The position numbers and the translations under genes were made by a program. A stretch of DNA of 64,000 bases, from NCBI RefSeq assembly GCF_032854445.1, contig NC_088306.1:16091764-16155763 (forward strand), written 5' to 3'. This document shows, in pieces, positions 1 to 64,000 of the stretch. The notes below the pieces were generated by a model that did not search any database, was not told where the DNA came from, and worked only from the letters and a program-made list of their open reading frames with translations. Position 1 is the first letter of the stretch. The number at the start of each line of letters is the position of its first letter. The DNA is from Liolophura sinensis. Its lineage: Eukaryota > Mollusca > Polyplacophora > Chitonida > Chitonidae.

Positions 1-77
1 CATTACTATAATTTTCCTTTCTTCAAACGAAAAAAATGAAAAATCAAAACTGGGTTCCAAAAGAAGTAACTCTTTCC

Positions 78-446
78 TGTCAACTTCACATCTTTCTCTC
101 TGATATCCCGTGACGTACGCCTTTCCTGGTGACTTCACATCTTTCTCTCCGATATCCTGTGACCTACCTCTTTCTCAGTGACTTCACATCTCTCTCTGAT
201 ATCCTGTGACCTACGCCTTTCCTGGTGACTTCACATCTCTCTCTGATATCCTGTGACCTACCTCTTTCTTAGTGACTTCACATCTCTCTCTGATATCCTG
301 TGACCTACCTCTTTCTTAGTGACTTCACATCTCTCTCTGATATCCTGTGACCTAAGCCTTTCCTGATGACTTCACATCTCTCTCTGATATCCTGTGACCT
401 ACCTCTTTCTTAGTGACTTTACATCTATCTCTGATATCCTGTGATA
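78..446. repeat. 46-bp minisatellite, about 8 copies
   Basis: The core GATATCCTGTGACCTAC recurs at 46-bp spacing, alternating with two versions of a CTTTCC(T/C)GGTGAC / CTTTCTTAGTGAC linker. No coding content is seen. Confidence 0.9.
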
Positions 447-727
447 ACCGTATTCTGGAGTGATGGGTCTTCTTTTTACTTGTGTTCTTCTTGTCGGTGA
501 CTTCCACAGATATCTTGATACAACTGGACACAAAGGCAAATAATACTACAATAACACACTGAATAACACTAACACACATTTTTATACCTCATGGTGATTC
601 TTGGTTTCCATTGGTCAATACACAGTGACATGATACTCCGCAAAACATGATGTACAACAATTATGCACACAAGCAAAGAAACGTCACACAAAATAATAAT
701 TATACCTTATGTTCGCCAGCCAATAGC

Positions 728-1262
728 CAACAATGTTGTACTAACATCCAACAATCGTGCATTATTCTAAAGCAGTTACCTCCCTTTGTGTGCCTCTATG
801 ACGTGTGCTTGTTTGTATTTTAAACAAATGGTTGATGGCTACCTCTGTTATTGATGTACAAACAACGTTGTACTAACATCCAACAATCATGTGCATTATT
901 CTACTGCAGTTACCTCCCTTTGTGTGCCTCTATGACGTGTGCTTGTTTGTATTTTAAACAAATGGTTGATGGCTACCTCTGTTATTGATGTACAAACAAC
1001 GTTGTACTAACATCCAACAATCATGTGCATTATTCTACTGAAGTTACCTCCCTTTGTGTGCCTCTATGACGTGTGCTTGTTTGTATTTTAAACAAATGGT
1101 TGATGGCTACCTCTGTTATTGATGTACAAACAACGTTGTACTAACATCCAACAATCATGTGCATTATTCTACTGAAGTTACCTCCCTTTGTGTGCCTCTA
1201 TGACGTCTGCTTGTTTGTATTTTAAAGTAAACAAATTGATGATGGCTATCTCTGTTATTGAT
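728..1262. repeat. 134-bp tandem repeat, about 4 copies
   Basis: The GTTACCTCCCTTTGTG landmark is found at 775, 909, 1043 and 1177, exactly 134 bp apart. The copies are nearly identical, suggesting recent expansion. Confidence 0.92.
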
Positions 1263-1317
1263 GTACAAATTCAGTGATTTACAGCACCAAATGAGCAATG
1301 TACCCTGTTTTGGGTGT

Positions 1318-1463
1318 ACAATAAAACATACAGTGCATGTTGGGGATGGGATATCAGGAATTGTCAGCTCTCAACAAGTGATATTCAACTCATTCTTCAC
1401 ACTTGTTGAATATCACCTTTCTCAAGCTAACAGTTCCTGATATCCCATGCACTTTATGTTTAA
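1318..1463. repeat. Imperfect palindrome of about 146 bp
   Basis: Left-arm pieces AGTGCATG, GGGATATCAGGAA and GTGATATTCAAC are mirrored in the right arm as GTTGAATATCAC, TTCCTGATATCCC and CATGCACT. The loop is only about a dozen bases. It could be a degenerate fold-back MITE. Confidence 0.7.
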
Positions 1464-1760
1464 CAACACAGTCACACTAAACTGAAATTATTTTATGACT
1501 TAGATTTAACATCATCTTTACCTTTATTAAATTTGGCAAACAGACTCAAGATTCAATTTTTGTGAAAAAAACATTAAGTCAACAACAAAACACACTGAGT
1601 GTACCAAGCTTTTATCCTATATGTGTTAGACTGGTTTAATGAACTTGTCACAGCATCAAACAGGATTCACCTCAGTTTTTGTTTTACTCCAAACTTTCTT
1701 TACACTTCCCCAAAATTTTGGCCCAATTCACTGCCCCTACCGTATCAAGGAGCACGCCTA

Positions 1761-2034
1761 ATGATTTATTTATTTATTTATTTGATTGGTGTTTTACGCC
1801 GTACTCAAGAATATTTCACTTATACGAGGGCGGCCAGAATTATGGTGGGAGGAAACCAGGCAGAGCCCAGGGGAAACCCACGACCATCCGCAGGTTGCTG
1901 GCAGACCTTCCCACTTACGGCTGGAGAGGAAGCCAGCATGAGCTGGACTTGAACTCACAGCGACCACATTGGTGAGAGGCTTCTGGGTCATTACGCTGCG
2001 CTAGCGCGCTAACCGACTGAGCCACGGAGGCCCC
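1761..2034 (-). mobile_element. SINE-A, full length, with target duplication
   Basis: tRNA-derived SINE on the minus strand: the head (complement of CCACGGAGGCCCC) is at the right, with A-box-like GGCTCAGTCGGTTAG and B-box-like GAGTTCAAGTCC. The body contains the MESC-like GGCGGCCAGCATTATGG region, and the tail is (TTTA)n at the left. A 9-bp repeat GCCTAATGA flanks it (1756-1764 and 2037-2045). Confidence 0.9.
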
Positions 2035-2160
2035 ATGCCTAATGAAACAGCCACTTTACACCGACAATTGACATGTATATACACTGATTGCTACTTGTGT
2101 CATAAACATGCAGTACTCTTCTTATTTATTTGTTTGCCTTTCTAATAAATTTATCTTTTT

Positions 2161-2392
2161 GATCCAGGAGCCTCTCACCAATGCGGTCGCTGTGAGTTCA
2201 AGTCCAGCTCATGCTGGCTTCCTCTCCGGTTGTAAGTGTGAAGGTCTGTCAGCAACCTGCGGATGGTCGTGAGTTTCCCCCGGGCTCTGTCCGGTTTCCA
2301 CCCACCATAATGCTGGCCGCCGTCATATAACTGAAATATTCTTGAGTACGGCGTAAAACACCAATCAAATCAATAAATAAATTTATCTTTTT
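2161..2392 (+). mobile_element. SINE-A, 5'-truncated
   Basis: It begins within the tRNA-like head just before the B-box region and runs to the CACCAATCAAATCAATAAAT tail. It lies about 130 bp from an oppositely oriented copy, so the two can pair. Confidence 0.88.
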
Positions 2393-3009
2393 TGTCAAGA
2401 AGTACTATATTTTTTCTAGTCCTAAATTAACCACAGGGCATTTATTCACCAAAATGACTACATTTCCACATGTCCCTTTATACAGTGCCATGTGGTCTTG
2501 ACATATAGGGGGTGACTTTACATATTCACTGTTGCATTCAAGTTGTATACATTAATACAGTTTACAAAATGGCTCCTTCAAGTCTAACAGTACTCACTCA
2601 GAGCAGATGTCTACAATTAGAGTGCTCTCCCCTTGTTTAGACAGGCCTGGAATGGGACTGGTTTGTATCCGGGCCTTACCATTGTCATCTTTCACTGTCA
2701 CTGTCAACAGCAACATAATTATACAGATACATGATCCAAAGTGGAAAAAAACATTAAAATACTTTGTGTCATTTTACATTTGTGGAAAGTATACTGTATT
2801 TATCATTAACACAATGAAATACATAAATTACTCGTAAAACAAAAACACTAAAAGCCTCTTATTTGAAAATTTGAAAATGGAGGGCCTGTACATGTAATTA
2901 GAGACGATTGTGGAATATATTTTACATTAAAATGTTTATTTTCCTGGTGTTGAAATGTTTGCATAAAATATATATGAGTCTGGTACTTTACCATTGAGAG
3001 GTTCATACT

Positions 3010-4858
3010 CCACATCTTCTGCAGCTGCCTCAGCCCCAGACATAGAGCCTGTCACATTTATAACATCCCTGAAAATACACAAACAGCTGTCTCAGCCCCA
3101 GAAAAAGAGCCCGTCACAAATAGCTGCCTCAGCCCCAGAAATAGAGCTCTTCACATTGATAACAACCCTGAAAATACACAAATAGCTGCCTCAGCCCCTA
3201 ACATAGAGCCTGTCACAGTTATAACATCCCTGAAAATACACACATAGCTGCCTCAGCCCCAGACATAGAGCCCGTCACATTTATAACATCCCTGAAAATA
3301 CACAAATAGCTGCCTCAGCCCCTGATATAGAGCCTGTAACATTTATAACAACGCTGAAAATACACACATAGCTGCCTCAGCCCCAGACATAGAGCCTGTC
3401 ACATTTATAACATCCCTGAAAATACACAAACAGCTGCCTCAGCCCCAGAAAAAGAGCCCGTCACAAATAGCTGCCTCAGCCCCAGAAATAGAGCTCTTCA
3501 CATTGATAACAACCCTGAAAATACACAAATAGCTGCCTCAGCCCCAGACATAGAGCCTGTCACAGTTATAACATCCCTGAAAATACACACATAGCTGCCT
3601 CAGCCCCAGACATAGAGCCAGTCACATTTATAACATCCCTGAAAATACACAAATAGCTGCCTCAGCCCCTGACATAGAGCCTGTAACATTTATAACATCG
3701 CTGAAAATACACACATAGCTGCCTCAGCCCCAGACATAGAGCCTGTCACATTTATAACATCCCTGAAAATACACAAATAGCTGCCTCAGCCCCAGACATA
3801 CAGCCTGTCACATTTATAACAACCCTGAAAATACACAAATAGCTGCCTCAGTCCCAGACACAGAGCCTGTCACATTTATAACATCCCTGAAAATATACAA
3901 ATAGCTGCCTCAGCCCCAGGCATACAGCCTGTCACATTTATAACAACCCTGAAAATACACAAATAGCTGCCCCAGCCCCTGACATAGAGCCTGTAACATT
4001 TATAACATCCCTGAAAATACACACATAGCTGCCTCAGCCCCAGACATAGAGCCTGTCACATTTATAATATCCCTGAAAATACACAAATAGCTGCCTCAGC
4101 CCCAGACATAGAGCCTGTCACATTTATAACATCCCTGAAAATACACACATAGCTGCCTCAGCCCCAGACATAGAGCCTGTCACATTTATAACAACCCTGA
4201 AAATACACAAATATCTGCCTCAGCCCCAGACATAGAGCCTGTCACATTTATAACAACCCTGAAAATACACAAATAGCTGCCTCAGCCCCAGACATACAGC
4301 CTGTCACATTTATAACAACCCTGAAAATACACAAATAGCTGCCTCAGTCCCAGACACAGAGCCTGTCACATTTATAACATCCCTGAAAATATACAAATAG
4401 CTGCCTCAGCCCCAGGCATACAGCCTGTCACATTTATAACAACCCTGAAAATACACAAATAGCTGCCCCAGCCCCTGACATAGAGCCTGTAACATTTATA
4501 ACATCCCTGAAAATACACACATAGCTGCCTCAGCCCCAGACATAGAGCCTGTCACATTTATAATATCCCTGAAAATACACAAATAGCTGCCTCAGCCCCA
4601 GACATAGAGCCTGTCACATTCATAACATCCCTGAAAATACACAAATAGCTGCCTCAGCCCCAGACATACAGCCTGTCACATTTATTACATCCCTGAAAAT
4701 AAACAAATAGCTGCTTCAGCCCCAGATATAGAGCCTGTCACATTTATAACAACCCTGAAAATACACAAATGGCTGCATCAGTCCCAGACATAGAGCCTGT
4801 CACATTTATAAATAGCTGCCTCAGCCCAAGACATAGAGCCCGTCACATTTATAACATC
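3010..4858. repeat. 62-bp minisatellite, about 30 copies, with higher-order structure
   Basis: The unit includes GCTGCCTCAGCCCCAGACAT and CTGTCACATTTATAACATCC. Some copies are shortened to 37 bp. A 496-bp block (8 units) with a distinctive TCCCAGACACAGAG variant is duplicated at 3841 and 4337; a 347-bp block is repeated at 3085 and 3432. Confidence 0.93.
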
Positions 4859-5902
4859 ACTGAACAAAAACAAATAACATAAGAAAAATGAAAAAAGGTA
4901 ATTTCACTCTCTGCTCTCTTGGCTTTTAAGGTTTCCTTTAACACTATTTCAATCAACAACTTTCTAGTGTTCGATCTTTAAAAGAATACAATACCACGGT
5001 AAAGTGGACTGATATGGCTAACCTTCTAAGTTGGTATTTTCTCAGTTTAAAACCATTTGTATTTCAATATTTTAAAATGTTGGTCAATTAAATAAAAGCC
5101 TGTGGCCTATTTCAACAATTCCTGAGACGGCTCTACTTTTTCCGAACCGCGAGTATAATGTTGAATTAACACATCGATCTATAATTAAATTTTATTAACC
5201 AAAATTTGACCAGTGTTTATATATACACTGGTGTGCAGATATATCGTAATGACGGAAACCTCTTAAATTAAGAGCACGACGTTAAACCCCAAGCACTGAC
5301 TCACTCACTTTTAAATTAAGGCCGAGTGCTTGTCAGTTGTCTTGTTGTTGTTGTTGTATTAGTTGACAACACCCCGACATTACAATTAACGGATTCAGTC
5401 AAGCTTTTATGAAAACAGTGTGTAACCCTTGTCTTAACTAGAACAGACAGGATCAGACTAACCTCAACAAACAAGCCTTGCAGATTGTCAGGTAAAAAAA
5501 TCCACACAAACTAACACATACAAAAACAACACAAGACCACAAATTAATTTCCTCGTCTGTTGAGCTAAAAGTGGGATAGCCCCTTCATAAACCGGATTAC
5601 CTCCCCTTTGCAGTTGAGTTACAAAAGTTACACCTCACCATGTACAATGTAGGCCTACTTCCAATCCAGCACGAGGTGAGGGGTCTACCTGTAGGCTAAG
5701 CTTCACGTGTTCGAGATGAGCTGGGGAACTTCAACTTGACTAAACTACAAATAACGTCCATTTTCATCAATGTTGGATATTTACATTCCTTAGGAAATGA
5801 CGAAAATAGGCCCCAACTATACACACAGCTGGGTGGAGTTTATTGCCAGTCCTATCGTAACGATGGTTGCAGCATCCATAAGCTGATGTAGTTTTGCATA
5901 TT

Positions 5903-5903
<1 letters not shown>
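4859..5903. other. Gene-free stretch with one SINE-B tail scrap
   Basis: A GACGTTAAACCCCAAGCACT tail followed by CACTCACT lies at about 5278-5310. The rest shows no convincing ORF, repeat or RNA gene. Confidence 0.5.
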
Positions 5904-5933
<30 letters not shown>

Positions 5934-6185
5934 TATGATTAGTGTTTTACGCCTTACTCAAAAATATTTCATTTGTTGGAAGGCGACCATCATTAGGCCT
6001 ATGGTAGGAGGACACCGGGCGGAGCCCGGATGATACCCACGACCATTAGCAGGTTGTTGCAGGCCCTTCCCCTGGAAAAGAAGCCAGCATGAGCTGGACT
6101 TGAAGTCATAGCGACCGCGTTGGCAGGAGGCTTCTGGATCATTGTGCCGTGCTGGCGTGCTAAACCTCTCGGCCACGGAGGCCCC
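5904..6185 (-). mobile_element. SINE-A, near full length
   Basis: The (TTTA)n tail is at the left, then GTGTTTTACGCCTTACTC and the GGCCACGGAGGCCCC complement at the right end. It is more diverged than the 1761 copy. Confidence 0.87.
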
Positions 6186-6734
6186 AAGTTTAAATTTTAA
6201 ACTAGTTTGTCTTTCCACTGACGCTTACGTTTTGTTACGTGTGAGATACAGGAGTGTATTCCAACTGATACGTCAAGCAAATTTTACAGGTTTTTGATCT
6301 TAGGATATCCTTTTATGGTGTATAAGGAGGCACTGTCCGGGAAGAGTTTTTAATACAAAGCAAGCTGATAAACATTTCGGCTTGATTCCTGACTGCTGGT
6401 TTGTGTGCGGATATATTTGAGCGAACAATTCCCACGCTGTTATATAAACTTGCATGGTCATTATATATCTGTGGATTTTTTTTATAAAAATAATTTTACC
6501 TTGGGAACCATCATTTCTGATTACATATTGCTTGGGACAATTTCACGCAATTCGTAGTTCATATTTCTCGCGAAATTTTTCGTAATACGCGTTGTGTAGG
6601 TTTTAATGCCATAAGGCAACGTAATTTACGAGAAAAACTACGAAAAATACACGTACGTGTATACGAACTGCATATTTGTATGCGATTCTCAGAAACTCAG
6701 TCAGTGAGGTGGCTTGTTCGAATCCAGCTCTCGC

Positions 6735-6875
6735 TGATAAGTCAGAAGTTTTGTCCGGTACAAGATGAACGTAAGTGGCTTTATTCGGGGCTTACCGGCA
6801 TGAACGCCCAGTCTGTCATATAACTGAAAACTCTTAAGCATACTACCTTGAACGCCAATGAAATAAACAAGTAAA
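6735..6875 (+). mobile_element. Diverged SINE related to SINE-A
   Basis: A B-box-like GTTCGAATCCAGCTC is followed by a body ending GTCATATAACTGAAAACTCTTAAG and CGCCAATGAAATAAAC, a decayed version of the SINE-A 3' end. The middle is not alignable by eye. Confidence 0.45.
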
Positions 6876-7149
6876 TATTTTCCACGCACGGGAATTCCAG
6901 GACAGTTACACTGTTACGTCATTCAATGTGTTTGTTTTGTTTTGTTTTTTTGTTTTGTTTGTTTTTTTTTTTAATATATATACTTAACTTTTATTTGACG
7001 CCATACTCAATAATTTTTCACTGATAAGATTTTAAAAATGTGTACGCTTTACTGGTCATTTCTCGGGTAAACCAGTGAGGTTAATTTTAGAAACCCATAC
7101 TGACGAATACTCCTATCCAAACGCGGATCGGGTCATAGCAAAGATTTAG

Positions 7150-7670
7150 TTCCAAAATATTTCTTGTAGCTGTGTTGCTTGATGCTCAGCATGCACTGAG
7201 ACGTCAGAGCAAGGAAGCAGGGCTGGTTGACTTGATGTCAGAATAATGTACCTGGGTGGGGTGTCACGTCTGGTGTCTTTGGCATGATACTTTAGTGGCA
7301 GCAGCACTTTGGATTATGAACTCTTCCTGGCACAAGAAGACACAATATGTACACTGAAAAATATAATCTGTTAAATTTAACAGAAAGTCTGTTGTCTGAG
7401 TGATGCTAGAATGTATTCTGCTATTACAGCAGATTATTCTGTTAAATATAACACACATATTCTATCAAATCAACACAAAGACCCTATTAGACTAATAGGA
7501 TATTATGTTGAATTGGACACAATAATGTGTAATAACAACGGAATACGTTCTAGCATCACTCAGACAACAAATTTTCTGTTATATTTCACAGATTAACCTT
7601 TTTCAATGCAGGCACACAAGAGTCATGACCCCGTTGTCGTCATATGACTTGCAAATTGTGAAATACGATG
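7150..7670 (+). mobile_element. SINE-C copy split by a MITE
   Basis: 7150-7352 matches the body of the SINE-C at 12611-12965 (GAGCAAGGAAGCAGG, GGCATGATACTTTAGTGGCAG). The 3' end, CGTCGTCATATGACTTGC onward, resumes at about 7610. The MITE 7352-7604 occupies the gap. Confidence 0.65.
7352..7604. mobile_element. MITE M1, copy 1 (about 250 bp, long terminal inverted repeats)
   Basis: Terminal arms of about 65 bp face each other: TGAAAAAT...GTCTGAGTGATGCTAGAA at the left and its complement TTCTAGCATCACTCAGAC...TTTTTCA at the right. No ORF. A second copy lies at 11690-11985 in the opposite orientation. Confidence 0.8.
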
Positions 7671-8253
7671 GCAAAACCAGAACATACATAGATGTACATG
7701 CATACAGTCGAAGATTCTTACGGACTTGCTGGCATGGTTTTTGAGCACTTTCAAGCCGTTCAATTAACACGTTCCAGTGGGGATTCCATTTAATAGAAGC
7801 ATACCTCAGGATACTCCCAACTACCACGATATACAGCGATATAATGATAATTAATATACATGTAAAACTCATCTTCATTTATTCCAGGTAGCAATGCCCG
7901 ACATCATGTGTCTTGATTTACTGCTATAGCCATATTAACTCTTCAAAGCCCTGAATATCCTTCATAAATGTGCATGATTCATGGTCCAGTCAGATTCCAC
8001 CTTAGTTACTGACACTGACAGGAGTTCAAAACACCATGTGGAATATGGCTATACTGGAAAGTAAACTGTGTATGGAATAAATTTCACACTAGACATTAGA
8101 GTATGATAAAACCAATCACATTTTGCTTCAGGAAACCCAGCATTCTAAACGCCCTCATCTCCACTTTGCTCACATGATCAGAGAAATTTCGTTTGTGGGA
8201 GAATTGTACTCTCAAACGTCATTTACACAAACTAGCCTGCTGGAGTGTAGACG

Positions 8254-8912
8254 GTATTATAATCTGTTTCATTTAGCCAGTCGCCTATATTCAGCCACCT
8301 GTAAAATCAGTCAACCTCGCTATCAAAATTGCCTTTCCTTAGTAACACGGCAAGCTATACACATTGATATGCTGCACGTTTATATTACTGGTATTGCAAG
8401 AAAAATGCAGTTCGAATACTTTTTCTAATTCATAATGGTGAACACCATAAACCTGACTCTGGTGGTGGGTTTCCCCCGGGCTCTGCCCGGTTTCCACCCA
8501 CCATAATGCTGGCCGCCGCTGTATAAGTGAAATATTCTTGAGTACGGCGTAAAACACCAATCAAATAAATCAATAAATAAGCTCCATCACCCAAGAACTC
8601 CTTGCCTCATTATTCAAGAACAAGTTCTATGCTGCATAGACAATGGGCGTGAAGAGTAACTGTCACCCGAGGCAAATGAGTTTTTTGTCGTCGAAATGGA
8701 GCTTATGTAGTTTAACGTTATGAATTACAACATTATGAATTATAAAACGTTTTCTAACTTCGTTTTCTGTGCAAGAACATGAACATTTCCATGTGTAGAG
8801 CTTGTGTTGTTACGTGTCACTGACTAAAGGCAATTTTGGTAGCTAACATGACTTAGTTTACAGACAGCTGAACATAGGCGAATGGCCCGAAGAAAAATAC
8901 TATAGTAATCCA
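8254..8912. mobile_element. Fold-back element FB1, copy 1, with SINE-A inside
   Basis: The left arm (8254-8450, continued 8581-8640) and right arm (8650-8912) are inverted copies with landmarks AGTCGCCTATATTCAGCC and TTTCTAATTCATAATG, mirrored by ATTATGAATTATAAAACG and CAGCTGAACATAGGCGAA. The same element occurs at 14724-15602. No transposase. Confidence 0.7.
8451..8580 (+). mobile_element. SINE-A, 3' half, inserted into FB1
   Basis: It starts at GGTGGTGGGTTTCCCCCGGG and ends CACCAATCAAATAAATCAAT. The flanking FB1 sequence continues on both sides when compared with FB1 copy 2, so the SINE arrived later. Confidence 0.87.
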
Positions 8913-10476
8913 TCAGTCTTTTCAAGGGCATGTGAACAAAGAGACACTTTATACATGTTCAATTAAAGGCCCTCATTAAGAGAGTACAGATTTAGAAATG
9001 GTCAGTTCATCTGCTATACTCGAGGTATAAAACGATTTCATTTGATCATTTTCATAAAGTAAAAACAATGTAGCCGTACCAGAATGAAGTCCTAATTAGG
9101 TCGGAACTATGAAGAAAAAAGATTTGACCTGAGAAGTGTCATGCGAAATGGGTCATATCGTAGAATATGATCTTTAAAGGCAGTCTGATCCTCATGGTAA
9201 AGTCCATTTCGACGCCCTCGGCAAATTCCATGCATTGACTGAAGGGGGACGATGCGAGTAGGGAGGGTGTTATAAGAACGAGGCAGGTTGGTGTTTGTCT
9301 TCTGAACGATCTGTCCAGCTATCTTGGGCCCGTTCGTCAAAGCGTACGTATCTTTACAAGGCGCGCAACTGTAACTAGGTCCTACATATGTGTTGCCATG
9401 ACAGCCACGCTTGCGCAGATTTGTGCACGCTTCCTGCAACGTGCCCCTGATGATCCCCTCAGTTGACCACAACAGATTAGACTAATCCCGCTTGTTTACT
9501 CTCCACAACAGAAAGCGCAACCTGCCAGTCAAACAGAAATTCACGTTTCATTTTAAAGAAATTAAACCATATTACAATAACATATTTGAATCCATATGTA
9601 AGTCCTTCAACACCCTCACATTCGAGGCAACACTGAAATATTCTGAATATGTATTTTGAACAAAGATTAAAAAGAACAATAATCAGAGTGTTGTTGAATC
9701 AGTGATCCCTTAATACCACAATGTAGGTGTGATATATACAGCTCATGCCGTTAAACATATTAAATGTTTTTCTTTTTTTTTTTTTTTTTCTTCTTCTTAT
9801 TGCCTTGTACGTGTATATGTTTGGGTGTATTGTTTAGTCTGGTTAGGGAGCCTTTTACACTCTATGGACGTTTGTAATACATATTGTTATCAACTTAGTA
9901 ATTTCACGCAGACACCACGCCCCCTCCCTCCGCCACACACACACATGAGGAGTTTCAAAATTAAAAATAGATAAATAAACAAACAACTATTTGACTAAGC
10001 CTTTGTTCCCAATCACAACAAATCTTTCGATGGTTACGCCCCGAAATGGTTTTTAACCCATCGGGATACGTTATTATATCACGCCTGTCCCACTGCGTGT
10101 CAATCATCCACTTACACAGCTATGGAGAGTAGAAAGTGCAATCAGATTGACGCGTTGTTGCTGGATGCCCTAATGAAACACTAACTATTGCTATTTTCTC
10201 GGACCTGTATTCGGAACCAGTTTCATTTCTTGCATGCCCAAAAATGGACAGAACTGCACAAATGACGATGTTTAGGAAAATGGTGTCTGCCATTCAGAGT
10301 CGGTGATTTCTGTAACCTCAGGTCTTGAGCACTTGAGCGTGCATTATCAAAGGTGTTAATGAAACAGTGTAGCTCTGCATTGATTTGGACTTTAACGTCC
10401 ACACACAGCCATACACTGACAGATTATAGGATTACAGAGGTCATTTTGATTGGATTTGACGAATTTCCACAAAAAA
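8913..10476. other. Intergenic stretch upstream of gene A
   Basis: It contains a T-rich run (9772-9795) and an isolated minus-strand ORF of 121 codons (9107-9472) that I do not recognise. No clear promoter motif is seen. The sequence just before gene A's ATG resembles the leaders of B and D only weakly. Confidence 0.4.
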
Positions 10477-11021
10477 ATGTCAAAAACGTCGACATCAAAG
10501 AGTACAGACGATAACAGCCTTAGTCCCACGGGTGGAGAGAGGACAGATGCGAAAGAGCGGCGCCCTGTTGCCCTTTCACCCGACACTGGGTCGGCCTGGA
10601 TTGTGGCTTTTGGTAAATGTTTTTTTTTATATTAATTTTGATTGAAGTTTATTTATTACAGTTATTTAAAATGTAATAGCTTCTGCGTGGTACTATATTA
10701 AAATCATAAGTTTCCAATAATGACCCGTTCTCCTACTTTTCACAGTTAACTTTGTCTTAATTTTCTATATCATTTTGGCCACATATTTCAGGTATCAGGT
10801 ATTTCTTTTCATATTTCTTGAAAATAACACGAAGTGTATATATATATATATATATATATATACATGAGAATTAGGGAAAGATCCCCTGGTGAGGAGAATT
10901 TACATAGGAAAACAAATAATAATAATCTACATTCTGTTATATTCCAACTGCAGTTTCAAACTTCGTGTTATTTTCAAGAAATATGAAAAGAAAGACGCGC
11001 ACGTTCATGCAGTAGATATGA

Positions 11022-11069
<48 letters not shown>

Positions 11070-14000
11070 CCTATGTTTAATTCATTGTATTCATTAATTC
11101 ATTGTAAACTGTCTTTTATTTAACTAAGAGCCAGTTTGATAAAACTTTTACCTTCTTGTACCTAGAGCTCCGAGGCAAACTATTTTTAGCGGCTTAAAAA
11201 AGACACACTCTCACACACGCGCACGTTTATGCAGTAGATATGAAGTACCTATATCCATTATGCACAGGTTAAAAGTCACATCTGTTGTATTTTACGCTGG
11301 TGTTTTACGCCGTACTCAATAATATTTCACTTATACAACGCCGGCCAGCATTATGTAGTGGAGAAACGACGACCACAATTGGTTCTTGAAAAGCGGGAGC
11401 GCCGCGTCGATTCGTTTTCAAGAATCCGCTGTTCTCGTTTCCGGACTTAGACGTACACTAGCGGACACACAGCACAAGATCCAGACATAAATCTATTCAC
11501 TAGCTTGACAAAATTATTGTATTCTATTTAATACATAGCTGCGATGCCTTACACTTTTCCCATTGTTCTTCATGATGCTTTATTATTATACACATATGAA
11601 CACCCTAATGAATGCCAGTGTATGTTACTTTCACACGAGAATAGGTAAAGGAAGAACACTACGATTTCTGTTCACTCGTGTGTTTGGAACACTCAAAGAA
11701 TGAATCTGTTAAATTTAACAGAAAATCTGTTGCCTGAGTGATGCTAGAATGTATTCTGATTTTGTAACACAACATATTGTGTCCAATTCAACATAGTATC
11801 CTGTTACGCTATTAGAATAGTTATGTGTGTTATATTTAACGGAATATGTGTGTTATATTAAACGGAATATGTGTGTTATATTTTAACGGATATAATCTGC
11901 TGCAATAATAGATTATACATTCTGGCATCACTCAGATAACAAACTTTCTGTTAAATTTAACCAATTAATTCTCTGAGTGAAGGTTCAGAACACCTGAGAA
12001 GCGTTTGCCCAATAAATGCCTGTTCTGTACATAAGGTGTCCCACCAACGCCCACGAGGCTTTCGGACAGGTTACTCAGGATATAACTATACACGTAGAGG
12101 CGATAGTAGGAATACACACCGCTTTCCTGCTGTAACCCCACAGTGCATGTGCACTACCTGGTAGATCTGAGATATGTTTCATTCTTCCCAGCTTAGCTTT
12201 CTGAAATAATGTGGAAGTTAAACTAGAAACATGACCAACCGATCTCAGAGTTAACTACCTGAGTGTTTTGTGAACACACATTCACTGTATAGTGTAACGT
12301 GCTTACTGGACCGCCTCTACAAGAACAAAATAGACCGGCGATCGAGCCAGCTTTGTCATTTACCATTACATTTCAAGTTTCTTACTGGACAATACAGCCA
12401 TCACTTATAAGCTGTTCTTGTGGATTCGTGACAGTCCGCACGCCATTTAGCCCGTTTTGTAGTCGCCCCATGGCCAGTTTTGTATAAGCCCACATAGCTG
12501 ATATTATTGTTAGCATGACTGAGATTGAAGTTTCTAATAATGCATGAGAGATTGTCCGGTACGTGGCGAGGGTTGGCGGATTGCACCGAGCATTTTGGCT
12601 TCCTCCACCGATAAACCTGGACCGCTTCGGTGGCCTGATGCATAGTTAGAGCGTCCACCTCGAAGTAGGGAGACCTGGGATCAAAACCGGCTCGGGTCAA
12701 ACCAAAGGCTTGGTATTAGTTGTTGCCTCTTAGCGCTTATCGCTGATAGATTGGAGCAAGGAAACAGGTCTGGTTGGCCCGGTGGCACTATAACGTCACT
12801 GGATAGGTGCCTGGTGATTTCGGTATGATATTTCAGCGGCGGCAGCACTTTGGCGGCATGGACTCGCCCTACCACCAGAAGGTTTAATATACATGTACAC
12901 ACACTTAATGACTCCTCGTCGTCATATGATTGAGAAATCGTTAAGTACGACCCTCAACACCAAGTATACCTACATACATGTATACATACGTACACACATA
13001 CATACAGTCCAATAAAACTAACCACTGAGCAATCCTGTACTGAGCCACCGGCCCCGATAACACATGCAGTTGGTAGAGCGTTCGCTTCGGGAGTGGGAGA
13101 TCCAGGATCAATCCTGGGTCGAGACACACCTCAGACCTTAAATAGAGGAAGTGGGAAGTTCCTCGCTTGGCGTTCAGCATGAAGGAGATAGTGCAACGAC
13201 TGGTTGACCCGTATCAGTATAATGGCTCGGGCGGGGCGGGTTACTTGCCTTCGGTAAGCCATCTCAGTGAAGCAGCACTAGACAGAAGAGCGGTGGAAAT
13301 CTGTCCTGCAACAAATAGGCACTTTACATTTGTTCGTCGTCATATGACTGAAAAATTGTTAAGTACCACGTTAAACCCCAAGCACTCACTCACTCTGTAT
13401 TGAGCCAGATTGCTCTCACATTCCAGCAGCGACTTTTTTCCATGGTTAAAGCAGGGATGAATATCATTAGTCGAAATTTTTGTGTTACACATGACAGATT
13501 TATTCTGTTATTCCAATTTTCTAGCTTTGTTGGAGTACACCAAATAAATAAATGAATTGAAATGGTTTCAATGCTTTTTAATCAATTTAAACTACAGCAA
13601 TTTTAGTATCGGTACATCGTTTGATTTCAGGACTGGCGATTATTTTTAACTCAACAGTGTATATTTTTTATTTAACTGGTGTTTTACGCCGTACTCAAGA
13701 AAATTTCACGTATACGACAGCGGTTAACATTAAGGTGGGAGGAAACCGGACAGAGCCCAGGGAAAACCCACGATCATCCGCAGGTTGCTGCAACACCTTT
13801 CCAAGTACGGCCGGAGAAGAAGCCAGCATGAGTTGAACTTGAACTCACAACGACCGCATTGGTGACAGGCTGCTGGGTGACTGCGCCGCGTTGGCATACT
13901 AACCACGTCTGTGTCGGAGGCCGCAAATTTCACAATGTTGATATGATACTTTTAGTGGCATGATATTCCTTATTTTTTTTCTTTTTTGTTTTTTTTTTTG

Positions 14001-15851
14001 TTGCTTTACCTACTATTTATTGCCCCCAGCTGTTATCTTCCAGCTACTATATTGCGCGCAGCTTTAATTTTCTATCTACTATATTGCGCCCAGCTGTTAT
14101 TTCCGAGCTGTTATTTTGCAAGTACCATTTATTGTCCTCAGCAGTTATTTTCCAATTGCCATATATTGTGCCAAGTTGTTATTTCCTAAATAACGTTTAT
14201 TGCTGCCAGTGGTTATTTTCAACAATATTTTATATTTCTGCCAGCCATTATTTTTCAGCTAAGGCTATTGCTTCCAACTGGTTAGTGGAAAGTTTGGCAT
14301 TGACCAGTTTTTCTCTGTCTTCAACTGTTTTGCTTTATTGTTTTCAGCTTCCATGATGAACATTTTTTTGCAAGTGGGTTTGTATCGAAGTCTGGGCATC
14401 TTCGTTGTGAACTTGATAGAGATATATGACGCCCCGACGGCCAAGGTGTCTTTAATCTTCACTTGTGTCGCAATAGGATTCGGGGCAACATGTGAGTCTG
14501 TGTACAGCCTAAAAGGATGATGTCGATGCGCAAATGTGATATTAGCAGTTTTGCAGTGCTTTCAAGTGTAAAGGATAAGGCAGGTGTCTACGCTCAAAAT
14601 TTAGTACTAGAAGTCCTACTCAATAAGTGGTATATATACAGAAGTCTACGCTTAAGTAGCAGTATTCCTACACTACCTCGTCGTGTAGAGATATAGTGTA
14701 GGCAGATGTCTACGTTTACATGTAGTATTATAGTATATTTTTTCAGAGAGTCGCCTAAATTTAGCTGTATGTAAAGTCAGTCATACTCACTACCAAAATT
14801 GCCTTCAATCAGTGACACGTAACAACACAAGCTCTACACATGGATATGTGTGAAGTTCATAATCTTGCTAGGAAAATTAAGTTAGAACACTTTTTCTAAT
14901 TCATAATGTTAAAATCCATATGCTCTGTTTCGACGGCAAGAACCAATTGCCTCGGGTGGCGTCATAATTATTCAGATACTAGTCGCGTGCTGGGTATTGG
15001 GCGGAGTTCAACGTGTATTAAAGGAGGGTGACACAAGTTACATAAACTGCTGTCGACTTTACTGTAAACCCTGTTTCTGACACTGCCATATTTGAAATCG
15101 TTCGCACGTTTTAATATAATATAACCTTAATAAATGAATTTTACTTTATCGGCTGTAGTATATGATCTCAAGGCAGTATAATTTTAGAAATGGATATTGG
15201 GATATTAAAGCGATGTAGTTATTCCGAGAGAGAGTAGTGTAGGCTGTGTTATTGCGTGGAGTTTGTGCTAACCGCTTGTTGGTTCAGCCATTGTAAAACA
15301 AATTACACTCCACGCCCATTGTCCAGTAGCAACTTGTGTTTTAATAATTATGACGTCACCCGAGACAATGCGTTGTTAGTGTCGAAACTAAGCTTATGGA
15401 GTTTAACATTATGAATTAGAAAAAGTATTCTAACTGCAATTTCTTTGTCATAACATGAACGTCCAAAATATCAATGTGTGGAGCATGGCTTGTTACGTGA
15501 CGCTGGCTAAAAGCAAAATTGTCAGCGAGTATGAGTGATTTTACAGACAGCTGAATATAGGCGACTCTCTAAAAGAAGTAGACTATAGCAGTCCTACACT
15601 ACTTCATTCTGAAAAGAAGCGGTGTAGGTAGATATATTTACTCAAATGTAGTAGTAATCGCAGCCCTGTACTATAAACAAAGGTGTGAACATAACTAAGC
15701 AGAGACTAAAGTCTCCAACAGATAGGACCTGAGTTTGGAATTATAAATGGAGCTCGATATAACTGATCGTAAAAAATAAGAAATTAAGTTATTACTACAG
15801 TAATTTGTACCATAATAGTTACATTTATTTATTTATTTATTTATATATTTT

Positions 15852-15898
<47 letters not shown>

Positions 15899-18800
15899 TT
15901 TGATTGGTATTTTACAGTGTACTTAAAAGTATTTCACTTCATACGACGGCGGCCAGAATCCATGGTTATTGCCCGTCTTCTTCTCCCCATTATGCTGGCC
16001 TCCAAACAAATAAATATAACACAGTAGTCACATAACCATTAGGCTAATGTATTCAGCACAACAATAGTAGGTCGTGCTTGTAGCGTTTCTAAGAAGAGAA
16101 AAATATAAACACTTTTGAAAAAAAGTAAATTACGCTGCTACTGTAGCTACTTGTTTTAACTTTCCCGCCTTTTAGGTCACGGGTGCGGATCTACTTGTCA
16201 CTGGTTTAACCAGACAGCTGGCAGGATGAGGGGGTTCCTATGGGATTTTTATTAATCAGTTATAATATCAATCAAATAAAGTAATTAATAAATAATTTAT
16301 AGCTTTGATGTATTGATGATTAAGAAATAATTACTTTATTTGAAACTGATTACACATTTCTTCCCGCCAGCTATTCTCTTCATCTGTGGTTTTGGAGATA
16401 TATTCCACGAGAGGGCACTGGTCGCTGCTGCCACTTTTCTGGCCTTCGTTGGACACATAGTGACATTCTTCAGCACCAGAATTGAACACATCTATGCAAT
16501 GGGATTTTGTACAGGTAAGAATAACTCAAAACCCATTGTATCTGTTCACGTGATGAATGGCGTTTTTATATGCTTTCATCGTTGCCACAAAGAAATGAAT
16601 ACATGCTCTCTTCAAATGAGCACTAGAATGGAGCTTTGGATGAATGAAGGAGCCTCGCATATGCGGTCGCTGTGAGTTCAAGCCCAGTTCATGCTAGATT
16701 CCTTTCCGGCTGTTGACTGAAAGGTCTGATAAAAACCTGTGGATGGCCTTAGGATTCCCGCGGGCTCTGCTCGGTTTCTTCCCACCATAATGTTGACCGC
16801 CGTCATATAATCGGTGAATCATATAGTCGTCGTATAAGCAGAATATTCTTGACTACAGCGTAAAACACCAATCAGATAAAACAAAAAAAAAATAAATAAA
16901 TAAATAAAACATTGGCAATATTTCAGTTGTATCGTGACGAGGTAAGGTTATGAAACCAACCTAGAATTACCAGTCAGTCGCCATGCTTTTGTACCATATT
17001 GTACAGTTCAGACAGGCATGTGGCATATCTAGTTTTGAGAACACTGCATGTAACAGTTTAGTGTTGGCCATTTAGTTTGGTTTATTCTGTGTAACCATTG
17101 CCACGATATGGCTGAAATATTGCCATATTTGTCTCAGCTAAGCCCGCGGACTAGACAGCTTCACCAGCTATTCTCCACGAAGTGGGCAATTTAGAACAGA
17201 ACTTTTTTAAGGAAAGGAACTGCTTGATTTATCTGAAAGTTGAAAATTTCTAATATGTTGTCCAAAATGTGTATTAACAATAATTCCATGGTTTTAATTT
17301 TGGCACACAGGAGCAGCTATACAGATTGCAATGGCATGCGGTCTGAGCTTAGCTGGCCGGTATTATGATAAAAGACGGACTGTTGCCAGCGGGATCGTCA
17401 TGGGTGGTGTTAGCTTGGGTGTTTTGGTATTTCCCCCTGTCCTACAATGGCTGCTGGACGAATATACTTACAGAGGAACTGCTTTGATATCCGCCGGCTT
17501 GAATCTGAATTCGCTGGTGTGTTGTTCTCTAATGATGCCTGCCCCAAGAGACGTGGGACCACAAAAGGTTTCGCCAGAACAAAATGATTGCGGTCTCCGG
17601 CCTGCTGCTGGACTTTCTAAGTTCAAGGATAAGACGACAGAAAGCGATCTTCCGACAACTGCCACTGTCAGTGTCTTAGATCTTAAACCTAACCACGATA
17701 CAGCCCAAAGTTTTGCCGCAAATGCTCATTCGAATCCCGCCTTTGTTACTGAAATGGAAGACTTTGTCTCAGAATCCCAAAGGGAAGTAACTCAAATTTC
17801 ACGGAAAGAAAACACAAGCGAAGATCGCCGATCTGAAGGCTGTTTTGAAGTGTTTGTAATAGCTGTGAGGCGATTTTCCCTCAAAGACACCACAGATAGA
17901 CCTGCTAATGTATCTGTTTGGAAAACCTTGTTCCCCAGCGTATCTCTGCTAAAAAGTCCTGCCCTACTGTTTTTCCAAATCTTTGTTTTTTGCTCAACTT
18001 TGTGCAGCGAATGCGTGGTGCAGTTTTATCCCGCCTTCACCAGAGAACTGGGGATGTCAGAATACCAGTCCGCCTTTCTATTGTCCATGGCCGGAGTTGG
18101 GGATTTGCTAAGCCGTGTTGGGTTAGGCTTGTTAGGTGATTACAACTTCATAGCACGCTACAAACTCGTCATGATTCCACAGTTTATTCTGGGCACGACT
18201 TGCTTCCTTTCTAGATTCGCCACAGAATTCTGGTCGCAGGGTATCTTCGCGGTCATCATTGGTCTGACGTATGGTACCGGCTACGCTTTTAGAGCCGTTA
18301 TATTGATTGATTTTTTTGGTCTACAGAAATTGAACAGATTACTGGGTATGAGTAATTTTGTGACCGGCCTTGGATTTGCTGCCGGGAGTCCGTTAATGGG
18401 TAAGTTAATTTCTCCTAATTAAGAAATGGACCCAGTTCCGATTCAGAATCTTTCTGTATCCATTTTCTATCAACGGCATTGTCTGTGGTATACAATAGCT
18501 TAACAACTTCGGCTTTTAACCTGTAGCCTTTCTAAAGTGCTGCTCCACTTCCAAGAGAAATTAGATGGAAATATTAAATGATGGCGAAGGAAATTCGAGA
18601 AGAGAGCTAGCAAAATGGTTTAAAAGGTTTTTCAGGAATAATGCTATTTAACCTCTATAATCAAAGAGGCCTCAAAAATGAAATCTTCGATAAATTCCAT
18701 AAAGTTTGCCTCAAGTGACGTGATAATAATTCTTATGTGTCGTAGAATGACGTCAAAATTCGGCGTGATTTGTAGCTTTACGTCAGCGATGGAAGACGCC

Positions 18801-19487
18801 AAGGGCCAGTTGTTCAATAGTGTATTAAAGTAAAGCCAGTGTTAAATGTTAACATCAGTCTTGTTCTAATACAGATCGACTTGGACATTAGACCACATTG
18901 AAGTCAATATAAGTCTTAACAGCTAATACACACTTGAACAATTAAGCCCAGGGTTCTGCTTTACGGCAAATTGCGCCTCTTCACCTATAGTGAAGAGATT
19001 GCTCACCATTGTAAATGTGCTTGTCGTAGGACTGCAATTGCTTTGTAAAACGTGCCCAAGTGTTATTGCGTGATTTCACGTCAGACAGAAGTTGAGTTAA
19101 CAAAAAACGTTTATTTCTGAACTATCCCCGGAATTTACAATATCCATTTTAACGCATCGCCTTTTTTAACAATTCAGCTTATCTAGTTGCTCATTATATT
19201 AAGACGCAAAGGTTTTACCACTGGAGTATCTTTTTTATAACAGGGATGAAAAGAGTAATAATTAGTTAGAAAAAAAACCCAGTGTTTCACCGATTGTTGT
19301 TTGTCAAGCTGTGTATTCATATACATTGTTTTTGATTTCAGGAAATTTGCGAGACTTAACTGGGGACTATAAAGTGCCTTTTCAAACACTAGGGGCGTTT
19401 CTCTTCTCTGGCGGCTTGAGTATACTGGTGGCTGGAGCTTGCATATGGCGTCAGAGACGAAGTCGATGCCAATATGATTTGGAATAG
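10477..19487 (+). CDS. Gene A: monocarboxylate transporter-like (SLC16/MCT) MFS protein, 552 aa, intact
   Basis: Coding exons are 10477-10612, 14348-14491, 16371-16514, 17311-18399 and 19342-19487. Together they make 1659 nt, or 552 residues plus TAG, with GT-AG junctions and all introns in phase 1. The start is the ATG of MSKTS, because paralogs B and D start at the same place. The MCT N-terminal signature appears as PDTGSAWIV (residues 35-43), and helix 1 carries R59 where MCT1 has its helix 1 lysine. Exon 4 has the second MCT signature GRYYDKRRTVASG (157-169), helices 4-6, a polar loop of about 120 residues, then helices 7-11. Helix 8 keeps the Asp/Arg pair (D406, R410 in GDLLSR). Exon 5 encodes LRDLTGDY and the last helix, then a basic tail. 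MCTs are plasma-membrane carriers of monocarboxylates or related solutes, often with protons; the substrate here is unknown. Closest relative in the window is gene D. A SINE lies about 120 bp past the stop. Confidence 0.9.
10803..10994. repeat. 33-bp perfect inverted repeat flanking a TA microsatellite
   Basis: Arms around 10803-10836 and 10962-10994 share a 33-bp core that includes CATATTTCTTGAAAATAACA and its complement. A (TA)n run at 10838-10862 lies just inside the left arm. It lies in gene A intron 1. Confidence 0.75.
11022..11067. repeat. TA microsatellite
   Basis: About 23 uninterrupted TA dinucleotides in gene A intron 1. Confidence 0.9.
11296..11368 (-). mobile_element. SINE-A fragment
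   Basis: Only the 3'-end region, TGGTGTTTTACGCCGTACTC to CGGCCAGCATTATG, is present. Confidence 0.8.
11690..11985. mobile_element. MITE M1, copy 2
   Basis: Terminal arms CACTCAAAGAATGAATCTG and CAATTAATTCTCTGAGTG are inverted, with the GAGTGATGCTAGAATG block and its complement inside. The centre repeats a GTGTGTTATATTTAACGG unit three times. Orientation is opposite to copy 1. It lies in gene A intron 1. Confidence 0.8.
12611..12965 (+). mobile_element. SINE-C, near full length
   Basis: tRNA-like head with A-box-like TAGTTAGAGCGTCC and B-box-like GGGATCAAAACC; body with GGAGCAAGGAAACAGG and GGTATGATATTTCAGCGGC; 3' end TCGTCGTCATATGATTGAG, related to SINE-B. It lies in gene A intron 1. Confidence 0.75.
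13048..13402 (+). mobile_element. SINE-B, near full length
   Basis: tRNA-like head GCAGTTGGTAGAGCGTTCGC and GGATCAATCCTGGGTCGA; body CTTGGCGTTCAGCATGAAGG and AGTGAAGCAGCACTAGA; tail CATATGACTGAAAAATTGTT, ending CCCCAAGCACTCACTCACT. Confidence 0.88.
13663..13924 (-). mobile_element. SINE-A, near full length
   Basis: The tail is at the left (TTTATTTAACTGGTGTTTTA) and the altered head at the right (GTGTCGGAGGCCGC). Gene A intron 1. Confidence 0.88.
14724..15602. mobile_element. Fold-back element FB1, copy 2, uninterrupted
   Basis: Inverted arms of about 270-290 bp (14724-14995 and 15310-15602) both carry the AGAGAGTCGCCTA end, CACGTAACAACACAAGC / GGCTTGTTACGTGACGC and the CATAATG core. The 315-bp centre has no ORF of note. 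It sits in gene A intron 2. Confidence 0.75.
15823..15985 (-). mobile_element. SINE-A fragment with an expanded (TTTA)n tail
   Basis: The tail expanded to about 80 bp of TTTA, followed by TTGATTGGTATTTTACAGTG and CGACGGCGGCCAG. It breaks off after that. Gene A intron 2. Confidence 0.82.
16647..16908 (+). mobile_element. SINE-A, 5'-truncated
   Basis: It runs from GGAGCCTCGCATATGCGGTC to the CACCAATCAGATAAAAC tail and has a 20-30 bp internal duplication of the CGTATAA region. Gene A intron 3. Confidence 0.87.
18400..19341. other. Gene A intron 4, without minisatellite
   Basis: 942 bp of unique-looking sequence. Unlike introns 4 of B, C and D, it contains no 50-bp tandem repeat. Confidence 0.6.
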
Positions 19488-19606
19488 ATATATATCTACA
19501 CGGCTGTACTTTATCCACAATGTAATTGGAATATTGGCCAATTGCACAACCATTGCTGTAATAGCCTTTATTATATGGATATGCTGGCCTCTCTCTTTCC
19601 CGTTGT

Positions 19607-19745
19607 ACCTGGGAAGGTTTTCCTTCAACCTGCGAATGGTTGTGGGCTTTCCCGGTTTCTCCCCGCCATATTGTTTGCTGTCGTCGTATAAGCAGGATAT
19701 TCTTTAGTACAGCGTAAAACACCAATTAAATAAAATAATAAATAA
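19607..19745 (+). mobile_element. SINE-A, 3' half, in the likely 3' UTR of gene A
   Basis: From TTCCTTCAACCTGCGAATGG to CACCAATTAAATAAAATAAT. Its AATAAA at the end lies about 250 bp past the stop codon and could serve as a poly(A) signal (inference). Confidence 0.85.
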
Positions 19746-21650
19746 AATACAGGGAATGATAAGTGTTCTGGGATTTACAAATTTTGTTAATAAAGGATTG
19801 CTTAAGGAAGCAGCAGACATCGATGAAAAAATTATTAACTGACTGATTAACTGTAAACACGGCATAACGGTAGAAGTTTTTCGGAAATTAACCATAGGCT
19901 GAACAGTTTATTTGATAAGTTTTCACCATTAATTTAAGTTGATGTAGTTGTACATATAGACTAGGTACTGTATGAATACTTAAATAAACCCGAGTAACAT
20001 TCCCCAAAAGGTATTATTTAAGTCTGCATTTGAAAGGTGACCTTGAAATAACTCATCTTAGCAAATGAACAAAATAATAATAGATAGATGAATGCTGTGA
20101 AGATTGAAGAATTATAGAATGAGGAATTATAAGGTTAAAATATCGCTTAAGTTCTGTATGAATTTGAATTACCATTTTGAGTTTTGTGGCAGTTGTATAT
20201 GTTCTTTTGTTAAACTCTTCAGACTTGAATATATCTGCCATACCTAAAATTCATCTTAGACCAGGCATAGCCTGGACTTTGCCTGTCACACCAGCCAGTG
20301 AAAATCGATTCTGTATCCCTTTAAGCCAGCTGACCCTTCCAGTACTGTCGCGATCAATCAAGTTCAAAGCACCACATGAAAAGTGCTTTTAAAAACCTTT
20401 GTTGACCTCAAGGTTGATTACCAACTGATGATTTGTTAACATGTTAACACCCTGTCTGAAGCTTCATGAGCTAGGCCACGCAGCCTCATTATCTAAGCCT
20501 ACAGATGTGCGGGTCTGAATAAGAGGTTCATTTCCTTGCCGTGTTTGCCTCAAGTGTCATTCCAGTAGCTTCCCTTACAAAAAAAATAAAAAACGACCAT
20601 ATAAATTTTTAATCTTATCTTACAGTGTTTCCTGTCTCTCAATGGTTGTACTCAGACGTCGATATTTCATTTGTTTTAAAAAACAGTTTTGTTAAGTTAT
20701 CGATGTTGGATCATTTCTTCGCTGTTCATTTCAGCTATAGTTTATTTCTTACGACCTTAATAAGGGTCAAAGCTTTAACATATATGTTTGTTATAAGGGT
20801 ACCACTATAGGAGAGTAAAGATGAGTAACAACTGACTTTTTCAACTTTCAGATCAGCGATAAGCCTTACACAAGATCAAGCAAAGAAACACAAAGACGCT
20901 AGAAAAAGTTTAGTACATATATTTGAAAAAAACTAGACAAATAATACAACTGACAATGGTATACCAAACAATAGAAATAATTACAAAAAATCTCTTACTA
21001 ATGACAACGTCCAAATCCGGATGGGATATTCCGGCTTACACAGGCGAGTCAGTCCACATCAAAATATAGTTCACAGTTAGGAGGAATTCTCCAATCGAAG
21101 GATGATAATCTGACAGAGGCACGCCACGCCGAAGGTGGTTGGTCCGCTACTGCCTGTGAGGGGGTAACTCCTCAGGGCGGACGGGTTGACAGTAGCGTCC
21201 GTGATGCAGACCTGTCGACGTATGTTTCACCCCTCGGAAATATACACAAAGTCACTTCCACGAAAAACTGGAATAAAATGTGCATAATCGCACAAAGAGA
21301 CAATGAACGATACAAGCTCAAAAAAAAACGTCTCCCAAAAAATAGCAAGTGGCGAAACGCAAGCTCACAAAGTGATGCATACAGAAAATGGAGTATAAAT
21401 GGCGGTAAAACCCAAACCCGGTAAAATCCTACACAATGAATGACAGCAATACGACTGGTCTAAAGTGGACTTGAGTGAATGACTGCCAGCTTTGAAGGAA
21501 ATGTGCTTTGAAGGAAACAGATTCCATGTCAGAATATGAATGTTTCGGTTGGAATTTCAAAAACGCATTCCACAACCAAATCACAAACATCAAAAAAAAA
21601 GAAGAAATTACCAAGAGCAAGAAAAAACCCAACAACGTCCTCCCGTTTAG

Positions 21651-21652
<2 letters not shown>
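19746..21652. other. Intergenic stretch A-B, no gene seen
   Basis: About 1.9 kb without convincing ORF, SINE or tandem array. A locally GC-richer patch is at 21110-21240 (AACTCCTCAGGGCGGACGGG). Confidence 0.5.
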
Positions 21653-21653
<1 letters not shown>

Positions 21654-21735
<82 letters not shown>

Positions 21736-21762
21736 TATATAGATATATAGATATATATATAT
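21654..21762. repeat. TA microsatellite
   Basis: About 80 bp of pure TA grading into TATAGA units. Confidence 0.92.
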
Positions 21763-21829
21763 CACTTTAAAATCAACGCAATATATCAACGCAATATTTA
21801 TATATATATACAATCCTTAGTCTTTGCCA

Positions 21830-21927
21830 GTACATGGAAAGGTCTGCCAGCAACCTATACTGTACTGGGTATTCCTCAGGCTCTGCCTTGTTTCCACCAC
21901 CAGAATGCTGGCCGCCGTTGTATATAC
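21830..21927 (+). mobile_element. SINE-A fragment
   Basis: From CATGGAAAGGTCTGCCAGCA to GAATGCTGGCCGCCGTTGTA; the 3' tail is missing because the LINE scrap follows. Confidence 0.8.
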
Positions 21928-22020
21928 ATTATTGGCCAGTCCACTTTTTCTCTGACAAGCACTGGTGCAGGTGTTCCACAGGGCTCTGTCCTTGGGCCGT
22001 TTCTTTTTCTGGTATATTTA
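21928..22020 (+). mobile_element. Fragment of a non-LTR retrotransposon reverse transcriptase
   Basis: One frame (codons from 21961) reads GVPQGSVLGPFLFL, the strongly conserved reverse transcriptase motif of LINE elements, preceded by a typical S-F-x-x-x-TG stretch. Only about 30 codons survive, wedged between two SINE-A pieces. Family cannot be assigned. Confidence 0.75.
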
Positions 22021-22135
22021 TTTATTTGATTGATGTTTTAAGCCGCACTTATACGATTGCCGCCAGCCAGGTGGGATGAAATCGGGGAAAGCTACGACTA
22101 TCCGTACTTTGCTGGCTGACTTTCCCTCGTACGCC
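22017..22135 (-). mobile_element. SINE-A 3' half, inverted
   Basis: TTTATTTGATTGATGTTTTA to TGACTTTCCCTCGTACG. It abuts a plus-oriented copy. Confidence 0.82.
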
Positions 22136-22345
22136 TAGCGCAATGACGAAGGCACCTCTCAAAAATGTGGTCGCTCTGAGTTCAAGTCCAGCTCATGCTG
22201 GACTCTCCGGGTGTACGTGGGAAGGTCTGACAGGAATCTTCAAATGATCGTGGTGTTTTCTCGAGCTCTACCCGGTTCCCATGCACAATAATAGTGGCAG
22301 CCGTCGCATAAGTGAAATATTCTTGAGTACGGCGTAAAACATAGA
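22136..22345 (+). mobile_element. SINE-A, 5'-truncated, abutting an inverted copy
   Basis: Begins CTAGCGCAATGACGAAGGCA and includes GAGTTCAAGTCCAGCTCATG; ends GAGTACGGCGTAAAACA. Confidence 0.85.
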
Positions 22346-22445
22346 CACATTATCGAATCCTACAAACGGCGTCGAATGCATCAACTGAGTAAATCTCTCT
22401 TTGTTGGATTGTGAATACAATTGTCACATTACTGAAGCAATTTCC

Positions 22446-22760
22446 GCATGAGGAGCAGTAGACCAGGGTCACACCTAAGACCTTAAATAAAGGAAGTTAT
22501 AACTTCTTCTCTTGGCGTTCAGCATGAAGGGAATAGTGCAACGACTGGTTGACCGGTATCAATATAATGGCTGGGGCGGGGCAGCTTACTTGCCTTTGGT
22601 AAGGCGTCTCAGTGAAGAAGCATTAGATAAAAGAGCGGTGGAAATCTGTCCTGCAACAAAGACCCACATTACATGCAGTTTAAGGATTCCTTCCTCGCCA
22701 TATGACTGAAAAATTGTTAAGTACAACGTTAAACCCCAAGCACTCACTCACTCACTCACT
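22446..22760 (+). mobile_element. SINE-B, missing part of the head
   Basis: GGGTCACACCTAAGACC, TTGGCGTTCAGCATGAAGG, CATATGACTGAAAAATTG, ending in (CACT)n. Confidence 0.87.
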
Positions 22761-23004
22761 AAAGCAATTCACCCATACATCGGTGTACTGCACTGAATTG
22801 ATGTGTCTTTGCTGACCTCTCGTCCAATATGAAGATTACTCACACCATGTAATTGCGTATCCTAAAATAAGATAAATCTGTGCATGTTGCATGTTGCATG
22901 TTGGGTGAGTTCTGCACCTCCGCTGAGAATCACTGTGCAAACGCAGTAAATCCTCCTTAGCATAATTGGGCATGCGTACATATACACTACCTTGTGACAT
23001 ATCT

Positions 23005-23130
23005 ACAACATTCTGCGAATAGCCATGAGTTTTCCCAGGGTTATGTTCGTTTCCTCCGACCATAATGCTGGTTCCTGTACTTTAAGTGAAATATTCCTCA
23101 CTGCGGCGTAAAAAACCAGTAAAATTAAGT
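23005..23130 (+). mobile_element. SINE-A, 3' half, diverged
   Basis: CATTCTGCGAATAGCCATGA to CACTGCGGCGTAAAAAACC. Confidence 0.75.
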
Positions 23131-23192
23131 AATTGTCAATAACTTGAAATTTTACGGCTCGTTACACATTTGGGAAGTTGAAATATAATGTA

Positions 23193-23447
23193 ATTTATTT
23201 ATTTATTTATTTGATTGGTGTTTTACGCCGTACTGAGGAATATTTTTCTTATACGACGGCGGCCAGCATTATGGCAGAGCCCGGGGGAAACCCACAACCA
23301 TCAGCAAGTTGCTGCAGACCTTCCCATTTACGGCCGGAGAGGAAGCCAGCATGAACTGGACTTGAACTGACAGCGACCGCATTGGTGAGAGACTCCTGGG
23401 TCGTTACGCTGTGCTAGCGCGCTAACCAGCTGAGCCACGGAGGCCCC
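23193..23447 (-). mobile_element. SINE-A, full length
   Basis: (TTTA)n tail at the left, head GAGCCACGGAGGCCCC at the right. A 9-bp ATAATGTAA on both sides (23185-23193, 23454-23462) is the likely target duplication. About 15 bp of body are deleted after CAGCATTATGG. Confidence 0.88.
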
Positions 23448-24343
23448 AAAACATAATGTAAGATTACAAATCATTTTTATCATTTTTAATGTGGGTGTGG
23501 AACGCATGAATGAAAACATTTCCTGGGACTTTTCTAAAGTTTTAAATTCCATTGAAAACTGCGATGTTAATCTAACATTACAAATTTCCACCGTCTTCCT
23601 ACCACTGCCAAAATGTTGGGTTTTAAGATTAAATCATATACATATAGTAGTTAAGAACTGAGAATGTAGCCTAAGCTCTCGGGTTACCATGGTTTCAATT
23701 GTAGTTATTTTTGATTCCGGTCTAGATAAAACTCTGCCATTTATATTTGGATTGCTTTCGTGCACTGGGTGGACTGGACGCGTTTTGACCGGTTATTCGC
23801 ATGCATTCGGGTGGGTCATGTGATGCGCAGCTATGTTTATGATTGGCTTCGTTTAAAAATTAAGTGCACTTGAACTCATTTTACATTTCGTTTGTGTTTT
23901 GTGTCGGAGCTGGTGACGAGCGTTAGCGCGAGACATGGCCGTATATATAGTGCAGGCTAGTCATTAATAGGCAAATGCTGTTTCTGTGTGACTTCGTGAT
24001 TTTATTTTTTTGAAATTGCATTGCTTGAAGTTATCTATATCAATCTGAAGATGGTAACCTACTGTTGGGTCAAACTGACCAGGCGGGTACCGTATCGTTT
24101 TTAGTCATTGTAGGTTGTAGCAATAAATGAATACCCAAGAGTTTTAGTCTTTTCCCTGAAGAGTACTGGTAACACAATTAGTGTGGAGTCCCATGCAAGT
24201 CTCTGTGAACGTACAATATTGCGCTTTTATTACTATGGTGTAAAACTGCAAATGATCAGAATTAATATAAGTGTAATACTGTACTTTGTGCAATACGTTG
24301 CTTGTGTATGTGTACTTATCATTTTATTTACATGCTTTTACGG
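23448..24343. other. Intergenic stretch, no gene seen
   Basis: Unique-looking sequence between two SINEs, without supported ORF or RNA gene. Confidence 0.5.
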
Positions 24344-24520
24344 TGTCTCATGATGGCTTCCTGTCCGGCCGTACGTGGCAAGATCTGTCAGCAACCTTCG
24401 GATGGTCGTGGATTTCTCTCGGGCTCTGCCCAGTTTCCTCCCACCACAATGCTGGCAGCCGTCGTATAAGTGAAATATTCTTGAGTATGGCGTAAAATAC
24501 CAATCAAATAAATAAATTTT
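24344..24520 (+). mobile_element. SINE-A, 5'-truncated
   Basis: CATGATGGCTTCCTGTCCGG to CCAATCAAATAAATAAATTT. Confidence 0.86.
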
Positions 24521-24589
24521 ACGGTGTCGTCCAGTACTCCAACAAAGCTGACAGTCTAACCAACAAGACGCCCTTGTGTCATAGTTTAT

Positions 24590-24870
24590 GCCCAGTGATT
24601 ACTGCTACAGCGAGATCACAGCACTTTGTGTAATTCTAGGCCAGAGAAGTTGCTATTAACATCACTGCATTTTTAACCTAGCTGTGTTTAAGCCACGATG
24701 CTAGGGGTGTGTAATTGCTACTAACTAATCGTTTGCATGTAAAATTAAAATAAAATCCGGAGGTAAACTGAAAAAAGGCCGTTTTTCACCTGCCACATGT
24801 CACCATTTGCTAACTGTCTGGTTTTACTGTCCATGCTGTAGTCTTTATATTATTCTGTGACAGGATTCCG
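24590..24870 (+). repeat. Interspersed repeat R4, copy upstream of gene B
   Basis: Shares TTAACATCACTGCATTTTTA, GGCCGTTTTTCACC and GGTTTTACTGTCCATGCTGT in order with copies at 30050, 31055 and 33655. No ORF; class unknown. Confidence 0.6.
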
Positions 24871-24883
24871 ATAAAATTTCCGC

Positions 24884-25057
24884 GCGTGACAATGAATTAA
24901 GGTTGTGGATGGGACAACATAGCTGTGCACTGCTAATATGAGAACTTGTACTCTATTATCATGGCATATAGCGTTATTAGAGGAATTCAGGACTTAACAG
25001 TGTCCACTTGGAGTTGATTGCATTCCCTGATTTAGATCTATCACAAATTTCCACAAA
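24884..25057 (+). promoter_or_regulatory. Conserved upstream block of gene B
   Basis: The 19-mer GCGTGACAATGAATTAAGG at 24884-24902 recurs upstream of gene C. Nearer the ATG, a stretch resembling TTCAGGACTTAACAGTGTCC, followed by CTGATTTAGA, has counterparts before C and D. The conserved position suggests a core promoter or 5' UTR element. No clear TATA box was identified. Confidence 0.4.
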
Positions 25058-25521
25058 ATGTCAAAAGCGTCGACATTGACCAGTACAGACTACAGCACCC
25101 TTAACCTCACAGATGAACAGACGACAGATGTGAAGGAGTCTCGCCGTGATACATTTCCCCCCGACACGGGTTGGGCCTGGGTTGTGGCTGTTGGTAAAAT
25201 CACCTTTTTTTATCAGTTTTGGTATTCGGCGTCTGTCGAAGTTTAATAATTACAGCTACATATGGCATCTGGGATCTGGGATTTCTAAGATTATTATTTA
25301 GTAAATAGACCTTCACCACCAGTGGTGTAAACTGGCAACACTGAATCCATTGAGAGATGAATTTAGTGCACGTAATCGTTAACGAAAATGAGGGTACTAA
25401 TATTCCGTTTTTCCGGGCTGTTTTCCTACATCCATATAAGTGACCTCCGTACTTAAGATCAAACATTTTCGTGTGATCTAGAACCGAAGGTACAAATTCG
25501 TAACTGGTTTGATTTTCAGTC

Positions 25522-25660
25522 ACACTGCGGATGGTCGTTGGTTTGTCCTAGGCTCGGCCAGATTTCCTCTCGCCGTAAAGCTGGCCGCTGTCGTACAAGT
25601 AAAATATTCTTGAGTACGCTGTAAAACACCAATCAAATAAATAAATAAACAAATAAATAT
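25522..25660 (+). mobile_element. SINE-A, 3' half
   Basis: CACTGCGGATGGTCGTTGG to the (AAAT)n tail, in gene B intron 1. Confidence 0.86.
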
Positions 25661-26386
25661 GATTTTCGGCCTTTGCTATCACTTTGCTATTAGCTATCAT
25701 TTGAAGTAGTAGTTGGATGTGGTTTGCTCCACTCATACCAGGACGTAAAATACTGTGGATCCTCTGACAATTATGTACACGTGTAACTTACAGTCTAAAA
25801 TAGTTTATTCTCTATACAACAACCACACGTGCTTACAACCTGAATCGATACCCTATTAGGACTTCCGTTTTTTTTTCCCGACTGTAATTCGGTGTATTTT
25901 AGAGTGTAAAATCTTTTTTCGATGTCAGATAGCCGAGGTGAACCTATGTCAAGATTTTTATGGCTGCTATCTCACAGACTGAACAAGGTTTACACCAATC
26001 CTTATTAGGCCACGAAATGTTTGATATTGAGTTACAGCACTAAAAACGGATGCCGTTTAGATGACAGGAGGGTCAAGATGGGGCTGCTCGTCGTCACAGC
26101 ACAAATGTAGACCTTCCAACTCCGGCTTGTTGTTTCGAGATGTAATTTATCTGTGGTTTATTCCTCGCACAGGTTATTTCCTAAACCTCAAATGTATTTC
26201 TTTAAAACTATTTTTGTTCCAATTTCGCTTTAATATTTGCAGCGTCCATGATGAATGTGTTCTTGCTGATGAGCTTCTATCGAGGTTTGGGCATATTAGT
26301 TGTGGAGTTGATGGAGATATACGAGGCACCGACGGCTAAGGTGTCGCTCATCTTTAGCTGTATCTCCATAGGATTCGCTACATCAT

Positions 26387-26930
26387 GTGCGTCTATGTAC
26401 ATCTAGAGAGTCAAATACAGATATGTATATGTACATCTACAGAGTCAAATACAGATATGTACATACATCTAGAGAGTCAAATACAGATATGTCTATGTAA
26501 GGCTTGAAGGTGAAATACAAAACATACGTCCGAAAAGAACGTTTCACATAACAGAAAAATACACATACATATGTTTATGTGGAGCTTAAAGGGGTAAAAC
26601 ACGCCAAATGAAAAAAAATATACGCATATATCTGTGAGCAGACTGAGGTATATAGAACAAGTCAAATACAAATACACTTGCATATATCCATATCAAATAC
26701 AAAAAAAAACCATATGTCTTGGTGGTCAGAACAAATCAAATATAAATACACATGTGTCTGTCACATATGTCTTGGTGGTAAGAACACATCAAATACAAAT
26801 GCACATATGTCTGTCACGTATGTTTTGGTGGTAAGAACACATCAAACACAACTATACATATGTCTGTATCTCACTAAAAAGGCGGAACACGTAAATGCTC
26901 ACATGTCCAAGAACTGTATGAAAGAAATAA
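26387..26930. repeat. 34-bp minisatellite beginning at the gene B exon 2 splice donor
   Basis: The donor GTGCGTCTATGTACATCT runs straight into units AGAGAGTCAAATACAGATAT plus (G)TCTATGTACATCT, three good copies to about 26500, then degenerate related units (GTCAAATACAAATACAC, CATATGTCTTGGTGGT). Homologous to the array in intron 2 of gene C. Confidence 0.8.
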
Positions 26931-28710
26931 CATGTAAACACACCAGGACATATTGTATAAATGAATCTAAAAGGAAGTGAGCATGTCAATTCCAAATCCA
27001 CAATATACTGAGAGAAGAATTTAGTGTACGTAGTTTTGCGTATCGAATGGCAAATTTAGTAAACTGAGGGAAACAAAAATCAAGAATCAATAAGATGTAT
27101 GCATTGATGTATATCATCGATAGGAAATATGCCTGTTTACTTAATTTGCAAACTCATCTCTTTGTGCTAGCTCTTCTCTTCATCTTTGGGATTGGAGATA
27201 TTTTCCACGAGAGGGCGCTGGTCGCCGCTTCCGCTTTTCTGACTTTCCTGGGATTTTTAGTTACATTCTTCAGCACAAGAATTGAACACGTCTGTGTGCA
27301 GGGAGTTTGTACAGGTATGTATCATTTACAATAATAAAACTTACTTTCTTTGTCATTTATTTTCTCCCTAACCAAGGAGAAATTTTTAAAACATAGAATG
27401 AATGTTTAATTCACATTGACCAGTTATAGAGCCAAATGCTTTTTGAGAGCGCCTACAGCATAATATCACAATGAAGTTATAAAGCAAAGCTGGTAGCTGT
27501 GACAGGGCCTTTTTTACCCCGGTGTGTTCCACCGACAATCCAGGAAAGTATGTTCGATGTGATGCCCAATACGGCATCAAACATACCCTACATTTCTGAT
27601 TTCTAATGTTGTCATTAAATATTTGAGGTCTGTTAGCCTATAGTGAAATATATAGTTCTTTATTATATATACATTCATAAACACTCTCCTAGTTAATATA
27701 TTCTAAACATATTCTGGCTTTCGAGGTTTAACGAGGGTTTGGTTCTTCAACTGCTTTTGAGCAAGTCCGTCTTCATTGTTTTATTTTGAATGTTCTCATC
27801 ATATCGAAAGCCAGTCACTCGTTTTTGTTTCAAACGCTCTATTAAGAAACGGTAGCCGCTGTTGTGGTTGTTGTAAAGAGAATAACCCTTTACTAAATTC
27901 GTCGGGGAGATATGAATTGTCCAGTCAGGCATACATTGGGCCATGTCGCCATACTTAAAGAACCACAACTGAAACATAGCCTCCGTGCTTTCTGCGCATT
28001 TCGTATGCCCACTCCATCCCACCGCTAAACACAGAAATCATTTATTGTGTAACACCAAGTCCTGGACCAGGAATTTACAGTTACTCGACCCTTCTCCACA
28101 CCTGAACGGCTTTCCATCATTTCGTCCAAAGTGTTTGTTTAATTATGATTCCACAATTTTAATTGTGTCACACAGGAGCAGCAATACAGATCGGAATGAC
28201 ATGTGGCATGAGCTTGGTGGGCCGGTATTTTGATAAACGTCTGAGTGTGGCAAACGGAATTGTCATGAGTGGTAGCAGTTTAGGTGTCTTGGTGTCTCCA
28301 CCTGTGGTCCAATGGTTGCTGAACGAATATTCCTACAGAGGAACTGCTTTGATTTGCGCCGGCTTGACCCTGAATTCACTGGCGTGTTCTTCTTTAATGA
28401 TGCCAGTCCCTAGAATAGTGAAATCAGAAATCGTTCCGGTACAACAAGACAGTTCACGTATCATGTCGGCGACTGGATGTTCTGAGAGCCAAGATCAGAG
28501 TGCAGAGAATAATCCAACAAAATATATCATTGTCCCAGAAGTTCCACCTCGTTTGGGTGCGGACAAAAATACCGCCATCAAAGATTTTTCAAACGTCACG
28601 TATTTTGTCCCCGAACCTGACATGGAAGTAGTTGATATTTCATCAACAGCTAACACAGCAGATGATCGACGATCTGCACGTTGTTTCGAAACTGTGAGGC
28701 TAGCAATAAA

Positions 28711-28723
28711 ACAATTCTCCTGA
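28711..28723 (+). other. Frameshift point in gene B exon 4
   Basis: Paralogs read TTT TCC CTC AAA GAC here (A) or the equivalent QFSLKDT (C, E). Gene B reads TTC TCC TGA AAG, that is, one C of a short C run is missing. Frame arithmetic agrees: exon 4 is 1064 nt, where 1065 would keep phase 1 at the donor. Confidence 0.8.
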
Positions 28724-29409
28724 AAGACAACAGAGACAGACCTGCGAATGCGTCTGTTTGGAGGTCAATGTTACCAAGCGTTTCTCTACTCAAAAATCCC
28801 CCATTTCCGTTTCTACAAATGTTTATGTTTTTCTCTACTGCGGGCAGCGAATGCGTGATTCAATACTATCCGGCTTCCACCAGGGAATTGGGGATGTCAG
28901 AATACCAGTCCGCCTTTCTATTGTCTATTGCTGGAGTTGGTGATCTCCTAAGCCGTGTTGGGTTAGGTTTCTTGGGTGATTACAACTTCATGGCACGCTA
29001 CAAACTCGTCATGATTCCACAGTTTGTTCTCGGCACGATTTGTTTCCTCTCCCGATTCGCCACAGAATTCTGGTCGCAGGCTATCTTCGCGGTCATCATT
29101 GGTCTGACTGTTGGTACCAGTACTGCCTATAGAGGTGTGGTACTTATCGACTTCTTTGGTCTAAAAGATTTTGGCCGATTACTGGGCATGAGTAGTTTTG
29201 TATCCAGCATTGGCGCTGCATCTGGGAGTCAGCTAATAGGTAGGTATTTGAGTTATTAAGACACCTACAGCGTCTGATTTCATAAACATTTTAAACATTT
29301 TTCTCTCTCAACTAATCTTGTTCGTGACAGAAAGGATGAGATAATGTGCCGTTGTAAAAAGGGGAGTCTGTTTAGGGGTTACTTACAGTTGCGCTAGAAA
29401 ACGACTTCA

Positions 29410-29830
29410 TGTAGCACGGCGATAGATTACTCTGGCCTCCAGATGTCCTATTTAGTGACTTCTGCACGATGATAGTTTACTCTCACCTACAGGTGTCCTA
29501 TATGTTGACTTAGGCATGGTGATAGTTTGCTCTGGCCTACAGGTGTCCCATATGGTGATTTCGACACGGCGATACAGTACTCTGGGCCGCAGATGTCCTA
29601 TATGGTGACTTCGTCACGGTGATAGATTACTCTGACCTACAGGTGTCCAATACGCTGACTTCGGCCACATCATAGATTACTCTGACCTATAGGCGTCCTA
29701 TATGGTGACTTCGGCATGTGATAGATTACTCTGACCTACAGGTGTCCTACATGGTAACCTTGACACGGCGATAGATAATTCTCAGTTATGAAAATTTTGC
29801 CATGCTGATGGATTACGTTTACCTACAGAT
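29410..29830. repeat. 50-bp minisatellite in gene B intron 4, about 8 copies
   Basis: The unit includes GATAGATTACTCTGACCTAC, AGGTGTCCTATATGGTGACT and TCGGCACGGC. It starts about 170 bp after the exon 4 donor. Coding-strand sequence matches the arrays in introns 4 of genes C and D. Confidence 0.88.
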
Positions 29831-30049
29831 GCCCAATACCCTCACTTCAGCACGGAGAAAATGATGCTTTCTGCGTACTTGATATGTCTGTAATGGGTAA
29901 ATTACATGATCGGTTATGTGGATAAAGGTGTTTCTGAGAAGTTTGATTATTTTTTGGTAATACGTCATGTCTCAAACTTTGTTGATCATTTCGTTGCTAC
30001 TTTTTAACCATTTACACGGAGTGTTAAGCTCTAACTGGGGCAAATAAAG

Positions 30050-30300
30050 GAGGCCAGATTTTAACTATAACGTGTAAACATTTGCCAAATATCACTATCC
30101 TCGCTATTTCTCTTTACGCTGTAGTCTTTCATACTCTATTCTTGCATAAACCAGAATTCTACTGACTGACTGAGCATCACAGAGGCATGGCCCATGTGCA
30201 TTATCTTCATTTCACTGTTTTTAGAGTTTTCAAATGTGATGACACATAATTTAAGTAATTCAAGACCAGTGACATCTATTAAATTGCATTAATAATACCG
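30050..30300 (+). repeat. Interspersed repeat R4, copy in gene B intron 4
   Basis: TTTACGCTGTAGTCTTTCAT, CATAAACCAGAATTCTACTG and AAGACCAGTGACATCTATT match the other R4 copies. Confidence 0.6.
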
Positions 30301-30634
30301 TACCTTTAAAAACTAATTTTACTGAAGCCGATTCCAGCTATCATATTATCGCTGCTGTTCTAGATTTGATCTCTATACTGAAGTATTTCATATTTTGTTT
30401 TAGGATACTTGCGAGATGTGACTGGAGAGTACGAAGTGCCATTTCAAATAACAGGATCATTTCTGTTCGCGGCAGGTTTGAGTTTACTATTGGCTGGGGC
30501 GTGCAGATGGTGTCAGAAACGAAAGCGAGGCCAACATTATGTGAACTAGGTCACACGTCCCTCCCCATTCTTTAACCTAATGGTGGACGGCACTGGATCT
30601 GTATGAGGGATCCACTTTCATGAAGTCCTTGTAT

Positions 30635-30782
30635 CAAATGTTTAACTGTTTCTAATGTTTAACTGTTTCTAATGTTTAACTGTATGTAATGTTTAAGTGT
30701 ATGTAATGTTTAACTGTATCTAATGATTAACTGTATCTAATGTTCAATTGTATCTAATATTTGATTGTATCTAATGATTCGA
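30635..30782. repeat. 17-bp tandem repeat, about 8 copies, 3' of gene B
   Basis: Unit TGTTTAACTGTATCTAA, lying about 90 bp after the stop and therefore probably in the 3' UTR. Confidence 0.85.
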
Positions 30783-31054
30783 TATACACGATATACACTT
30801 AACGCATTTCAAGTCGCTTGATAAAAAAACCCTGATTTCTTCATCTGTAGTTCATTCTTTAGTTTTCTTTTTTTAACCCTTTATACTTGTTGTGACATGG
30901 TAGAGATGGGCTTATTTAAGATGTAAAGAGGGTCAATTTTACGAACGTGTCACTATTTGATAAGTGATCTTCTCCTTATGTCGACACTTGTACATGTACG
31001 TATACATATTTCCAGCTTCCGGTTGTGTAACTGGGCCCCGGTTTGTCCATATTC

Positions 31055-31405
31055 CCATATAAACCAGGATTCTGCTGGTGGACTAAGCATCCCCGAGGTC
31101 TGGTCCCTTTGCATTGTTTTAATGTGATTGTATGTTAAATGTGATGCCAACACAGCATTTTGAGTAATTTTAGACCAGTGATGTCTGATAAACTGCAATT
31201 AACATCACTGCATTTTTTTTACCTAATTCTGCTCAAACCTTGATACTATGGGGCGGGTAAATTGCAACTATTTATGTATTTACATGAACATCCCTGACTG
31301 AGGTAAATTGACCAGAGGCCGTATTTCATTTCATTACATGTGACCACATGCCAGATATCATACTGTCCTTGCTGCCCTGGTTTTACTCTTTATGCTGTAG
31401 AGTAA
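31055..31405 (+). repeat. Interspersed repeat R4
   Basis: CATATAAACCAGGATTCTGC, CCCGAGGTCTGGTCCC, TTAACATCACTGCATTTTTT and GGTTTTACTCTTTATGCTGT are in the same order as in the dimer at 33655-34305. Confidence 0.65.
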
Positions 31406-32267
31406 TTTATGTAGTAAATTATGTAGCTATTTATGTAGTAAATTTGTCAAGTTCAACCTCAAAAATATATATGCCCTAACTTTCGCGTGGTACAATGCCA
31501 TATCACCACATACAGCTTGCACTTTTCAGTAATATCTTAACATGATGCTGGCACTATAACCCAAATATTACAAAGCTCAGCGCAGAAGTGAAAATTCAAG
31601 AGCTGTTAAGAACTGCTAACCCTTTCCCCATTAGTACCTGCAGACACCACTTGTTCCAGAAAGTGACATTTTTTTATTATTGCTCACAGGAAGCAGATTT
31701 AACCAAATTTTATGAAACATAAGAAGCAGATCAACTTTCAGACCTATTTTAAAACACACCGATGGTATATTTACTGTTTTTTAAAATCACTTTGCATGTA
31801 ACAAAATGGCAATGCACAATTCTATAGTAAGTCTCATATGTAAATATTTTAAAATAATAGGATAAAATAACTTTCTAAACCTATCTATACACATTCTAAA
31901 ACAGTTCTGGTCGAATAAATGCAATCTTACGATCTTACTAGTTGAAAATTTAAGCATTATAAGTGCAAAGTTGGAATTTTGCAGGAAAAAGGCGGGGTGA
32001 ACTTTTAGGGGGGAGGGGTGATGACTGAAGATCAGCCATGGCAAATACACATAAAGTAGTCCGTGGTCATTTTAAAACAATTACAACTTGACCTGATCAA
32101 AAGAAAGGTGATCAGGTAAAACTGGGCCTCTCTCCTGTAGGTTACGTTGAATCGTCATATTTATGTATTATATTCTTCAACTTCAACCTCAAAAATATAT
32201 TTGCCTTTCTCGTGGTACAATGTCTTACCACCACATGCAGTTTGCACATTTCTTTACCACATATCAG
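31406..32267. other. Intergenic stretch, no gene seen
   Basis: AT-rich sequence; a short AACCTCAAAAATATAT phrase recurs at 31454 and 32185, each followed by CGTGGTACAATG, so a small local duplication is present. Confidence 0.45.
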
Positions 32268-32408
32268 TCTGGCACCAACCTGCGGATGGTCGTGGGTTTC
32301 CCCCGTGCTCTGCCCGGTTTCCACCCACCATAATGCTTGCCGCCGTCGTATAAGTGAAATATTCCTGAGTACGGTGTAAAACACCAATCAAATAAATCAA
32401 ATAAATAC
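32268..32408 (+). mobile_element. SINE-A, 3' half
   Basis: CCAACCTGCGGATGGTCGTG to CCAATCAAATAAATCAAAT. Confidence 0.86.
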
Positions 32409-33059
32409 CGCATATCAAAAAAATCAACCTAGCATGACCACCATTTTTTGAGCTGTGGTTGATGGAAGTGAAGTCATAGCATTTTGTTACCATGGTACCT
32501 CCAAGTGGGAGGAAGTAACACTGGAAAAAAGGTTTTCAATTCTATCAAGAACAAACTAAATTCGGACATATTTTGACTGTGTACAAATTAAAAGTGCAGA
32601 AATATTATAGTGCATCAACAACCTAAAATGTCTGTATGGCAGCATTACCCAATCAGTGCCCCTTCACTCTTCAGTTCGGAGGCAAATTTTGCACCCATTT
32701 GCCTGAATTGGGCAACCTGTAGCCTTTAATTATATACAGTGTATCATTAAACCTATCGAGCAACAGAATAGCCCAATCTGAGGTCAGTCGTTTATAGGTT
32801 GTAGTGTCGTGCTCTCTTAAGATATCTGTGTATGTCTTCTGTACAACACATGTGGAGGGCGCTACCTGTTGAAGGTGTCACAAAACATTTTTCTAGACCT
32901 GTAGGTTTTGTGTACACACCAAGCAGGCTTTAAACCTGAGACAAAATCCTTTGGGTTTTTTTTTCCATTCTTGACACTGCAGTTCGAAGGGTCCTCAGTA
33001 ATACACCCGGTAAGAGTCAAGTCGATTAGATATAAACGGTCACAGATTCCCGAACTTTT

Positions 33060-33265
33060 ATTTAGATATTTATTTTATTGCCGTTAAACGTCTTCCTCAA
33101 GAATTTTTTGGGGGTACACTGGTGTAAAATGGTTGGAAGAGGTGTGACATGTAAACTTTTTTCCATCCTCCCATGAGGAGATTTGGCCATCTGTTGACAT
33201 GTTAATAATGGAGCCTGAATGAAACGTCCTGCAGAAGACACCAAAAACGACACCCCATCCACCGT
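33060..33265 (-). mobile_element. Diverged SINE-like sequence
   Basis: TTTATTTAGATATTTATTTT then GCCGTTAAACGTCTTCCTCA resembles a SINE 3' end read in reverse; the far end (GAAGACACCAAAAACGACAC) resembles SINE-C. Identity is low. Confidence 0.4.
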
Positions 33266-33654
33266 AATAGTAGGCCTATATCATCCGCCCTGAAAGTATA
33301 GTGCGGTTTAGTTTAGCTGGCCCCAACACAGACGCCTGTTGTTGAACCGCAAGCCGTCTACTCCACATACGTCGACATAGGGCACGCATTCGTTATTACT
33401 TTTACATACACAGACAAGTTCTCTGTCAGGCTCTGTCTGTTTTTGTTTTGTTTTTTTGTTTTTTTTTTGTTGTTGTTGTTTTTTCTTTGTTTTTTGCCGC
33501 TCTTGTATTAGTAAAATATTCTTATGTACCTTTGAACATCAATGAAATAACGAAAGACATAAATCATACATGCTTGGACACACATTCATACATATGCATG
33601 CACGTGACCTTGAATGAAAGATTCTCCCGGGCTTTGCCTGGTTTCCCCAAGTAT

Positions 33655-34305
33655 AATATAATTAAAGACATACAGCATAAAGAGTAAAACCAGAGCAGCG
33701 ACGGCAGTGTGATAGCTGGCAAATGGTCACACTAAACCAATGAAATACGCCCTCTTGTCGTGTTATCTCAGTCAAGGTTTTTTCTAACTGTTAATGTAAA
33801 TGCATAAATACTAGCAATTTACACGCTCCTTAGCACCATGGCTTAAGCAGCATTAGGTAAAAATGCAGTTATGTTTATTGCAATTTATTAGACGTCACTG
33901 GTGGAGAATTACACAAAATGCTGTATTGTCATCACATTTAATATACAATCCCACTAAAACAATGCAAAGGGGCCAGACCTCGGGGATGCTTTGTTCACCA
34001 GCAGAATCCTGGTTTATGCAGGAATACAGTATAGTTAAAGACGTACAGCATAGTGAGTGAAACCAGAGCAGCGACGACAGTGTAATAACTGGAAAATGGT
34101 CACATGTAACCGGTGAAATACGGCGTCTTGACAATTTATCTCAGTCAGGAATTTATTCTAACTGTTCATGTAAATGCATAAATACTAGCAATTAACACGC
34201 CACCTAGCACCACGGCTTAAGCAGAATTAGGCGAAAAAACATCTGCATTGATGTTAATTGCAATTTATTAAACGTCACGGGTCTAGAATTACTCAATTGT
34301 AAAGC
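33655..34305 (-). repeat. Interspersed repeat R4, tandem dimer
   Basis: Two copies about 360 bp apart share AAAGAC(A/G)TACAGCATA, GTAAAACCAGAGCAGCGACG-like, AAATGGTCACA, AAATGCATAAATACTAGCAA and TTGCAATTTATTA. It shows that R4 can occur in tandem, like a satellite-derived or LTR-like unit. Confidence 0.7.
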
Positions 34306-34689
34306 AACACCAATCACCTAGGTTTTTTTACCAGGCCTGATTAACGTGACCTGAGTCAGTTGTCCACGGAGATACGATACTCATCTGTGCCCTTCTGTAT
34401 CCTACCTTGAAGCTGTTTCCCCTGGTTTCCCTGAAATCCGTGATCCGTATCTACCTCCTTGTACCCGCTAGATTTACTGGGCTTGATGGATATTTGCCAC
34501 ACTTTGGGCAAGCCGCTGTGCCAACTCATTAATTTTATCCCGCAAAGATATAATCAGCCTGAATCACAAAGTTTTCATACATTTAAGTCAGACCTTATTG
34601 TAGTTCGTGGTATTCATTCTGAATTTATATATTAAAACATGCGAAACCTATGTACTAACATCGTCACGATTTGAATAATGATTTCTCCC

Positions 34690-35109
34690 ATTCACCTAGA
34701 GTGTACCTTGCGTCTTTCCAACATCACTGAAAACTGTTAAGTGCTTCTCTTTGCATGATTCCACCCTAATTCCATGCCTATATACTTTTCTAATGGTTTG
34801 TATTAAACATTCTTTTGGGAATTGGCTTTGCGATTTACCTGGAACGTCTATCGTGGTTGACGGCTAGTATACGAATGTCTGTTTCGACGCATAGTTTTGT
34901 ATACAAGCCATCGACCAATATAGACGTTCCAGGTCAATAATCACAAGGCCAAATCCCAAAACAATGTTTAACGCAAACTACCAAAGAACTAACAAAGCAT
35001 ATATAAATAAACGTACGATAATAAGAATGAATCACGCAAAGAGAAGCAGTCAACAGTTTTCAGTGATGTTGGAAAGACGCATGCAAGGAATGTTCTAGGC
35101 GAATGACTG
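34690..35109. mobile_element. Fold-back element FB2, about 420 bp, near-complete palindrome
   Basis: Inverted arms of about 200 bp: CATTCACCTAGAGTGTACCT, ATCACTGAAAACTGTTAAGT, GGCTTTGCGATT, GGAACGTCTAT at the left are mirrored by ATAGACGTTCC, AATAATCACAAGGCC, CAACAGTTTTCAGTGAT and CCTAGGC-like GTTCTAGGCGAATG at the right. No ORF. Half copies occur at 57650, 61738 and 63705. Confidence 0.8.
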
Positions 35110-35814
35110 AAATCAGCATCCATATCGCGTACCGTGGTAATATTGTCGATATTCAAACAATGTGTACCATTTGCATCTTGATTGCAATGTGGCGATCTAA
35201 TTCTACGTGATTAAGACACGGTTCCTAGCCCCGGAATTAAACACAAGTATGAGTCACTGCCAGAGATTCTGGACGATTCTGGAGATTTATACTCATCGTA
35301 AAGCTCATGACACTTTAGAGTGAAAGCGTGTGACGGAATAACGTTGACACATCATCAGGGGTTAACGCAACAGGAAGTTAAAATTCACATTCACAGTCAC
35401 CGAAAAATGATTGCAGGATTTGCCCGATGTAAGAACAATTTTTTAGGATGAATCATGAATCTTTCCCCTTATGGACGTCAACGGGCAAGTTGAACACGTT
35501 TTACTTTTCAATCCTTCAATTTCACCTTCACTCAGTTACTGACCTTGACACTTAAGGCGTGATATCAACAGCCATTTGTGGACTTTGGGCTACAAATAAG
35601 TATCTCTTTTGCCTTAAGCAGAAATAACCACAACAGAATGATAAAGACAAAATACGTTTATATTCACGCATAGTTTCTTTGTTGAGTTACAGGTTTTTTC
35701 TCCCTTTGATGGTAAATGTTGTTGGTAATGGTTTTGCTGAACGTCTTCTTTGCTTGATCGTTGTTAGACGAATGTCTACCGCAACACTTAATTAGCTTAC
35801 ACCCAAATCAGTGG
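35110..35814. other. Intergenic stretch, no gene seen
   Basis: Unique-looking sequence without supported features. Confidence 0.45.
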
Positions 35815-36090
35815 CATACCGCCGTGTTGAAGACACCAAACATGACACCCCAACCCGTGATAGTATGCTGAAGACACCAAACATGGCCACCCAACCGGTG
35901 GCAGTATGTTTGAGTCTGTTGACCCCCTCATATTATTTATAAAACCATGCTGAAGACACCAAACATGACACCCCAACCCGTGGCAGTATGTTTGTCTCTG
36001 TTGACCCCCTAAGATTTTGTAACACCATGCTGAAGACACCAAACATGACACCCCAACCGCTGGCAGTATGCTTGCGTGTACTGGTCATGT
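35815..36090. repeat. 41/81-bp tandem repeat, four partial copies
   Basis: TGAAGACACCAAACATGACA plus CCCCAACC(C/G) recurs at about 35826, 35867, 35948 and 36029. The phrase resembles part of SINE-C (42100), so a SINE piece may have been amplified in tandem. Confidence 0.8.
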
Positions 36091-36288
36091 CTAATGTTTG
36101 CAACGCCCTGCACAACTACTTGCATTGGACTTACCTGGGCTGATCACGTCTTAATGTTCTCCAATTCTTGCGTCCACTGATTTTGGGGGCGTGAAGATGA
36201 TAAGCTGTTGACAGCACGTACTATAAGAGCTCTCCAGGTGATCGAGAGCAACATAGCATTAACAGAATATTGTTTTCCTCTTTGACTG

Positions 36289-37850
36289 ATATAAACTGAC
36301 GGACAAAAGATACAAAGAATTCAAATCAATTTATTTTGTCAAAGCAAAAATCAGGATGACTGAAGTTGAGCATATTGAAAAGACCAATGACTTTAGATAT
36401 TGAAATTCTTGAGTAAGAACGGACAAAGAGGCCTCAAAACATTTTACAAGTGAACAAACAGAGTAGGGGTAGAAAAATAGCCATTCCATCTTGGTTAACA
36501 AGGCGCAGAGTATACAAAAAGTTGATATATTTTTAAAATCAGTCAATATTAAAACCAATTAATATCGCGTGTGGCCACCCCTTGCTTCAATGCAGGCAAA
36601 AACTCTTCGACGCCTACAAAAAGTCAGTCGTCCGATGAGATGACGTGGGATTAGTTGCCACTCATTTTGGAGAGCGAACGCCAGTTCTTGTCGGTTGGCT
36701 GTAAGGTGTGACTGTTGTCTTACTAGACGACCCGTGATATCCCAAAGGTGTTCTATGGGGGACATATCTGGGGAACGTGCAGGCCATGACAAGACCTTGA
36801 CGTATTTGGCGCGTCCATGAAGTTCTGCACAACTCGAGCTGTATGAGGTCTGGCGTTGTCATGCTAATACAGGACACCACGTGGATGCTGTTGAAGGAAT
36901 GACAGGACAACAGGACGTAAAATTTCATCCACGTAACGTTGAGCTCTTAAGTTCCCGTAAATGATGACCAGTGGTATCTGCTCCTCTCCACAAATAACAA
37001 CCCACACACCTTCACGCTGCGGCCACCAAACGGTACCACCTCATGGACACATGATGCAGCCGTTCGCCTCTTCGACGGTAAACTCGCTGTCTGCCATCGG
37101 CTTTGAACAGGCAGAAGTGGCTTTCATCCGTGAAAACAATAGGTTGCCAATCACGTCGCAGCTAACGGCGTACAATTCGAGCCCATCGCAACCTCTGGCG
37201 ACGATGTTCGGCTGTCAACAACTGCCCTCTGAATGGTCGATAGGCCCTAATTCCGGGAGCCATGAGTCTCCTGGACACGGTCTGCCGACTGACTCGGTGA
37301 CCTAAGGCATTGATTAAGGATGACGTCACTGTCAGGAGGCGGTTCCTCAGGTGTAAGGTTCGAAGGTACTAGACTTCTCTGGGCGTAGTTACATTAGGCC
37401 TGCCTGTTCTTGGCCTGTCCGATGTCTGCCCTGTCTGTCGGTAACGTTGTATCAAGTTTGACACAGTTACACGAGAGCAGCCGAAGGTCCTTGCAAGGTG
37501 GGCATGATTGGCTCCCATCAATACCATACTCAGGGGCCCTCTCGCGTTGTTCTGGAGTCAATCGAGGCATTACTTTGGTGGTTTTTAGTCAGTGTGCGAG
37601 TCCAACACATTGTGTGTAACGTTTTTATACACCTATTACATGTGCAGTTGCGGACATCCATGGATCACGTGATTTTTCAACTTTCTTCGTTGTCTCAAAA
37701 CAAATTCGTGTAAGCGTATTTGACGCTTGTCGCATATGGGAATATGCTTCGTACAGAGTTTTCCTACAATAATTTGGTACTAATTTGCTGCAACTTTGGT
37801 TAAATTTAACTCACAGAGTCGTAAGGTTTCTTTTGGCCGTCAGTTTATAT
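36289..37850 (-). mobile_element. Tc1-like DNA transposon, decayed, with terminal inverted repeats
   Basis: About 1.56 kb bounded by 25-bp inverted ends (ATATAAACTGACGGACAAAA at the left, the complement of ATATAAACTGACGGCCAAAA at the right; two mismatches), next to TA as expected for Tc1/mariner insertion. Confidence 0.85.
36559..37570 (-). pseudogene. Tc1-type transposase remnant
   Basis: The minus strand starts MPRLTPEQRE (ATG at 37568-37570), a Tc1-typical N-terminus, and continues with QTGQTSDRPRTGRP-like helix-turn-helix sequence. The catalytic domain shows HDNARPHTARVVQNF (second Asp) and WPARSPDMSPIEHLWD (third acidic residue), ending EARGGHTRY at a TAA. The pieces lie in different frames, for example near 36820, so no intact transposase is encoded. 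Confidence 0.85.
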
Positions 37851-38489
37851 ATATGTGCATGTACAGACTAAAAAAAGCAAATGAGCCTTCTCAATTTTCT
37901 GCACATTTGTGAAAGCTGGTTTCCCCACATCATTTCCCCACATCAGAAAATCTTACTCAAGTTTTAAAACTTTGGTTTTCATTGACGGGGCATGTGTACA
38001 AACGTAAAAGAGATAATGCCATCTTTACATGTCTATTCATTGCGTATAACATTTCGTCTTGCATAAATATATCTATTGCAACTCTTGTTGGCCTCGTTTT
38101 CGTTCCTGGCGCCATTTGCAAGTTCCAGCCAATAATATACTCAAGCCGGCAGCGAACAGCACTGCTCCTATTGTTTGAAAAGGCACTTCATAGTCTCCAG
38201 TTAGGTCTCGCAAGCACCCTGTAAACAAAGAAATCTTACGTGAATTATATATTGTACAGCAACTCATAGATCTCGTATTTTGTGACACCAGGTATTAAAC
38301 TGTTCAGGTGACACCAACCATAAATTAAACCGTGTCAAGACTTTTATTATTCAAATATCTTATATAACAGGGGACATGGCCACGTTCAATTAATAAAGTA
38401 CAACACCATGAAGAAAAAAACGAAAGAAACTATATCTGGTCTACCGGACACAGTAGTCGCGAGTTGTCAGTATGTCACGCAAAGTAATA

Positions 38490-40190
38490 TATTACAGTAC
38501 CTGAGTCAGCTTATAGGGCACCTGTAGGTCGAAGCACTTTATCACCGTGCCTGAGTCAGCTTATAGGGCACATGTAGGTCAGAGCAGTCTATCACCATGC
38601 CTAAGTCGGCTTATAGGGCACCTGTAGGTCAAAGAAGTCTACCAGCTTGCTTAATTCAGTTTATTGGGCACCTGTAGGTCAGAGCAGTCTGTCACCGTGC
38701 CTGAGTCAGTTTACAGGGCACCTGTAGGTCAGAGCAGTTTATCACTATGCCTAAGTGCCCTGTAGGTCAGAGCAGTATATCATCGTGCCTGAGTCGGCTT
38801 TTAGGGCACCTGTAGGTCAAAGGAGTCTACCAGCGTGCTTAAGTCAGTTTATTAGGCACATGTAGGTCAGAGCAGTCTATCACCGTGCCTGAGTCGGCTT
38901 ATAGGGCACCTGTAGGTCAGAGCAGTCTATCACCGGGCCTAAGTCAGCTTTTAGGGCACATGTAGGTCAAAGCAGTCTGTCACCGTACCTGAGTCAGCTT
39001 ACAGGGACATGTAGGTCAGAGCAGTCTATCACCGTGCCTGAGTCAGCTTATAGGGCATCTGTAGGTCAAAGCAGTCTATCACCGTGCCTGAGTCAGCTTA
39101 TAGGACATATGTATGTCAGAGCAGTCTATCACCGTGCCTAAGCCAGCTTATGGGGCACCTGTAGATCAGAGAAGTCTATCACCGTGCCTAAGTGACCTTA
39201 TAGGGCACCAGAAGGTCAGAGCAGTCTTTCACCGTGCCTAAGTCAGCTTATAGGGCACCTGTAGATCAAAGGAGCCTATCACCGTGCCAAAGTCAGCTCT
39301 TAGGGTACCTGTAGGTCAGAACAGTCTATCACCGTGCCTGAGTCAGCTTATGGGGCACATGTAGGTCGAAGCACTTTATCACCGTGCCTAAGTCGGCTTA
39401 TAGGGCACATGTAGGTCAAAGCAGTCTATCACCGTGCCTTAGTCAGCTCTTAGGGCACCTGTAGGTCAAAGCAGTCTATCACCGTGCCTAAGTCAGCCTT
39501 TAGGGCACCTGTAGGTCAAAGCAGTCTATCACCGTGCCTAAGTCAGCTCTTAGGGCACCTGTAGGTCAAAGCAGTCTATCCCGTGCCTAAGTCAGCTTAT
39601 AGGGTACCTGTAGGTCAGAGAAGTCTATCACCGTGCCTTAGTCAGCTCTTAGGGCACCTGTCGGTGAAAGCAGTCTATCAACGTGCCTTAGTCAGCTCTT
39701 AGGGCACCTGTAGGTCAGAGCAGTCTATCACCGTGCCTAAGTCGGCTTATAGGGCACCTGTAGGTCAAAGCAGTCTATCACCGTGCCTGAGTCAGCTTAT
39801 AGGGTACATGTAGGTCAAAGCAGTCTATCACCGTGCCTAAACCAACTTATAGGGCACCTGTAGGACAGAGGAGTCTATCACCGTGCCTGAGTCGGCTTAT
39901 GGGGCACCTGTAGATCAGAGCAGTCTATCACCGTGCCTAAGTGACCTTATAGGGCACCTGTAGGTTAAAGCAGTCTGTCATCGTGCCTAAGTGACCTTTT
40001 AGGGCACCTGTAGGCCAGAGCAGTCTATCACCGTGCCTGAGTCGGCTTATGGGGCACCTATAGATTAGAGCAGTCTATCACCGTGCCTAAGTCACCTTAT
40101 AGGGCACCTGTAGGTTAAAGCAGTCTGTCATCGTGCCCAAGTGACCTTATAGGGCACCTGTAGGTCAGAGCAATCTATCACCGTGCCGAA
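38490..40190. repeat. 50-bp minisatellite in gene C intron 4, about 34 copies
   Basis: Plus-strand unit AGTCAGCTTATAGGGCACCT followed by GTAGGTCAGAGCAGTCTATC and ACCGTGCCTA. Read on gene C's coding strand it aligns with the gene B array over the whole 50 bp (about 80-85% by eye). It begins about 240 bp after the exon 4 donor. Confidence 0.93.
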
Positions 40191-41224
40191 TTCTGCATGC
40201 AGAACACCTTTTGGTCTGCGTAATCTACTAAGGTGCTGATGTCATCATATGTCATCATGCTGTGTGCTTTATGTCATCTTATTATATTATCATCATCATA
40301 AGGTCGTCATGTTATATATTATATCCCTGCCAACGTTAGTAAACACTGAAAAACACGACAAAGTTGATTTACAACATTTTTGGCGAAATCAGACCTTGTA
40401 GATGTACGTTTACTTTGAACACAAATGCTTACCTATTAGCGGGCTTCCAGAGGCAAGACTAAAACTGCAAACCAGGTTACTAATACCTAGTAATCTGTTT
40501 AAATCCCCCAGGCCAAAGAAGTCAATCAGAACTACCGCCTTGTAAGCAGTGCTGGTACCATAAGTAAGGCCAATAACGACTGCGATGATAGCCTGCGACC
40601 AGAATTCTGTGGCGAATCTAGAAAGGAAGCAAGTCGTGCCCAGAATAAACTGTGGAATCATGACGAGTTTGTAGCGTGCCATGAAGCTGTAGTCACCGAA
40701 CAAGCCTAACCCAATTCGGCTTAGCAAATCCCCAACTCCAGCCATGGACAATAGAAAGGCGGACTGGTATTCTGACATCCCCAGTTCCCTGGTGGAAGCC
40801 GGATAGTATTGCACCACGCATTCGCTGCCCACACATGAGAAAAACATGAAAAGTTGAAAAAAATGCAAAACGGGATTTTTCAGCAGAGACACCCTGGGTA
40901 GCACAGTTCTCCAAACAGGCGCAATCACATGCCTATCACTGGTGTCTTTCAGAGAGAATTGTCTTATTGCTACCCTCACAGTTTCGAAACAACGTGCAAA
41001 TCGTCGATCATCTGCTGTGTTAGCTGTTGTTGAAGTATCAACCACTTTTATGTCTGGGTCTGATATAAACTCTTCCATTTCACAGTCATCTATGGCATTT
41101 GAATAATCCGTAATAGCATTATTTTTGGCTGCATCCCGACGAAGTGGAACTTTTGAGACAGGGACTTTGTTGTTTCGTCTTAGATTTATTTCCGCAGTTT
41201 TATCTCGGTTCTCTGAACACCCAG

Positions 41225-41262
41225 TCGACGAGATGATACGAGATGATACCCAGGGGAACCAT
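41225..41262 (-). other. Frameshift region in gene C exon 4
   Basis: On the coding strand a 10-mer (TATCATCTCG) is directly duplicated, and the interval between GTTCC and CGTATCAT is 14 nt, against 19 nt in gene B. The net change of -5 breaks the frame between helix 6 and helix 7. Removing a GT...AG stretch of 37 nt here would also restore frame, but that is shorter than credible animal introns. Confidence 0.65.
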
Positions 41263-41590
41263 TTCTGATTTAAGGGTTCTAGGGGCTGGCCTCATTAGAG
41301 AACAACACACCAATGAATTCAAAGTGAAGCCGGCACATATCAAAGCAGTTCCTCTATAGGTATATACATCGAGCAGCCATTGAATGACAGGAGGGGACAA
41401 CAGTGCCCCCAAACTTCTACCACTCATGACAATTCCGTTTGCCACACTGAGTCGTTTATCAAAATACCGACCGACCAAGCTCATTCCACACGTCATTCCG
41501 ATCTGAGTTGCAGCTCCTGTGTGGCAAAATTATTATTAATGGGATTATTATCGAACATGATGGAAAGTCACCCATCCAAATTAAGATGAC

Positions 41591-41945
41591 CGGTCCTGAT
41601 AGCTCATTTGATAGAACGTCCACTTCGGCTACAGTAGATCCAGGGCCAATCCTGGGTCGGGTCACACATTAAGACCTTAAAAGAGGAGTTGTAGCTTCCT
41701 GGCTTGGTGTTCAGCATTAATGGGTAGTGCGACGACTGGTTGACCCATATCAATATAATGGCTCGGGTGAGGCGCCTTACTTGCCTTCGGTAAGTCGCTT
41801 CAGTGAAGCAGCACTAGATAAAAGAGCGGTGGAAATCCGTCCTGTAACAAGGAGGCACATTACATGCACTCTAAGCACGCCTTCGTGGTCATATGACGGG
41901 AAAATTGTTAAGTACAACGTTAAATTCCAAGCACCCACTCACTCC
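41591..41945 (+). mobile_element. SINE-B, near full length
   Basis: Head ATAGCTCATTTGATAGAACG and GGGCCAATCCTGGGTCGG; body TTGGTGTTCAGCATTAATGG; tail ATATGACGGGAAAATTGTT. It sits in gene C intron 3, opposite to the gene. Confidence 0.87.
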
Positions 41946-41969
41946 AAGTTGAGAATAAATGAATGAATG

Positions 41970-42205
41970 CTTGGGGTTTAACGTTGTTTAAATTTTTCAG
42001 TCGTATGACAACGAGGAATCATTAGGTGTGTGTACATATGATGTGTCTTCTTGTGGCAGGGCGATTCCATGACGCCAAAGAGCTGCCGCGCCTGAAGTAT
42101 CTTGCCGAAGACATCAGACATGACACTCCACCCAGTCACATTATGCTGACACCGGGCCATGTTTCCTTGCTCTAACCTCTGAGTGCTGAGCGCCAAGCGA
42201 GGACC
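41970..42205 (-). mobile_element. SINE-C, partial
   Basis: Starts at its 3' end (GCTTGGGGTTTAACGTTG), then TCTTCTTGTGGCAGGGCG, ATGACACTCCACCC and CTGAGCGCCAAGCGAGGA. A SINE-A-like end (CTATAATGCTGGCTGCACT) follows, so it may be a chimera. Confidence 0.6.
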
Positions 42206-42873
42206 GGTTCCGCCTACTATAATGCTGGCTGCACTACTCAAATAAATTAATAAATCCTTGATAACATATCAAGGTATAATGCTTGTCACCTTGAAGAGTA
42301 GCTTTGCACGTCCAGACTGCTTTGCACATCCAGACCCTGTGAACTGTCCGGACTGTGAATGTTGCCCTGTGGTCATGATTTTTGGTATAACACACCGGAG
42401 TAAACCATAGTTCTGGATCCGGTTAGTTTTCTAATTTTACGGTATTATGTTTTTATACTGTACAAACATTTTGGCTTCACATTTGGCAAAATTGTTGTAA
42501 AGATTCTTTTTTTAATTTATTTTTAGTCACTTGTTCTTCAATAGGAAGAAAATAAAGGACAGCAAAAAGTAAGTTTTACAGTTTTAAATGGTTCATACCT
42601 GTACAAACTCCCTGCACACAGACGTGTTCAATTCTAGTGCTGAAGAATGTCAATAAAAATCCAAGGAAAGCCAGAAAAGCGGAAGCGGCGACCAGCGCCC
42701 TCTCGTGGACAATGTCTCCAACCCCAAAGATGAAGAGGATAGCTAGCAAGAGGAAATACGAATTGAGTTTCTAGATGAAGGAAGTATGTATATTTTCTGT
42801 CTATGATACACACCAATGGCATAACGTTATGGTTCTTGTTTCTCGCGTTCCTTTTTGTTTTTAGTGAAATATT

Positions 42874-42930
42874 GATTGATTGATTGATTCATTCATTCAT
42901 TCATTCATCCATTCAGTTATTCATTTATTT
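42874..42930. repeat. Short tetranucleotide repeats
   Basis: (GATT)n passing into (CATT)n and (TTTA)n in gene C intron 2. Confidence 0.8.
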
Positions 42931-43351
42931 ATTTAGTTAACTTAGATGACGGTGGTCAGATCTACTGGTGGATCATCTGTTGACGAATTTGTAATTGCCA
43001 TGATCTCTTCCTTCTAGAGTCACACATACATATAAACATGTTTGTATTTGCATTTGTCATTTTCTTTCTTTCATGCAGTTTACAGGCGTGTGCGTATTTT
43101 TACTGAATTCCAACACATCTTTCTTTTTCTTAAGCAGCACATACATGAGTGTGTATGCTAGACATTTTACATTGATACAGATATATGTATTTGTATTTGC
43201 TTTATGTGTATTTTTATTCGATGTTTTCCCTTATTTAACAAAGACATGTTAGTATTTCATGTAAGGTTTTGGACAGATTTATATGTGTATTTGTATTTGG
43301 TATGTTCTGTACTTAAGCTGTAGACACAATTCTGTATTTCTTTTTCATTAG

Positions 43352-43465
43352 CAAGTCTCTCAGCAGGCCGTGGATGGTCGCGGGTTTCCCCCTGGCTCTG
43401 CACGGTTTCCTCCCAGCATAATGCTGGCCGTAGTCGTGTAGTGTATTCTTGAGTACGGCATTTGA
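43352..43465 (+). mobile_element. SINE-A fragment
   Basis: CAGCAGGCCGTGGATGGTCG to TATTCTTGAGTACGGCA; interrupts the start of the intron 2 minisatellite zone. Confidence 0.8.
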
Positions 43466-43477
43466 CACTCTAGCTGT

Positions 43478-44224
43478 ACACAGACATATCTGTATTTTCC
43501 ACTCTGGTTGCAGATAGATATGTCTGTATTTTACCCTCTATCTTAACATAGACAAATCTGCATTTTTGACTCTCTAGCTGTATAAAGACCTATCTACATT
43601 TGACTCCCTAGCTGTACATAGACATGTCTTTCCTTTCATACTCTGGCTTTCAGACATATCTGTATTTTAGCCCCTGGCTGGACGTATTCATTTCTGTATT
43701 TTACACCCTGGCTGTTGGACACTCTACATGTACATAGGCATGTCTGTATTGAACACTCTAGCAGTACATAGGCATATCTGTATTTTACTCCCGTGCTGTA
43801 CATAGTCGTTTCTGTATTTTACTCTCTAGCTATTCATAGACATATCTGTATTTTACTTCCTGGCTGTACATAGACACATCTGTATTACTCTCTAGATCTA
43901 CATAGACATATATGTATTTGACTCTTTAGCTGTACATAAACATGTCTGTATTTGACTCCCTGACTGTATATAGACATATCTGCATTTAACTCGCTGGCTA
44001 CATATAGATATAGCTGTATTTGACTCCCTAGCTGTACATAGTCATTTCTGTATTTTACCCTCTAGCTGTACATAGACATATCTGTGTTTGACTCCTTAGC
44101 TGTACATAGACATGTCTGTATTTTACTCTCCAGGTGTACATAGTCTTATCTTTTGTACTTGACCCTCTAGTAACTCTACATAGACGTATGTTGGATTCGA
44201 ATCTTCAGCTGTACATAGACTCAC
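43478..44224. repeat. 34-bp minisatellite in gene C intron 2, about 22 copies
   Basis: Plus-strand unit AGCTGTACATAGACATATCT then GTATTTGACTCCCT. Its complement matches the gene B array and runs directly into gene C's exon 2 donor (GTGAGTCTATGTACAGCT). Confidence 0.9.
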
Positions 44225-44863
44225 ATGTTGCAGAAAATCCTATTGCGATAGAGCTAAAGATGAGCGACGCCTTAGCCGTCGAGGCCTCGTATATGTCAAT
44301 CAACTCCACGACCGTGATGCTTAGACTTCGATAAAAGCTCACCAGCAGGAAAACGTTCACCATAGATGCTGGGAACAATGAAGTGAAATTGGAACAAAAA
44401 CAGCTTAAAGCAGTAGATCGAGGTTGTAAAGTACTGAATATCTCGAATCAACGAGCCGGAGTTGGAAGGCCTACATTGGACATGTTGGAGGTGTGATGGC
44501 AAGCACCACCTCTTATTTTAACGACATATCTTTATGATGGTTTAGCTGTTGAAATCGGTGGGGGTAGCTTGGTAGATAAGGTGACTTTAATTAATATGAG
44601 GTGGCTTTAATTAATATAATATAAAAATATATAAAATAGATAAGGTGACTTTAATTATTATAAAACTTTGCAGAAAGTTCAATAGGCACTAACAAAACTG
44701 CGAAAGTAAAGCTATTAATCTTACCAACAGCCACAACCCAGGCCCACCCCGTGTCGGGAGAAAAGGCATCACGGTGCGGATCGCTCTCCTCTGTCTTTTG
44801 TCCACCTGTGAGATTACGAATGGTATCGTATGTACTGGACGTTTTTGACATTTTTGAGGACAT

Positions 44864-44985
44864 TGGGTCTAAATCAGTGAATCCAATCGATTCGAAATGA
44901 ACGCTGGTAAATCCTGATTGGCAGTGTTCAGCTACGCTGCCTCAAACATATCCTTAATTCATTGTCACGCAGTAAACACGTGAGG
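44864..44985 (-). promoter_or_regulatory. Conserved upstream block of gene C
   Basis: The minus strand carries GCGTGACAATGAATTAAGG (44952-44970), then a copy of the CAGGATTTACCAGCGTTCA block and CACTGATTTAGAC just before the ATG, in the same order as in gene B. A palindromic CACGTG E-box (44977-44982) with flank GAGG also occurs upstream of gene D. Confidence 0.4.
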
Positions 44986-45560
44986 TCATTAAATCCCTCC
45001 ATGGTATATAACTTTACTGACAGTCGTTGTATTCTGTGATAAGATTAGTTTACACTCTTAAAACTCAAATGGCATATATACCTTCACTAATGAAAAACTC
45101 AACATTAGGTCAGCCGCGCAGGATGGAAGAAATTACAATGTGCTAGATTACGTCGCGCCTTCAATAAAAGAATCAAAATGTTTTAATCTTATACTGTCTT
45201 AATATCAAAATTAACACTTTCAGATGATTTGTTCCGCGTCTGCATGATGCCATTTCAATATTTGCCGAAGATGAGAAATGTGGAAACAATAGGTATATTA
45301 AAAAAACCTGTAGTAAAATATCTGGCTTCAAAGTGTAAAGATTTTGGCACGTTTATAGTATTACATAATATGAACCCTCCAAAAATGCTGACATTGCATC
45401 ATCTGCGTTTTAAGAGTGTGTATTCTGAGTTTAAAGCATCACGTGATCACGACTTTTTGTCATGTTGTAGATATGTGTCAGTTTAACGTGTCCTATTTCT
45501 CATTTCGGTGCGATTTCCATATTGAGAAGTAGCAGCTGTCCTCAAATGTCAAGTGTTGCC

Positions 45561-45825
45561 AGGGATCTCCGTGGCTGAGTTGGTTAGCGCGCTAGCGCAG
45601 TATAATGACCCAGGAACCTCTCACCAATGCGGTCGCTGTGAGTTCAAGTCCATCTCATGCTGACTTCCTCTGGCCGTACGTGGGAAGGTCTTTCAGCAAC
45701 CTGCGGATGGTGGTGGGTTTCCCCGGGCTCTGCCCTGTTTTCTCCCACCATAATGCTAGCCACAGTCTTATAAGTGAAATATTCTTGAGTATGCCGTAAA
45801 ACACTAATCAAATGAAAAAATAAAA
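45561..45825 (+). mobile_element. SINE-A, full length
   Basis: Head CTCCGTGGCTGAGTTGGTTA (A-box) and GTGAGTTCAAGTCC (B-box); tail CACTAATCAAATGAAAAAAT. GTTGCC and GTTACC on the two sides may be a decayed target duplication. Confidence 0.9.
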
Positions 45826-46139
45826 TGTTACCATGAGACTTAAGATGTGTAAAGTTATATATTTGTTTTATGGTGCTGAATAAAATATTTCTGCATAAAT
45901 ACTTTGATATCTTTAATAGCCAATAAATTTTTACTCTCGCCTGTTCAGAGTAGTATTTGCGCTCCTTCTCCGATTTGTTAAGGTTCACCTTTTACTCCAA
46001 TACACAGGCCCGGTCAGTGTAAAACTTTTTTTCTCAGCAGAATGGCTCGTACGAAAAGGTTTAATTAAAACCGTTGGGATGTAATTTAATTCCGATCTTT
46101 TCGTGGAATTAATCTACAGCAGAATTAATCTCCAGTACA

Positions 46140-46325
46140 CGTGCCCAATCTATCGGCCCAATCTGATGAATCAATTTACCGGCCCAACAAGCCGGCCCTA
46201 CCAATCGACCCAGCCTACCGGCGTAACATGCCAGTCCATTCTGCCGGCCTAACTAACGGCGGTCCAATCTACCAGCCCTATCTACCGGTCAAATCAGCTG
46301 GTCAAATCTACCGGCCTAATCTGCA
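46140..46325. repeat. Degenerate short tandem repeat, about 12 bp
   Basis: Variants of CTACCGGCCCAAT recur about 14 times, between genes C and D. Confidence 0.75.
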
Positions 46326-46644
46326 ATTTCAACAAAACGTGGATACATAAGTTTCGACGTAACATTTAATCACTGTAAAAATACTAACTTATACATTTTC
46401 TAGTAATTACAAGAACTCAGTCAATACATTGATGATGGGGAAAGTATTCAACATCAACATCGTCGGTTTCAATTAAAAGCCGCTTTTCACAAGGAACAAC
46501 TCACAACATCGTTCATTTTTTTTATCTTTTGAGTCATAGTCCGCTTTGTGGAAGTTTTCATTAACGACGAATGCTTAAAAACTTAGAAAAGATCACGGTT
46601 TGTTCATTAAATTCCATATAACATGTCTTCTTGCACACATATAT

Positions 46645-49600
46645 CTATTCAAAGTCATGTTGGCCTCGTTTTCGTCTGTGACGCCAACTGCACGCGCCAG
46701 CCACCAGTATACTCAAACCAGCAGCGAACAGCACTGCTCCTATTGTTTGCATAGGCACTTCATAGTTCCCAGTTAAGTCTCGCAAGTATCCTGAAAAAAA
46801 AAAAACAATACTTCATGAATATATACAGCTAATAACAGGCAGCAACTCTCCTTTTTGAAACACAAGCTATTAATCAAACTGTTCAAGTAACACCAAGAAT
46901 AAACCAAGCCGTGTCAAAAACACACGCACTGAAAACTATGAGTGGTGTCTGCAGCATACACTTGTATCTTTAACCCATTTACTTCCATCTGTTGATGTTG
47001 ATAGCTTATCAACGTACCGTCAGTTTTTAACTAAATGGGTTTATCGAGAAAATCTTATATTTTCTATTTACTTGCTATTGTGGATCTTTAACATGCCTTA
47101 GTATTCAATTCATAAAGCAGAGGTATAAACCCATACAGGTACTTTTTTCAATCTCAGATATCATGCGGCTCATACACAAAGTTTACAATTTAGGTCACTT
47201 TTAGACCAAAATAACTTATCGCTATGCCGAAGTCACCATATAGGTTAAAATAATCTATCACAATGCTGAAGTCACTATATCGGACACCTGTAGGTCAGAG
47301 TAATCCAACACGGGCCTGAAGCTACCATCTACAGAGTAAGGGTCAGAGTAATCACCGTGCTGAAGTCACCATATAGGACACCTGTCGGTTAGAGTGATTT
47401 ATCACTGCGCTGAAGTCATCACACAACACATCTGTAGGTCAGAGTAATCTATCGTCGTGCTGAAGTCACCATATAGGACACCTGTCGGTCAGAGTGATTT
47501 ATCACTGTGCTGAAGTCATCACATAACACACCTGTACATCAGAGTAATCTATCACCGTGCTGAAGTCACCATATAGGACACCTGTCGGTCAGAGTGATTT
47601 ATCACTGTGCTGAAGTCATCACATAACACACCTATAAGTCAGAGTAATTTGACACGTCCCTTGGCGATCACATTCTATAGTCTGTTATATTTCACAGAGC
47701 TTTGCCTATGGTTTTTGTAGCTTCCAGATAACCCTATTGTATTCTATACCGAGTTAAATAAGTAAAATCGATACGCAAAACTTTATCAAATCACACCGTT
47801 CTTTTCTTAGTTATGACACATCTACCTACCTATGAGCGGGCTCACGGCAACAAATCCAAGGCCGGACACAAAATTACTCATACCCAGTAATCTGTTTAAT
47901 TCCTGAAGACCAAAGAAGTCGATTAGTATCACAGCTCTGTAGGCGTAACCTGTACCATAAGTCAGACCAATGATGACCGCGAAGATACCCTGCGACCAGA
48001 ATTCTGTGGCGAATCTAGAAAGGAAGCAGGAAGTGCCCAGAATAAACTGTGGAATCATGACGAGTTTGTAGCGTGCTATGAAGTTGTAATCACCTAACAA
48101 GCCTAACCCAACACGGCTTAGCAAATCCCCAACTCCGGCCATGGACAATAGAAAGGCGGACTGGTATTCTGACATCCCCAGTTCTCTGGTAAAGGCGGGA
48201 TAAAATTGCACCACGCATTCGCTGCCAATAGTTTGGAAAAGCATGAACATTTGTAGAAACGGGAATGCCGGATGCTTCAGCAGAGGAAGACTCGGTAACA
48301 GTTTTCTCACACCAGACGCACTGACGGGTCTGTCTCTGGTGTCTTTCAGGAAAAATGTTTTGATGGCTAGTATGACAGATTCGAAACAACCTGCAGACTG
48401 CAGATCAATTCTTGTGTTGTCTTTCCTTGAAACTTGAGTTTCTTCCCTTTGTGGTTCAGAAACGAAGTCTACTATTTCAGTGACATAGGCAGCGTTTGAA
48501 TAACCGTTTGAGGCTATATTTGTGTCCGCCCTGCAATTATATGAAACATCTACGCCGGTGACAGTAGTAGCTTTAGAAAGATCGGTTTCTGCCGTTGTGT
48601 CTATGCCGTCAGTCACATCAGCAGCAGATGTAGTGTCTGAACCATTCTGGTGCGGCAGAACCATTTCTGTTTTAACAGTTCTAGGAACTGGCCTCATTAA
48701 ACCACAAAAGGCCAGAGAATTCAGAGTCAAGGCGGCGGAAATCAAAGCAGTGCCTCTGTAAGTATATTCGTCCAGCAGCCATTGTAGGACAGGGGGGAAC
48801 ACCAAAACACCCAAGCTAACACCACCCATGACGATCCCGCTGGCAACAGTCCGTCTTTTATCAAAGTACTGACCGATCAAACTAAAGCTACATCCCATCG
48901 CAATCTGCATGGCTGCTCCTGTGTGGTCAATCAGAACAATGTGCTTATTAATAAATGGAGACTTTGGACAACACGATGTAAAATCTCGCTTTTAAGTTAA
49001 TAAGGTCGCTTCCTTAGTAACATCTTCTAAAGTGCGTATTCTTCAAGTCGTTTCATTGAAGTAATGGCAATGGGACAATGGGTCTGTCAGCAACCTGCGG
49101 ATGGTCGTGGGTTTCCCAGCGCTCTGTCCGGTTTCCTCCCACCATAATGCTCGCCGCCGTCGTATAACTGAAATATTCTTGAGTACGACGTAAAACACCA
49201 ATCAAATAAATAAATAAATAAAATCAATGCCACAATGTGTGAAATAGGTCTACAGTATGTGTTGATTTGCATACATGCGTATATCATTACACTTACATGT
49301 ACAAAATCCCTGTTCGTAGGCGAGGACATGATGAACTCTTGGGCAAAACATGGAACAGTTTTAACTTTTCATTACCGTAAAGTAGATTTTTTACAGATGT
49401 CGTTACATTAACACAACCAATACGACACTCTTCACGATTGTCTCCCGTGGACTGTATACATACGTGTCTTATTGAACTTACCCATGCAAAATCCCTGCAC
49501 ATAGATGTGTTCAATCCTGGTGCTAAAGAATGCCACTAAACATCCACAGCACGTCAGGGAAGAGGAAGAGGCAATCAGCGCCCTCTCGTGAACAATGTCA

Positions 49601-51677
49601 CCAACACCAAAGATGTAGAGAATAGCTGGTAAAATGAAATATCAGTTCGAAATAAAGCAAGGGATCAGGTTATTTACATCAACGGGATAATTTTTCTTTT
49701 TTGTTTTCTTTCTTTCAGGCAGATTTCGATGTATTTAATTACTTGTTTGGTGTTTCCTCCCATAGATATGAATCAGGTCTAACACACCACCGAACCTCTC
49801 AGGTTTGACAGCCTCCCTCCCCCACCCCCTTCCTGCCCAAAGCATCGGACCTGCCCAGGTGTCTGACAAAGCACCAGATCTATCCAGGTGTCTGACAAAC
49901 CCCTCGACCTGATCAGATGTCTGACAAATCATCGGACCTGCCCAAGTGTCTGACAAGACCCCGACCTTCCCAGATGTCAGGCCTGTGTCTGGCAAAGCAC
50001 CGGACCTGTCCAGGTGTCTTACAGAGCATCGAACCTGTCTAGGCGTCTGACAAAGCATCGGACCTGCCAGGTGTCTGGCAACCACCGGAACTGCCCAGAT
50101 AACTGACAAACCACGGTATTACGCCAGGTACCTGACAGACCACGGTATTACATCAGGTATCAGGCAAACTACGCCCCCTATAGCACAATGGCTTATCATA
50201 TTTCCAAGTTAAGCTCAACATTGATGTGTATTTTTGTATTCACTCTGTATCGTTCTTTTGATACAGACATCTCTACACTGGACTTACTTCAAGCTGTGCT
50301 CAATTGTATACCGTATTGGGTGTGTTCTATCCCTCAGTTTGTACATATACATACAGGTATTTGTATTTCGCCTTTTCCGTTTTCTGATCTGTATAAAGCC
50401 GTTTGAACATTTATGAGATGTTTTGTTCTATAAACTTTTGTATAATTGTATTCGTTCTGCTTCACATTTTCGTTTTTGATATTTTTTGATATAGACATTT
50501 GTGAATCAGCATGTTACATTTTCTGTCCCTTACGCTTTGGGGGTAAACTTACCTGTTACAGCGAATCCTACTGCGGCCGAAGTGAAGATTAAGGATACCT
50601 TTGCCGTCGGGGCGTCGTATATCTCCATCAAGTCCACAACAAAGATGCCCAAACTTCGATACAAACCGATCTGCAGGAAGATGTTCATCATAGAAGCTGG
50701 AACAAATAAAGCGAAACACGCATAAAATGGATGGAAGCAATACATAGACAAAACAGCAAATACACTAGAATGTTAAACAATAGAATGATGATAATCAAGG
50801 GGAGAAAAATTGAAGGAAAGTTCAAAGCAATAAACTAAAGTTTGGAACAATAGCTGAAACCATTAAACTGGAGCTGTAAAATAACTGTTGAAAGTATTAA
50901 ACTGGGCTTTAAAAGGTCAATGTTTAAGCCTTTAACAATATTGGCGCACACCATGTCAATGGTAGAGAAGTAACACATTCTATATATTTAAATCAAAATT
51001 GTCGTGAGTAAATTAAAGTGTATATAGACGAGGTAGCTATACTTCAGTTAATTCATACATGTATATTACTCATTAAAATCAATTCGAACTTTATTTCTTT
51101 AGCATTTCACTATGGAACATTTCATTTTTACGTCGACTGTCAGGTTAATGGGTGAGGAGGTTGGGTCTAACTTCCTGAAATCTCAAGGAATGAAAACTAA
51201 AACAAATCGCTGAAGACCAACGATTTTACGGTTTATCGATTTTACGCAAGGAGGAAATAGCCAGGAAATGCAGTCTGGCGTGAATGTTAAATATAAAGCG
51301 CGAGCCGAGAGACAAAAAATGCAGGGGCTCAATAGTGCGATTTCCTGGCAAATCGTTCAGCCTTGCTTTACACATTTATTGTGTCAAACTAGGTGTGGTA
51401 TTTCTGTTTTTCCAAGCTCTTTAAAATGAAGCCATCTTGAAATAAAGCCTTAGTAAAACTTTTCAAATTTTCGGTAGCTGTAATACTGAAACTTCAACTG
51501 GGATTGATCAACCAAACCGTGAAATTTAGTTGCTGTCTTACCAAAAGTCACAACCCAAGCCCACCCCGTGTCCGGAAAAAAGGTAACATTGCGCCGCTGC
51601 CTCCCATTTGCAATCTTTCCACTCTTGGGACTGCGGCCATTATCTTCTGTACTCGCCGGGGTAGACACTTTTGACAT
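46645..51677 (-). CDS. Gene D: monocarboxylate transporter-like (SLC16/MCT) MFS protein, 552 aa, intact
   Basis: Minus-strand exons are 51677-51542, 50696-50553, 49625-49482, 48918-47830 and 46790-46645, totalling 1659 nt (552 aa), all introns phase 1 with GT-AG ends. The start ATG (MSKVS) matches genes A and B. Features: PDTGWAWVVTF (N-terminal MCT signature), helix 1 LYRSLGIF with Arg in place of the MCT1 lysine, GQYFDKRRTVASG, a central polar loop, GDLLSRVG with the helix 8 Asp/Arg pair, and YLRDLTGNY plus a last helix with a basic tail in exon 5. Exons 2-4 are closest to gene A, but exon 5 shares the run TIGAVLFAAGLSIL with neighbouring gene C, which hints at gene conversion. Intron 4 holds about eight 50-bp minisatellite units, and intron 2 a 30-bp array. 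Likely a plasma-membrane solute carrier; substrate unknown. Confidence 0.9.
47225..47650. repeat. 50-bp minisatellite in gene D intron 4, about 8 copies
   Basis: Plus-strand unit GAAGTCACCATATAGGACAC, CTGTCGGTCAGAGTGATTTA, TCACTGTGCT. The complement is almost the gene B unit. It starts about 190 bp after the exon 4 donor. Confidence 0.9.
49081..49222 (+). mobile_element. SINE-A, 3' half
   Basis: TCTGTCAGCAACCTGCGGAT to CCAATCAAATAAATAAATAA, in gene D intron 3. Confidence 0.87.
49795..50165. repeat. About 30-bp minisatellite in gene D intron 2
   Basis: Units such as TCGGACCTGCCCAGGTGTCT followed by GACAAAGCA recur about 11 times with much variation. C-rich on the plus strand. Confidence 0.85.
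50188..50550. repeat. Decayed minisatellite beside the gene D exon 2 donor
   Basis: Phrases TGTGTTCTATCCCTCAGTTT and ACATATACATACAGGTATTT match the 49-bp array in gene E intron 2, but no regular period remains. Confidence 0.5.
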
Positions 51678-51856
51678 TTTCGTAAATTTTGTTTCACACC
51701 TATATCAGTAAATCCAGAGGAAGTGAACACTGTCAATCCTGATCTGGGATAATATGCCCGTATCTTCACAATTAACTGTAGACAGTGTTCCAGTTAATGA
51801 AACCTAACTTGTTTCATTCGAGTCCTCAATTCAATGACACGTACACAGCACGTGAG
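51678..51856 (-). promoter_or_regulatory. Conserved upstream block of gene D
   Basis: The minus strand has ATCAGGATTGACAGTGTTCA and then TTTACTGATATAGG before the ATG, aligned to the blocks in B and C. The 19-mer shared by B and C is not visible, but a CACGTGAGG E-box occurs near 51850 as in gene C. Confidence 0.35.
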
Positions 51857-51929
51857 GCTCCAGAAATCTTACGTGCAATAAAGGCTTTGTCACGGTCGGG
51901 ATTCACTGAACGTTATTTCGGCTATGCTG

Positions 51930-52226
51930 TGAGTGAATGAGTGCTTGGGGTTTAACAATTTTTCAGTCATATGACGATCAAGGAATCCTTAGGGTGTATG
52001 TGATGTGTCTCCTTGTTGCAGGACGGATTTCCACCGCTCTTATCTAGTGCTGCTTCACTGAGACGACTTACCGAATGTTCCGCCATTATACTAATACAGG
52101 TCAAAAAGTGCACTATCCCCTTCATGCTGAACGCCAAGCGAGGAAGTTACAACTTCCTCTTTTAAAGTCTAAGGTGTCACTCGACCCAGGATCTACCGCT
52201 CTACCAACTGTGCTATCCAGGCCGGT
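51930..52226 (-). mobile_element. SINE-B, near full length
   Basis: GTGCTTGGGGTTTAACAATT at the left, head complement CTCTACCAACTGTGCTATCC at the right; a deletion has removed the part after CTTACCGAA. Confidence 0.85.
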
Positions 52227-52269
52227 ACTGAGCGTAAGATCTTGCTCGCCAAGTGTACAAAGCATTTGG

Positions 52270-52585
52270 ATTGAACACATGCCGGGGTGACATTTAATAT
52301 TTGAACAGGTGCCACTGTAATATTTGGTTTACACGTGTGTTAATGTGACATTCATGTTGTACACGGGTTGATGTGACATTTGTGTCGTACAAGTGACAAT
52401 GTGAGACATTTGGATTCCACACGTGTCAAGCTGACATTTGGATTCCACACATGTCAGTGTGACACTGGACTGCTCATATGTCCATGTGACATTTGGATTG
52501 CACACGCGTCATTGTGAGATATTTGGGTTGTGACACGTGTCTTTGTGAGATATTTGAGCTGTACACGTGTCAGGGTGACATTTGA
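52270..52585. repeat. About 30-bp minisatellite, about 10 copies
   Basis: CACGTGTCA(A/T)TGTGACATTT followed by GGATTGTACA-like spacer, repeated with indels. Confidence 0.85.
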
Positions 52586-52889
52586 CCTAAAGTACCGTTT
52601 GCGTTTTTGCATGCCATAAGCGTTTTTCCAACATAGTTGTGAAATGTTATTGAGAAGTTGTAGCCGCATGTCGGGAAAAACGCTTTTGACGCCTCTCCTT
52701 TTTCTTATTACAGTGAGCAAAAATTCACAAAGAGCAGTTTCATGTACAGTACATTGTTATCACAATCGTTTAAAACATGCATAAATATTTTGAAAAACGA
52801 AGCAATGAGTAATTCCCACTGATATCTGAATGACATGAAACTCGTATACTCAATCGCGTCAGATCTGTTATTCAAAACATTAAGTGTCC

Positions 52890-53815
52890 TGAGTGTAACG
52901 TCATTAATGTGACTAACCATATCTGTTGTGTATTTATAGTCTGTCTTAAAGTGTTCATTTATATGTCTAACCACACACGGTGTGTATTTATATTTGGCCA
53001 TGGTAATGGCTAAAGCGTCATTAATGTGACTAACCATATCTGCTGTGTATTTATAGTCTGTCTTAAAGTGTTCATTTATATGTCTAACCACACACGGTGT
53101 GTATTTATATTTGGCCATGGTAATGGCTAAAGCGTCATTAATGTGACTAACCACATATGCTGTGTATTTATAGTCTGTCTTAAAGTGTTCATTAATATGT
53201 CTAACCACACACGGTGTGTATTTGTATTTGGCCATGGTAATGGCTAAAGCGTCATTAATGTGACTAACCACATATGCTGTGTATTTATAGTCTGTTTTAA
53301 AGTGTCATTAATATGTCTAACCACGTATAAGCGTGTATTTATAGTCGACCTTGGTAAGGGTTAAAGTGATATTAATGTGACTACGCACTTATGCTGTGTA
53401 TTTATGGTCAATTTTGGTAAGGGTTAAAGTCTTCTTATTGTGTCTAACCACATTTCCTATGTATTTATAGTCAATCTTGGTAAGAGTTAAAGTGTTATTA
53501 ATCTGACTAACCACATTTGCTGTTTAATTGTGGTATTTATAGCCGGTCTTCGCAAGGGTTAAAGTGTCATTAATGTGGCTAACCTTACATCCTGTGTATT
53601 TATAGTCGCTCTTCGTAAGGGTTAAACTGTCAATAATGTGACTAACCACATTTGCTGTGTATTTATAGCCGGTCTTGGTAAGGGTTAAAGTGTCATTAAT
53701 ATGACCAGCCAAATTTGCTGTGTATTTATAGTCGGTCTTGCTAAGGGTTAAAGTAATATTAATCTGATTAACCACATTTGCTGTATATTTATAGCCGGTT
53801 TTGGTAAGGGTTAAA
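52890..53815. repeat. Minisatellite with a 117-bp higher-order unit (54 + 63 bp)
   Basis: GTGTATTTATAGTCTGTCTT recurs with landmark spacing 54, 63, 54, 63 (52927, 52981, 53044, 53098, 53161), then simpler copies of about 62-63 bp (GGTAAGGGTTAAAGTGTCAT) to 53815. All three spacings are multiples of three, so the minus strand stays open over 187 codons (52708-53271). Confidence 0.9.
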
Positions 53816-54009
53816 GTGCAATGGTGTTAACACTGTTATTCAATTTTCACGCTATGTAGCACACTTTGTTTGTAGATTCTATACCTCCGCATAAATCTTT
53901 ATAATAGGCGAACTATTCTGTGCCTAGTTCTGTGCGTGGTTATATGTACTGGGCTGACCTACCGTTCTTCAGTTCAAAAGTGTACTGAAAATATATCAGG
54001 AGTCCGTTT

Positions 54010-54441
54010 TAATACCGGTGTCGTATTCATTCTAAACACAAAATGTGTGTTATAGCTGTGTCGTATTCATTGTAGACACGAAATGTGTGTTATAGTGACC
54101 TCGTGTTGGTTCTATGCACGATTTGTGTGTTATATTTATTTACTTGTTTGATTTTACACCGTACTCAGGAATACATGTATTTCCGTTATACGACGGTGGC
54201 CAGCATTTTGGTGAGAGGAAACCTGGCACAGCCCAGGGAAACCCACGACCATCCGCAGGTTGCTGACAGATCTTACCACGTACGGCCGGGGAGGAAGCCG
54301 GCATGAAATGTGTGTTATAGCGGTATCCTATTCATTCCAGGAACAAAATGTGTGTTATAGCAGCGTCGAATTTATTTAAACACGAAATGTGTGTTACAAC
54401 GGCGTCGGATTCATTCTACACGCCAAATGTGTGTTTTAGTG
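54010..54441. repeat. 41-bp minisatellite interrupted by a SINE
   Basis: AAATGTGTGTTATAGCGGCG plus TCGTATTCATTCTAAACACG-like units on both sides of the SINE-A at 54123-54306. Confidence 0.85.
54123..54306 (-). mobile_element. SINE-A, head missing, inside a minisatellite
   Basis: TTTATTTACTTGTTTGATTT to GGGGAGGAAGCCGGCATGA; the array resumes immediately with AATGTGTGTTATAG. Confidence 0.86.
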
Positions 54442-54486
54442 GCCCTGACGAACATCTCCTTGGAGTCGACATGTATCCGACTCTTG

Positions 54487-54519
54487 AGGGAGGGGGGGGA
54501 GGGGCGGAGGGGGAAGGGT
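54487..54519 (+). other. G-rich tract inside the gene F exon 2 relic (G-quadruplex candidate)
   Basis: Five runs of three or more G separated by one to four bases lie on the plus strand. The tract replaces the codons for LGI in the paralogs and lengthens the relic peptide by about eight residues (REGGEGRRGKGI) without breaking the frame. Confidence 0.6.
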
Positions 54520-54597
54520 ATTGTGGTGGAAATAATGGAAGTGTACGAGGCTTCATCTTCCAGTGTTTCTCTGAAATTTACCACTGTAGTTGTTGGA

Positions 54598-54935
54598 TTC
54601 TGTGCTTGGGGTTTAGCGTCGTACTCAACAATTTTTGACGACGAACGAATCTTTAGGGTGCATGTACGTGTAATGTGCCTCCTTGTTGCAGAACGGCTTT
54701 CCACCGCTCACCCGCAAAATGCTGCTTCACTGAGACGACTTAGCGAAGGCAAGTAAGCCGCCCCGCCCGAGCCATTATCCTGATACGGGTCAACCAGTCT
54801 TTGCACTATCCTCTTCATGCTGAACGCTAAGCGAGGAAGATACAACTTCCTCTTCTAAAGTCTTAGGTGTGACTCGATCAAGGATTGATCCAGGGTCTAC
54901 CGGTCCCGAAGCGGACGCTCTACCAACTGTGCTGT
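54598..54935 (-). mobile_element. SINE-B, full length, next to the gene F exon 2 relic
   Basis: Starts TGCTTGGGGTTTAGCGTCGT, includes GGCTTTCCACCGCTCACC, ends with head complement CGAAGCGGACGCTCTACCAA. It joins the exon relic with no gap, so it may have destroyed the splice donor. Confidence 0.88.
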
Positions 54936-56128
54936 GCTTATGTATGAGCTTTATAACTTCATAACTTCGTTCTTGAACATATATAAATAGGATAAATGAT
55001 TGGAAGGAGGAGCTCTCACCTTAAATTCAGATCTATTTTAACTGTTGTACAATTTATACCCAGGTTTAATAAAGAAGAAGATAAAAGTATTCTTCATGTG
55101 ACAAATAATTGATATATTCTAGCCATTTTTGATTTTAAATTTGACACACGTAAGGAGACGGAAATAATATTTCTGTGCTTTAAAACCAGTGCTTGAAACA
55201 GATACCATGCAGTTTGACAGAAGTCAAAGTTTCTATTGCAAGCATATCAGAATTAACTTACTGTTAATCAGTGGCATATCTGTGTGCTCCAAACGACAGG
55301 TAAAGGCTCGTTATCTTAATTCCTTTTCGAAAAGGGTGTCTATGCAGATTAGGAATGCCTGTGGACTTGGAATGGTTGGGAAGTTCTTTGACAGAAGGCG
55401 CTCGGCAACGGATGGTTTGGCCATGAGTGGTGCCAGTTTGGGGGTCATCATTTTCACGCCAATCCTCCGATGGTTATTGGATACGTACACGTACAACGGA
55501 GCAGCGCTGATCGTGGCAGCGATGTCACTAAATTCAGTCGTATGTGGAGCCGTAATGAGACCGATAGAAATTCCACGAAGGAGTAAACCGGGTTCTGGTG
55601 ATCGACGTGTGAAAGGCCAATGATGCATCGGAAAGAAATCTCTCTGGTTCCGTGAGAGATACAATGGCTATTGCCGGTGATGTCGTCATCGTGACGTAAT
55701 CGGCTTCAACATTCAAACAAAGTGTTTCCGAAAGTCAAGATTTGCTACAAGAGCCCACGATGTCTAGCTCTACCCGGAACATCTCGTACTCAAATGATGT
55801 ATATGTTTGGGAAATGAAAACAGACTGACTCTCCCCACATGGCAGGAACAGGCAGTCAATGCAATGAATTTTTCGTATTTTACAGAAATCCTTCGGGACA
55901 GCTTCGGGAACTCAATGTTCCCTTCCAAGTCATAGGAGCCTTTTAGATAGGTGGAAGACTGGATCTAATGACGACGGGCACCCTGGAGTGGTGTCAACAA
56001 AGGGGGAGAGACATCTGTACAGTGTAAATCAGTTAGAAAAAAATAAACATGATATGTGAATGGTTCACGCTTCCCAGTATTTCAGGCATAGAAGCTAGTG
56101 ACTGGGTTAGCCTAAAACTGTCAATTAC

Positions 56129-56555
56129 GGCCTAGAGCTCATGTCCGCTCACTGTCACCGCTAGGCAACCACGTACAAGTCTGCTAAACCATAAACTACC
56201 CAAAAGCTCATGTTCCGCTCACTGCCACCGCTAAACAACTAAGACCATGAACTCCTCAAAAGCTCATGTTCCGCTCCCTGGCACCGCTAGACAACCACGT
56301 GCAAGTCTGCTAAACCATGAACTACTCAAAAAGTCATGTTCCGTTCCCTGCCACCGCTAGACAACCACGCACAAGTCTGCTAAGACCATGAACTGCTCAA
56401 AATCTCTTGTCCGGTCACTGTCACCGCTAGACAAACTCGTACAGGTCTGCAAACAATGAAATCCTCAAAAGCTCATGTTAAGCTCACTGCTACCGATAGT
56501 CAACGATGAACAAGTCTGCTAAACCATGAACTCCTAAAAAGCTCATGTCCTTCGA
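56129..56555. repeat. About 79-bp minisatellite, about 6 copies
   Basis: AGCTCATGTTCCGCTCACTG, CCACCGCTAGACAACCACG, ACAAGTCTGCTAAACCATGA; one copy is shortened to 46 bp. Confidence 0.87.
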
Positions 56556-57057
56556 CCATGATGTCACGTGAAATTAGATTTTGAACTCCAGGTAGTGGGA
56601 CTTCGCCTATTAAAGTATGTAGTGTGTAGGTTATGTCACGACGGTCAAATATTTTCTAGACAACAGAATGTATAAAAAGCATGATATTAGTCTTTGAGAG
56701 TCTCAGAAACGTAGAGAGATCTCAAATACAGTCGATGCTTTTCAGCTTAAAGGTAGAATATATAACATTTAACAGTTTGCCAAAGCTCTCTGTTGTATTT
56801 AATTAGGGTCAGGATTTACACCCGTATGGATTTTAAAAAATGTATAATGTTTATCCTGGGATTCCAAACATGTTTACAAAATAAAAAGCTCTATTAAAGA
56901 TAGGTCTTAAACTACCTTATGCCACTTTAACTTCGATACTATTCATTAGCCATTTCCTGAGATCCCACCTTAACCACAGCTTACTCATACAAACGCACCT
57001 CCTAAATGGGAGAATGACCTCAAGGGAGGTCAGTACTGTCAAGTTGCCCTGTTCTCG

Positions 57058-57140
57058 TTTGTGCTGGAATACAATATAAAAGACATACAGCATAGAAACT
57101 AAAACCGGAGCAGTGAAGACCATGTGGTGCTTGACAGATG
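57058..57140 (-). repeat. R4 fragment
   Basis: AAAAGACATACAGCATAGAA and AAACCGGAGCAGTGAAGAC match the R4 dimer at 33655; a SINE-A follows. Confidence 0.55.
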
Positions 57141-57165
57141 ATCATATGTATTACCGCTGAAACCC

Positions 57166-57347
57166 GGCCCAGCTCATGGTGGCTTCCTCTCCGGCCGTAC
57201 ATGGGAAGGTCTGTCAACAACGTGCGGATGGTCGTGGCTTTCACCCGGGCTCTGACCGGTTTCCTCCCACCATAATGCTGGCCGCCGTCGTATAAGTGAA
57301 ATATTCTTGAGTACGGCGTAAAACACCAATCAAATAAATAAATAAAA
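57166..57347 (+). mobile_element. SINE-A, 5'-truncated
   Basis: CCAGCTCATGGTGGCTTCCT to CACCAATCAAATAAATAAAT. Confidence 0.88.
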
Positions 57348-57649
57348 TCTGGGCCTTTTGTTAATTTACTTTATTTACGGGTTTTATTCTGACTGCTTAT
57401 TCTAAACGCCTTCATTCTAAGCTTCCCAAAGTTTACATTGAGTACAGTTCTGTAACTGTAATCAGAGCAAAAATGGACGGAGTGTCCAGGATCCCTGGCA
57501 CCTCTAGACCTACTTCATCGTTGTGTCTAATTCCGCTTAGCCCAGGGCTCGGGCTGTAGATTCATCGGGTTGAATCAGACCGCCATTATGGATATATGAA
57601 CAGTTGTAATGTGCAACTGGGATACGTTGTTAAATCATCGACTTGTCGG

Positions 57650-57950
57650 ATGCTTCTTTCCATAACCACTGAAAACTGTTGAGGCGTTCTTCCGCCTGAA
57701 ACCGCCTTAATCTCTCACTCAGTATATTTTCTTAGTTCTTTGGTCGTCGTCATATGACTGAAAAATTGTTGAGTACGACGTTAAACCCCAAGCACTCACT
57801 CACTCACTTAGTTCTTTGGTGGTTTGTGTTAAACGTCGTTTTAGAAATTGGCCTTGCGATTATTGACCCACAACGACCATTCTGGTTGACAGGTGGTATA
57901 TGAATGTCTGTTTGTGCAATTTCAGTTTCGAGTTTTTATCAAACAGGATG
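57650..57950 (+). mobile_element. FB2 half copy carrying a SINE-B tail
   Basis: CCACTGAAAACTGTTGAGGC, TTCTTTGGTGGTTTGTGTTA, AATTGGCCTTGCGATTATTG match the left arm of FB2; a SINE-B 3' end (CATATGACTGAAAAATTGTT to CACTCACTCACT, about 57736-57808) is inserted. Confidence 0.65.
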
Positions 57951-57964
57951 ACATTCGATACAAC

Positions 57965-58025
57965 GATTTCATTTATTTATTTGATTTGATTGGTGTTTTA
58001 CACCGTACTCAAGAATATTTCACTT
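57965..58025 (-). mobile_element. SINE-A tail fragment
   Basis: TTTATTTATTTGATTTGATT, GGTGTTTTACACCGTACTC, then stops after ATATTTCACTT. Confidence 0.8.
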
Positions 58026-58575
58026 TAAAAGAAATTTAAGAGGAAATCCGTTAGTGGTCTAAACTGTCCGCCGAACGTGGTAACATGTAAATCAGGCAGC
58101 GCAAAGATTCCCACAATGCAACGTTTGCTCGTGAATCGCTCCTGTAAACATTATGATTGACTGAAAGCCAATTACAAGTCTATTGAACCAAATGCGACCT
58201 TCATTTCTATCGATAATGTATTAAAAGTATTCGTAATTCTCAACGATCTGTAGGGCAGAACTGAAGTTACTTGGTACTCCGCATAACTACACAGTGCGAT
58301 GTCTGACATTTGTTTACTGAACATCTCCGGTCGTCTGCACTATAAGGGCAGATAGGCCAGTCAAAAGGTCAGTTTTCGGGCATATGTTTCTAAATATAAG
58401 GATTTGAGAGAGTTGGTGGACGAAGGGAAGCCCCGGATCATTCGATTGTTCACTCAAAGGTAAATACTTGTCTTTAAACATCAACAAGTCTCATGTTTAT
58501 GTGGATGACTTTTAAAATAACAGAACAATTTTTTCGACGTCGGTAATATGGCTCTTTCAGGAATGTTTACTTGTT

Positions 58576-61500
58576 CTAGTTCACGTCATATTGGCCTTGC
58601 GTTCGTCTCTGACGCCATTTGCACGTCCCGGACAATAGTAGACTCAAGCCAGCCGCAAACAGCAATGCTCCTATTGTTTGAAATGGCACTTCGTAGTCCC
58701 CTGTCAAGTCTCGCAAATGTCCTAAAGCAAAGTAATGCACATATGTATAAATATATACAGCGTCATAAGGGTGAACCGTTGGAGCTCTCGTGTAGTACCA
58801 GATAGTAATTACACTGTTCAGGAAACACTTTCAACTGTAAAATCTACTAGGTAAACTGTCAGGTAGTGAAATATCTCTAAGGACATAAATGTACTGTCTA
58901 GTAAACGAAGTACACAGCGAGCACAGAGAATTGATTTATTTGAATTATTTGACTGGTGTTTTACGCCTTACTCAAGAATATTTCGCGTAAACGACGGCGG
59001 CCAGCATTATGGTGGGAGGAAACCGGGCAGAGCCCGGGGGAAACCCACGACCATCTGCAGGTTGCTGTCAGATCTTCCCACTTATGGCCGGAGAGGAAGC
59101 CAGCATGATCTGGACTTGAACTCACAGCGACCGCATTGGTGAGAGACTCCTGGGTCATTACGCTGTGCTAGCGCGTTAACCAACTGAGCCACGGAGGCCC
59201 CACATCCACAACACCCCCACCCCCACCCTCACCCTCATCCTTAACAATCTTTAAAAGCATTTATCACAATCTCGCGTTCTTCTAGGATTTGATCCACATG
59301 TATCCTATCTTCAACGCAATGCTTAGCTGCGCAGGAGAAGTGTACGAATTAATGCTTAATGAATGTCACAAATGTTTTGTTTGAAACATGCAAATATGTA
59401 TTTGATAAATCACATCAGGTTTATAATCGTCCGAAATTTATCCTTTTTTAGCTTTTCATAGCTTTCCTCGTCACCCAAGTATCTCTACGGCATATCATGG
59501 TAGTATGGACAAAGCCAAATGAGTAAGTTAGCCAAAAATGAATAGACAGAGTCTTAGGAATTCAGACCGTTTACGTAAATGTACTTACCGATTAGCGGAC
59601 CAACACTAATATATCCCACGCTAGCCACAAAATTACTGATGCCCATTAATCTGTTCATTTCCCTGAGGCCAAAGAAATCAATCAATATCACAGCCCTGAA
59701 GACGTAGCCGGTACCATATGTCAGGCCAATGATGACGGCTATGATACCCTGGGACCAGAATTCTGTGCCGAATCTAGAGAGGAAACAAGTCGTTCCGAGA
59801 ACAAATTGTACAATCAAAACCAGTTTGTAGCGTGCGATGAAGTTGTAGTCAGCCAGAAAGGTTAACCCAAGGCTGCTTAGCAAATCTCCAAATCCAGTAA
59901 TAGACAATAGGAAGGCGGACTGGTATTCTGACATCCCTAGTTCCCTGGTGGAAGCCGGATAAAACTGTATCACGCTTTCACTGCCCACTGTGTGGAGAAG
60001 CATGAACATTTGAAGAAGGGGCAACACAGGATTTTTCAGTAGAGAAGCGCTGGGTAGCATCGTCCTACAAACTGACATATTCACAGGTCTGTCTCTGGTG
60101 TCTTTCAGGGAGAATTGTCTTACAGCTAGTTTAACAGCTTCAAAATAACTTGGAGATCGGCGATCATCTGCTGTATTATCTCTCTTTGAAACGCGGGCTA
60201 CTTCTCTGTCGGTTTGGGAGACAACCTCTTCCATTTCAGTGACACATACCGCATTTGTGCACCCGTTGGTGGCAATGTTTACGGCTTCATGTTGATAAGG
60301 TGAAACTTCTACGACAGTGATAGCAGCGGTATTTGAAAGATCTGTTTCTGCCATCTTGTCTGAACCTGCAGTACCAGACAGCACTCCTTGATCATTTTGT
60401 TCTGGGGAAACCTTTTTTGGTTTTACTGTTCTAGGAACTGGCTTCATTAGCAAACAACATACCAGTGAATTCAGAGTCAAACCTGCGGAGATTAAAGCGG
60501 TTCCTCTGTAAGTATATTCGTTTAGCAGCCACTGCAAAACAGGGGGAAACACTAAAACTCCTAAACTACCACCACACATCACGATTCCGTTTGCAAGAGT
60601 CCGTCTTTTATCAAAATACTGGCCAACCAAACTCAGGCCACATGTGACTCCAATCTGCATGGCTGCTCCTGTAGGGATGCAATTATAATCATGAAATTAT
60701 TGATAATACACACACTGAACAAAATGCTGGAAAACTTGCCACTAAGAAGTTTGTTTCTTTGATAAAATACTAAGGCACAGAGACTGTTATATTGGAGAAT
60801 AGTCGGGCAAAAGTCCAGACTTACTGGGCTGAGCATCCTTAATGTCGGGTGAATTTCGTGTTCGATTAAAGCTGCTGTTTGGTAGGTAGACATGCTTATA
60901 GCTGGAGGAAACCGGTCGCCGGATAGACTGAACGATTTATTGATTTATTCATGGCCCTATAACGCCACACTCAAGAATATTTTTATGAGCACAGTGTCGG
61001 TTGTTTTGTGGATGCAGGACATGTGAGTGACCTAGGTAAACCAGTGACCTTTGGCAAGTTAGTGAAGGACGTTTGTCCGCGCAAACGATCCCAGGGGTAG
61101 TGAGTGTCGTCTATTGCTTATGGTCACCAAGAAGCAAAAGAGTAGTGACGGCGGAGAAAATGACGATTGTCTGTTTTTAACCCTAGATTCTTACCTGTAA
61201 AAAATCCCTGGGCACAAACGTGTTCAATTCTTGTGCTGAAGAAGGTCGCTACAAATCCACAGAAAGCCAGTAAGGTGGAAGTGGCAACCAGCGCCCTCTC
61301 GTGGAAAACGTCTCCAACCCCAAAGATGTAGATGATAGCTTGTATGGCGAAATGGAAATTAGGATTTCAAAGCAGAATCAGTTGTATTCTATGAGAAAGA
61401 CAAAGAGTGCTGATCTATGATGGAACATTTCTTTGTTACATGCTATTTAATATCTTCAATATCTTAAATATCTAGTTTTAAAAAGACATAATGGCAGGAC

Positions 61501-63182
61501 TTGCTGACACAGAGCTAATCATAGAACGTCATGAGAATCTGTCAAATCTAGAGCAATATGTCAGAAAATAAAATAGAAAATAGAAATAGACACCAGGAAT
61601 GTGATGAGATATAATAACAGACTTAGAACTTAGAGTACAACAGAATTAACATTCACAAAATTACTGAATAAACAAGAAACAAAAGATATAAACGTATAAA
61701 CCAGAATTATACGAGGTTTGGATACTGACTAACTTCATTCACCTAAAATATTCCCACGACTTTCCGTCATCAACAAAGGCTGTCGACCGCTCAGATGCAT
61801 ATATCTCTCCTAATTTTTTACTTTATATACGGGTACTTTGGTGGATTGTGTTGGGGTGAAAATTGACCTGAATTTTCCAGTTTGGATTGACGATTGGTAT
61901 ACTATATGGCTATTTGGACGCTTTACTAGATAAAGACTATACCCGACCACACAATGCTTGCATCGTGCCATCGCTTCATGTCATCGTACCATTGCTTCGC
62001 ACCATTGGGTCATCAAGGAAACGATGGTACGATGGTACAATGATGGTCATATCCGGCTTCCATACCCAACATGCACTTGTCCCAGCCTGAGCACAGGCAT
62101 TCGGCCTCATCTTGATCAAACTTTAACATAGAGAGTTTCTTGCTTTCCTCCAATGTGTTTCGTCAGTGTTAGAGTTGAGTGTAGTTTTTGGATTTCAAAC
62201 ATGGGGATGAACATGCGATTCTTATCGCTGAGATGACATCGTAGAGGGCGCTGTACAGGGGCGGCCATTAATACTTCAGTATTTTTATTTCTATTGTAAC
62301 TTCAGAGATGCAGACTATGGGGCATCATGTGTCACTTTCTGATTTACCTACATTATTTATACATCTCTAATTTTTCACCTTCACTTTTCAGAAATCGAAT
62401 AAAATTGTCCTCCAAACCTGAACTTAACTTAAAACGTGTTGATGAGCGCAGGACTTTACCTGACGTAAATTTATTTATTTATTTAACTGATTGGTGTTTT
62501 ACGCCGTACTCAAGAATATTTCATTCCTGACGTAAATTATCATGTCCCTCACACTGTGCATAAACATGTGTTTGTATTTGACGTCTTCTGCCCCTCAAAC
62601 TGTGAGTAGACATATGTGTACTTTTATTGACATATATATGTACATACACATATGTCTTTTTATTTCTATCTATCAAACTGTTTATAGACATATGTCTACT
62701 TTTAGTTGATGCCTTTTATCAATCAGACTGTGCACGAGATATGTGTACTTTAATTTGATGCGTTCTATCCCTCAAACTGTATACACACATATGTGTGCTT
62801 TATTTGATGCGCTCCATAACCCAAACTGTTAATAGGCATATGTGTACTTTATTTCATGCGTTCTATCCATTAAACTGTATATAGACATATGTGTACTTTA
62901 TTTGATACGTTCTGTCCAGCAAACTGTATACAGACATATGTTTACTTTATTTGATGCATTCTATCCCTCAAACTGTATATAGACAGAGGCGTACTTCTAT
63001 TTAATGTGTTCTATCCGTCTAGCCCCACACAAACTCACATGTTACACCGAATCCCATTGCGACACAGCTGAAGATTAACGACACCATAGCTGCCGGTGCT
63101 TCGTATATTTCCATCAACTCAACAGCAAAAATGCCCAGAGTGCGATACAATCCCAGCTGGAGGAAGGAGTTCACCATGGAAG
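58576..63182 (-). CDS. Gene E: MCT-like (SLC16) transporter, exons 2-5, exon 1 beyond the window
   Basis: Minus-strand exons 63182-63039, 61338-61195, 60668-59589 and 58721-58576 are open in frame, have GT-AG sites and phase 1 junctions, and end at TAG. No exon 1 with a PDTGWAW signature follows before 64000, so the 5' end lies outside. With a paralog-sized exon 1 the product would be about 549 aa. It has helix 1 LYRTLGIF, GQYFDKRRTLANG and HLRDLTGDY in the final exon. Helix 8 reads GDLLSSLG: the arginine kept in A, B, C and D is serine (codon at 59872-59874). The middle of helix 8 and the following LADYN also differ from the paralogs, so this copy may have a changed mechanism or substrate. 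Its next neighbour on the left is the relic gene F. Confidence 0.88.
58934..59201 (-). mobile_element. SINE-A, full length, in gene E intron 4
   Basis: ATTTGACTGGTGTTTTACGC at the left, head complement GAGCCACGGAGGCCCC at the right. Well preserved; a C-rich CACCCCCACCCCCACCC run follows. Confidence 0.9.
60935..61110 (-). mobile_element. Diverged SINE-like sequence in gene E intron 3
   Basis: ATTGATTTATTCATGGCCCT, AACGCCACACTCAAGAATAT resembles a SINE-A 3' end, but the body differs. Confidence 0.4.
61738..61910 (+). mobile_element. FB2 half copy, decayed
   Basis: CATTCACCTAAAATATTCCC, ACTTTGGTGGATTGTGTT and GATTGACGATTGGTATAC align in order with the left arm of FB2. Confidence 0.45.
62459..62537 (-). 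mobile_element. Very short SINE-A insertion with a 12-bp target duplication
   Basis: The insert is only the 3' end of SINE-A (62471-62525). CCTGACGTAAAT occurs immediately on both sides (62459-62470, 62526-62537), showing a genuine 5'-truncated retroposition event. Confidence 0.88.
62535..63020. repeat. 49-bp minisatellite in gene E intron 2, about 9 copies
   Basis: AAACTGTATATAGACATATG, TGTACTTTATTTGATGCGTT, CTATCCCTC; landmarks at 62823, 62872, 62921 and 62970 are exactly 49 bp apart. Ends about 20 bp from the exon 2 donor. Confidence 0.9.
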
Positions 63183-63704
63183 CTGGAAACAGTAAAGGGG
63201 AACTTGAAAAAACTCACTTTAACGGGAACAAAATCAAAACTTATAGCAATAAAATGATATAAGCACAAACTAGCTGAAAGTATTAAATTAAATTTGAAAA
63301 ATAACATGTAGCAGACTGATGTAACAAGTCAAATTTGAAAAGATAAATAACGTCTAGAATCAGTAAATTAAAATTGGAAAATAGCATTGTAGTAATAAAT
63401 CGAATTAAAAAAATGACGACTGGAAGCAAGACACCAAATTTGAAAAGTATCTGCGGCCTTGTCTAAAACAATGGGTACTTCGTTTTTCCTGTAGTTACCA
63501 CAGCGTATATACACACATTATTTTTTAACTTTAAACTCTCGTGAATTGGCACTTTTTAAATACCATGTAGAAAACTGCAAGGAATACAGCATGATGAATC
63601 TTTCGAAAGAAATGTTCTGTTCGCTGCTTAGCAAATCTTCTTTCCAACACAGATAAGGTCAAGGTCAACTTCTAAATGAACACACAGGTGTGTTTATGAG
63701 AAAT

Positions 63705-63795
63705 CTGTACGTCAAAACAGACATTCGTATACGAGCGTCAACCAAGATGGACGGCTTACGGGCAATAATCACAAGGCCAATTACCAAAACGACTT
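63705..63795 (-). mobile_element. FB2 half copy
   Basis: AAACAGACATTCGTATACGA and GGCAATAATCACAAGGCCAA match FB2; cut by the SINE-A at 63796. Confidence 0.55.
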
Positions 63796-64000
63796 TTATT
63801 TTATTTATTTATTTATTTGATTGGTGTTTTACGCAGAGGCCAGGGAATCCCATGACCATCCGCAGGTTGCTGTAGACCTTCCCAAGTACTGGCGGAGAGG
63901 AAGTCAGCATGGGCTGGACGTGAACTCATAGCAACCGCATTTATGAGAGACTCCCGGGTCATAACGCTGCGCTCGCGCGCTAACCAGCTGAGCCACGGAT
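63796..64000 (-). mobile_element. SINE-A with internal deletion, running off the window edge
   Basis: (TTTA)n tail, GATTGGTGTTTTACGC joined directly to AGGCCAGGGAATCCCATGAC, then the head complement CTGAGCCACGGA at the edge. About 50 bp of the body is missing. Confidence 0.87.

Follow-up and report, generated by a model that had tools for sequence, protein, structure and literature searches.

Three of the five tandem paralogous genes in the window, the stretch of 64,000 nucleotides analysed here, carry a 50-bp minisatellite in intron 4. The question that this locus raises is how the same repeat came to lie at the same place in these genes: by inheritance from an ancestral array, by exchange between paralogs, by retention of a functional element, or by the chance landing of a generic satellite.

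The host genes and their intron-4 arrays

The cluster is composed of five SLC16/monocarboxylate-transporter-like genes, A to E (Table 1). Judged by their sequences, the host genes are members of the MFS family, closest to the MCTs (SLC16), and monocarboxylate transport by them is putative. Pieces of D and B score above the cut-off for PF07690 (MFS_1) and pieces of C and F just under it, and the top PDB sequence matches of gene D are MCT2 (E 8e-14, best stretch residues 22-105) and MCT1. Exon 1 of gene E was not located. Exon 4 has a 1-bp deletion in B (relative to A, C, D and E) and a 5-bp deletion in C (relative to A, B, D and E), each of which causes a frameshift.

Table 1. Genes, fourth introns and tandem arrays of the cluster, in window positions.
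Feature	Positions	Strand	Remarks
Gene A	10477..19487	+	five coding exons, frame intact
Gene A intron 4	18400..19341	+	about 942 bp; no unit trace found
Gene B	25058..30549	+	five coding exons; exon 4 at 28176-29239, frame broken
Gene B intron-2 34-bp minisatellite	26394..26499	+	C family; begins at exon-2 donor
Gene B intron-2 53-bp array	26711..26867	+	related to E intron-2 unit
Gene B intron 4	29240..30403	+	GTAGGT...TTTTAG
Gene B intron-4 50-bp minisatellite	29414..29782	+	7.4 aligned copies (wrap-around alignment)
Gene C	38073..44851	-	five coding exons; exon 4 at 40433-41516, frame broken
Gene C intron 4	38219..40432	-	GTAAGC...TTACAG
Gene C intron-4 50-bp minisatellite	38480..40250	-	35.4 copies; TRF core 38500-40187
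Gene C intron-2 34-bp minisatellite	43718..44220	-	begins at exon-2 donor
Gene D	46645..51677	-	five coding exons, frame intact, MFS_1 domain
Gene D intron 4	46791..47829	-	GTAGGT...TTTCAG
Gene D intron-4 50-bp minisatellite	47234..47648	-	8.3 copies
Gene E	58576..63182	-	exons 2-5 only, frame intact across those
Gene E intron 4	58722..59588	-	867 bp; no unit trace found
Gene E intron-2 49-bp minisatellite	62664..63016	-	first-copy alignment crosses exon-2/intron-2 boundary

The first-pass annotation had described the same 50-bp unit, in the same gene sense, in intron 4 of B, C and D, and this is confirmed. Wrap-around alignment scores are 498 (B), 1734 (C) and 467 (D), whereas ten shuffles of each reach at most 23, 22 and 20, and the consensus units are identical at 48/50 (B-D), 44/50 (B-C) and 42/50 (C-D) positions. 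The TRF analysis and alignment of the three arrays that it had proposed returned one family with a period of 50 and 7.3 (B), 34.0 (C) and 8.1 (D) copies. The B, C and D arrays are one repeat family, far beyond chance, and they have the features of minisatellites: head-to-tail arrangement, a unit in the range of roughly 10-100 bp, and variant copies. In B, decayed copies, judged by eye, reach about 29865; in C the interior is homogenised and the ends are decayed; and the D array shows a 100-bp (two-unit) higher-order period.

The arrays start 175 bp (B), 183 bp (C) and 182 bp (D) after the intron-4 donor, and the well-formed TRF part of the C array starts about 245 bp into the intron, so the earlier placement at 170-240 bp past the exon 4 donor holds. 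The agreement of the three starts within 8 bp has a probability of P = 0.0004 under uniform placement. The absence of the unit from A and E, also claimed earlier, was borne out in three ways: their fourth introns, compared with the unit on both strands, score no better than shuffles; a profile HMM of the unit run over the window finds nothing outside the arrays with an E-value better than 0.71; and aligning each entire intron locally to the unit gives p = 0.88 (A) and 0.12 (E). Intron 4 of E contains a dispersed repeat at about 58930-59202.

Genomic distribution of the unit

A generic interspersed satellite, or a repeat borne by a mobile element, could have landed by chance in these introns, and repeats do abound, with tandem arrays covering 13.8% of 140 kb sampled from the genome and dispersed repeats common within the window. 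However, when 609 Mb of genome were searched with a 28-base core of the unit, allowing up to 3 mismatches, 43/43 matches fell inside the B, C and D arrays and the reversed-pattern control gave 0. When stretches of the C array (201 bases) and the D array (300 bases) were used as DNA queries, the matches likewise fell in B, C and D only. Where copies are very diverged, the counts of all these searches are lower bounds. The unit looks private to the cluster. The first-pass annotation had considered that occurrence at unrelated loci would make it a generic satellite; the core is absent elsewhere within 3 mismatches, and we reject that origin as highly improbable. Literature searches found no report of this array.

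Several candidate relatives were also rejected. The 31-bp intron-4 array of gene G shares only ACAGGTG with the unit (p 0.08 and 0.07), and a common origin is likewise unsupported for the units in intron 2 of C (p 0.79) and E (p 0.24) and for the 29-bp array in intron 2 of D (p 0.78). The sequence that separates the donor from the array is not supported as a source of the unit (p 0.25, 0.12, 0.82), nor is the donor region of gene G as a source of the gene G unit (p 0.15).

Inheritance or exchange between paralogs

The shared position favours a single ancestral array. In our view, it is fairly probable that the array arose once before the duplications, was copied with the genes and was lost from A and E. 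Shared position and unit suggest that the minisatellite originated in the fourth intron of an ancestral SLC16-like gene and that gene duplications carried it along while the cluster expanded. The likeness of copies within an array, the decay at array ends and the 100-bp period of D are consistent with later expansion, contraction and homogenisation in each gene, by unequal exchange or slippage. The array would then have vanished from A and E, and it has probably been carried along passively. Paralogs have swapped segments of their exons, and such exchange may have reached the arrays formerly, though not recently.

Mean identity is 0.79 (B), 0.84 (C) and 0.83 (D) within arrays and 0.69-0.78 between them (47/54 copies, those with at most 3 gaps). 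Interior copies are alike, while the outermost C copies have 0.64-0.67 identity to the consensus, and the AU test does not reject a tree in which each of the three arrays is monophyletic on its own (p-AU 0.35). The intron-2 repeat family, common to B, C, E and, in decayed form, D, offers a parallel case. The best gene tree is (A,D) versus (E,(B,C)), on which an ancestral array would have to be lost twice independently. A single loss would suffice if E branched outside the others; the AU test rejects that tree (0.011), whereas the SH (0.17) and KH (0.09) tests do not, and support for the root is weak (53-57).

The part of the earlier reading according to which the array predates the duplications and was kept is thus favoured by position, but the B and D units are more alike than expected under neutrality. 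When the expected consensus differences were taken as fourfold-site divergence minus within-array depth, B-D showed 2/50 against about 18 predicted (P about 1e-7), C-D 8 against 21 (P 5e-5) and B-C 6 against 11 (P 0.05); when the divergence is scaled down to 60% of its estimate, the values become 0.006, 0.11 and 0.96, respectively. The divergence estimate comes from 54 fourfold sites in mosaic exons and is a possible overestimate. Plain inheritance at a neutral rate is insufficient for the B-D closeness, and older exchange, constraint or an overestimated divergence is needed. The flanking parts of intron 4 align with identities of only 0.38-0.55, raw values without a shuffled baseline.

It is also conceivable, though rather unlikely, that the array was born in one lineage (e.g. 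B/C) and moved into others (e.g. D) by ectopic exchange after the split, perhaps via the repeats alone, with arrays of different genes staying alike while their flanks drift. This history costs one gain and one transfer, where inheritance costs one gain and two losses, and it would account for a 48/50 B-D consensus identity despite the genes being old paralogs. The gene tree pairs B with C, whereas the array distances place B nearest D, although three unrooted arrays cannot prove incongruence and C may just have evolved faster. The exons are mosaic: A and D share an identical 150-bp stretch of exon 4 (34 variable sites, p 0.0005), A and C a 19-site run in the same exon (p 0.0005), and exon 5 of B groups with E (bootstrap 96). 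In contrast, the run test finds no significant B-D stretch in exon 4 (p 0.46), and the flanks adjacent to the array have no B-D similarity (0.46 before, 0.42 after), so that a normal conversion tract is not seen. The shared start would moreover require that the recipient intron had an array beforehand, or that the tract carried the flanks. Recent exchange among the arrays is rejected, since no unit pair across arrays exceeds 0.84 identity and shared variants show no excess (seen/expected: B-D 7/9.4, B-C 17/17.4, C-D 15/17.2; 50/54 copies).

Conversion between the introns, the other origin proposed earlier, therefore finds no recent trace in the arrays, while the exons do show conversion, and a B-D consensus closer than fourfold sites predict makes older exchange, or constraint, possible. 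A more doubtful extension is that the paralogous introns evolve in concert via minisatellites alone, matching arrays swapping units or recruiting inter-gene exchange, outlasting the drift of the flanks and perhaps helping to drive the exon mosaics. If the excess B-D similarity is real, inter-gene exchange through intronic repeats becomes testable.

Possible functional role

Retention at a fixed place had invited the idea of a splicing or regulatory role, and a unit acting in splicing or transcription could have been selected to stay at a fixed distance from the donor. That distance is indeed fixed, the consensus is much better conserved than the intron flanks, and the unit contains an AG/GT core, CTACAGGT, of which intron 4 has 4 exact copies in B, 21 in C and 1 in D; splice-like and transcription-factor-like words in the unit are counts only, with no test value. 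Changes are spread unevenly along the unit, both in C (p 0.0002) and in the pooled arrays (p 0.0002), but the unevenness is due to C and is attributed, without a separate test, to subfamilies of C copies. In B and D together the changes are not significantly clustered (p 0.17, from 88 changes and with modest power), with a rate of 0.109 in run 17-32 and 0.127 elsewhere, and a conserved core motif was rejected on this basis. A special RNA structure was also rejected, since three 150-nt pieces fold ordinarily (z 0.41, 1.36, -0.50).

Furthermore, the unit was not found in A and E, both frame-intact, whereas C has the longest array, and two of the three hosts, B and C, carry a frameshifted exon 4. 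Tandem arrays are no commoner within the A-E gene spans (4103/30922 bases) than outside (4802/33078), and their share is about 14% both in the window and in 14 ten-kb genome samples (19320/140000 bases; 75 to 4101 per sample). A splicing or regulatory role is not supported, and we regard selection on the unit as improbable. Retention at a fixed place need not imply function.

Comparison with known systems

Classical minisatellites are VNTR-type arrays, and the intron-4 array is an ordinary minisatellite with an instructive history. It resembles the classical ones in its 50-bp unit, its 7 to 35 copies arranged head to tail, homogenisation within arrays, decay at their ends and the higher-order period of D, and differs in being common to three paralogs at one site; the lengths given here come from one assembly. 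Its value is that of a clean intronic minisatellite whose origin can be set in order with gene duplications, though such arrays turn over fast. The hosts share with known SLC16 transporters the MFS_1 domain and MCT2 as best solved-structure sequence match, and differ from them in forming a tandem cluster of paralogs.

Human segmental-duplication genes contain internal tandem repeats whose copy number differs between duplicated genes, and the variable repeats studied there belong to recent paralogs, occupy exons or exon-intron boundaries, and alter transcripts (PMC2812944). The likeness lies in minisatellites of similar unit size in duplicated genes, whereas the arrays found here are inside intron 4 of old paralogs.

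Amphioxus 'mirages' are minisatellite-like repeats at splice junctions, with AG/GT in many units (PMC3087553). The intron-4 arrays are not of that type: they cross no boundary, start 175-183 bp inside the intron, and are preceded by a stretch unlike the unit; the host is also a mollusc. The intron-2 arrays come closer to that description, as they start at or across the exon-2 donor. In gene E the unit alignment reaches across the donor and into the last seven bases of the exon (p 0.001); for C (p 0.001), for B (p 0.014) and, with the C unit, for A (p 0.027) it begins just inside intron 2. These donor-proximal arrays suggest that boundary-linked minisatellites like the amphioxus 'mirages' may exist in molluscs too.

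Gene cluster and intron-4 arrays

The window (C12:16091764-16155763; genome of 609 Mb, 632 contigs) contains a tandem cluster of MFS/SLC16-like genes; a piece of gene D matches Pfam MFS_1, and the top solved-structure sequence match of this gene is monocarboxylate transporter 2 (E 8e-14). Judged by splice-site inspection, A, B, C and D have five coding exons each; in E, exons 2-5 were located. The reading frame is unbroken in A, D and E (in E, over exons 2-5). The frames of B and C are broken, since exon 4 is short, relative to the other paralogs, by 1 bp in B (28176-29239) and by 5 bp in C (40433-41516), at different sites. Because of these frameshifting deletions both genes may be pseudogenes, with assembly error as a possible alternative cause. 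A further monocarboxylate-transporter-like gene, F (54523-55587, + strand), of which exon 2 is visible in part and exon 4 at its start only, is either truncated or otherwise organised. Elsewhere in the assembly, a family search located eight consecutive haemocyanin beta-sandwich domains of molluscan type within ~11 kb of contig C8, which suggests a mollusc. COX1 has seven copies on contig C99, spaced ~15.5 kb apart, and one on C632; C99 looks like a concatenated mitochondrial genome.

The first-pass annotation placed the same 50-bp minisatellite in intron 4 of B, C and D, and saw none in A and E. This observation is correct and beyond chance: the array alignments exceed the highest score among ten shuffles more than 20-fold, the three starts differ by at most 8 bp (P 0.0004 under uniform placement), and no such array was found in intron 4 of A or E.

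Tandem arrays in introns of the cluster and of the neighbouring paralog G (window positions unless a locus is named)
Array	Gene, intron	Position	Orientation	Start
50-bp unit	B, 4	29414-29782	gene sense	175 bp into intron
50-bp unit	C, 4	38480-40250	gene sense	183 bp into intron
50-bp unit	D, 4	47234-47648	gene sense	182 bp into intron
intron-2 arrays	B, 2	26394-26499 and 26711-26867		
intron-2 array	C, 2	43718-44220		
intron-2 array	E, 2	62664-63016		
31-bp unit, 1.1 kb	G, 4 (just outside window)	L031:5186-6272		~70 bp past donor

Within the limits of the searches, the 50-bp unit is private to these three arrays. Its 28-base core (≤3 mismatches) had 43 matches in the genome, all 43 inside the arrays of B, C and D, and a 201-base piece of the C array and a 300-base piece of the D array, used as DNA queries, gave 12 and 11 matches, only in the same arrays, these match counts being lower bounds; the reversed core pattern, used as control, had none. 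Occurrence at unrelated loci was thus looked for genome-wide and not found. Beyond the window, over 8 kb on the upstream side and 24 kb on the downstream side, a profile of the unit made only two weak matches, and exon 4 of gene G contains both (E 0.06 and 0.15). No relation could be demonstrated between the 31-bp unit of G and the 50-bp unit.

Probable inheritance and possible older exchange

In an unrooted gene tree covering exons 2-3 plus the initial 650 bases of exon 4, B and C form a pair (bootstrap 100), and another split divides A and D from E, B and C (100). With the neighbouring paralogs G and H as outgroup, the best topology is (A,D),(E,(B,C)); on it, an array in B, C and D needs either an ancestral gain with two losses or a later transfer. 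The groups that fix the root are weakly supported (53 and 57); placing E outside was rejected by the AU test (0.011) and not by SH (0.17) or KH (0.09), and three further arrangements were not rejected.

The exons of the cluster do exchange pieces. Among the ten pairs in an exon-4 run test (2000 permutations, smallest attainable p 0.0005), A and D (17311-18399 and 47830-48918) share an identical stretch of 150 bp (p 0.0005), which points to gene conversion between paralogs ~30 kb apart, A and C share a 19-site run (p 0.0005), and a run of 16 sites links B and C (p 0.02); p values for the seven remaining pairs lay between 0.07 and 0.65. In exon 5, B groups with E (bootstrap 96), and at the end of exon 4, over its final 170 bases, it still pairs with C (96). 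A C-D alignment of 311 bp, which runs from the last part of intron 4 across exon 5, may be a further case.

The intron-4 arrays are most simply read as an inherited minisatellite: an ancestral array would have been passed on with gene duplication, turned over locally in each copy and been lost twice. Within arrays the mean identity of units is 0.79 in B, 0.84 in C and 0.83 in D, and between arrays it is 0.775 (B-D), 0.726 (B-C) and 0.694 (C-D); these means rest on the copies with ≤3 gaps, 7 of 8 in B, 34 of 37 in C and 6 of 9 in D. We read these values, the decayed copies at the outer ends of the C array and the two-unit period of the D array as traces of local unequal exchange. Nothing points to recent exchange between the arrays: no unit pair from different arrays exceeds 0.84 identity, minor variants common to two arrays (50 of 54 copies) are not in excess (B-D 7 against 9.4 expected, B-C 17 against 17.4, C-D 15 against 17.2), and the AU test does not reject a tree in which each of the three arrays is monophyletic (p-AU 0.35).

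Older exchange between paralogs, which would have spread or levelled the arrays, is a live alternative. It has the exchanges in the exons on its side, and also the likeness of the consensus units, which agree at 48 of 50 positions in B-D, 44 in B-C and 42 in C-D; the intron-4 flanks are alignable at just 0.38-0.55, a value taken without a shuffled baseline. Jukes-Cantor divergence at fourfold-degenerate sites is 0.72 for B-D, 0.49 for B-C and 0.85 for C-D (54, 72 and 51 sites). Subtracting within-array depth from this divergence, we expected ~18 consensus differences for B-D and saw 2 (P 1e-7), ~11 against 6 for B-C (P 0.05), and ~21 against 8 for C-D (P 5e-5). B-D is the pair that truly stands out, since at 60% of the divergence its P stays at 0.006, with 0.96 for B-C and 0.11 for C-D. 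This closeness could come from older exchange, constraint or overestimated divergence; against exchange, the exon-4 run test gave p 0.46 for B-D, and the shared variants speak against a recent event. Of the two origins first proposed, an array older than the duplications is favoured at the price of two losses, and conversion between paralogous introns keeps its place only as an older event.

Possible function

The splicing or regulatory role also proposed for the array finds no support. The 88 changes over the unit in B and D are not significantly clustered (p 0.17), and the run 17-32, invariant between the consensus units, changes hardly more slowly there (0.109 against 0.127 elsewhere). Changes are uneven in C and in the three arrays pooled (both p 0.0002), which may reflect subfamilies among the C copies. 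Three 150-nt pieces showed no unusual RNA folding (z 0.41, 1.36 and -0.50). The longest array lies in a frameshifted gene, C, and two genes with intact frames lack it. Tandem arrays (period ≥10, score ≥100) cover 8905 of the 64000 bases of the window, where they take up 4103 of 30922 bases in the A-E gene spans and 4802 of 33078 in the remainder. In 14 genome samples taken at round coordinates on 13 contigs they cover 19320 of 140000 bases (75 to 4101 per 10 kb); with coverage so similar, an intronic array is therefore nothing special here. Every consensus unit contains AG/GT, and CTACAGGT occurs 4, 21 and 1 times in introns 4 of B, C and D; AG/GT is also reported in the units of amphioxus mirages, minisatellite-like repeats at splice junctions, a likeness that is weak evidence.

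Intron-2 arrays, possibly mirage-like

A dispersed repeat of ~270 bp, possibly a SINE, lies at 1764-2035 and 58930-59202 and in about 20 other places of the window, with one copy in intron 4 of E.

Intron 2 holds a separate repeat family. Its unit measures 34 bp in B and C and 49-53 bp in E and in a second array of B, and decayed copies survive in D; the units are related in C-E and B-E (p 0.001). The 34-bp pattern (≤3 mismatches) had 10 genome matches, none of them outside introns 2 of B and C, against 0 for the control, and a search with the E array returned itself as sole match. The arrays of B, C and E begin at the exon-2 donor. In E the alignment of the first copy crosses the exon-intron boundary (p 0.001); for C (p 0.001), B (p 0.014) and A (p 0.027, tested with the C unit) the matching part sets in just past the boundary, within the intron. 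In this the intron-2 arrays of B, C and E look like the boundary-associated minisatellites of amphioxus, the mirages (PMC3087553), and they may be counted as candidate members of that kind at most.
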